38,215 bases of DNA. Origin: Methanothrix sp. Lineage in GTDB: Archaea > Halobacteriota > Methanosarcinia > Methanotrichales > Methanotrichaceae. The notes beneath the pieces were generated by a model, which made no database searches, had not been told where the DNA came from, and was given only the letters and a program-made list of their open reading frames with translations. Shown one piece after another: positions 1 through 38,215 of the stretch. Position 1 is the first letter of the stretch. Each line of letters starts with the position of its first letter. The stretch spans positions 1 to 38,215 of the forward strand of contig JAUWQF010000006.1 in assembly GCA_030611205.1 (NCBI GenBank), read 5' to 3'. A program made the translations under genes and the position numbers.

Positions 1-593
1 ATCACGTTATCCGTGCTTTTCGCAACGTACTGCTCGATATGAACCCGATTATTGACCACGTCGATGAGATTGAGCGAGGAGATCGCCCCGTATCCTCTGA
101 TGAATCGTGGACCAACCCAGTCCATCTGGTGCATCTCATCGATCTTTGTGGGATTCAGGATCGTATAACGCTTTTTTGATTTAACTCGCTTGTGTCGCTC
201 TTGCTTATTCACTTTCAGACCATGTTTCTTCACGATTCGTTTTATTGTTGATACAGACGGCATTTCTTTCTCTATATATCCGAGTTCGTGCATTTTATAC
301 CGAACTGCATCAGCATCCACGCCGAGATACTTCGATTCGTGCTCACTGCCTTCCATGAGCGCTTTTCTGACGCTTACGACCGCAGTTTCAACCGCGTTTT
401 CCGTCTGCCTCCCATGGATCTTGGGCGCCCTTGACAGTGATCTATACCAGCCCTCGTCACCTGTTTTGAACCGTTTCAACCATTTAAAGAACCATTTCTT
501 CGACCTATTCATATCTCTGCAAATATTTACAGGTTTATCGCCTTTAATGTACCGATTTACGGCATCAACCCGCTCCTGCTCATCAATATCCAT
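1..593 (-). mobile_element. Transposase with N-terminal HTH and integrase (DDE) core, IS481-like; truncated by the left window edge
   Basis: Reverse-strand translation from ATG at 593: MDIDEQERVDAVNRYIKGDKPVNICRDMNRSKKWFFKWLKRFKTGDEGWYRSLSRAPKIHGRQTENAVETAVVSVRKALMEG...YLGVDADAVRYKMHELGYIEKEMPSVSTIKRIVKKHGLKVNKQERHKRVKSKKRYTILNPTKIDEMHQMDWVGPRFIRGYGAISSLNLIDVVNNRVHIEQYVAKSTDNV, open to the edge. HTH followed by an H-Q-M-D-W integrase motif. Absent from the ORF track because it has no stop inside the window. Confidence 0.85.
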
Positions 594-638
594 AAAGCAT
601 CACAGAGGATGCTTTGAATATATCTCATATCAAAAAGA

Positions 639-693
639 GTGTACGATGTATTGAACCTTTCTTTGCCAAATGAAACGGTGTACGATGTATTGA
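639..693. repeat. Two direct copies of GTGTACGATGTATTGA (639-654 and 678-693) at the outer end of the IS; probable transposase-binding or terminal repeats
   Basis: Identical 16-mers 39 bp apart, directly upstream of the minus-strand transposase start. Confidence 0.6.
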
Positions 694-735
694 GCCCTTC
701 CAACCTATGGATAGTCTGCCTGCAGTGAATGGAAC

Positions 736-999
736 ATGGAAACATCCAACTTCTCCAATAGCGGATCCGACCCCAGGGCGGTCGCCATATCCAGAAGCCA
801 ACCAAGAGGCTGGAACGGGCGCGTATATGAGAAGCTGGCGCCCTCCGGGGCTCTCATACGGTTGACAAAGCTGAGCGAAGCCGAGTACACCCGCCGGTAC
901 AACGAAGAGGTACTCTCGAAACTCGACGCACTGGGCAAAGACGCGATCCTCCTCTTCGCAGGAGGGGGGCGAGGCCGCGCGTGTGCCGAAAACGTCTAA
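736..999 (+). CDS. DUF488-family-like protein, C-terminus apparently degraded or frameshifted
   Basis: METSNFSNSGSDPRAVAISRSQPRGWNGRVYEKLAPSGALI...SEAEYTRRYNEEVLSKLDALGKDAILLFAGGG resembles the DUF488 pattern (TSNFaksG.dPrAVaIsr..P.GWkGr.Y..LAPs..L...SeeEYtrrY.eeVLskLD...LLCfE..g..CHR); the expected C-terminal CHR part is missing. Confidence 0.5.
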   Translation: METSNFSNSGSDPRAVAISRSQPRGWNGRVYEKLAPSGALIRLTKLSEAEYTRRYNEEVLSKLDALGKDAILLFAGGGRGRACAENV

Positions 1000-1024
1000 A
1001 GAGATCAGGTCGTAACGAGGACCG

Positions 1025-2413
1025 ATGGACGTCTCCAACGCCGTATCTATCCTGACGAAGGCCTGCACCAAGGCCGCAGATGTCATATGCCGTCATCGAG
1101 AGGTGGTGGTGGTATCTCACATAGACGCCGACGGCCTGACCGCGGCAGGCATCATCTGCACGTCTCTCAAAAGAGTAGGGATCGATTACCAGCCCCTCTT
1201 CTTCCGGCAGCTTGACCCTCCTGCCCTGGACCAGATCGCAGATCAAGGCCCCGACCTGGTGATCTTCACCGATCTCGGGAGCGGGATGCAGACGGCTATC
1301 AAGGAGCGAGGGCTGAATGCCGTCATAGCGGACCACCACCGGCCCTCGGGTTCTGGCATTGATCTTCACATCAATCCTCACCTGGCGGGCCTGGACGGGG
1401 CGACCCACCTGAGCGGGAGCGGCTCGGCCTTCCTTCTGGCCAGGGCCCTGGGGCAGAATGACGACCTGGCAGGCCTGGCCATAGTGGGCGCGGTGGGCGA
1501 CCTTCAGGACATGGCAGGAGGCAGACTGGTGGGGGTCAACCGGACCATCCTGGAGATCGGGGCCGAGGCCGGTGTCCTCTCCTACCAGCGCGATCTGAAG
1601 CTTTTCGGTAAGCAGACCCGTCCCGTCTTCAAGATGATACTCTACTCCCAGGACCCCTACATACCAGGGCTCTCAGGAGACGAAGACGCCTGCATAATCT
1701 TTCTTAAAGAGCTGGGGATCAGGTCCGGAGGCGAGCGCTGGAGGCGGTGGATCGACCTCACCCCGGAGGAGAAGGGCCGGACCGTCACCGCTCTGGTGAG
1801 AAAAGGCCTCAGGGCGGGCATCTCCAGCAGTCGCCTGGAACGGCTGGTGGGCGAGGTATATACCCTTCTTCTGGAGGACGAAGGCACGGAGCTCAGAGAC
1901 GCCAGCGAGTACTCCACGCTACTGAACGCCACCGCCCGGTACGGTCACTCCGACGTGGGGCTGGGGGTCTGCATGGGCGACCGGTCGGCATCTCTGGAAG
2001 AGGCCAGGGTCCTGCTAAAGGAACATCGTCAGAACCTGGTCAACGGCCTCAAGCTGGTGAAAGAAGAGGGCATAACACCTCTGAATCATCTACAGTACTT
2101 CGACGCTGGCGACCGGATCCTGGATACCATCGTGGGGATCGTCGCCGGGATGAGCTTCCAGATGGCGGACCGGAGCAAACCCATACTGGCCTTCGCCAGG
2201 GATGGGGACGGAAACCTGAAGGTATCGGCCAGGGGCACCCAGGACCTGGTGCGGTCAGGTCTCAACCTGGCAGAGGCCCTATCGGAAGCGGCCGCGCAGG
2301 TCAACGGCGTGGGGGGCGGCCACAACGTCGCCGCCGGTGCTACCATACCTGTGGAGGCAAAAGAAGAGTTTCTGGACCTTATGGACTCTGCGGTGGGCCG
2401 CCAGCTCGGCTGA
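1025..2413 (+). CDS. DHH/DHHA1 phosphoesterase, archaeal RecJ-like single-stranded-DNA exonuclease
   Basis: 462 aa; VVVVSHIDADGLTAAGI, VIFTDLGSG, AVIADHHRPSG; DHHA1-like C-terminus with VNGVGGGHNVAAGATIP. Confidence 0.9.
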   Translation: MDVSNAVSILTKACTKAADVICRHREVVVVSHIDADGLTAAGIICTSLKRVGIDYQPLFFRQLDPPALDQIADQGPDLVIFTDLGSGMQTAIKERGLNAVIADHHRPSGSGIDLHINPHLAGLDGATHLSGSGSAFLLARALGQNDDLAGLAIVGAVGDLQDMAGGRLVGVNRTILEIGAEAGVLSYQRDLKLFGKQTRPVFKMILYSQDPYIPGLSGDEDACIIFLKELGIRSGGERWRRWIDLTPEEKGRTVTALVRKGLRAGISSSRLERLVGEVYTLLLEDEGTELRDASEYSTLLNATARYGHSDVGLGVCMGDRSASLEEARVLLKEHRQNLVNGLKLVKEEGITPLNHLQYFDAGDRILDTIVGIVAGMSFQMADRSKPILAFARDGDGNLKVSARGTQDLVRSGLNLAEALSEAAAQVNGVGGGHNVAAGATIPVEAKEEFLDLMDSAVGRQLG

Positions 2414-2421
2414 GGTCAAGG

Positions 2422-2880
2422 TCAGATGCCGCAGTGGCCCGACCCGAAGTATCCTGTCTCGTTCATATCGTTCTTGATGACCTTGATCTTCTCGTCCAGG
2501 GTGAAGTTCCCTATGAAGTAGTGGTTGACCAGAACCATCTCGTCTTTCAGGTCCATAGTCTCCAGGTCCAGGACGCGATACCCCATCCGTCCTATGCCGC
2601 TGAAGTTGGCTCCGATGGCGATGTCCACCCAGTCTGGGTTGCTCCTCAGATAGGTACTGGAGCTGAGACGGGTGCATTCGTCGAAGTTCTTGTAGGCGGA
2701 CATGCCCACATCGTAGTTCTTGAGACAGGTGGTCTCTCCGAACTTCTGGTCGTAGGAGAACAAAGATGCGTTCGGATCGCTCTTGCTGCCTATGTGGATG
2801 ACCGGCTGGGCAACGGCCGCACCCAGGACCGCTAGACAGAAGACCGCAACTAGGCACTTTCCCGTCATCATCGATCCCAT
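2422..2880 (-). CDS. Small secreted hypothetical protein
   Basis: 152 aa with signal peptide MTGKCLVAVFCLAVLGAAVAQP; convergent with the RecJ-like gene. Confidence 0.7.
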   Translation of the reverse strand: MGSMMTGKCLVAVFCLAVLGAAVAQPVIHIGSKSDPNASLFSYDQKFGETTCLKNYDVGMSAYKNFDECTRLSSSTYLRSNPDWVDIAIGANFSGIGRMGYRVLDLETMDLKDEMVLVNHYFIGNFTLDEKIKVIKNDMNETGYFGSGHCGI

Positions 2881-2893
2881 CTATCATTGTCGG

Positions 2894-3805
2894 CTATAAA
2901 TCTTTCCACAGATCCCACCGGATGCCCTCGCTCAGCTTGCCACTGTACACCGAGACCGCCGGCCCGTCCAGATAGGTCCTCTCTCCCTGGAAAGAGACGA
3001 TCAGCGGACCGCCCAGGGTATCGACGAATACCTCGTCTTCTACCAACCCTCGCCTCCGGGCCACGGCCGCGCTGGCTACGGCACCGGTCCCGCAGGACAG
3101 GGTCTCGGCCTCCACCCCTCTCTCGAAGGTCCTGATCTCCAGGGATCCCGCGACCTTCACGAAGTTGACGTTGGCCCCTTGGGGAAATATCGAGCTGTGC
3201 CTGATGAGAGGCGCGATATCGGAGATGGGCAGGTCCAGGTCCTCCACGAAGATTACCGCATGAGGGACTCCGGTGTTCACCGCCGAGACCTCGTACCCCT
3301 CCATATTTTCCACCAGGAACTCGCCTTTGCCCAGGGCAGGGATCCCCTCCCGGTCGAAGGAGGGCACGCCCATGTCCACCCTGGCCCAGAAGTTGCCCTC
3401 GATATCTATCACCTTGACGGGTACGATCCCCGCCAGGGTCTCCACCTCGAAGCACCGGTCCACATATCCGTCGTCCCAGGCGTACTTGGCCAGGCAGCGG
3501 ATGCCGTTTCCACACATCTCGGCCTCGGAGCCGTCGGGCTGGAATAGCCGCATCTTCACGTCGGCGTGGATCGAGTCCGAGAAGAAGATGATACCGTCTC
3601 CGCCGATGCCGAAGTTGCGGTTGCAGTAGTGCATCGCAAAGGAGCTTTTCAGGGTCTCGGGCACCAGCTCCCGGGCATGTTCGTCCACCAGGACGAAGTC
3701 GTTCCCGTTCCCATGAAGTTTGGAAAAGGCCAGCTCTTTGGGACCGGAGAAGTCTTCGTCCAGCCTGATCTCGGTAATCTCTGCCAGCTTCATTTTATAT
3801 ACCAT
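2894..3805 (-). CDS. dapF: Diaminopimelate epimerase
   Basis: FSKLHGNGNDFVLVDE, GGDGIIFF, EMCGNGIRCLAKY, ETLSCGTGAVASAA; both catalytic Cys motifs present. Start may be the ATG at 3793. Confidence 0.95.
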   Translation of the reverse strand: MVYKMKLAEITEIRLDEDFSGPKELAFSKLHGNGNDFVLVDEHARELVPETLKSSFAMHYCNRNFGIGGDGIIFFSDSIHADVKMRLFQPDGSEAEMCGNGIRCLAKYAWDDGYVDRCFEVETLAGIVPVKVIDIEGNFWARVDMGVPSFDREGIPALGKGEFLVENMEGYEVSAVNTGVPHAVIFVEDLDLPISDIAPLIRHSSIFPQGANVNFVKVAGSLEIRTFERGVEAETLSCGTGAVASAAVARRRGLVEDEVFVDTLGGPLIVSFQGERTYLDGPAVSVYSGKLSEGIRWDLWKDL

Positions 3806-3882
3806 GATCTGTTCTAACTCAAGGCCATTATGGTGGTGATGTTATTAAACCCATTCTACAGGTCGCCCTGGATCTGCTTGAG

Positions 3883-5124
3883 ATGGATAGAGCCGTCCAG
3901 ATAGCCAAAGAGGCGGTTGAAGGCGGAGCCGACTGGATAGAGGCCGGGACGCCCCTCATAAAGAGCGAGGGGATGAACGCTGTGCGCGAGCTGAAGAAGG
4001 CTCTGCCCGAAAAGAAGATCGTGGCCGATATGAAGACCGTGGATACAGGATCCATGGAGGTGGAGATGGCGGCCAAGGCCGGTGCCGGGGTGGTAGTGAT
4101 CCTTGCCGCTTCCGATGACTCCACCATCGAGGACGCCCTGAGAGCGGCGAGGCAGTTCGGCGTGGAGATCATGGGGGATCTTCTGGGCACCCCCGACCCG
4201 GTGGCACGATCCAAGGAACTCGAAGCCCTCGGTGTGGACTATATCTGCGTTCATGTGGGCATAGACCAACAGATGATGGGACGAGACACCATCGACTTTC
4301 TGAAGGAGATCGTGGACGAGGTGAAGGTGCCTGTGGCTGTGGCGGGGGGAATTGACGCCGCCTCGGCCTCGGAGGCTGTGGCATCAGGTGCGTCCGTGGT
4401 GATCGTGGGTGGTAACATCGTCAGGAGCGCCGAGGTCACAGACTCCGCCCTGGCGATCAGAAGATCGATGGACGACGCTCGGCCAGGCGCTAGAAAGAGG
4501 ATGGGCATGGACGAAGAGCTTGTTTTCATCCTCCGAGAGGTTTCTACCCCCAACATATCCGACGCCATGCACCGGAAGGGCGCCATGCGCGATATAACGC
4601 CCATAAACGTAGGCGTCAAGATGGTGGGAACGGCGGTCACCGTCCAGACCTTCGAGGGCGACTGGGCCAAGTCGGTGGAGGCGATCGACGTAGCCGGACC
4701 GGGTAACGTCATAGTGATCTACAACGGGTCCAGGTACATATCGCCTTGGGGCGGTCTGGCCACCCTCAGCTGCAAGAATAAGGGGATCGAAGGGGTGGTG
4801 ATAGACGGCGCGGTCAGAGACGTGGACGAGATCAGAGATCTGGAGTATCCCGTATTTGCCAGCGCCGTCACCCCCAACGCAGGAGAACCAAAAGGCATGG
4901 GGGAGATTAACGCGGAGATCACCTGCGGCGGACAGGCCGTCCGGCCCGGAGACTATATCGTAGGGGACGACTGCGGCGTGGTGGTAATACCGCGCGAACG
5001 GGGCTACGAGATAGCGAGACGGGCCAAAGAGGTGGAGAAGACGGAGAGCCGGCTCTACGAAGAGATCAAACGGGGGAAGACCTTATCCCAGGTGGCCAAC
5101 CTGGAGAAGTGGGAGAAGAAATAG
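3883..5124 (+). CDS. Bifunctional 3-hexulose-6-phosphate synthase / RraA-like domain protein
   Basis: Hps domain ([40 protein letters not shown]...) fused to an RraA/DlpA-type domain ([11 protein letters not shown]...[14 protein letters not shown]...VFASAVTPN). The conserved N-terminus [13 protein letters not shown] lies upstream of the first ATG (see finding). Confidence 0.9.
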
Positions 5125-5213
5125 TTATACCTCCTCTCAAAACATAAGTGAAACGTGCTAAATGATGCTGGATAAATACGTTTGAACCCACCGGCGCGTG
5201 CGAGGATGCTTGT

Positions 5214-6098
5214 ATGGACCCAGAGATATTAATTTCAAAATATGAACCAAAACAGATGGTGGCCATTCCGCTTACCGTTCTGATGCTGGCGCTTCTCGTA
5301 TTGGGAGCGACCTATCTGAGCACAGGCTCGCCTGTGAACCTGGGGGTCGAGTTCACGGGTGGCACCAGCATTACCATCCCTGCGGTCGAGACGGAAGAAG
5401 AGATAGCGGAGAAACTGGCCGACTACCCAGTGGTAGAGATAAGGGACGTAGGTAACAGCTACCGGATCCTGCTGGGATCGATGAGCGAAGAGGATTACAG
5501 GGATCTCGCCTCAGAGATAAACACAGAGTACGAGGATGCCGAGATAAGGTATACGGGGCCGGTGTACAGTGAAGGTCTCCAGAAGCAGGCGCTGAAATAC
5601 ATACCGGCGTCCTTCATCCTAATGGCTCTGGTGGTGCTGATCATATTCAGGACGCCTTTCGTATCGTTTATTATAGCCCTGTCGGCATTATCTGATATTA
5701 TCATCGCCACGGCCTGTATGAACCTGACCGGGGTCAAGCTCTCCTTGGGAACGGTAGCGGCTCTCCTCATGTTGATAGGTTACTCGGTGGACAGCAATAT
5801 CCTTCTGAACAACCGGGTCCTGAAGAGGAAAGGGGTAATCGAAGAGAAGATAGTGGGTGCCATGAGAACAGGCATAGCCATGACCTCCACTACGCTCTCG
5901 GCGATACTGGTGCTATTCATAGTATCTGCCTTCTCGTACCTGGTCTCGGATTCATTCACCAGGATCAACATACTCTTCGATATCTCTGTGGTGCTGATAT
6001 TCGGTCTTCTCGCAGACGTGATGAACACATGGGTGATGAACGCGAACATGCTCCGGTGGTACATGGCTCGCAAGCCTAGCAGGAGGGCAAAACGATGA
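5214..6098 (+). CDS. secF: Protein-export membrane protein SecF
   Basis: 294 aa; VEFTGGTSITIP, multiple TM segments, GYSVDSNILLNNRVLK, TRTLN-region equivalents; precedes secD. Confidence 0.92.
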   Translation: MDPEILISKYEPKQMVAIPLTVLMLALLVLGATYLSTGSPVNLGVEFTGGTSITIPAVETEEEIAEKLADYPVVEIRDVGNSYRILLGSMSEEDYRDLASEINTEYEDAEIRYTGPVYSEGLQKQALKYIPASFILMALVVLIIFRTPFVSFIIALSALSDIIIATACMNLTGVKLSLGTVAALLMLIGYSVDSNILLNNRVLKRKGVIEEKIVGAMRTGIAMTSTTLSAILVLFIVSAFSYLVSDSFTRINILFDISVVLIFGLLADVMNTWVMNANMLRWYMARKPSRRAKR

Positions 6099-6212
6099 GC
6101 GACCTTACCGGAGATCCCAGGGTACTGAACGCGAACACGCTCCGGTGGTACATGGCTCGCAACCCGAGGACGGTGAAACGATGAGCGACCTTACCAAAGA
6201 TCGCAGGGTGCT
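6036..6212 (+). repeat. Imperfect tandem duplication, about 89 bp, across the secF/secD junction
   Basis: Copy 1 (6036-6124) ATGAACGCGAACATGCTCCGGTGGTACATGGCTCGCAA...AAACGATGAGCGACCTTACCGGAGATCCCAGGGTA; copy 2 (6125 to about 6212) CTGAACGCGAACACGCTCCGGTGGTACATGGCTCGCAA...AAACGATGAGCGACCTTACCAAAGATCGCAGGGTG. Confidence 0.9.
6095..6184 (+). CDS. 29-aa micro-ORF, chimera of the SecD N-terminus and SecF C-terminus, overlapping both genes by ATGA
   Basis: ATG at 6095 to TGA at 6184: MSDLTGDPRVLNANTLRWYMARNPRTVKR. Starts in the ATGA at the secF stop and ends in the ATGA of the secD start. Expression unknown. Confidence 0.4.
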   Translation: MSDLTGDPRVLNANTLRWYMARNPRTVKR

Positions 6213-7818
6213 GATCTTCATCGTGGCGGTGGCTGCGGCATTGGTCCTCCTGGCACCGGTGCCTTCCGATGACGGTCTTCAGACCAGGCTCAAGTACGGC
6301 CTCGATCTGGAAGGTGGTTCCTGGCTCCAGCTCAGGCTCCAGGGAGTCATCGTCGAGCTCAGGGCAGATCCAATCAAGATCCTGGAGAAGCAGTTTGGAG
6401 AGGCCTTAGACAGGCCCGTGGTCGTGGAGAAACGCACGGATCGCTATCAGATAACCGTCGACGGGAGGGTGCCGAAGACGGTGCCCGAGGACCTGGGTTA
6501 TCCTGGTGCCAAGCTGACGCCCCGGGGCCACTCGACCAAGATCGACATAGAGACTTCGCCCGTGGGCGTGATCGTGAACTACCTCGAGTCTTCCCTGAAC
6601 GCCGACGTGAGACCGATAAGAGAAGACCCCGACTCCCCTCTGAAATACGAGATCAGGGCCGACGTGACCAGAGAATCGTTGAACGAGATCCTGGCAGAGG
6701 TGGACGGCGAGGTGGCTCCCGGCGATGAGGGCCTCGTCGAAGGAGTGACCGAGGAGACGGTGGACGAGACGAAGCAGGTTCTGGACAGGAAGCTGAACCG
6801 TCTGGGTCTCCAGGACATTAAGGTCAGGGTAGTGGACAACAAGTACATCCTCATCGATCTGGCCGGTGTGGACGTATCCACCGCTCAGGATATCGTGGGC
6901 AAGCCAGGGGTCTTCGAGATAAGGATCCAGACGAAGGGCAACGAGTCGATGCATGTACTCTACGGCGACGATGTGATCGATGTCTCGCCTCCCCTGGGCG
7001 AACTGAGCGGGGGATGGGGCGTGCCCTTCGGCCTGACCGATGAGGGTGCCAAGGCCCTGAGGAAGGCCGCCTTAGATGTGGGCGCCACCACCAACCCGCG
7101 GGATCATGAGCTCTCCATGCATCTGGATGATGATGAGATATTCAGCGGGCCTCTTGCGCCGGAGCTTGCCGCCAGCATAGAACTAGTGCCCATCAAGAGG
7201 ATGACAGCCACGGTGGGAAGCGGCGAAGACGCGACCCAGAGGGCTCGTGAACTCTACATCCACCTCCGCGAAGGCGCTCTGCCCGTCAACGTGGAGATTA
7301 TCGGGTCAGGCCAGGTCACGGCCGCGCTGGGAAAGCAGTTCAAGAAACAGGTAACCATCGCGGGGATACTGGCCCTCCTGGCGGTGGGCCTGATGGTATT
7401 CTTTAGGTACCGGGAACCCAAGATCGTGCTGACCATGGTGGGTACCTCTTTCAGCGAGGTGATCATGATGCTGGGTTTCGCGGCTCTCATCGGCTGGCAG
7501 CTCGATCTGCCCAGCATCGCGGGAGTGATCGCGGTTATCGGCACAGGCGTGGACCATCTGATAATCATCACCGATGAGCTCCTCTACGAGGGCAAGCTGC
7601 CCAGCGGGAAGATATATCTCGCCCGGCTGGCCAGCGCCTTCAGCATAATCATGGCCGCGGCCCTGACCACCATATTTGCCATGTTCCCCCTGCTCATCAT
7701 GGGGTTCGGTGCGCTCAAGGGCTTCGCCCTGATAACCATAGTCGGTGTTCTCATAGGGGTGCTCATAGCTAGACCTGCCTACGGCAGGATAATCGGCTAC
7801 ATCATGAGAGGTGAGTGA
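6181..7818 (+). CDS. secD: Protein-export membrane protein SecD
   Basis: ATG at 6181 MSDLTKDRRVLIFIVAVAAALVLLAP...LKYGLDLEGGSWLQL...GTGVDHLIIITDELL; the track start at 6145 lies inside the duplicated segment. Confidence 0.92.
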   Translation: MSDLTKDRRVLIFIVAVAAALVLLAPVPSDDGLQTRLKYGLDLEGGSWLQLRLQGVIVELRADPIKILEKQFGEALDRPVVVEKRTDRYQITVDGRVPKTVPEDLGYPGAKLTPRGHSTKIDIETSPVGVIVNYLESSLNADVRPIREDPDSPLKYEIRADVTRESLNEILAEVDGEVAPGDEGLVEGVTEETVDETKQVLDRKLNRLGLQDIKVRVVDNKYILIDLAGVDVSTAQDIVGKPGVFEIRIQTKGNESMHVLYGDDVIDVSPPLGELSGGWGVPFGLTDEGAKALRKAALDVGATTNPRDHELSMHLDDDEIFSGPLAPELAASIELVPIKRMTATVGSGEDATQRARELYIHLREGALPVNVEIIGSGQVTAALGKQFKKQVTIAGILALLAVGLMVFFRYREPKIVLTMVGTSFSEVIMMLGFAALIGWQLDLPSIAGVIAVIGTGVDHLIIITDELLYEGKLPSGKIYLARLASAFSIIMAAALTTIFAMFPLLIMGFGALKGFALITIVGVLIGVLIARPAYGRIIGYIMRGE

Positions 7819-7872
7819 AGAAAAAGCCGGGGGTCTCTCCAAGGCCCCCCACTGCTCAGAGGAGGAATAGGA

Positions 7873-8397
7873 TTGAGAACGGGGTTGTTGCTAGCGTCGT
7901 TGCTTCTGCTGACCGCAGCGGTATCGGCTCATCCGGAGACGGTCCAGCTGGGTCGGTATAACGTCTCGTTCGACCTGGGTGCCGGGACGAGCTATACCGC
8001 AGAGGTCGAAGAGCTCGAAGATGGCGGATGCATATCCTATCTATGCTGGCTGAAAGGCGAAGAGGCGATGCTGATCGCCCTGACCGACCATCTCCTGCCC
8101 ATGGTGGTGAGTTATGGTATCATCAAAAAGAGCGTCCAGACCTTTCTCATCGAGGCCAATTGTCGGGAGATCCGGACCCACGAGGTGATCATCGACGGGA
8201 AGCCGGGGGTGCTGGGCCTGGGCGAGCGACCTTCCGGCCCGGTTCTCTTCTGTGTGATCTACTGGCCGGATCTGCACGAGGCCGACGATGGGACCGATCG
8301 TGGCCGGGTAGACTGCACCATCGCCTCGGAAGGGTCTCTGGCGGTGACGGAGAACCTCCTGAACACCATCCATGTGGAGGTACCCCAGGAAGGCTGA
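7873..8397 (+). CDS. Secreted hypothetical protein
   Basis: TTG start with GGAGG upstream at 7861; signal peptide LLLASLLLLTAAVSAHPE; 174 aa. Confidence 0.7.
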   Translation: MRTGLLLASLLLLTAAVSAHPETVQLGRYNVSFDLGAGTSYTAEVEELEDGGCISYLCWLKGEEAMLIALTDHLLPMVVSYGIIKKSVQTFLIEANCREIRTHEVIIDGKPGVLGLGERPSGPVLFCVIYWPDLHEADDGTDRGRVDCTIASEGSLAVTENLLNTIHVEVPQEG

Positions 8398-8401
8398 GCC
8401 G

Positions 8402-8420
8402 TTGGGCGGATCTTGCCCAA
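8402..8420. terminator. Hairpin TTGGGC-N7-GCCCAA between convergent genes, putative terminator
   Basis: Perfect 6-bp stem just after the stop at 8397. Confidence 0.35.
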
Positions 8421-8510
8421 ATATCCACCAGGTATCGATTTGGCTAATCCGCTATGAATTTTCCCAAGTCCAATATCCCACAACATAGCACGAACTGCCA
8501 TAGAAATATG

Positions 8511-9062
8511 TTACCACCGCCCGCCCATCTTCACCAGATACCCCACCATGGCGCTGTGTTCTACTATACAGGCCGCCACGTAGGCCTCTTCCAGGTTCGT
8601 TCCCTGGGTGAAGACCCCGTGGCCCCTGGCGATGCAGGCCCTGTGCTCCCGTAGGGCCTTAGAAGCGTTCCTGGCCAGCTCATCGGTCCCGATCCCCCCT
8701 TCCACTATGGGCACCCGGTGCAGAAAGTAGGAGCCTTCGCTGTCGACGGGCTCGAAGGATACATTTTCCAGGAGCGAGACGACCACCGCATAAGGAGAAT
8801 GTGTGTGGATTATGGCCAGGGCAGAGGTCTCTCCATAGATGGCCCGGTGGACCACGGTCTCGCTGCTCGCCAGGATGTCCAGCGAAGAGGGCCGGCGAAG
8901 ACCCACCTCCACCACCTGCAGCTTATCGATATCGTCCAGCATGGACCCCGACCTGGTGATCACCATCCTATCTGCAGCCCGCATGCTGATGTTGCCGAAA
9001 TGGGAATGGGTGAGACCTGCGCTCACCAGCTTCTTGCCGAACCTGGATATCTCCCGCCACAT
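8511..9062 (-). CDS. Class II aldolase/adducin family protein
   Basis: MWREISRFGKKLVSAGLTHSHFGNISMR...MVITRSGSML...ALAIIHTHSPYAVVVSLL...ARGHGVFTQGTNLEEAYVAACIVEHSA; metal-binding HTH and RGHG motifs. ATG at 9062, 14 nt after the inferred subtilase stop. Confidence 0.85.
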   Translation of the reverse strand: MWREISRFGKKLVSAGLTHSHFGNISMRAADRMVITRSGSMLDDIDKLQVVEVGLRRPSSLDILASSETVVHRAIYGETSALAIIHTHSPYAVVVSLLENVSFEPVDSEGSYFLHRVPIVEGGIGTDELARNASKALREHRACIARGHGVFTQGTNLEEAYVAACIVEHSAMVGYLVKMGGRW

Positions 9063-9076
9063 CTTCGCACCACACC

Positions 9077-10946
9077 CTAAACCAGGTTGAAAGGAACCGA
9101 ACAGGTCGCAGCATCTCCGAACCCGTCCCGGGCAACCACCCGCAAAGAATAGTCTCCGGGCACCCAGAACTCGGTCTCCCACCCGGGCGGTGTAAGTCCC
9201 ATCGAGATCGGTGTCGTACATGGGTATTCGGATCTCCTTCTCAGGTCCCATCACCAGGACCTCCGCGCCGCACACATCTCCGGATATTTCCGCTTCGATG
9301 ATCATCCGATCGCCCGGGCTGGTCCCGGCGCCTGCCAGGCGGACGTTGCTCACGATGGGCCCTTTCACCGCAGGATCTTCTGTCATCTCCAGGGACCGGC
9401 TGAGGTTCAGCTCGCCCCATCCGTAGGTGTTGTCGGGACCTGGGACGCCCAGGTCGTCCGCCGACCTGAGCAGCGCCCTCTTTACATCTGCCGGACTGAA
9501 ATCCGGCTCTTTTTCCAGGAGGACCGCGATCGCTCCCGCCACCTGGGGTGCGGCCATCGAGGTCCCGTCCATGGTGCTCCGACCCTGGAGAGTTCCTGCC
9601 CTGGCAGAGCCTACATCCACACCTACCGCTACCAGGTCGGGCTTGATCCTGCCGTCCGAGGCCGGACCACGGGACGATCTCCGGTAGATCTGCCCTCCGG
9701 CATCCACCGCCCCCACGGTTATTACCTTCTCTGCGCTGCCGGGGATCACGATCGATCTGGAGGCAGGTCCGGAGTTGCCCGCAGCCACGCAGACTACCAT
9801 CCCTTCGTCCACTATCCTGTCGCAGGTCCTGTCCAGGAGCGATCTCCCATCGCGGGGAGCTTCTCCGCCAACGCTGAAGGATATCACGTCTATCCCCAGC
9901 TCGTCTCGCTCCTCCGTGCACCATTCGAGAGCCTTGAGGGCGTCTGATAGGTAGCAAGCACCCTTATCGTCCATCACCTTGACCACCACCAGTCTCGCCC
10001 CGGGCGCGACCCCGCCATCGGTGCCCGCTATAAGCCCGGCACAGTGGGTCCCGTGACCATGATCGTCATAGGGCTCGCTGCGACCGTTCACGAAGTCCTT
10101 GAAGGCGACGATCTTGGGGTCGTTGGTGGATAGATCGTCGTCCATGTCGTCTAAAGACCGATGCTTAGGATCGATACCCGTGTCCAGCACGGCCACCGTC
10201 ACGCCCTTGCCGGTGGCGTTGGGCACCCTCATCCGGGGATCTTCGAAGGGGATGTACCCATTTTCCAGATCGCCCAGGATCTGGAGCTTCTGGTCTTTGT
10301 ATATCCCCACAACACCCTTGAGCCTGGCCAGGTCTTCTAACCGATCGCCTGGGATCACCATGGAGAAACCCGACAAGATCCCCGGCTCAACCCTGAACCG
10401 TCCTAGGACCTCCTCCCCCTGGGTAACGTTCTTGTCGTGTATGACGATTACCCTCAGCTCATCCGGCCCCAGGCACTCCAGGCTATCCTCGATCCGGTTG
10501 AAGTTTAGGTCCCGTAGATCGAAGACGGCAACGGTCTGGTTATCGTCTTTGGCACCGTTGCCGCATCTGTCCACCGCAACGATGGTGATCGTGTAGTTTC
10601 CCGGCGAAAGATTGGGACTCCAATAGCCCACATAGCTCCCGTTCCTCTGGATATCTATCATGGGGATGAAACGCCCGCCCACCTCGGCATGTACCGAGCC
10701 GATGCCGGTCTCGTCTCTGACCCGGGCGTTGATCTTGGTCAGGTTCCCGTATGTTACCGTCTCCGGCGCCTCGACGCCGAGGATGACGGGCGGCGTCTGG
10801 TCGCAGGCATCTGAAAAGTGGATACTGCCCGGGTATCCAGTGAACCAGCAGGTCGGCTCTTCGGTGCCAGGGTATGAGGCACCCGGACCAAGAGCATAGG
10901 TCAGCACAAGAAAAGAAAGAAAAAATAAGGGTGTCGAGCGCTTCAT
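9077..10946 (-). CDS. Secreted S8 family subtilisin-like serine peptidase (frameshift near the 3' end in this sequence)
   Basis: Signal peptide MKRSTPLFFLSFLVLTYALG; VAVLDTGID (Asp), HGHGTHCAGLIAG (His), GTSMAAPQVAGA (Ser). After a shift near 9175-9195, the alternate frame reads ETEFWVPGDYSLRVVARDGFGDAATCSVPFNLV*, ending at 9077. Confidence 0.85.
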
Positions 10947-10951
10947 CTCAT

Positions 10952-12544
10952 CTAGAACCTGCCGAGCTTCTTGTATCTTGCCGAGGTGCTCTTCGAGATC
11001 GGCGCGGTACCGGAGATCTCCACGGTCAACGCTTCCTCGAAGCTGGTGGTAGTGCCCCCCGCGGGCGCCGCGATCAGGATGACAGGGTACAGTCCATCGG
11101 GTTTGCCGGTGGCGTCCCAGGTGCCCACATATAGGTCGTCAGAGGCGAGTGTCAGGAGGATCCTGTCAACCTCAACGCCTGCCGGATCGTAGATGATGGC
11201 TCCCGCGTTGATAGGTGCGCTGCCGGCAGCGCCCAGCCTTATGCCGCCCGACCCCGAATCGCTCCCCGGAGATCGGCCAATATTGCCGCCGGTGTAGATG
11301 GTGAGCGGCATGCAGCCCACGCAACCCATCGTTCTGAGCACGGTATCGTTCTCGGAGACGTTCGTCGTCTCTTCGACGGTCTCTTCCTCAGCGATCGGCT
11401 CTGCTGGCTTTTCGATCACTCGGAAGGCAGCATAGATGTCCACGAGCCCGGGCCTGGCCGGGTTGGGCTCGGCATGAGCCTCCACCAGCTTGACTGCGGT
11501 GGAAGACTGGTGGGCCGTCCAGTCATTCAAGGTGTAGATGCCAGCGTCGTACCCCATGAGCTGGAGGGCGTACCAGACCATCGATGCCTTGGCTCCCGCC
11601 TTCGAATAGACCACCACAGGCTTGCTCTTGTCCAGCCCGATGAAGAGGTCCGTCAGATCTTCGCCGTCCTTGACGCGGCCCTGATCCAATACATCTTCGT
11701 AAGATATGTGGACTGCGTTTCCTATCTTTCCGAAGGCGAAGTCCTGGAAGTCCCTGGCGTCTACCAGCTGAGAACCGCCGGTCACCTCACCGTAGTCTGC
11801 CAGATAACCAGGTCTGGGACCGGACGTGTAGTTGGCAGGCGCTCTGCTGTTGGGCGTGGTCTCTACAGGCAGACCTGCCTCTCTCCAGGCGTCTATGCCC
11901 CCATTGAGGTACTTAACATTGTCATGACCGAGATAACGCATCGCCCAATAGACGAAGGTGGCCACAGACCTGCCGCCGCAGTCCGGGCAGTTCCCGTATA
12001 CGATCACCGGATCTTCTGGAGAGACGCCCGCATCGCCCAGCACCTTGCTCATCTCGGACGCCGACTTTATGTTGTCATTTTCGTCCAGGAACTCCTCCCA
12101 GAATAGAGGCACAGCGCCCTTGATATGGGATTTGGAGTACTCGGTCCCCACGTCGAGTATCACTTCCGAGCCGGTGACGTCCCCGGCAGAGATGATGTAG
12201 TCGGGATGGACGAAGCCCTCTGTCTCGTTTTCCATCTCCGCCCTGATATCCTGGGGACCTGCGGATGTGGCGTTGGGATCCTTCGGCGTGAACCAGGGAG
12301 CATCGATGGAGCTGTTATCCTTGAGATCGTGACCCAGGAATTTGAGAATAGCCAGATCGAGGTTATCGGCACTACATGCGGGACAGTCATAACTCGTGAC
12401 AGCGCTGACCCCGCTCATCAGTGCTGCACTGATCACCAGCACCCCGAAGGTGCAGAGCCAAAGACCCTTGATATCGCGCCCGAACCTGTGGCCGGGCAGA
12501 TTGGTTGAAGTATGAATTGAACAAAATTTTCTAGCTCCTAACAT
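10952..12544 (-). CDS. Secreted tandem-rhodanese-domain protein (sulfurtransferase-like)
   Basis: 530 aa; EVILDVGTEYSKSHIKGAVPLFWEEF...VIVYGNCPDCGGRSVATFVYWAMRYLGHDNVKYLNGGIDAWREAGLPVE; second domain SQLVDARDFQDFAFGKIGNAVHISYED...VVVYSKAGAKASMVWYALQLMGYD. Confidence 0.82.
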   Translation of the reverse strand: MLGARKFCSIHTSTNLPGHRFGRDIKGLWLCTFGVLVISAALMSGVSAVTSYDCPACSADNLDLAILKFLGHDLKDNSSIDAPWFTPKDPNATSAGPQDIRAEMENETEGFVHPDYIISAGDVTGSEVILDVGTEYSKSHIKGAVPLFWEEFLDENDNIKSASEMSKVLGDAGVSPEDPVIVYGNCPDCGGRSVATFVYWAMRYLGHDNVKYLNGGIDAWREAGLPVETTPNSRAPANYTSGPRPGYLADYGEVTGGSQLVDARDFQDFAFGKIGNAVHISYEDVLDQGRVKDGEDLTDLFIGLDKSKPVVVYSKAGAKASMVWYALQLMGYDAGIYTLNDWTAHQSSTAVKLVEAHAEPNPARPGLVDIYAAFRVIEKPAEPIAEEETVEETTNVSENDTVLRTMGCVGCMPLTIYTGGNIGRSPGSDSGSGGIRLGAAGSAPINAGAIIYDPAGVEVDRILLTLASDDLYVGTWDATGKPDGLYPVILIAAPAGGTTTSFEEALTVEISGTAPISKSTSARYKKLGRF

Positions 12545-12569
12545 AAACCCACTCCTTTTAAGAGAGAAT

Positions 12570-14120
12570 CTAATCTATGCTCCAGCCCGATCTGGGCAGG
12601 AGCTCCACCTCCCCTATAGGTTCTTCGAACTTGTTTCCTTTAATGTCTTTTGCGGTCAGCACGACCTCGTACCGGCCGGCGTTCATCAGGGCGGTCATCA
12701 AGGTGCCCTCATAAATGTTATCTCCGGCCCGGGTCACGGAGACGTACCTGGAGGGTTCCGAGAGGTCCACGACGTTGTGAGCACGGGCCGATACCTGAGC
12801 CACCCCGTACTTCGATTCCAGGGTCACCCGGACCTTTACCTGCTCGCCGATACGGGCACGGGCGGGGATTATAGCCCGCTCCACCATCTTGAGAGGCAAG
12901 ACCGACCGGCCCATTATGGGGTACCTGTCCCAGGTATACTCGTTGATCCAGTAGGGCTCGTCCCCGAAGCCGTCGCTTCCCGAGACGTTCTGGTCGGTCC
13001 CGCTCATCAGGTCCTGGCCCTGGTAGTCTCCCCAGAAGTTGCCGCCTCGGGGGTAGGCGTACCATTTATTTGTCCCTCGGTCCAGGGCCTGGATCACGTT
13101 CTCGAAGAAGCGGTTGTTGTAGATGATGTTGCCGTCCGTATCCAGATAGATGCCTTTCTGGCTGTCGGATACGTTGTTCTGGACGATGGTGTTGTTGCCG
13201 GGTCCTTCCTGTATCTGGATCCCGTACCTGGTGTTACCAGCGATCTCGTTGCCCATTATGAGGTTGCTGCCCGAGCCTTCGTAGAGGGATATTCCCACCA
13301 CATCATTATTCGAGATGGTGTTGTTCAGGATCCTGTTCTCGACGCAGCCGTGGATCATCTTGAGGCCGGAGTTGCGGTTATGGACGAGCCGGTTCGATTC
13401 GATCAGGTTGCCGGAACAGTCGGTGAACATGTAGATCCCATAGTCGTTCCTCTCTGCAACGTTCCCTTTGATGACGTTATCGCGACAAGAGGGGAAGAGG
13501 CATATGCCGTACTCGCCGTTGTCGTTGGCGGTGTTATTCTCGATTCTGTTCCGGTTTGAGTTGGAGAGGTATATGCCGTACCAGCCCTCCTCCCCCAGGC
13601 CGTTGAAGCTGGCGACGTTGTCCTCGATCACGTTCTCATCCGAGTATACCAGGGTGATCCCGGGTTGCACACAATGGACGACTGTGTTATTGGAGATCAG
13701 GCAGCCTCGTGCATGATCCAGCTTTATGCCGTAGAACCCGTCTCTGATCACGAACCCGGATATGTTGACGTTGTTCGCCCTCACCTCGACGCAGGCCTCT
13801 CTGCTGCTTGCCCGGATCACGGCACCGTTGCCGACCAGGTCCAGGCTCTTGGTGATCACGATCTTACCGTAGCTGTAGCTGTCAGGGCCAGGACTCACGA
13901 TGAGCGTATCACCGGGAGCCGCTGCATCTATCGCCGCCTGGAGATCGGTGCCGACCTGGTACGTGGCGGCCGATGCTCCCGTGACAAGCAAAAAGACGAT
14001 ACACAGGATCGCGCCCGCCGGGCGGCGCCCGTATGCTGACTTCCTCAAGCAACCCACCAGTTCAAAGAGCGATCGCCGGTTAATAAACCTAACGTGGACC
14101 TCTCGGGACGATGAGGTCAA
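12570..14120 (-). CDS. Secreted right-handed parallel beta-helix (NosD-like / PbH1 repeat) protein
   Basis: Repeated N..I.NN.....YGIYL..S..N.I..N...; NFWGDYQG motif; N-terminal signal region and AIDAAAPGDTLIVSPG. Confidence 0.88.
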   Translation of the reverse strand: MTSSSREVHVRFINRRSLFELVGCLRKSAYGRRPAGAILCIVFLLVTGASAATYQVGTDLQAAIDAAAPGDTLIVSPGPDSYSYGKIVITKSLDLVGNGAVIRASSREACVEVRANNVNISGFVIRDGFYGIKLDHARGCLISNNTVVHCVQPGITLVYSDENVIEDNVASFNGLGEEGWYGIYLSNSNRNRIENNTANDNGEYGICLFPSCRDNVIKGNVAERNDYGIYMFTDCSGNLIESNRLVHNRNSGLKMIHGCVENRILNNTISNNDVVGISLYEGSGSNLIMGNEIAGNTRYGIQIQEGPGNNTIVQNNVSDSQKGIYLDTDGNIIYNNRFFENVIQALDRGTNKWYAYPRGGNFWGDYQGQDLMSGTDQNVSGSDGFGDEPYWINEYTWDRYPIMGRSVLPLKMVERAIIPARARIGEQVKVRVTLESKYGVAQVSARAHNVVDLSEPSRYVSVTRAGDNIYEGTLMTALMNAGRYEVVLTAKDIKGNKFEEPIGEVELLPRSGWSID

Positions 14121-14231
14121 ATCCGGGGGAAATACATCCAGAAGACCTCCCCATGAGGTCTACAAGAGACTCATATGGGTCAAAGATGAACACAAGTTTC
14201 TTTATCTGGACCGACGTTATGGGCGATAGAG

Positions 14232-14816
14232 GTGTTTAGCTTGAGATCTTTATTTGTAACGGGCTGTGTGCTGATGTGCGCGGTCCTGTTGATGGGGACG
14301 GCGTCTGCGGGTTTCAGTACGATCCTGAGAGAGGACACCTACGTAGACGCCGATATGGAAGACGCCAACTACGGTCTGGGTACCACTCTGTGGGTATCAT
14401 CCAACGATGGCGATCCGGTGAAGATAACTTATCTGAAGTTCGATAATAACCTCGAGAACGTTGGCGTCGAGTCGGGTGACGATATAGAGTCTGCCAGCCT
14501 GAAGATCTACGTCACCGACGTAGAGACCGAGGGTGACATCATCGCTTACTTCTCAGAAGAAGACTTCTTCGAGCAGACGGAGACCTGGTCTGACGGACTC
14601 GGATATCTCGAAGATGCCACCGCCACGCTGTACATCGACGAAGAAGGATGGTGCACCTTCGACGCCACGGAGATCATGAAGATGGCAGCCGATGAGTGTT
14701 TAACCTGTCCATTTGCCATAGTGTTGGTGGCGGAGGACGATGCATCCATCAGTTTTGCTTCCAAGGAAGAATCTGACGGGAATGAGGCTGTACTGGATTA
14801 CACGACATCCGGGTAG
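14232..14816 (+). CDS. Secreted single DNRLRE-type domain protein (disaggregatase-related fold)
   Basis: Signal peptide then FSTILREDTYVDADMEDANYGLGTTLWVSSNDGDPVKITYLKFD...SASLKIYV, typical of DNRLRE domains. Confidence 0.75.
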   Translation: MFSLRSLFVTGCVLMCAVLLMGTASAGFSTILREDTYVDADMEDANYGLGTTLWVSSNDGDPVKITYLKFDNNLENVGVESGDDIESASLKIYVTDVETEGDIIAYFSEEDFFEQTETWSDGLGYLEDATATLYIDEEGWCTFDATEIMKMAADECLTCPFAIVLVAEDDASISFASKEESDGNEAVLDYTTSG

Positions 14817-14849
14817 ACTCGAGGCGCATCCTTCTCGCGTGGTGACGAC

Positions 14850-14864
14850 TGAGGTGCGACCTCA
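14850..14864. terminator. Hairpin TGAGGT-GCG-ACCTCA, putative intergenic terminator
   Basis: Perfect 6-bp stem and 3-nt loop after the stop of the 14232-14816 gene. Confidence 0.3.
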
Positions 14865-14897
14865 CCGCCCCTGCGTAAATTAAGTTTTTATATTCTT

Positions 14898-15971
14898 TTG
14901 TATAGGTTAGTGATGATGCTATCGTCTTCCGGTCACAGAACTCTGATATCTCTTCTGGTGGTCACGGCGCTGGTCCTATCGGTTGCATCGGCGGAGGTGA
15001 TCCTCATGACATCACCAGGTTGCGTCAAGTGCGCCGCGGCCGGAAAGGTGATCGAGAAGGTACTGGCCGAGCACGGTGGCCAAGAGCTGGTGGTCCACGA
15101 CATCTATTCCGAAGAAGGCCGGCAGGCGATCAGGGATTACAACCTAAAGGGCGGGGTGCCCGCCATGGTGATCGAGGGCACGGTCATCGGCCACAAGGAC
15201 TACGATGGCGACCTGGATCTCCTGGAGACGATGATCGGGGTGGCGCTGGTATCGGGAGACGGTTTCCCCGGCACCCCGGAGGGCGTCTTGGACCTTGGGT
15301 CTCTTTCCATGACGACAGTCTTCCTGGCGGGGCTCCTGGCCGGTTTCAACCCCTGCCTCCTGGGGATACTGGCCTTCCTCTCCACGGCGGTGATCTCCAG
15401 CACCGGCAGGCGGAGGGACCTTTTGGCGATGGTGGTCTGCTTCGCCTTCGGGATCTTCGCTATGTACTACCTCTTCGGCGTGGGGATGCTTCACACCCTT
15501 CGCGCGGAGGCCATCGAGGAGAGCTTCCGGTTGGGGCTCGTCTTGATCCTCTTGGTTCTGGGCGCGGTCCACGTAGAGGACGCCAGGAGGCTGAGCAGCG
15601 GCTCCAAGTCTCTATTCCGGGCCGGGTGGGCGGACAGGTACATCGAGAAACTCATCACCAGGGGCCGGTACGCATCTTACTTTCTTCTGGGTGCCCTATT
15701 CTCCCTGGTCAAGGCGCCCTGTGTGGGCGCGGTTTATATCGCCATCCTGGGTCTGATTTCTGACCAGGGTTACTCAGACGGCGCGGTTTACCTGCTCCTC
15801 TACAACCTGGGTGTGATTCTTCCGGTGATCCTTTTGGGCGGTTTCATCACCCTGGGGATGAGCCCGGCCAAAGTGGACGAGTTCAGAAAGAACCACCGGG
15901 CAGGGATCAGACTGGCCACCGGCCTGACCCTCCTGGCTCTGGCGCCCCTCATCTACTGGCAGATCATATAG
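14898..15971 (+). CDS. Thioredoxin/glutaredoxin-fold domain fused to a CcdA/DsbD-type membrane protein
   Basis: [23 protein letters not shown]...[12 protein letters not shown], then TM segments with [13 protein letters not shown] and [14 protein letters not shown]. Confidence 0.82.
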
Positions 15972-16035
15972 GGCTCAGGGCTATGGCAAAAAGATTAATA
16001 CCCTTATAATGCCCACCCCTTCAAGAGGTGAAGAC

Positions 16036-17226
16036 TTGTTTTTAGTAGGAGAAGCGCTTATCGGCGAGGGGCCCGAACTCGCCCACATCGATCTAATTAT
16101 AGGAGATAAAGAGGGGCCCGTGGGCACGGCCTTTGCAAACGGACTATCACAGCTTTCTGCCGGCCATACCCCGCTGCTTTCGGTGATCCGACCAAATCTG
16201 CCGGCCAAGCCTGCGACCCTGATCGTGCCCAAGGTTACTGTGAAGAACATGGAACAAGCGGGCAAGATATTCGGGCCGGCACAGACCGCGGTGGCCAAGG
16301 CGGTGGCAGATTCCGTGGCGGAAGGCGTCCTTCCCGCGGAAGATGTCGAAAATATGGTGATAATCGTCAGCGTCTTCATACATCCAGAGGCGCGCGACTA
16401 CGAGGCAATATACAGGTACAACTACAGCGCTACCAAGCTATCGATCCAGAGAGCCATGGACAAGTTCCCCGATGTGGAGACTATGCTCTACGAGAAGGAC
16501 CGTTCCACCCATCCCATGATGGGTTTCCGGGTGATCAGGCTGTGGGACCCTCCCTATCTCCAGGTGGCTCTGGACCTGGTGGACCTCGCAGAGGTCAAGA
16601 GGGTGCTCTCTCTACTTCCTGATAGCGACCATGTCCTGATCGAGGCTGGAACGCCCCTGGTGAAGAAGTTCGGCGTCAATGTGGTCAAGGATATAAGGGC
16701 GGCAAGACCGGGGTCCTTCGTGGTCCTGGACCTGAAGATCCTGGATACCGGCAACCTGGAAGTCAGGCTGGCCGCCGACGCTACCGCAGATGCCGTGGTG
16801 ATGTCGGGTCTTGCGCCCCACAAGACGCTGGAGCTGGCCATCAAGGAGGCCAGAAAGACCGGCCTGTATTCGATCATCGATATGCTGAACGTCTCTGATC
16901 CCCTGGAGGTCTTGAAGGGGCTCTCCGTGCTGCCCGACGTCGTCGAGATGCACAGGGCCATAGATATGGAGGCGGAGAAGCACAACTGGAAGACCATAAC
17001 GGAGATCAAGAAGCTGGCCGAGTCTTCGCCTCGCAGGCTATTGGTGGCGGTGGCAGGAGGTATCAGGGTGGATACCGTGGCCGAGGCCCTAGGATCGGGA
17101 GCGGACATAATCGTGACTGGACGGGCCATCACCAGGTCCAAGGATATCAACGATGCCGCAGATCGGTTCCTGGCCCAGCTCAAGCAGACGGAGATCGATC
17201 AGTACCGGGTAATGACCGACTTCTGA
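16036..17226 (+). CDS. fae-hps: Bifunctional formaldehyde-activating enzyme / 3-hexulose-6-phosphate synthase (Fae-Hps)
   Basis: TTG start at 16036 behind AGAGGTGAAG gives [30 protein letters not shown] (Fae), then [17 protein letters not shown]...[22 protein letters not shown] (Hps). The track start at 16009 is upstream. Confidence 0.93.
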
Positions 17227-17227
17227 G

Positions 17228-18553
17228 ATGCGCCTTCTGATCTTCCTTCTTTTTCTGCTTCTGGGCTCTGCTCAGTCTCTGACCGAGGTTTTGGTAGGGC
17301 AACCACCAGACCGTCCCCAGGGAGCGGTGGTACTGGTGGTCGACGGGATGGGCTCGTCTTATGTCTATCCCGAGTACGATGCACGGGCTCTGGATGGTAG
17401 GGTCCTGGGAAAGGCGGCGCTCTTCAGCCTCGCCGGTGGTGCCAGGGTGCTGGACGTCAGGGTTCCGGTGCCCGGTGCCGGTCACAACGTATTGGTCACC
17501 GGATGTCCCTGGGCCGACGAGCCTCTGGAAGGGACGACCATATTCGACCTGGCCCGGGAGAATAACTTCACCTGTGTGGCCCTGCTCCAAAAGGGCTCCC
17601 TGCCTCTGGCGCTGGAGCAGGACGCCTTCCTCCTATTCGGCGAGGGTGTCGCTGTCGCCCTGGACGCGGAGCCTGTGGTGGGGACGAGAGCCAATCTCTC
17701 TCCCGATCTGGTATCGCGGCTCTGTGGATGGCGAGACCAGTTTCCCGCGTACGCCGCCGGGCGCGGGCGCGGAATCGAGGGCTGCATCGGCTCCAACTCC
17801 TGGGGTCTGGACGCTGCCGTCGATCTGGTAGGGGCCCTGGATCCGCCTTTCGTCCTCCTGGTGGACCTGGGCGGGGTGGAGGATGCGGGCCGTCTCCTGG
17901 GGCCTGAGGCGTACCTGGAGGCAATCGCCTCGCTGGACGAACCCCTGGCGAGGCTGGTCCAGGCCTGCGAGGGGCAGGACCTTCTGCTCCTGGTGACCGC
18001 CGATGGTGGCATGACATTCTCGGACCGGGGCCAAATCGACCCCGGCCGGATGGAGAGCCTCAGGGTCCCTGTGGTCTTTATGGGGCCCGGTGTCGACGAT
18101 ATTATCTTGACCGGGGCCTGGTCCCAGACCGATATAGCGCCGACGGTCGTAGAGATGCTGGGCCTGGACGGGAGCCTCTCCCGGTCGGAGGGGTCTGCCA
18201 TGCCGGTGCGGAAGCGCTACGATCTGGAGGTCAGGGGAACAGAGCCTGCTGATGTGGTGAGGGTACGCCGGGATGGCGGCCTGGTGGCCGAAGTTGCTGG
18301 GGACTCCGGGTACATCTTCAGGGGGATGGATCGGGGAGCCTATACGATGGGGGTGGGCAGACGGTCGGTCCCGGTATGTCTGAACGGCGACGGGTTCCTG
18401 GATCTTGCCACCACGGGCAGGATGTCGGGCGTCGTCGTCGCCTGGCCCGCGCTTCCTCATGTGGAGGGGAGGACGCTTTTGGGTGCGTTTCTCATACTGA
18501 TGATAAACCTGGCCGGGGTGGCGATGATCGTTCGGATCGTTCGAGGGGGGTGA
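17228..18553 (+). CDS. Membrane-anchored alkaline phosphatase/phosphodiesterase-superfamily-like protein
   Basis: Signal peptide; GAVVLVVDGMGSSYVYPEYDA, VTADGGMTFSDRG, APTVVEMLGLDGS; C-terminal TM AFLILMINLAGVAMIVRIV. Confidence 0.7.
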   Translation: MRLLIFLLFLLLGSAQSLTEVLVGQPPDRPQGAVVLVVDGMGSSYVYPEYDARALDGRVLGKAALFSLAGGARVLDVRVPVPGAGHNVLVTGCPWADEPLEGTTIFDLARENNFTCVALLQKGSLPLALEQDAFLLFGEGVAVALDAEPVVGTRANLSPDLVSRLCGWRDQFPAYAAGRGRGIEGCIGSNSWGLDAAVDLVGALDPPFVLLVDLGGVEDAGRLLGPEAYLEAIASLDEPLARLVQACEGQDLLLLVTADGGMTFSDRGQIDPGRMESLRVPVVFMGPGVDDIILTGAWSQTDIAPTVVEMLGLDGSLSRSEGSAMPVRKRYDLEVRGTEPADVVRVRRDGGLVAEVAGDSGYIFRGMDRGAYTMGVGRRSVPVCLNGDGFLDLATTGRMSGVVVAWPALPHVEGRTLLGAFLILMINLAGVAMIVRIVRGG

Positions 18554-18873
18554 GGGACCTGGTGGGCGGCGGTCTAAACCCGACATTCAGCATTAAACTC
18601 TAGATTCTGCAGGTGCAATACGCGTAAAAACAATTTTCTATGCCATTTTATATCACAATACGTTACATAATGTGGGATAACATCGTATAATTTTTTAGCT
18701 AAATCAGGTCACACCACATAGGGCGTCCTTTAGAGCCCTACATCAGAATCTTCGAGGCCTAGCCAACGCACAACTCACAATTCACATAATTAAAATAAAT
18801 TTTTAGTTTGGTTGGGAAATCGCTATCAGGAAAAAATATTCCTGTGACAAAGCCCGACATACGGGATGTACGT

Positions 18874-19693
18874 GTGCGACAAGAAGCTGTATCGAGGATT
18901 GAGGTTCAATGCGCCGTCCTATCCGTTTGGGATGTCCCTACCATGGCATGCGGTTCCGGTAACGGAACGGTGTGAAGCCCATGGGACAACGTGGAGAAGA
19001 ACGGAACCTTGATCTGTTCAATTTGCCAGGGAAATGACGCCATGGAGAAGCAAACGCTGAATCATCGAAAAAGGGTCGTAATCCGCAACAGGCGAAATCA
19101 GGGTGATCACGCCTGAACCAAAAGGTACGGAGCCCGGCTATTACTGCAACCTACACAGAATGGCAGGCGGACACGGTGGCTCCCGGCTCAAAGATGGCTC
19201 CTACCGCGTCAAAAGTATCCTCGATACGGAACTTGGTAACCCGGATGCGCTCCTCGCTAGAGGTAAGGAGTTCGCGAGAACGACTGACAGCGCAGCCGGG
19301 AGAGGATGTCTCAAAAAGCGAATGCCTGCCGGTAATGGGTAGGATAGAGGCATGTGCCTCAGCCTGAAAGGGCGCAGACTTGGGACAGGTGTTTCACGGC
19401 AAAAAAGGGTGGTATTCCAGTGAAAGTACGACATTCAACGACGCCGGTAGGCGAGAAGCGTACTGACTGGGAACTCGTCCGTCAATGGAACTCCATCGAC
19501 TGGGACGAAGTAAAATCCCGAGTTAACCGGTTACAGACCCGGATTGCAAAGGCAACACGTGAAGAAAAACTCTTATTCTTCGCGTTCCGCCGCCCGACCA
19601 TCATGTTGTGAAATGCGCGAGCCGTATGCGGTGAAAGTCACACGTACGGTTCCTGGAAGGGGGGACGGTGGTAACACCTTCTCCCTATTCGAC
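18874..19693 (+). mobile_element. Group II intron, chloroplast-like (CL) class by domain V, with a truncated intron-encoded protein
   Basis: 5' end GTGCGAC at 18874 (GUGYG could also start at 18872); domain V GAGCCGTATGCGGTGAAAGTCACACGTACGGTTC at 19619-19652; domain VI-like GGAAGGGGGGACGGTGGTAACACCTTCTCCC; 3' end near CTATTCGAC (approximate). Confidence 0.85.
19420..19611 (+). pseudogene. Remnant N-terminus of a group II intron reverse transcriptase/maturase
   Basis: MKVRHSTTPVGEKRTDWELVRQWNSIDWDEVKSRVNRLQTRIAKATREEKLL; the W..IDW..V...V.RLQ.RI.KA motif is typical of the RT N-terminus. The ORF ends a few nt before domain V, so RT, X and En domains are missing. Confidence 0.78.
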
Positions 19694-20064
19694 AATAAGA
19701 TATATGGGCACATCAAAAAAGAAAACGATGGGGGGAACTGCTTCAATTCTTGAAATATATTCGCTCGTTTTACAACGAAAAGCTGCATATCATCCTCGAC
19801 AACTTTAGCCCACATAAAAAGGTCGAAGTAGTTTTATGGTACAGGGAAAATACTATAGAACTGGTATTCCTCCCAACCAATGCTTCTTGGTTGAACCTGA
19901 TAGAATGTCACTTCACTGCGCTTAGAAAATTCGCTATCCGTAACTCGAACTATCAGAACCACAAAGAGCTGGGAAGCGACATAAGGAGATATTTTATTTG
20001 GCAGAATGAAAATTGTGGTGATGAAAAATTAGAACGAATTGAAAATGGGATTAACTTTTCATGA
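19691..20064 (+). pseudogene. 3' remnant of an IS630-family transposase
   Basis: DNKIYGHIKK (frameshift in an A6 run) RKRWGELLQFLKYIRSFYNEKLHIILDNFSPHKKVEV...VFLPTNASWLNLIECHFTALRKFAIRNSNY...IRRYFIWQNEN; second catalytic D and the final E are present, 5' half missing. Confidence 0.82.
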
Positions 20065-20216
20065 CGGGGCCCTCTGTCCTTAGATCGTAGATGGCGGTGT
20101 TGGTTCTGCTACAAAAAACTCTGCCACATGCGCGACAGATATTCTGCACCCTACCACTCTTCGTGTTGTATGTGCCGTTACCGCCTACATTTCCTTTACC
20201 CGCAATTCGGTAGTGA
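20051..20216 (-). pseudogene. Remnant of an IS1-like zinc-finger transposase N-terminus
   Basis: Reverse-strand DHYRIAGKGNVGGNGTYNTKSGRVQNICRACGRVFCSRTNTAIYDLRTEGPVMKS*, preceded by an in-frame stop; a second partial start (CPNEDCDLYGIAG) lies at about 20365-20405. Confidence 0.6.
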
Positions 20217-20617
20217 TCTCAAGTTTGGTTGATGTTTTGTGGGCGAATCCTTAAAGCGATCATTAGATAACGTTTTTGTTGATGATCTCGATTGAAGATG
20301 CTTCTGCCTAAAACCGTCCTCGGCGTCGTATTTCTGAAAAACATCAACCTCTTGAAGAGGCACTACCCGCAATTCCGTACAAGTCACAATCCTCGTTAGG
20401 ACATGCAACATCATTGAATCCCGGTTTTAGACCTCTTCGACTCATCTTGCTACACCCGCAATGAGATAGGACGTAATAGTATATAACATCAACTCACTGC
20501 AAACGCACTACCACACTGTGAACAAAAAGGCCAGTAAAAATCTCAATAAACATCTGTAAAACCATCTTAATTTAATTAAGTTGTAACGATGGGTGGCAAC
20601 TTCTTATCATCTCGTCA

Positions 20618-20640
20618 TAAGAAAATCTTCTTATATATGA
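20618..20640 (+). promoter_or_regulatory. Putative promoter of the peptide cluster: inverted repeat TAAGAA-N4-TTCTTA overlapping TATA-like TTATATAT
   Basis: TAAGAA (20618-20623), TTCTTA (20628-20633), TTATATAT (20631-20638), about 100 nt upstream of the peptide ATG. Confidence 0.4.
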
Positions 20641-20735
20641 AAACATGTTATCAACAAACCATAAGTGTTAAATAGTAAGAAGTATACTGATATTTTAGCG
20701 TGGCAATGCCTCGACTAAAAATGGGAGGTGGAAAA

Positions 20736-20879
20736 ATGGAAGAATTTGCAGGAGCAAACCAAGATGGGGGCGTGGTGCCGGATGCCTGCTGGTGCGATTG
20801 GTGCAATTGTTCGGGTGGTACCGCACAGAGTACCTTTTACGGCCAGGACTACCAGACCAACCCCTCCAGGTATTGGTAG
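20736..20879 (+). CDS. Putative RiPP precursor peptide, 47 aa, core motif CWCDWCNC
   Basis: ATG at 20736 behind GGAGGTG: MEEFAGANQDGGVVPDACWCDWCNCSGGTAQSTFYGQDYQTNPSRYW*. Cys 18, 20, 23, 25; Gly-Gly at 11-12 and 27-28; directly upstream of two radical SAM genes. Below the ORF-track cutoff. Confidence 0.8.
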   Translation: MEEFAGANQDGGVVPDACWCDWCNCSGGTAQSTFYGQDYQTNPSRYW

Positions 20880-20890
20880 GGTAGTGTAAG

Positions 20891-20940
20891 TAAGGACAGA
20901 GCGGCATCTGAAACAATCGTTGCAGATGCTGCTATCCTTA
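20891..20940 (+). promoter_or_regulatory. Long intercistronic hairpin between the peptide and the first radical SAM gene
   Basis: TAAGGA(20891-96) CAG AGCGGCATCTG(20900-10) AAACAATCGTTG CAGATGCTGCT(20923-33) A TCCTTA(20935-40); 17 paired positions with one G-U and a small internal loop. Confidence 0.65.
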
Positions 20941-20997
20941 TATTTAGCAGCTCGTTTCGAGATTTGTGACCATTATAAGCGGAAGACGGTGGCAAAA

Positions 20998-22485
20998 ATG
21001 TTAGAATTTGAAACTCCAGCAGGAAATATGTATGCTTGGGATGATGAAGTAGGTCTATTCATTCCATTTTCTCTGGATATGAGGGCGGTCCTAAACGAGA
21101 TCTCAAGCCAAAAGTCATTAGCTAGAGAGAAAGTTATAGGGCAACTAAAAGAGAATTTCGATGAAGAAGAAGTCGCATTTTGCTACGATTGGTTTCAAAA
21201 GTGGGAAAAAATTAGACATCAAAACTATCAATCTCAAAATCCTCGAATGTTTCATGTATCGGATATAAGAAATTACGTGTTAAGATTCGGTCTTTTACGT
21301 CTCACGTTATGCATCACAGAGGATTGCAACTTCAGGTGTAAATATTGCGCTTATTCCGACTTCTACGAGTATACTCGCAATCCTTCTAATAAGTATATGG
21401 ATTTCACCATTGCAAAGAAAGCAATAGATTACTACTTCTCGTTATTAAAGGAAGGAAAGAGATACAATCCTTTAAGAAAACCTGCAATAGGATTTTATGG
21501 AGGTGAACCCTTATTGAATTTCAAATTAATTAAAAGGATTGTGAATTATATAGAAAATAAATATAATGATTGCAAAATTATATATACTGTTACCACAAAT
21601 GGCAGTTTACTAGATGAAGAAAAGGCAAACTGGCTTATGGGACGTGGTTTTATCATAGATGTTAGTCTGGATGGGCCCGAAGAGGAGCACGATAGACTTA
21701 GAGTTTATACCAATGGAAATGGAACCTTCAGAGATGTTATGAAAAATGTCGGTTCAATAATGGAAGCTGGATATAACGATATCGGATGTCTTCCAGTTTT
21801 TGATTGGAAGAGCGATCTATTCAAGCGGGAGGAATTTTTCAATAGACACGACGTTCCACGAGTACAGGGGGCGTTCCCAGTTGACGACGTGGAAGGGTGT
21901 TCATATTATCAGCAATTCACAAATGAGGATCGTCTTGCGTTTATAGAGCAGTTTGAAAGAGCTAGAGACTACTATTTTACGAACCTAGATCGCCAAATAC
22001 GAAGAAAAAAACTATCTCTTTTCGATGATATAATCGGCCAGGCTCCAAAAAATGCACTCTTCAGGAGCATATCAATCTATCGACATCACTCAATAATGCC
22101 ATTTACCGGCGCATGTATACCAGGAAGAAAAATATATGTAAATGTAAATGGAAATTATTACATGTGCGAAAAACTAAATGAGGGTTTCCCTATTGGAAAT
22201 GTGAATGAAGGACTGAGTTTTGAAAAAATCCTTAAATTAATTTATGAATATAATAATTCTATGGATAGGTGTCCAGAATGCGAAGTGGCACGTAGATGTA
22301 TCTGTTGTTATAAATCTTTTGAAATCGGTAATGGGTTTTTGTGCTCCTCAGAAGTATGCAAAGGAATCGAATCTGATATGAAAAAATCTTTTATTGATAC
22401 GTTTGAAATAGCTGAAAAATATCCAGAATTTGTAGAAGAGAATGCCTTTAAACATAAAAACATCAAAAAATACTACGGTAGGTAG
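20998..22485 (+). CDS. Radical SAM/SPASM peptide maturase (Cys-rich-peptide-maturase-like)
   Basis: CITEDCNFRCKYCAYSDFYEYTR (CX3CX2C), GFYGGEPLLNF, VTTNGSLL, DVSLDGP; SPASM-type Cys cluster CIPG...MCEKL...CPECEVARRCICCYKSFE...LCSSEVCKG. ATG at 20998 with GGTGG upstream; track start is 20920. Confidence 0.87.
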   Translation: MLEFETPAGNMYAWDDEVGLFIPFSLDMRAVLNEISSQKSLAREKVIGQLKENFDEEEVAFCYDWFQKWEKIRHQNYQSQNPRMFHVSDIRNYVLRFGLLRLTLCITEDCNFRCKYCAYSDFYEYTRNPSNKYMDFTIAKKAIDYYFSLLKEGKRYNPLRKPAIGFYGGEPLLNFKLIKRIVNYIENKYNDCKIIYTVTTNGSLLDEEKANWLMGRGFIIDVSLDGPEEEHDRLRVYTNGNGTFRDVMKNVGSIMEAGYNDIGCLPVFDWKSDLFKREEFFNRHDVPRVQGAFPVDDVEGCSYYQQFTNEDRLAFIEQFERARDYYFTNLDRQIRRKKLSLFDDIIGQAPKNALFRSISIYRHHSIMPFTGACIPGRKIYVNVNGNYYMCEKLNEGFPIGNVNEGLSFEKILKLIYEYNNSMDRCPECEVARRCICCYKSFEIGNGFLCSSEVCKGIESDMKKSFIDTFEIAEKYPEFVEENAFKHKNIKKYYGR

Positions 22486-22487
22486 AG

Positions 22488-23630
22488 ATGTACTTCAGAC
22501 TAAATCCAGAATGCTATCTAATTAGGGGGGTGAAGCGAGGAGCAATTTACGATTTAATAGATGAGAAAATATGTGCTCTGAATCAACAAGAAACGGAATT
22601 AGTGACATCCTGTGAAAAAAATAACCATGTCCGAGGGGATGAAAAACTTCTATTTAGGCTTAAACAGCTTCGCATGGGGAACTTCTACCAAAATAAAGTA
22701 TATATACAAAAATTGAGAGTTGGATCTCCCATCAAGGAAATGGAGAGCGATCCTCCAGCACTTCATAGAGCTTTCCTTGAAATAAACAACTCATGTAATA
22801 GGGATTGTTGGTTCTGTGGTTGCCATGGGATAAAAAGAAGTTTTGGATGCATGGGATGTAATAAATGGAATGAAAGCGGCGAGATCTTAAGTTTAGAAAA
22901 GTGGAAAGCAATTATTGATGAGCTAAGAGACCTAGATTGTAGAGATATTTTTATAACAGGTGGAGACTTGACTTTAGTATGGGATAGAGCGATAGATATC
23001 TTAGATTATGCAAATGGGAAATTCAGAAATATCTATATGATACTTCATCAGCAAAGCTTATCTTTAATTAAAATAAACGATTTGGCTGATAAAGCTAACA
23101 TAATCGTCCAAGCTGATGATTTTAACACCATACAATCCAAAGATCTAGCAGTCCTCGTGACGGTGAAGCCCGAAAACTGGGAGGACGCTAATAACATAGA
23201 AGGCAAAAATATAAGGATAGATTTTGTTATTGAAGACGAGAATTCCTTGTCAAATGATCTGCCGTTAGTATCTAAAAATAAGATTTTACCGGTAAATATG
23301 TATCGGTTTATGAACAACTTAGAATATCACCCATGTCTTGGACATACATTAGCAATTTGTTATAATGGAAATGTCATTCCATGCCCCATGATGAGGAGTC
23401 ATAGCTTTGGCAATGTGAGAGACAGAGAACTCTATGATATTTTCGAAAAAGAATGGGAGGATATAGATAAATTTTGGAATTTAAATTTAGATACAATAGA
23501 AAAATGCACAAGTTGTGAATTCAGATATGCCTGTACTGATTGCAGGGCCTTGGAAGAAAGTTTAACAGGGAAATTAAAGGGCAAGATACTATGCGGCTAT
23601 GATCCAAAAGAAGGAGAATGGCTGCAATGA
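22488..23630 (+). CDS. Second radical SAM/SPASM protein
   Basis: FLEINNSCNRDCWFCGCHG (CX3CX2C), DIFITGGDLTL, C-terminal HPCLGHTLAICYNGNVIPCPMMR...KCTSCEFRYACTDCRALEESL...CGYDP; 2 nt after the first radical SAM gene. Confidence 0.85.
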   Translation: MYFRLNPECYLIRGVKRGAIYDLIDEKICALNQQETELVTSCEKNNHVRGDEKLLFRLKQLRMGNFYQNKVYIQKLRVGSPIKEMESDPPALHRAFLEINNSCNRDCWFCGCHGIKRSFGCMGCNKWNESGEILSLEKWKAIIDELRDLDCRDIFITGGDLTLVWDRAIDILDYANGKFRNIYMILHQQSLSLIKINDLADKANIIVQADDFNTIQSKDLAVLVTVKPENWEDANNIEGKNIRIDFVIEDENSLSNDLPLVSKNKILPVNMYRFMNNLEYHPCLGHTLAICYNGNVIPCPMMRSHSFGNVRDRELYDIFEKEWEDIDKFWNLNLDTIEKCTSCEFRYACTDCRALEESLTGKLKGKILCGYDPKEGEWLQ

Positions 23631-25327
23631 TGGATAGGTACAGATATTTCATTACTAAATTCGTTAGACCACATGCCCTCACCATGGTACTTCTCATTGC
23701 TTTGAGCTTTGTGGGTACGCTCTTTTCGATCATCACTCCCTTGCTCGTCAAGTCTCTAGTAGATGACGTTTTTATAGGTGGAAGGACCGGGCTGTTCGGC
23801 TATATCCTCTTAGGAACTGCAGGGATATATATCATTTCATCGCTTTCATCTTACATATCGGGCTTTAAAAAGGGAAAATTGGACCTAGTTCTTTTTAATA
23901 ATGTCACCAACGAAGTATTTAACGCAATCCAACTTGCACCTATCAAAAAAACGCAGGATATGAAAATTGGAGATCTGCTCAGCCGCATCATGGTTAATAC
24001 AAGATCTGCCATAAATATGTTCACATATATCATTCCAGAGTTTATTATCAGTGTTATACGTATTATCTCACCGCTTACTATAATGCTTTTTCTAAACCTG
24101 CAGCTTACTCTTATTGTGGTGATACCTGCGATACTCTTCCTCTTCCCCATGTCGTTTTTCGGAAAGAGATTAGAGGATACGCAGAGGACATCCTTGGTGA
24201 AGACAGCATCAATATACTCATTTATAAAAGAAAATCTCTCCATGATGCCGTTAATAAAGGTTTTTGTGCTTGAGAGGTGGTCTCGAGACAAGTTTGCCGA
24301 AGAGATGAGAGGTTACTATGATGCATCTATAGATTATACAAAGCACTCCTCTCTGAACAACTCTATAGGTTCTCTAATGAGCGGAGTGCCCATGGTCCTT
24401 CTTATCTTGTTTGGCGGGCCGATGGTGATTCATGGTTCCTTGACCATAGGCACGTTTACTGCTTTCATGAGCTATGTCGGTCTCTTCTTTGCCCCCCTCT
24501 CACAACTTGCATTCTTATGGTCCTTTTATAAGAGCTCTTTGCCCGCCTTCGATAGAATTAACATCGTACTTCAACTGGAAAAGGACGAGGGAGGAGAAGA
24601 AGAGCTAATAGTGAAAGATGGCATGATAGAATTTGATGATGCCTGGTTTTCCTACAATAATAGGCCGATCATCCACGGCTTCAATGCCACCTTTACGAAA
24701 GGCTTGAATTATATGGTGGGAGATAACGGGGCGGGGAAGTCTACAATCCTCAAATTGCTCTGTTCCCTTTATTCATTGGATAGTGGGCAGATCAGGATAG
24801 ATGGGCTGGATATCTCAAAGGTGAAGGGGGGTGACCTGAGAAAGAACATCTCGATGATATTCTCGGAGCCCTACCTGTTCGATGGTTCCATTTATGAGAA
24901 TATTCGCATTGGCGATCTCTCGGCATCCGAAGAGAAGATCATCTACGCTGCGAAGCAGATCCGCGTGCATGAGTTCATAACTAGCCTGCCCCAGGGGTAT
25001 CAAACGCAGGTCGGGGAGAGTGGATTGAAGCTGTCAAGCGGGGAGAAACAGAAGATCTCCCTGGCAAGGGCCGTCTTGAAGAACTCTCCGATAATTCTTC
25101 TCGACGAGGTGACCAAGTCCATAGATATAGAGTCGAGAAGATCGATCAACGAGGTCATCAAGGGTTTAAAAGACGAAAAAACGATAATAATCATCACCCA
25201 CAACGTAAACGAAATAGAGCCTGGCAGCAATATAGTTTATTTAGGCCAAGAAAGTCAACGAAAAGATCGCACCCATCGTTCTATCGAAGTACCTCTGCCA
25301 AGGGCAGTATCTCTGCAAAGGGCATAG
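23627..25327 (+). CDS. ABC transporter, fused permease and ATPase (exporter type), no C39 peptidase domain
   Basis: MMDRYRYF...TM domain..., Walker A GDNGAGKST, signature LSSGEKQK, Walker B IILLDEVTKSID, H-loop ITHN. Overlaps the second radical SAM gene (TGCAATGATGG). Track start is 23618. Confidence 0.9.
   Translation: MMDRYRYFITKFVRPHALTMVLLIALSFVGTLFSIITPLLVKSLVDDVFIGGRTGLFGYILLGTAGIYIISSLSSYISGFKKGKLDLVLFNNVTNEVFNAIQLAPIKKTQDMKIGDLLSRIMVNTRSAINMFTYIIPEFIISVIRIISPLTIMLFLNLQLTLIVVIPAILFLFPMSFFGKRLEDTQRTSLVKTASIYSFIKENLSMMPLIKVFVLERWSRDKFAEEMRGYYDASIDYTKHSSLNNSIGSLMSGVPMVLLILFGGPMVIHGSLTIGTFTAFMSYVGLFFAPLSQLAFLWSFYKSSLPAFDRINIVLQLEKDEGGEEELIVKDGMIEFDDAWFSYNNRPIIHGFNATFTKGLNYMVGDNGAGKSTILKLLCSLYSLDSGQIRIDGLDISKVKGGDLRKNISMIFSEPYLFDGSIYENIRIGDLSASEEKIIYAAKQIRVHEFITSLPQGYQTQVGESGLKLSSGEKQKISLARAVLKNSPIILLDEVTKSIDIESRRSINEVIKGLKDEKTIIIITHNVNEIEPGSNIVYLGQESQRKDRTHRSIEVPLPRAVSLQRA
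25289..25324 (+). repeat. 18-bp tandem repeat x2 in the ABC transporter C-terminal tail
   Basis: GTACCTCTGCCAAGGGCA / GTATCTCTGCAAAGGGCA, encoding VPLPRA/VSLQRA. Confidence 0.75.
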
Positions 25328-25712
25328 GATCTTTAGTTACTTTTGGGTGATAGGAGGATCTGTTGCATAATATAACACAAAGTCTAAATACCTTGTGTAT
25401 CATACTCCGTCAATTGCCGTAATCCGAAGCGGTAAGTGGGTGTGGGGTGACCGCCGTAATAATGTAATCCTTGCAAATTAACACCGGCAGCGTTCTAGTG
25501 CATGTCGAAGTGGCAAGGGTGGTTTAATGAGGGAACGAAGCAAATTAGCAGAGTCTGGACCGGTTACTAATAAGCTTACCACTTCAAAATTAGTGGAGAG
25601 GCTTGTTCTTATCCTGACATATGTGATGAGTCTATTACAGCCTACGGGAAGGTCACTAGGAATATCTATTTCATCATTCCATCAATATATTCGTATCAAA
25701 CGTGGTGTTTTA

Positions 25713-28700
25713 ATGAAGAACGCAAGATTTTCCGTTGTTTTATGGTTAGTAGTAGTAGTAATAGTAATAATAATAATACCTCCCTCAGATGCGTTAGATA
25801 GCGGCAATCCTGCTCTTTACGACGCATATAAAAAGTCTCTGGAGGAGCTCGGAGTCGAGGATGCCTGGGATATGGGCTACACGGGTAAGGGTGTGAAGGT
25901 AGCGGTGATAGATAGCGGTATAGACTTCGCCACTCCAGACCTCATAGGGACCCAGGCTCGAGTATCAGACTCGCGTTCTCCTTACTTTGGCTGGCCTATC
26001 GTGGTCGATCTAGCCTCGCTCTCATCCCATCAGCAGAATATCTCTGTCTATAACACTCAATATGCAAACACGATCTCTACCGATGTGAAGGGCTACCAGA
26101 TAACAGGGACCAGTAAGAGCGGCATTTACCACACGGGGGATCACCCCGACCGGCATCTTGCCGAATTTTACGGCCAGCCGGTGAAGGTTCTCTTGGTCGA
26201 CGAGAAAATTTCCGGCGTTTATGACACGGTATACGTCGATCTGAACAACAATCTTGATTTCAGGGATGATAAGCCCTGCCGAAAGGGCGATGAGATCTCC
26301 TACTGGGATAGAGACGAGGATGGTTATCCAGACGAATCCGGTGGCATGATCTACTTTATAGCAGACGGCAAAACCCCTCTGCCCTTCTCAAAGATGCTCT
26401 ACGGTGAGTGGGCAAAAATACCGAAGAATGGAGAGTTGGTTGCATCCCACTTCGATGACGGCAATCACGGCACAATGTGTGCCGGAATTATAGCTGCCCA
26501 GGGCAAAAATATCAAGGGCATTGCCCCTGATGCCAGGCTCATACCGATTCGATTATCTGGAGCAAATGACAAGCTTCTCTGTCTCCTCGCCTCCCTTGGC
26601 TACGATGGAGTTCCAAATACGGGAGATGAAGCAGACGTTATAAGCCGAAGTGGAGGTTTCCGGGACACCTTCAACAAAGGTGGTGATGAGGGGTCGGCCT
26701 TCTTAGAATATCTCACTACCAGAGTTTCACCCTCTACAACCATGGTGTATGCGAATGGAAACGATGGCTCGGGGTACGGCACCTGCGATCCTCCTTCGAG
26801 CGAACACGTAATTAATGTTGGCGCAACCTATGATCTATGGTGGAACGGCTCTTCCTATAGAGGTGATGTGGCCTGTTTCTCTTCTCGCGGTCCAAACGCT
26901 CTAGGTCAAGTCAAACCGAACGTGCTGGCTACTGGCTATCGTGCGCCTCAGCCTTTGCCTCTATGGACGACTCACAGTGGTAAAGCCGCATGGAACGATT
27001 GGGGTGCTGGAACCAGCGGAGCAACGCCGCACGTCGCCGCAGTTATTGCTCTGATCTACCAGACTTACAAAGAGAAGTACGGACGATTTCCCACATCTGA
27101 GAAGGCCAGGGACATTCTCATGTCCTCAGCCATAGATATAGGTGAAGAGGTCTTCGCCCAGGGTTCAGGAACAATAGATGCCAGAAAGGCGGTGGAGGTC
27201 GCATCCGGGAAAGACGGGGTTCTGGTTGAACCCGCACTACTAATCACCCCGCCTGTTGTGGCCGGATCTACTCTGGAGTTCAACTTCACAGTTTCAAATT
27301 ATTCTGATAAGCCAATTAATCTAAAACCCGAAATACTGATAAAAAACAAAACCAAAGAGTTAACTCTGAAATCTGCGAACGAACGTTCCTTTTTCCCCAT
27401 ACCTCGGGATATGCTCGACTGCGATTTGATGAAGGTCTCCACCTATTATCCAAGAGATGCCAGGAACACGATGCTGAACAAAGAGGAGGGATATGATCTT
27501 TACCTCTACAACTGGAAGGATGTGAACGGCGACGGAGAAATACAAGAAGGCGAACTTGAACCCATAGCGTTAAACATCGGCGATTGGGGTTATGGATTTA
27601 CCTCCGAAGTGAGAATGCACCATCCTGAAGAACGAATAGATGACGGGCTTGTGGTCGGCCTGAAAATGAGAGGTGAAATAAAGATAGATAAGGTAAAGGC
27701 GGTGATTGAGACATACAGATGGAAACCATGGGACATCGGAGTAAATATCGATGACAATAATGTCCACGTTTCAATACCGACGTCCAATACCACAGGGGTG
27801 TTTCAGGGAAAGATACTTTTGGAAGAAGGTGGCGAGAGACATTGTATCCCTATATCTTTCTCGACCTATAGATGTGATGATATCTCAATAAACAACACGA
27901 GAGATATCTACGAGAATGCCAAGATCTACGGAAGGTTTGAAGGGGATGGCAAAAGCGGCTGGGATTCGAGATTCTATCCGGTATACCATCATGGTCACGA
28001 TTTAGCGACCATTGAGGTTGCATGGGAAGACACGAATACGGATATAGATGTTTATCTCTATGGATGGGATAACTTCAGCGCCTCAGAGGTCTGGAAATAC
28101 CCCACAAAGCCCCCCATAGAGCTTCCCAAATTGAGGGCTCTAAAAGAAAACGGGCATAGCCTAAGGATCTTGGGAACCACTGTTATTGTATGTGGAGATA
28201 GGGCCAGGGGCGGCCCCAGCTACAGCGCGTTTTACACATCTACTGGAGAGAACAGAGAAGTGATAACCGGTGAACTTACGGATGGGCTAAACCTCGTTGT
28301 CCTGCGTCAAGTGGTCCCTGGAGGCAATAAGTACGGAGAGAACATAACTGTAAAGGTCAATGTTGTGCCTTTTAGTCCTATAGATCTCAGAGCTAAAGCT
28401 GGAGAGACGGTTCTTATGCCAGCCGGAACAGGCAGCGTAATGGGCTTTTCCAGAGGCGAAAAGGTCAGAGGCGGAGAGTTCATCCCAAAGGCATTCCAGA
28501 CAGAGGAAGGAGATGTAATACTGATCCGCTCCAACAATACCCTCTACATGCCACAGATATTCTTCGATTCAAACGAGAATGGAATGATGGATGAGGGCAT
28601 AGACATGTCCTTTGGATCAGAAGGTAATGTGATGGATGAGCTGATATTTGGCGAGAGCAGAAATGACGATATAAATCCCTCTTATACCGATATAATACCA

Positions 28701-29540
28701 ATCCGTAAAGAAGGAACTTACTTCCTCAGGAATTTCGGCGGCCAATGCGAACTTTATCACATGAAGGATCGATACGAGGGTAACGCCAGCGCACCGATGA
28801 AGATCAAAGCGCCTGAACAATCAGGGGTATATTTGGGGATAGCAGAAATGGATGGAAACCTCATTCCTGTTCCTCTAAAACTGGTGGTAACGACCGGAGA
28901 ACCTATATCCATCCACCTAGACACCGTAAATCGTACTGGTCGCAATTTGCTTTTCGAGGTGAAACTGGAGATACATGACAAATTTGGTAACCTCGTCGAA
29001 GATACAGTCGATGTCACTGTAGAGTTCAATAACACAACGAAGAATGTGGATTTCATAAAAGGAAGGGGGGCGATCAACTTAACAGCGCCCGATAAAACCG
29101 GAATATACAGGATAACAGCACAGAGCAGACACAGCATAGCGGAAACGGATATTGAAGTAGATGATGAAGCTGTTGACGAAATCGAGAATATCAGCGTTAA
29201 TGACGCAATGATTGCAGAAAAAACAGATGAGACCTCTGAGACGAGAGAAACGGCATCGTCGGAAGTAAAGAACGATTCACCCGAAACGATTGAATCTGTA
29301 TCGATCCTCTCGGCTGGTGGCAACATAAACCTCACATGGCAAGCTTCAGAGAAAGCTGATCATTATAACGTGTACCGCCTTAAACGTAATATCCCGGAGA
29401 AGCTTGCTGAAGTAAAAAATCCTGAATATACCATGAAGGGGGAGCTTTGGGAGAGCTATACGTTTTGTATATCTGCTGTGAACATCTCAGGAGATGAAGG
29501 CGAACTGAGCGATCCTGTTGGGATCGTAGTTACACCATAA
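25713..29540 (+). CDS. Large secreted S8 family subtilase with C-terminal fibronectin-III-like domain
   Basis: ATG at 25713: MKNARFSVVLWLVVVVIVIIIIPPSDA signal; VAVIDSGID (Asp), NHGTMCAGIIAAQG (His), GAGTSGATPHVAAVIALIYQ (Ser); C-terminus NLTWQASEKADHYNVYRLKR...YTFCISAVN. Track start 25527 is probably too far upstream. Confidence 0.87.
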   Translation: MKNARFSVVLWLVVVVIVIIIIPPSDALDSGNPALYDAYKKSLEELGVEDAWDMGYTGKGVKVAVIDSGIDFATPDLIGTQARVSDSRSPYFGWPIVVDLASLSSHQQNISVYNTQYANTISTDVKGYQITGTSKSGIYHTGDHPDRHLAEFYGQPVKVLLVDEKISGVYDTVYVDLNNNLDFRDDKPCRKGDEISYWDRDEDGYPDESGGMIYFIADGKTPLPFSKMLYGEWAKIPKNGELVASHFDDGNHGTMCAGIIAAQGKNIKGIAPDARLIPIRLSGANDKLLCLLASLGYDGVPNTGDEADVISRSGGFRDTFNKGGDEGSAFLEYLTTRVSPSTTMVYANGNDGSGYGTCDPPSSEHVINVGATYDLWWNGSSYRGDVACFSSRGPNALGQVKPNVLATGYRAPQPLPLWTTHSGKAAWNDWGAGTSGATPHVAAVIALIYQTYKEKYGRFPTSEKARDILMSSAIDIGEEVFAQGSGTIDARKAVEVASGKDGVLVEPALLITPPVVAGSTLEFNFTVSNYSDKPINLKPEILIKNKTKELTLKSANERSFFPIPRDMLDCDLMKVSTYYPRDARNTMLNKEEGYDLYLYNWKDVNGDGEIQEGELEPIALNIGDWGYGFTSEVRMHHPEERIDDGLVVGLKMRGEIKIDKVKAVIETYRWKPWDIGVNIDDNNVHVSIPTSNTTGVFQGKILLEEGGERHCIPISFSTYRCDDISINNTRDIYENAKIYGRFEGDGKSGWDSRFYPVYHHGHDLATIEVAWEDTNTDIDVYLYGWDNFSASEVWKYPTKPPIELPKLRALKENGHSLRILGTTVIVCGDRARGGPSYSAFYTSTGENREVITGELTDGLNLVVLRQVVPGGNKYGENITVKVNVVPFSPIDLRAKAGETVLMPAGTGSVMGFSRGEKVRGGEFIPKAFQTEEGDVILIRSNNTLYMPQIFFDSNENGMMDEGIDMSFGSEGNVMDELIFGESRNDDINPSYTDIIPIRKEGTYFLRNFGGQCELYHMKDRYEGNASAPMKIKAPEQSGVYLGIAEMDGNLIPVPLKLVVTTGEPISIHLDTVNRTGRNLLFEVKLEIHDKFGNLVEDTVDVTVEFNNTTKNVDFIKGRGAINLTAPDKTGIYRITAQSRHSIAETDIEVDDEAVDEIENISVNDAMIAEKTDETSETRETASSEVKNDSPETIESVSILSAGGNINLTWQASEKADHYNVYRLKRNIPEKLAEVKNPEYTMKGELWESYTFCISAVNISGDEGELSDPVGIVVTP

Positions 29541-29881
29541 AATGAGTGGCAGTCCCGAAACCATCGAGGAGGCCCTACCGGGCCTTCCCGAGTTCCATCG
29601 CCACCAGTACCGTCTTCACCTCTGCAGTATATTCCGGTGCTAGGGCAGAGGTGCAGAGGACCTCCCGCGCCTATTGAGCAAGGGCAAACGTAACTATTCA
29701 GGCATACCCCAGTAAGCAGCTCAAATGAGTCTTGAAGCATAGGAGATTTTTATAGTCTTTCGGTAAACTTAATATAATATGGCTGGAGTTTATAAAACTC
29801 GGGTCCAAAAACGATATTGAGCAGGCGCCGATTACCCCCGCCGGAAAAGAACTTTAATCATACGCCGACAGATAAGAACTC

Positions 29882-30745
29882 GTGAAGAACCTGGCCAAGG
29901 CATTTCTGGATCTGGATAAGAGAGACTTAGCCGTCCTCAGAGGCGTAGAGAAGGGGATGCGCCGTCACGACTGGGTACCCCTGGACAACGTGGTCCGGAT
30001 AAGCCGCCTCAGTCCCACGACTGCCGAGCGCAGGCTCCGTACTCTTGTGGAGAAGAAGCTGGTCTACTGGACCCCGGACCCTTACGTGGGCTATCAGATA
30101 GGGTTCAACGCCTACGACCTCATCGCTCTGGGATCGCTCGTGGACCGTGACATAGTCCGAAACCTGGGAGACCTGATCGGGGTGGGCAAGGAGTCGGTAG
30201 TCTACGAGGCCCTGGGCGACGAACCCCTGGCCATAAAGTTTCACCGTGAGGGGATGACCAGCTTCAAGCACGTCCGCCGGGTGAGAGACCACCTAAAAGA
30301 CGTGCCCAGGTGCGCCTGGATCCTCGCCGCCCGGCTGGCGGCCAGAAAGGAGTTCCAAATCATGTCCTGTCTTTATCCCATCGTCACCGTCCCCCGGCCG
30401 GTGGGCCTGAGCCACCACGCCCTCGTCCTGGAGCGGTTGAACGGCGTGGAGCTCTACAAGATCGACCTCCTCAACCCGAAAGAGTGCCTCGATATCGTGC
30501 TGGAGGAAGTGGCCTCGGCCTGGAGGCTGGGCTTCGTCCACGCCGACCTCAGCGAGTACAACGTCTTTATCCGGGACGACCAGGTGGTGATCATCGACTG
30601 GCCCCAGGCGGTCCACCGATCTCACCCCCGGGCCCGGGAGCTCCTGGAAAGAGACCTCGCCAACCTGGCCAACTACTTCAAGCGGAGTTACAGGATAGAT
30701 ATGACACTGGAGGATGCCCTCGGGACGGTTATGGGCAACAAATAG
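29882..30745 (+). CDS. rio2: RIO2-type serine/threonine protein kinase
   Basis: N-terminal winged helix; GVGKESVVYEAL, AIKFHREGMTSFKHVRRVRD, FVHADLSEYNVFI, VVIIDWPQAV. Confidence 0.93.
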   Translation: MKNLAKAFLDLDKRDLAVLRGVEKGMRRHDWVPLDNVVRISRLSPTTAERRLRTLVEKKLVYWTPDPYVGYQIGFNAYDLIALGSLVDRDIVRNLGDLIGVGKESVVYEALGDEPLAIKFHREGMTSFKHVRRVRDHLKDVPRCAWILAARLAARKEFQIMSCLYPIVTVPRPVGLSHHALVLERLNGVELYKIDLLNPKECLDIVLEEVASAWRLGFVHADLSEYNVFIRDDQVVIIDWPQAVHRSHPRARELLERDLANLANYFKRSYRIDMTLEDALGTVMGNK

Positions 30746-32720
30746 GGGTGATACAGTCTCCAGGAAGATCTTCGGGGTCGATATCGCCAGCGGCTCGCCC
30801 AGGGGCCGACAGGCACCCAGCTACGCTCTTTTCGTGCTCGATGACGAGGGCGGGGAGCGGTATCCGATGATCAGCAGGCAGAAGCTGATCAGGCTGATCA
30901 GGCAGATGGTGCCCCGGATAGTGGCCGTCGACAACGTCCACGAGCTGGCCTCCAGCCGGGCCGACCTGGTCAGGCTGCTGAAAGAGATGCCACCAGCAAC
31001 CAAGCTGGTACAGGTCACCGGTGGAGATAGACCCGAGGCGCTGACCAGGATAGCCAGGCGGTTCGGGATGACCTTCGACCGGCTGAACCCCATGGACGAG
31101 GCCGAGACCGGCGCCCGCCTGGCTGCTAGGGGCGTAGGCCACGTCTTATCCGCCTTCGAGGACAAAACCTGGATCAAGGTGAGCCGGAGGAGGTCTCCCG
31201 GCAGGGGCGGCTGGAGCCAGAAGCGTTATACCCGGAAGATCCACGGATCGGTGAGGAGCCTGGCTCGGGAGGTGGAAAGACAGCTCCAGGAGTCCGGGCT
31301 GGAGTTCAGCAGCCGGGCGGTGGAAGGGCTGGGGGGTTACATCAGGTGCGAGTTCGTGGTCGAGGCTCCCCGTGACCGGGTCCGGATCAAGTCGGGATAC
31401 CGGGGCGACGCCCAGATCAGGGTCGAGGGGGTAGAGCGTCCCAAGCTGGTCTTCGAGCCCCTGGCCCGCAGTAGAGGATATATCATCGCCGGGATCGACC
31501 CCGGCACCACCACCGGGATCGCAGCCCTCGACCTAGACGGAGAGCTAGTCGACCTCCTGAGCGCCAGGGAGATGTCCCCCTCCGACGTGATCGAGTGGCT
31601 GGCAGAGACGGGCAAGCCCCTGGTCGTGGCCACCGACGTATACCCCGCTCCGGGCGCGGTGGAGAAGGTGAAGCGGGCCTTCAACGCCATTCTCTACTCT
31701 CCGGGAGCGGACATGCCCACCGAGGAGAAGATCGACCTGGCCAGGGGTTATGGCTATCGGAACGACCACCAGAGAGACGCCCTTTCGGCGGCGGTCAGCG
31801 CCTACAAGAAGTACAGGAACAAGTTCCAGCAGGTGGATAAGAAGTGCCCGCCCGGTTTGGATCCAAAAGAGGTCAAGGCCCTGGTGGTCCGGGGATGTTC
31901 CATAGATAGCGCCATCTCGGAACTGGCCACGCCACCGGACAAGGTCGCCGTAGAAGAAGAGCCTGTTGTGGAAGCAGACGCCGCCGACCAGGCCGCCCTG
32001 CGGCAGGAGAACCGACGCTGTGCAGAGCAGGTCAGCAGGCTCAGGGAGTACGTCGAAGAGCTGAAAAGCGACCTGGCCAAAAAAGACAGAGAGACGGGGC
32101 GGCTGGAGAGGTCTTTAGAGAGGCTGAAGGACAAGAGATCCCGGGAGATCAAGAGAGATCACGAGATCAAGATCAGAGATAAGGAGATCAAGAGAGTACG
32201 CGGCCTCCTCCGTCTGGAAAGAAGGCGCAACAGGCGCCTGAAGGCGGTCCTCACCAGGCTCAAGAGGGCGGAAAGGCTCGAGGAGACCGGCGAGGGTCGG
32301 AGCCTAAAAGAGGTAGACGCCTTCTCAAAAGAGGCCATCCTGGAGGCTGCAGACAAGTGGGGGATTGCCAAAGGAGACGTGATCCTCCTGAGAGACGCGA
32401 GCGGCGGCGGACCCCATACCGCAGACCTCCTCATCGATATGGAGGTGGAGGCGGTGATAACCGGGACCGAGATGGCTCCGTCGGTCAGGGATCACTTCAC
32501 CGACAGAGACGTTCCGGTTCTCTCGGCAGAAGAGGTTCCGGTGAGAAAGATCGCCGGGGTGGCCCTGATCGATCCCTTAGACCTGGAAGAGGCGAAGGCC
32601 AGATGGGCAGAGCACAAGAAAATAAGGACCGCCCAGAAGAAGACCGAGTGGCTGGAAGGAATCATCCAGGAGTACCGGTCCGATAGGCGAAGGGACGAGC
32701 GTCTGAGGAGGGGGGAGTAG
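30714..32720 (+). CDS. DUF460 family protein (RNase H-like fold)
   Basis: 668 aa; KIFGVDIASGSPRGRQAPSYALFVLDDEG, GIDPGTTTGIAALDLDGELVDL, NDHQRDALSAAVSAYKKY, coiled coil, C-terminal NYN-like part. Overlaps rio2. Confidence 0.85.
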   Translation: MPSGRLWATNRGDTVSRKIFGVDIASGSPRGRQAPSYALFVLDDEGGERYPMISRQKLIRLIRQMVPRIVAVDNVHELASSRADLVRLLKEMPPATKLVQVTGGDRPEALTRIARRFGMTFDRLNPMDEAETGARLAARGVGHVLSAFEDKTWIKVSRRRSPGRGGWSQKRYTRKIHGSVRSLAREVERQLQESGLEFSSRAVEGLGGYIRCEFVVEAPRDRVRIKSGYRGDAQIRVEGVERPKLVFEPLARSRGYIIAGIDPGTTTGIAALDLDGELVDLLSAREMSPSDVIEWLAETGKPLVVATDVYPAPGAVEKVKRAFNAILYSPGADMPTEEKIDLARGYGYRNDHQRDALSAAVSAYKKYRNKFQQVDKKCPPGLDPKEVKALVVRGCSIDSAISELATPPDKVAVEEEPVVEADAADQAALRQENRRCAEQVSRLREYVEELKSDLAKKDRETGRLERSLERLKDKRSREIKRDHEIKIRDKEIKRVRGLLRLERRRNRRLKAVLTRLKRAERLEETGEGRSLKEVDAFSKEAILEAADKWGIAKGDVILLRDASGGGPHTADLLIDMEVEAVITGTEMAPSVRDHFTDRDVPVLSAEEVPVRKIAGVALIDPLDLEEAKARWAEHKKIRTAQKKTEWLEGIIQEYRSDRRRDERLRRGE

Positions 32721-32727
32721 GAGCGGA

Positions 32728-33468
32728 TCAGCCCACCGATCCGTTCAGTTCCCGGAGCTTCTCCGGATCTTCCATCAACGCCGTTCCCACCAGAAGCGCA
32801 TCCGCCCCGGCGTCCACCATCCGGCAGACATCTTCTCTCGTATGAACGCCGCTTTCTGCAACCAAAAATACCCCCGCCTCTTTGGCCAAAGGCGCCAGGC
32901 GCTCGAACGCTCTCAGATCCACATCGAGGGTCCTGAGGTTGCGGTTGTTTATCCCTACGACCCCGGCATCGGTCTTCAGCGCCAGGTCCAGTTCATCTTC
33001 GGTATGCACCTCCACTAAGGGTACCATCCCAAAAGAACGCACAGCATTCACCAGATCGTCCAGGGGCCTGGAGAAGGCGGCGATGAGGAGCACCAGGTCA
33101 GACTCCACCTCGGATAGCTGGCGCGAGTCGAGGACGAACTCTTTTCTGAGCACGGGAAGTGTGGTGGCCTCCCTGGCGATCCTCACGTTCTCCGGCGACC
33201 CGAAGAAGTAGGTGGGCTCGGTCAGCACCGATACGGCGCAGGCGCCCATCGTTTCGTAGACCCTGGCCCGCTGGGCAACCTCTTCTGGCGAGAGGAACCT
33301 GCCCAGAACCCTGGGCTTGATCTCCGCGATTATGGGGGTGATGCCCTTCGATCTCAGGGACCGGGCCGATCCCACCAGGTCTCGGGCTTCTATCGAGAAA
33401 CTGCGATGCTCCAGAGAGTCCAGACGAGACTCTACGGACCGTAAGATATCCTCCACCACCTCGTTCAC
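32728..33468 (-). CDS. trpC: Indole-3-glycerol-phosphate synthase
   Basis: GITPIIAEIKPRVLG, VLTEPTYFFGS, VLRKEFVLD, GVVGINNRNLRTLDVDL, VAESGVHTREDV, DALLVGTALM. Confidence 0.95.
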   Translation of the reverse strand: MNEVVEDILRSVESRLDSLEHRSFSIEARDLVGSARSLRSKGITPIIAEIKPRVLGRFLSPEEVAQRARVYETMGACAVSVLTEPTYFFGSPENVRIAREATTLPVLRKEFVLDSRQLSEVESDLVLLIAAFSRPLDDLVNAVRSFGMVPLVEVHTEDELDLALKTDAGVVGINNRNLRTLDVDLRAFERLAPLAKEAGVFLVAESGVHTREDVCRMVDAGADALLVGTALMEDPEKLRELNGSVG

Positions 33469-34047
33469 CTAGACCACCACCCGATCCACCCAGTTGGACA
33501 TCAGCTTCTTGCCCATAGGGGTGAGAACCGATTCCGGATGGAACTGCAGCCCCACCACGGGCAGCTTGTTGTGCCTCAGCCCCATCACGACCCCGTCGGG
33601 GGTCGACGCCGAAACCTCCAGGAAGGGAGAAAGCCTCTCCACGGCCAGAGAGTGGTACCGGCCCCCTGTCAGAGGGCTCTCCAACCCCCTGAAGATCCCC
33701 CGGCCGTCGTGGTTGATCTGTGAGGTCTTCCCGTGTAACGGCTCGACCCTGGCTACGGACCCGCCGTAGGCTAGGTTTATGGCCTGGTGACCCAGGCAGA
33801 CCCCCAATATGGGGATCTTGTTGAACTCCTGTATGATATATATGCAGTTTCCTATGTCTCTGGGGTTGCCCGGGTTTCCCGGGCCAGGAGAGATCACTCT
33901 CCCCAGAGGGTCCAGCTCTCTGACCTCCCCGAGCCTGATGCTGTTGGGACGGACCAGTACTGGGGGATAGAACTGGGATACGTAGTCCACCAGGTTCCAG
34001 ACGAAGGAGTCCCGGTTGTCTATGAAGAGGATGGGTCTCTCGGTCAT
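33469..34047 (-). CDS. trpG: Anthranilate synthase component II (glutamine amidotransferase)
   Basis: FIDNRDSFVWNLVDYV, PGPGNPGNPRDIG, PILGVCLGHQAI, LQFHPESVLTPMGKKLMSNW. Confidence 0.95.
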   Translation of the reverse strand: MTERPILFIDNRDSFVWNLVDYVSQFYPPVLVRPNSIRLGEVRELDPLGRVISPGPGNPGNPRDIGNCIYIIQEFNKIPILGVCLGHQAINLAYGGSVARVEPLHGKTSQINHDGRGIFRGLESPLTGGRYHSLAVERLSPFLEVSASTPDGVVMGLRHNKLPVVGLQFHPESVLTPMGKKLMSNWVDRVVV

Positions 34048-35543
34048 CCTGCCACCCCCAGGGCCTTCTTCATGGCTGCCATCTTCCGTTCTGTCTCCAG
34101 GTACTCCTTATGGGGGTCCGAGTCGGCCACGATCCCCGCACCTGCCTGTACCAGAGCGGTACCGTCCCTGAGGAGAACACTCCTGATGGTGATGGCGAAG
34201 TCGGCAGACCCGTCTGCGGAGAAGTAGCCCACCCCACCTCCGTAGATGCCCCGGCCCACCGATTCCAGATCGTCAATTATCTCCAAGGCCCTGAGCTTGG
34301 GGGCACCGGAGAGGGTTCCTGCCGGGAAGACCGCCCTGGCGGCATCGAACTGGTCGCACTCTTCCCGGAGCATGCCGCGGACGGTAGTCTCGATGTGCTG
34401 GACGTGGGAGTACCTGATCACGGTCATGAAGTCCTCCACCGTCACCGTCCCGGACAGGGATACGCTCCTGGCGTCGTTCCTGGCCAGGTCCACCAGCATC
34501 ACGTGCTCTGCTCTCTCCTTTTTGTCCTCCAGCATCGACCTTGCCAGGAGCTCATCTTCCTGGGGAGACCCTCCCCGGGGACAGGTTCCTGCTATCGGGT
34601 TGACGGTAAGTTTCCTCCTGTAAACGCTGAAGAGGGTCTCCGGAGAGGCGCCCACTATGGCCAGATCACCAAACTCGAAGATGTAGGTGTAAGGGCTGGG
34701 GTTGATCTTCCGGAGCCTCATGTACAGCGGCACCGGATCGGGGTCCTGCAGTTTGACCATAGTCGCCCGGGAGAGGACCACCTGGAATATGTCGCCGTCT
34801 AAGATGTGCTCTTTGGCTATTCTCACGCCCTCTTCGAACCGGGCAACATCTCCGGTTTGAAGAACCTCCCCCTCGGGCTCCGGTCCCGTCTCCGGAAGAG
34901 ACGGCTCGACCAGGAGATCTTCTTTTGCCCTGGCCGCCATCTCGTGAGGATCGTCTCCGTCCAGCAGCGGTACCGCGGCCAGATGGACCTTCTCTGTGAG
35001 GTGGTCGAATATAAAAGCGGTCTGGAAGATCCCGAACTGGGCGTCGGGAACATCGGATCTTGACCTTCTTCCCAGCCGTTCCCCTACCAGGTCGTAGGCC
35101 AGGTAGCCCATGCCCCCGCCGACGAAGACCTGTCTATCGAACGTTGGAACCCCTTGGCCGAAACAGGGCACAGCGCTCCTCAGGGCATCGAAGGAGTCGA
35201 AACCCTCTAGGATATCACCTTCCAGGGTCGGGCCCCTCTCGGATATCTCTGCGATCTCCGCCAGCCTCGGTGCCAGGACCTCTTTCACCTCTTGCCGGTG
35301 ATGAAGGGGTCGTACCGAGATCTTCCGGTTCTTCACCGTCACCACCGCCACCGGATCCGCTCCCACGAAGGAGAAACGAGCCCGGTGACTGGACTTCTCC
35401 ACCGACTCCAGGAGGAACGGATAACCCCTCTCTCGCAGGGTCGTGTAGAGGTCCAGGGGTGTGTGGGGATAGACGAGATCCGTGACCTCGAAGAGATAGG
35501 GCGCAGGCGCGGTTTTTCCTGGTACGTCTACCGCAACCGGCAA
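34044..35543 (-). CDS. trpE: Anthranilate synthase component I
   Basis: ILDGDIFQVVLSRA, NPSPYTYIFEFGDLAIVGASPETL, NPIAGTCPRGGS, MLVDLARNDA, FPAGTLSGAPKLRALEII, GIYGGGVGYFS. Confidence 0.95.
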   Translation of the reverse strand: MPVAVDVPGKTAPAPYLFEVTDLVYPHTPLDLYTTLRERGYPFLLESVEKSSHRARFSFVGADPVAVVTVKNRKISVRPLHHRQEVKEVLAPRLAEIAEISERGPTLEGDILEGFDSFDALRSAVPCFGQGVPTFDRQVFVGGGMGYLAYDLVGERLGRRSRSDVPDAQFGIFQTAFIFDHLTEKVHLAAVPLLDGDDPHEMAARAKEDLLVEPSLPETGPEPEGEVLQTGDVARFEEGVRIAKEHILDGDIFQVVLSRATMVKLQDPDPVPLYMRLRKINPSPYTYIFEFGDLAIVGASPETLFSVYRRKLTVNPIAGTCPRGGSPQEDELLARSMLEDKKERAEHVMLVDLARNDARSVSLSGTVTVEDFMTVIRYSHVQHIETTVRGMLREECDQFDAARAVFPAGTLSGAPKLRALEIIDDLESVGRGIYGGGVGYFSADGSADFAITIRSVLLRDGTALVQAGAGIVADSDPHKEYLETERKMAAMKKALGVAG

Positions 35544-36172
35544 CCTCTCACCTCCTCGACGAAGTCTCTGATCTTCTGGCAGTCTTTCTCGCCGCCGGTC
35601 TCCACCCCGGAGGACACGTCTACGGCATAAGGCCGGACCCGTCTCACCGCCTCGACCACGTTGCCCGCATCCAGCCCCCCGGCCAGGATCACCGGGACCT
35701 CCAGGTCCTCGACCAGCCTCGCGCTGACCGTCCAGTCGTGGACCGAGCCCGTCCCACCCAGGCTGCCGTCTTTATAGGTGTCCAGGAGAACGGCGTCCAC
35801 ATATCCCGACAGGTGGCGTGCCTTCTCTTCGGCACCGGGGAGTGCAGCTACTGCGCCTACAACCCTGCAGCCGGTCTCTCGAAGCCCCTTCAGCTCATTT
35901 CCGTCCAGGGCGCTGTGGACCTGGATCGCATCTGCACCGGTATCTCTGGCCAGACCTCTTGCCTCCTCTGCCGACCTGGGGGTGATCACCACTACTGAGG
36001 TTACGAATACCGGGATGCCCTCTATCAGAGACCGGGCTGTCTCTCTGTCGATGCTCCTCTTCGATCCGGGGACCTCCACCACGAACCCCACGGCGTCCGC
36101 ACCTGCAGATACGGCGCAGTCCCTCTGGCCAGCGTTCTTGATGCCGCAGATCTTGACCCTGGCCCTTGTCAC
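35528..36172 (-). CDS. trpF: Phosphoribosylanthranilate isomerase
   Basis: VKICGIKNAGQRDCAVSAGADAVGFV, IQVHSALDG, DAVLLDTYKDGSLGGTGSVHDW, VILAGGLDAGNVVEAV, AVDVSSGVETGGEKD. Confidence 0.94.
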   Translation of the reverse strand: MTRARVKICGIKNAGQRDCAVSAGADAVGFVVEVPGSKRSIDRETARSLIEGIPVFVTSVVVITPRSAEEARGLARDTGADAIQVHSALDGNELKGLRETGCRVVGAVAALPGAEEKARHLSGYVDAVLLDTYKDGSLGGTGSVHDWTVSARLVEDLEVPVILAGGLDAGNVVEAVRRVRPYAVDVSSGVETGGEKDCQKIRDFVEEVRGCRLR

Positions 36173-37194
36173 AGGAACCGCCTCAGCTTATCGGGATCCC
36201 CTCCTGCATTCACCAGGTTTTCGAGCGTCTCCAGGGCCCGGCCCGAGTCCAGGGCCTCTTCGGCCATCCTGGCACCTTCGCGGAGCGAATCGACCCGGCC
36301 CGAGACGTAGAGGGCGGCAGCAGAGTTCATGGCCACGATATCTCTTCCCGGGGTTTGCGCTCCCTTGAGGATCCTGACCAGCTCTCTGGCGTTATCCTCG
36401 GGCGAGCCGCCCTTGATATCGTCCGGGGTGACCAGGGGGTAGCCGAAGTCTTCCGGCTCCAGGGTGTAGGTCTGCACGATGCCGTGGTCCAGCTCCGAGA
36501 CAAGGGTCTCCCCGGTGTTGGTAATCTCGTCCAGACCGCTCCCATGAACCACCATCGCTCGCTCGGTCTTCAGGATGCTGAGCACCATGGCCAGCTTCTC
36601 GCATAGCGCCGGGTCGTAGACTCCTATCACCTGGGCGTTGGCCCCGGCCGGGTTCGTCAAGGGCCCCAGGAGGTTGAAGACCGTCCTTGTCCCGATCTCC
36701 CTTCTCAGGAGGGCCACCCGCTTCATGGCCGGGTGAAACCGGGGAGCCAGCATGAAGCCTATGCCCAGGGTCTCGATCGTCGCCTTCACCTGGTCCGGCT
36801 CCAGGTCCACGTTCACCCCAAGCTCCGAGAGGACGTTGGCGCTCCCGCAGTCCGAGCTGACCGCGTAGTTGCCGTGCTTGGCCACCGGAACCCCGCAGGA
36901 GGCGGTCACCAGGGCGGCAGCGGTGCTGACGTTTATCGTATTTGCGGCGTCACCGCCTGTGCCGCAGGTGTCCACGAGCGGGCCTTCCACCAAAGGAAAG
37001 ATCCGTATCGCGGAGGCCCTCATCGTCCTGGCCAGTCCGGCGATCTCCGATACGGATTCTCCTTTCATCCTGAGGCCGATCAGGAGTGCGCCGATCTGAG
37101 CGTCCGTGGACCTGCTGAAGATCTCCTCCAGGAGAGCCTCTGCTTCCTGGATGTTCAGGTCTTTTCCCTCTACGATATGTTGAATGAAGTTCAA
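36169..37194 (-). CDS. trpD: Anthranilate phosphoribosyltransferase
   Basis: LVDTCGTGGDAANTINVSTAAALV, VAKHGNYAVSSDCGSANVLSELG, RTVFNLLGPLTNPAGA, MVVHGSGLDEI. Confidence 0.95.
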   Translation of the reverse strand: MNFIQHIVEGKDLNIQEAEALLEEIFSRSTDAQIGALLIGLRMKGESVSEIAGLARTMRASAIRIFPLVEGPLVDTCGTGGDAANTINVSTAAALVTASCGVPVAKHGNYAVSSDCGSANVLSELGVNVDLEPDQVKATIETLGIGFMLAPRFHPAMKRVALLRREIGTRTVFNLLGPLTNPAGANAQVIGVYDPALCEKLAMVLSILKTERAMVVHGSGLDEITNTGETLVSELDHGIVQTYTLEPEDFGYPLVTPDDIKGGSPEDNARELVRILKGAQTPGRDIVAMNSAAALYVSGRVDSLREGARMAEEALDSGRALETLENLVNAGGDPDKLRRFL

Positions 37195-37219
37195 AGGATC
37201 ACCAGTTTAATGTATAATT

Positions 37220-37247
37220 ATGTACTATAGATGCCAAAAGAGTACAT
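37220..37247. promoter_or_regulatory. Inverted repeat ATGTACT-N14-AGTACAT between divergent trpD and nadA; candidate TRP-box-like operator overlapping promoters
   Basis: ATGTACT (37220-37226) and AGTACAT (37241-37247), centres 21 bp apart; TATA-like TATATATAAG follows at 37249. Confidence 0.5.
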
Positions 37248-37345
37248 TATATATAAGATTTGTGCGCCGGACCACATAATGAGACCAGACAATCTTTTTA
37301 AGCGTCATCCCCAAACACCCAAATCGTGCTTGTAGAGGACCGATC

Positions 37346-38215
37346 ATGCTTACCGATGATATCTTGAGGTTGAAGGAAGAGCAAAACGCGGTGATACTGG
37401 CCCACAACTACCAGACCGGACCGATACAGGATATCGCCGATCTGCTGGGCGACTCGCTGGAGCTGAGCAGAGCCGCGGCCAGGACAAACGCCGAGGTGGT
37501 CTTGTTCTGCGGGGTCGATTTCATGGCGGAGACCGCGGCGATCCTCTCCCCAAAAAAGAGGGTGATCATGCCCGAGGCCGGGGCGAGCTGTCCCATGGCT
37601 CAGATGATCACCGCCCAGAATCTGATAGAGTTCAAGAAGAAGCGCCCCCAGGCCGCGGTGGTCTGCTACGTCAACTCCACCGCCGAGGTGAAGGCGGAGA
37701 GCGACATCTGCTGCACGTCTGCCAACGGGGTAGAGGTGGTGAACTCCCTCGCCGAGGACGAGGTAATCTTTGTGCCCGACAGGAACCTGGCCCATTACGT
37801 CTCCAGACACACTGAGAAGAAGATCATACCCTGGGACGGGTACTGCTACGTCCATGACCGCTACACCAGAGAAGACGTCCGCAAGGCCAGGACGCTCCAC
37901 CCCCGAGCGGAGCTGCTGGTTCATCCCGAGTGCCGGCCCGAGGTAGTCGACGAGGCCGACTACGTTTACAGCACCTCGGGCATACTGAGGCATGCCCGGA
38001 AGAGCAACGCCGATGAGTTCATCATCGGGACCGAGGTGGGGATGAACTACCGGCTCAAAAAAGAAGAGCCAAAAAAGGAGTTCTACCCTCTGAGCGAGGG
38101 CGCGGTCTGTCTGGACATGAAGAAGACCACCCTGACAAAGGTGCAAAAAGCGCTGGAGACGCTGGAGCCCAGGGTCGTGGTTCCCAAAGATGTAGCAGAC
38201 CGGGCCAGAAGCGCG
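37346..38215 (+). CDS. nadA: Quinolinate synthase NadA (truncated by the right window edge)
   Basis: MLTDDILRLKEEQNAVILAHNYQTGPIQDIADLLGDSLELSR...VLFCGVDFMAETAAILSPKKRVIMPEAGASCPMA...VCYVNSTAEVKAESDICCTSANG...IIGTEVGMNYRLKKE. Confidence 0.95.
   Translation, partial: MLTDDILRLKEEQNAVILAHNYQTGPIQDIADLLGDSLELSRAAARTNAEVVLFCGVDFMAETAAILSPKKRVIMPEAGASCPMAQMITAQNLIEFKKKRPQAAVVCYVNSTAEVKAESDICCTSANGVEVVNSLAEDEVIFVPDRNLAHYVSRHTEKKIIPWDGYCYVHDRYTREDVRKARTLHPRAELLVHPECRPEVVDEADYVYSTSGILRHARKSNADEFIIGTEVGMNYRLKKEEPKKEFYPLSEGAVCLDMKKTTLTKVQKALETLEPRVVVPKDVADRARSA

Follow-up and report, generated by a model that had tools for sequence, protein, structure and literature searches.

The 38,215-nt stretch of Methanothrix sp. 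DNA analysed here (the window) carries a cluster (nt 20,682–29,540) of five genes, all on the + strand, that specify a small peptide, two radical SAM/SPASM enzymes (rSAM1 and rSAM2), an ABC exporter and a secreted subtilase (Table 1). This agrees with the first-pass annotation, which had reported five same-strand genes in an AT-rich island, the two enzyme genes being 2 nt apart and the exporter gene overlapping the second of them; the overlap measures 13 nt. Its descriptions of the cluster as archaeal and of the genome as methanogen-like also hold, as the genome encodes McrA and the host is therefore a methanogen. The island is an 11.2-kb segment with a GC fraction of 0.435, compared to 0.585 and 0.609 in the flanks. 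The congener G237 is collinear with the window on both sides (~94% identical) and carries 1.3 kb of unrelated DNA in place of the segment, so that the cluster gene block is missing there. Rfam matches (RF02012/RF00029, group II intron) and an IS630 fragment also lie within the segment, and the cluster is a mobile-looking cassette. A phage or virus origin was rejected, as a search of viral contigs and phages found no relatives. A scan of the genome contig collection with rSAM1 returned only a weak match from Rickettsiales.

Table 1. Features of the cluster and its surroundings (positions in the window).
Feature	Position (nt)	Strand	Basis or content
Variable low-GC segment	18579..29794	.	Cluster; remnants of group II intron and IS630
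Conserved 5' element, 10-bp imperfect hairpin (TTTTAGCGTGGCAATGCCTCGACTAAAA)	20682..20736	+	Covariance model R1
Precursor peptide gene, 47 aa	20736..20879	+	ORFs upstream of rSAM1 in other loci; codon-position pattern
Intergenic 11-bp hairpin, then U-rich stretch	20900..20933	+	Hairpins in relatives
Radical SAM/SPASM maturase 1 (rSAM1)	20998..22485	+	Pfam PF04055
Radical SAM/SPASM maturase 2 (rSAM2)	22488..23630	+	Pfam PF04055 and PF13186
ABC half-exporter	23618..25327	+	PF00664 and PF00005
Secreted S8 subtilase, 1275 aa	25713..29540	+	PF00082, E 1e-33

The precursor peptide and its flanking hairpins

The peptide starts at ATG 20,736 and has Cys residues at positions 18, 20, 23 and 25 (CWCDWCNC), followed by a 22-residue Cys-free tail. 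Homologous or analogous ORFs occur upstream of rSAM1 in loci L030, L031, L032 and L033. In 4/4 other complete same-layout loci, which come from two genomes of the family, an ORF of 42–47 aa with three or four Cys lies just upstream of the enzyme pair. A fifth further locus has a divergent peptide candidate, and the divergent candidate of L034 carries a terminal Cys. Between the window and its nearest relative (L032), the peptide gene has changed mainly at third codon positions (5, 7 and 23 changes at the first, second and third positions; pS 0.81, pN 0.13), and the coding sequence is under selection. A chance ORF was rejected because four other loci have homologous ORFs in the corresponding position and because of the third-position bias. 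The first-pass annotation had named the lack of a related small ORF next to the two enzyme genes as a refutation of its proposal; such an ORF is present in every complete same-strand locus examined. A small precursor ORF under coding selection is conserved beside predicted modifying enzymes, as expected of a radical SAM-modified RiPP.

The precursor sequences vary strongly from locus to locus. The archaeal precursors begin with ME[EV]F or MEEMEVFE, and in 5/5 same-strand examples all Cys (spaced CxCxxCxC, CCxxCxC or CxCxCxxxC) stand N-terminal of a Cys-free tail of 17–22 residues. Judged by sequence, the precursors share the layout of a sactipeptide (nested hairpin), which has a short leader and Cys in the N-terminal part of the core with a putative Cys-free acceptor part after it, and in nested sactipeptides the Cys precede the Cys-free part (PMC8172795). 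No NCBIfam family was matched by the archaeal precursors, and the five same-strand ones gave no match to the huazacin family (NF037972, cut-off 35 bits). The PDB match of the peptide, to designed 'Pizza' proteins only, was set aside as an artefact.

The 5' element lies directly upstream of the precursor start and is probably an mRNA 5' end or an operator. Its covariance model scores the window copy, which belongs to the training set, at E 7.9e-11, and across 50 genomes of the family it finds eight sites, every one of them in the three that bear the cluster. Covariation among five sequences was not above that of shuffles, so no RNA role is claimed for the element. Strong hairpins are found between peptide and rSAM1 in 5/5 same-layout loci (MFE of the whole spacers −23.7 to −62.3 kcal/mol), and the one in the window is probably a partial terminator or processing site that favours the precursor.

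The enzyme pair, exporter and subtilase

Conservation places the start of rSAM1 at ATG 20,998 (MLEF...) and not at 20,920. Both enzymes have the radical SAM motif (CxxxCxxC; CNFRCKYC in rSAM1, CNRDCWFC in rSAM2) and the Cys of predicted SPASM auxiliary clusters (residues 373, 390, 425, 428, 434, 437 and 454 of rSAM1; 283, 299, 340, 343, 349, 352 and 369 of rSAM2). The two are unrelated to each other. There is an extra CxxC (121/124) in rSAM2, whose Cys are invariant in the archaeal copies and in Ruminococcus albus. Against NCBIfam models, the best match of rSAM1 was CcpM (TIGR04068, 226.5 bits, cut-off 500), and it also matched RumMC (NF035951, 187 bits, cut-off 720), PapB (NF047865, 131.8 bits, cut-off 340), TIGR03906 (120.9 bits, cut-off 453) and the SCIFF maturase (TIGR03974, 99.5 bits, cut-off 425), while the best for rSAM2 was GwsS (TIGR04193, 104 bits, cut-off 175). 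Neither enzyme reaches any equivalog cut-off, and as both fall well below every one of them the chemistry is not readable from homology; the crosslink may be an alpha-thioether, a beta/gamma-thioether or a C–C bond. The N-terminus of rSAM2 gave no PqqD (RRE-type) match and has a conserved block (YFRLxxECY...G...IYDL) that is common to the R. albus rSAM2. Single-sequence AlphaFold models of the two enzymes (mean pLDDT 37 and 34.5) were too poor for recognition of an RRE fold.

The exporter has intact Walker A, signature and Walker B motifs, is without a C39 peptidase domain, and has orthologues on the same strand in L031, L032, L033, L048 and L049. The subtilase ORF opens at nt 25,527, and homologues together with a hydrophobic N-terminal signal segment place the start near 25,713; its D/H/S motifs are intact. 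The order peptide, rSAM1, rSAM2 is kept as a unit in the window and in L030 to L033. Genes for rSAM1, rSAM2 and the ABC protein also occur in G422, from another family, and a fragment in G438 holds the end of rSAM2 and the ABC gene. A TIGR04053-like radical SAM gene in G156 (L050) was set aside as part of a different system.

Relation to known systems and interpretation

On plasmid pRUMAL03 of R. albus 7 (NC_014826.1, WP_013483959/960/961), huazacin-family (predicted sactipeptide) precursors are followed by this enzyme pair with its order kept; the arrangement there, with two precursor genes, is likewise precursor, rSAM1, rSAM2, ABC. Window rSAM1 shares 30% identity with its R. albus counterpart over 431 aa, and rSAM2 27%, with the same radical SAM, CMGC and SPASM Cys. 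The R. albus precursor (50.1 bits to NF037972, cut-off 35) resembles the archaeal ones in its MELFE start, four Cys and Cys-free tail, but its core is unrelated to the archaeal one by HMM; the R. albus cluster also differs in having another ABC type and a CPBP protease instead of a subtilase. No characterisation of its product was found in the literature searched, and a plasmid search for huazacin relatives returned none beyond R. albus. This organism is a gut bacterium.

Clusters for thuricin CD (TrnA/B/C/D) and thuricin Z/huazacin (ThzA/C/D) have two distinct radical SAM/SPASM enzymes that act on small precursors with a Cys-rich N-terminal part, a likeness at the level of architecture. They differ from the window in their Bacillus hosts, in the regular Cys spacing of thuricin Z, and in the single auxiliary-cluster motif of TrnD, where rSAM2 has a full SPASM Cys set. 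The first-pass annotation had found two maturases, a very short leader and a giant subtilase unusual. Of these, the subtilase is the more unusual component; the short leader is not unusual, nor are two maturases, as a pair of radical SAM enzymes is encoded in each of the clusters for thuricin CD and thuricin Z (PMC12093266, PMC8172795), and those of thuricin CD, TrnC and TrnD, form a complex (PMC12093266). The resemblance to CcpM and RumMC systems concerns rSAM1, and the peptide matches no known precursor family. In the case of GwsS, plasmid matches of rSAM2 are confined to the C-terminal part, and the cluster genes include no ATP-grasp gene, the partner in grasp-with-SPASM systems.

The cluster is a new archaeal version of a known type of system, and we consider it probable that it is a sactipeptide-like RiPP cluster with two maturases, export and outside cleavage in a methanogen. 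The earlier proposal that the peptide is modified by both enzymes and then exported gains support from the conserved small ORF and from the pair beside predicted sactipeptide precursors in R. albus. A short transcript bounded by the 5' and intergenic hairpins would supply the precursor at a high level, and rSAM1 and rSAM2, as a co-inherited pair, would bind the precursor through its short leader (ME-[EV]-F...). The four N-terminal Cys would then be crosslinked, most likely through thioethers, with residues in the C-terminal part that has no Cys, giving a folded-back hairpin. From homology and the example of TrnC/TrnD, the main catalyst would probably be rSAM1, with rSAM2 as its partner or as a second catalyst. 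The half-transporter, having no C39 protease domain, would export the peptide with the leader still attached, and the subtilase, a candidate extracellular leader peptidase, would remove it outside the cell in a NisP-like manner. The product might target neighbouring microbes or serve as a signal.

Another crosslink class is unlikely, whether a ranthipeptide or other beta/gamma-thioether product (PapB/SCIFF type) or a Trp/Tyr C–C cyclophane in place of alpha-thioethers. It would be consistent with the PapB and SCIFF matches of rSAM1 and with the W/Y residues of the window precursor, which stand between the Cys and at the C-terminus, although Trp is not conserved among precursors, the RumMC and CcpM models score higher, and the R. 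albus homologue adjoins a sactipeptide precursor of the huazacin family. The nearest solved structure to rSAM1 is 5wgg, which we take to be the ranthipeptide enzyme CteB and which also points to this class. CteB has been used as a structural reference (PMC12093266).

It is quite unlikely that the system consists only of the peptide and two radical SAM enzymes, with the exporter and subtilase genes caught in the island as unrelated neighbours. In favour of this, a 386-bp gap separates the ABC gene from the subtilase start, in L030 neither an exporter nor a subtilase gene lies directly downstream on the same strand, and no subtilase follows the ABC gene in G422 or G438. Against this, subtilase relatives (E<=1e-40) occur in only 3/50 family genomes, all with the enzyme pair, and the subtilase follows the ABC gene in all four family clusters with a same-strand exporter (window, L031/L052, L032 and L033). 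The qhp operon encodes a small Cys-rich chain, a radical SAM/SPASM enzyme, an ABC exporter and a subtilase (QhpC/D/E/F), a parts list like that of the window, and rSAM1 matches both TIGR03906 and, by tblastn, Paracoccus peaB. A quinohemoprotein-style system, in which the Cys-rich chain would be a small enzyme subunit, crosslinked by the radical SAM enzymes, exported by the ABC protein, trimmed by the subtilase and joined to a redox enzyme, is nevertheless very improbable: the TIGR03906 score is far under its cut-off, the cluster genes include no dehydrogenase or other enzyme-subunit gene, and the strong variation of the precursor fits a bioactive peptide better than a subunit. The window also differs in its two radical SAM enzymes and larger secreted subtilase. 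A paper on the subtilisin-like protease of Qhp is cited in PMC8172795.

Clusters for radical SAM-modified RiPPs are predicted widely in archaea by a 2025 survey, before which only two archaeal lanthipeptides had been validated experimentally (PMC12144867). Read as a sactipeptide-like system, the present cluster is a compact, testable archaeal case, with a 47-aa substrate, two candidate maturases, a candidate leader protease and a bacterial homologue of the pair. It would probe whether methanogens produce crosslinked competition peptides, and whether an obligate partnership of two radical SAM enzymes, as for thuricin CD, reaches archaea.

A broader reading, which we put forward tentatively and think rather doubtful, is that of an undescribed archaeal RiPP class, with a dedicated rSAM1–rSAM2 pair, hypervariable exported crosslinked peptides and a cluster-specific giant subtilase that cuts outside the cell. 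One cis-acting 5' hairpin element would also drive three tandem cassettes in G204, each with a PatG_D/PatG_C protein and a leaderless, Cys-rich hypervariable peptide, and together these would give methanogens one common arsenal of competition peptides. The cluster-specific 5' element provides a handle for locating further precursors.

Precursor, paired radical SAM genes and 5' element

The five same-strand genes that the first-pass annotation had proposed as an undescribed archaeal RiPP cluster were all confirmed in position, but two starts were moved, those of rSAM1 (every homologue start reads MLEF or MIEF) and the subtilase. The 2 nt between rSAM1 and rSAM2 and the overlap of rSAM2 with the ABC gene also stand. 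Searches with rSAM1 (238 class genomes) and rSAM2 (394 phylum genomes) found the pair in three further family genomes, G194 and G204 (two loci each) and G210. Outside the family, rSAM2 detected the pair in G422 and a fragment in G438, loci interrupted by contig ends. Directly upstream of rSAM1 in all five same-strand loci is a small ORF of 42–47 aa with 3–4 Cys, bearing out the proposed precursor; at a further locus, L034, the sole candidate is a divergently oriented ORF. The window precursor (MEEFAGANQDGGVVPDACWCDWCNCSGGTAQSTFYGQDYQTNPSRYW) and that of L032 (MEEFSKANQDGGTPEACYCNWCSCSGGNAQSVFYGQDYQTNPSKYW) differ at 5/7/23 sites in codon positions 1/2/3 (pS 0.81, pN 0.13), a strong coding signature, and those of L031, L030 and L033 have diverged further. 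Archaeal precursors consist of a short leader, 3–4 Cys and then 17–22 residues without Cys, and none matched a known precursor family in family profile searches.

Immediately 5' of the precursor starts is a conserved element that can form a 10-bp hairpin, imperfect and carrying a bulged A. When 50 family genomes were searched with a covariance model built from five copies, eight sites emerged (the training copies and three new), all of them in the three genomes where cluster plus precursor was found. As covariation among the five sequences was not significant, the element may work at the DNA level, as an operator, rather than as RNA. The precursor–rSAM1 spacer carries strong hairpins in 5/5 loci, which would fit a precursor made in excess over the enzymes.

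Features of the window and comparison loci
Feature	Position	Strand	Remarks
Group II intron pieces	window 18915-19693		RF02012 at 18915-19050, RF00029 at 19617-19693; upstream of cluster
IS630-family transposase, C-terminal fragment	window 19750-20064		within variable segment
rSAM1	start 20998	+	revised
Subtilase	start near 25713	+	revised
Three tandem PatG_D units	L031:950-2400, 4450-5900, 8030-9500	minus	G204:C1 about 2.986-2.994 Mb
Second ABC transporter type (~615 aa)	L030:14251-16095, L034:3938-5785		adjoins rSAM pair
Tandem subtilase paralogues	L062 (G204:C1:1-14000); L052		after exporter
203-aa protein with CGP-type Cys motifs plus rSAM/SPASM enzyme	L050:5784-7745 (G156)		the two adjoin; enzyme has TIGR04053/StsB-like profile

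A variable low-GC segment

The AT-rich island described earlier is evident in GC content (0.435, against 0.585 and 0.609 in the flanks). The genome encodes McrA, so the organism, previously called methanogen-like, is a methanogen. Congener G237 is collinear at ~94% identity on either side of the segment, and 1.3 kb of unrelated DNA replaces window 18,579–29,794. Together with the intron pieces, which contain no maturase ORF, and the IS630 fragment, this points to a variable segment that was probably acquired, or alternatively one deleted in G237.

Enzymes, predicted pathway and bacterial counterparts

BLAST detected no relationship between rSAM1 and rSAM2 (E 0.24). Both keep CxxxCxxC and a set of SPASM Cys, and rSAM2 has an extra invariant CxxC a little after the rSAM motif. 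The top NCBIfam matches fall below cut-off: CcpM (226 bits, cut-off 500) and RumMC (187, cut-off 720) for rSAM1, TIGR04193 (104, cut-off 175) for rSAM2. The genes, their order and conservation, the coding selection and the homology are direct observations. The remainder of the pathway, from the kind of crosslink and the roles of the two enzymes to the order of export, the cleavage and the biological function, is predicted: the pair would install hairpin-type thioethers, a half-ABC transporter without a C39 domain would export the peptide with leader attached, and the subtilase would cleave it outside the cell. The subtilase family occurs in 3/50 family genomes, every one with the rSAM pair, and follows the ABC gene in the window, L031/L052 (tandem copies), L032 and L033. 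G204 has at least four tandem paralogues, two at the end of the contig and two at its start, the last two separated by two 375-aa ORFs of transposase-like appearance.

A tblastn search of plasmids found both enzymes adjacent, in the archaeal order, on pRUMAL03 of Ruminococcus albus 7, downstream of two huazacin-family precursor copies (NF037972, 50 bits). The N-terminal block, extra CxxC and SPASM Cys of archaeal rSAM2 all recur in its R. albus counterpart. The R. albus precursor opens with MELFE, the archaeal ones open with ME[EV]F or include it (MEEMEVFE). This same-type pair, serving a predicted sactipeptide, is the strongest pointer to the chemistry. The archaeal precursor layout also matches thuricin Z, with nested bridges (Cys4-38, 8-34, 12-30, 16-26) and both ThzC and ThzD reported active in vitro (PMC8172795).

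Clusters with two rSAM enzymes, short leaders and predicted rSAM-type RiPPs in archaea have all been described before (PMC8172795, PMC12093266, PMC12144867), giving precedent for the two maturases and very short leader first thought unusual. The novelty lies in an archaeal family under every NCBIfam equivalog cut-off, in a subtilase specific to the cluster, in the 5' element and in the link of the enzyme pair to R. albus; a literature search leaving out most subscription journals turned up no account of the cluster.

PatG_D units and other candidate peptide loci

Between its two rSAM pairs, G204 carries three near-identical units of 5' element, PatG_D/PatG_C protein (303 aa) and a leaderless-looking, Cys-rich peptide of 46–55 aa that differs between units (MGNCCAACREP..., MPCCTCKCWDP..., MANCWCRLAEG...). 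The set is a candidate cassette system in which the peptide is hypervariable. Their 5' hairpin element is that of the rSAM precursors, and fragments of the second ABC transporter type precede every unit. PatG_D proteins occur in 6/50 family genomes, followed by variable Cys-rich peptide ORFs in all five read (G204, G207, G237, G196 and G194), and such units may be a second peptide system. Loci L090, L091, L092, L093 and L094, from further family genomes, show PatG_D/PatG_C proteins of ~305 aa, then short variable Cys-rich ORFs (e.g., MGTCCCKNSLPPYNYLGCETKPGCPTNVTCYYPYYRVCWGAGC); the arrangement extends to the window's own genus (G237). L050, from another family of the class, is a candidate separate peptide-modification locus.

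Follow-up and report, generated by a model that had tools for sequence, protein, structure and literature searches.

Gene organization of the locus

We analyzed a stretch of 38,215 nucleotides from Methanothrix sp. (contig JAUWQF010000006.1), called the window in the following. Between roughly 20 and 29.5 kb the GC content falls from about 0.60 to 0.36-0.48. The first gene of this low-GC island is a short open reading frame, which is followed on the same strand by two genes for radical SAM/SPASM proteins (maturase 1 and maturase 2), a gene for an ABC exporter and a gene for a large subtilase (Table 1). The reading frames outside the island look like ordinary chromosomal genes.

Table 1. Features of the peptide cluster (positions refer to the window; residues to the precursor protein)
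Feature	Position	Strand	Characteristics and evidence
Probable archaeal TATA box TTAAATAG	20668..20675	+	Putative function; alignment of five upstream regions
Conserved 5'-UTR element	20697..20721	+	Short hairpin followed by CGACTAAAA; related element at four other loci
Shine-Dalgarno sequence GGAGGTG	20724..20730	+	GGAG, AGGAG or GGAGGTG also 5' of other precursors
RiPP precursor, 47 aa	20736..20879	+	Homologues, profile, codon divergence, shuffles
Precursor layout			Acidic leader 1-17; Cys block 18-25 (CWCDWCNC); SGG turn 26-28; tail 29-47
Stem-loop between precursor and maturase 1	20888..20944	+	Folding z -3.4
Radical SAM/SPASM maturase 1	20998..22485	+	RRE-like N-terminus, CX3CX2C, full seven-Cys SPASM
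Radical SAM/SPASM maturase 2	22488..23630	+	CX3CX2C, full seven-Cys SPASM
ABC exporter	23618..25327	+	Permease and ATPase in one chain, without C39 peptidase domain; overlaps maturase 2
Secreted S8 subtilase	25527..29540	+	Long C-terminal extension; PF00082 1e-33; D/H/S motifs present

The short frame is translated to MEEFAGANQDGGVVPDACWCDWCNCSGGTAQSTFYGQDYQTNPSRYW. The original prediction of this ORF was exactly right with respect to translation and coordinates, and the Shine-Dalgarno sequence that it proposed is present, but 5 nt, not 6 nt, separate this sequence from the ATG at 20736. A longer start in the same frame would be the GTG at 20700; the homologues, however, align from MEEF or MEVF. 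We found no support for the minus-strand ORF overlapping the precursor (20695-20916), which had already been regarded as spurious. Searches of Pfam and NCBIfam gave no match for the window precursor, and the NCBIfam models matched none of the six precursors compared with them.

The TATA-like box reads TTTATATAG at three other loci, and the combination of this box with a hairpin element ahead of the Shine-Dalgarno sequence is common to five loci. Across the loci the short stem of the 5'-UTR element is altered on both sides, and the genome G015 contains three further copies. Nothing in Rfam matched the element above the gathering score. When its pattern was searched genome-wide, background matches were about as frequent as in a reversed control and only the copies at the clusters of G007 and G015 look specific. 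At six of the seven loci, the stop codon of the precursor is followed by a stem-loop whose sequence differs from locus to locus: in addition to the window, four loci with differing sequence have z values of -3.6 to -5.5, and L102, where a T tract follows, has a z value of -2.1; the structure is weak in L028 (z -0.4). This stem-loop might limit read-through into the maturases.

The short frame is a conserved gene

Three genomes of the same family carry five further full copies of maturase 1 outside the window (identities of 73, 62, 58, 55, and 51%), and a search of 236 other genomes of the class gave no further full copy. The corresponding precursors are MEEFSKANQDGGTPEACYCNWCSCSGGNAQSVFYGQDYQTNPSKYW (L024, 5' of maturase 1), MEEMEVFEGETVAGTGENAPAPCCLSCGCSGSLGYNQMNAQWNAGNW (L025, where, relative to the Shine-Dalgarno sequence, the second Met four residues later has the better position), MEVFKGEGYGISIETPAACDCRCYIRCKGSTYPNATAWQDWQAHLTQ (L026, 5' of maturase 1), MEVFYGEGAEESGQEEEMACCFTACKGGVWVEILSSRPDYTA (L027, 5' of maturase 1), and MEKITKLDAESIQVSCTSACWSYCNIDQNFNYNNDGLFLQLNRAC (L028, on the opposite strand). 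The seventh precursor locus, which was found last, belongs to another archaeal family and contains CCCTCTCTCCC. This locus is in G289, a genome of family f10 (as is G269); the fragment of maturase 1 there has 50% identity over 187 aligned positions, and the region 5' of it contains MYIANIEEVVEGPLGCCCTCTCTCCCGSVITRDISGSLNSANVGVGEWSDVHD, whose ATG is preceded by AGGAGG. In L040, from another family of the phylum, a seventh copy of maturase 2 is adjoined by the end of a maturase 1. A contig scan beyond the phylum with a single maturase sequence returned only a distant Rickettsiales enzyme of 23% identity, which is a weak negative because the six short exact peptide patterns used would miss even homologues of 62% identity.

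The closest homologue of the window precursor is L024:462-602 with 78% protein identity. The two genes differ by 36 nucleotide changes, distributed as 5, 7, and 24 over codon positions 1, 2, and 3; 19 codon changes are synonymous and 10 are non-synonymous. None of 20,000 random-substitution trials gave as few amino acid changes. A broken frame or loss of the Cys residues had been named as the observation that would speak against the ORF, and we find that in this homologue the frame is open and all four Cys are retained, while Trp 19 is replaced by Tyr. Across the paralogues it is the presence of a Cys block that is retained; Cys spacing, Trp positions and the C-W alternation vary.

We further asked how many ORFs of this kind lie beside maturase 1, counting Shine-Dalgarno-led frames of 35-65 aa with at least three Cys within 10 residues, a definition set after the precursors had been seen. 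Each of the seven readable regions (700 nt each) contains exactly one such ORF, and dinucleotide shuffles yielded one in 0.3-2.1% of cases per locus, fractions which cannot be multiplied as if independent because the loci are related. At E < 1e-9, a profile built from the six precursors known at that time recovered these six copies alone from the 50 family genomes; the best remaining match had an E value of 1e-3. Judged on these sequence comparisons, the 47-aa ORF 20736-20879 is a real gene and more than a chance frame. A 42% match to the precursor on contig C65 of the window's own genome was rejected: it is short, and among the frames listed for L002 no maturase is recognizable.

In all seven precursors a short acidic leader of 15-22 aa, with net charges from -1 to -7, precedes the Cys block, and a tail of 17-27 aa ends the peptide. 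The Cys block comprises 3 to 8 Cys with variable spacing, and Cys is its sole constant residue. On its C-terminal side, six of the seven precursors have the motif C-[S/K]-G-[G/S] or C-G-S. The tails of most precursors are rich in aromatic residues, and no single acceptor residue is conserved among them. The cluster is patchily distributed, occurring in 4 of the 50 family genomes with several copies per genome, and transposase pieces at the island edges would fit this distribution. One such piece of a DDE transposase (DDE_3) lies at window positions 19750-20064, and a transposase-like ORF was seen at L026:1559-2809.

Two radical SAM/SPASM maturases

Both maturase genes are readable at six loci, and at each of these maturase 2 lies directly 3' of maturase 1. 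The SPASM domain of maturase 1 has the pattern C373-X11-G-X4-C390-X34-C425-X2-C428-X5-C434-X2-C437-X16-C454 and that of maturase 2 the pattern C283-X10-G-X4-C299...C340-X2-C343-X5-C349-X2-C352-X16-C369; in both proteins the CX3CX2C and SPASM cysteines are invariant alignment columns. The best NCBIfam families for maturase 1 are CcpM (6e-67), RumMC (2e-55), and PapB (3e-38). Against the curated cut-offs, however, it stays below that of every named equivalog, PapB included, scoring 226 versus 500 bits for CcpM (TIGR04068) and 188 versus 720 bits for RumMC (NF035951). Maturase 2, unlike maturase 1, is nearest to the grasp-with-spasm SPASM maturase, also under the cut-off.

Among proteins of known structure CteB is the best relative of maturase 1, in sequence (4.6e-28) as well as in a fold comparison covering the full chain (3.5e-16). 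The structural model of maturase 1 is of moderate quality (pLDDT 69.5), and its residues 2-68 form an RRE-like b-b-b-a-a-a arrangement with block pLDDT values of 61-87. The model of maturase 2 was poor (pLDDT 48) and its structure was set aside.

Export genes

The subtilase is 1337 aa long as annotated, with its start probably at the ATG at 25713. Such subtilases occur in 3 of the 50 family genomes, all three of which bear the cluster, and in L024 the exporter and subtilase genes overlap by 4 bp. L026 and L028 have no adjacent subtilase and a different ABC protein instead. This second ABC protein type (L026:6251-8095 and L028:3938-5785) is 80% identical between the two loci. No immunity gene was recognized at the cluster.

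Proposed biosynthesis and alternative explanations

A small precursor gene beside a radical SAM/SPASM maturase, the arrangement by which radical SAM RiPPs are recognized, is present at all seven readable loci. The suggestion of a RiPP-like precursor whose Cys core could form thioethers is strongly supported by the neighboring maturases, which the original prediction had not mentioned. We consider it likely that the cluster directs the synthesis of a two-maturase RiPP of methanogens, in which the maturases form thioethers from Cys to the tail and the peptide is exported, cleaved by the subtilase and acts on other cells. The RRE-like N-terminal domain of maturase 1 would bind the short acidic leader (about residues 1-17), and maturase 1, helped or followed by maturase 2, would link the Cys of the block by thioethers to tail residues, perhaps also to neighboring residues. 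The product could be a hairpin of the sactipeptide kind, turning at the conserved [S/K]G[G/S], which the ABC protein would export and from which the secreted subtilase would cut off the leader outside the cell. The sequence data show the gene, its homologues, the conserved cluster and the domain content; the thioether chemistry, the maturase order, the cleavage by the subtilase and its site, and the activity and biological role of the peptide are what we infer here. Leader peptidases of the S8 family are known in other RiPP systems, e.g., NisP (PMC10885120).

Thioethers between the Cys block and the tail appear to be the most likely chemistry because the best families of maturase 1 are thioether makers or maturases of Cys peptides. 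Which residues would be bridged is not predictable, because the number and spacing of the Cys vary and no tail acceptor is conserved. A RiPP with a chemistry other than Cys-to-tail alpha-thioethers, such as beta/gamma-thioethers as in ranthipeptides, Trp/Tyr C-C or C-O crosslinks, epimers or a mixture, with a separate job for each maturase, is in our view unlikely, although it is the most serious competitor: CteB and the PapB family stand on the ranthipeptide side, maturase 2 differs from maturase 1 and is nearest to grasp-with-spasm enzymes, and aromatic residues abound in most tails. The Cys block, on the other hand, is the only constant across the precursors. The CX3D/E pattern of PapA (PMC9413430), typical of freyrasin-type ranthipeptides, is absent from the window precursor and is no shared feature of the seven. 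Trp crosslinks, which had been proposed as well, are disfavored, as the Trp positions are not conserved, the closest homologue having Tyr for Trp 19 and most others lacking the C-W alternation.

It is very improbable that the radical SAM genes are mere chance neighbors of a small unmodified Cys protein that binds metal, be it metallothionein-like, a zinc knuckle or a copper chaperone. Four Cys in eight residues would hold a soft metal and the L024 precursor gives a weak zinc-finger match (E 0.007; 16.6 bits, the cut-off being 27), but all seven homologues, from two archaeal families, adjoin the same maturase and the Cys spacing is too variable for one metal site.

The idea of a GG-leader peptide cut at residue 12 or 28 by a C39 exporter is largely refuted and scarcely credible any more. 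The window precursor does contain Gly-Gly at 11-12 and 27-28, with matching GG in L024, but GG 11-12 is missing from the more distant homologues, and GG 27-28 belongs to the motif recurring in six of the seven precursors and more plausibly forms a turn from the Cys block into the tail. A C39 peptidase is found neither in the exporter nor in the genomes G000, G007, and G015, three of the four cluster genomes, the only match being in G027; cleavage of the GG type is therefore unlikely. Finally, a spurious ORF, for which only its shortness below the usual gene-calling cut-offs speaks, can practically be dismissed in view of the synonymous-type divergence, the homologues at every readable locus and the conserved Shine-Dalgarno and 5'-UTR elements.

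Possible role of the peptide

Coming back to the proposed thioether-bridged RiPP, the rapid variation of its core, which the maturases do not share, makes an action of the mature peptide on other cells most likely, with antagonism as the first candidate role and signaling as the second. The variable cores next to conserved enzymes, the several copies per genome, the patchy spread and the AT-rich island are all compatible with an antagonistic peptide. Only tentatively do we go further and envisage a fast-evolving archaeal system in which two different radical SAM enzymes act on one Cys-block peptide and a dedicated family of large secreted subtilases matures or gates it, the product being a thioether archaeocin of methanogens for competition or recognition in methanogenic communities.

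In other archaea the same enzymes are accompanied by related yet highly divergent peptides, which suggests a family of modified archaeal peptides that has not been described before. Modified peptides of archaea are little known, and annotation pipelines are likely to miss the family because the precursor is shorter than 60 aa. If this is confirmed, methanogenic archaea would have a peptide weapon or signal that is open to testing, and crosslink specificity could be studied with a radical SAM system of two enzymes whose substrates vary in nature.

Comparison with known systems

SCIFF is one conserved peptide with a single maturase. The likeness to this system lies in CteB, the closest solved structure to maturase 1 in sequence and fold; the present clusters differ in having hypervariable peptides and two maturases.

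Ruminococcin C (RumC/RumMC2) resembles our peptides in its short leader and in the four Cys present in RumC and most precursors here. RumC has four Calpha-thioethers, and the RRE-rSAM-SPASM maturase RumMC carries a motif of the type C-X11-13-G-X4-C...CX2CX5CX2C...C, to which the SPASM motif of maturase 1 belongs (PMC8188230). In contrast to RumC and the sactipeptides, however, the Cys lie here within 6-11 residues with variable spacing and the host is an archaeon; moreover, the second maturase is no near-copy of the first and maturase 1 is below the RumMC cut-off. A Cys block followed by a tail of 17-27 residues fits the sactipeptide arrangement of N-terminal Cys and C-terminal acceptors, a likeness of layout only.

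Two dissimilar rSAM/SPASM enzymes per cluster are also found for thuricin CD and thuricin Z (TrnC/TrnD and ThzC/ThzD). For thuricin CD the two unlike enzymes, with an RRE in TrnC, act together on the precursors, and in both systems the Cys lie near the N-terminus of the core and the acceptors C-terminal, as we propose here (PMC12093266). Compared by motif, the SPASM Cys are reduced in TrnD-like enzymes, but all seven are present in both maturases of our cluster.

CcpM/CLI_3235 (SacP23) and freyrasin (PapA/PapB) likewise combine a Cys-rich short precursor with an ABC exporter (PMC10731318). CcpM is the best NCBIfam match of maturase 1, yet the cut-offs of both CcpM and PapB are missed, and the SacP23 partners TIGR04066/TIGR04069 are replaced here by the second radical SAM enzyme and the subtilase. 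Among archaea, the experimentally linked case of modified peptides that we found is the haloarchaeal lanthipeptides (PMC10105419). In the open-licence literature we found no paper on a radical SAM peptide from Methanotrichaceae.

Further genes near the clusters

The large subtilase is repeated in tandem next to the cluster of G015, in at least four copies (L083:4786-12503, L084:53-2995 and 5378-9148) that span the start of the record; one is shortened near two transposase-like genes. Between two peptide clusters of the same genome lie three near-identical genes for 303-aa proteins (L082:9717-10628, 13208-14119, and 16822-17733, all on the minus strand). The one protein tested contains the PatG_D and PatG_C domains of cyanobactin proteases. 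Each gene is preceded by a precursor-type promoter region with the 5'-UTR element, and a truncated ABC gene lies ahead of two of them. Six of the 50 family genomes contain PatG_D, and G015 has another four copies at 1848-1860 kb; PatG_D was rejected as a required part of the cluster, being absent from the window's genome and from G027. By the second ABC protein, L082:5610-5978 encodes a 122-aa winged-helix regulator (TrmB/ArsR-like), possibly a regulator of the cluster.
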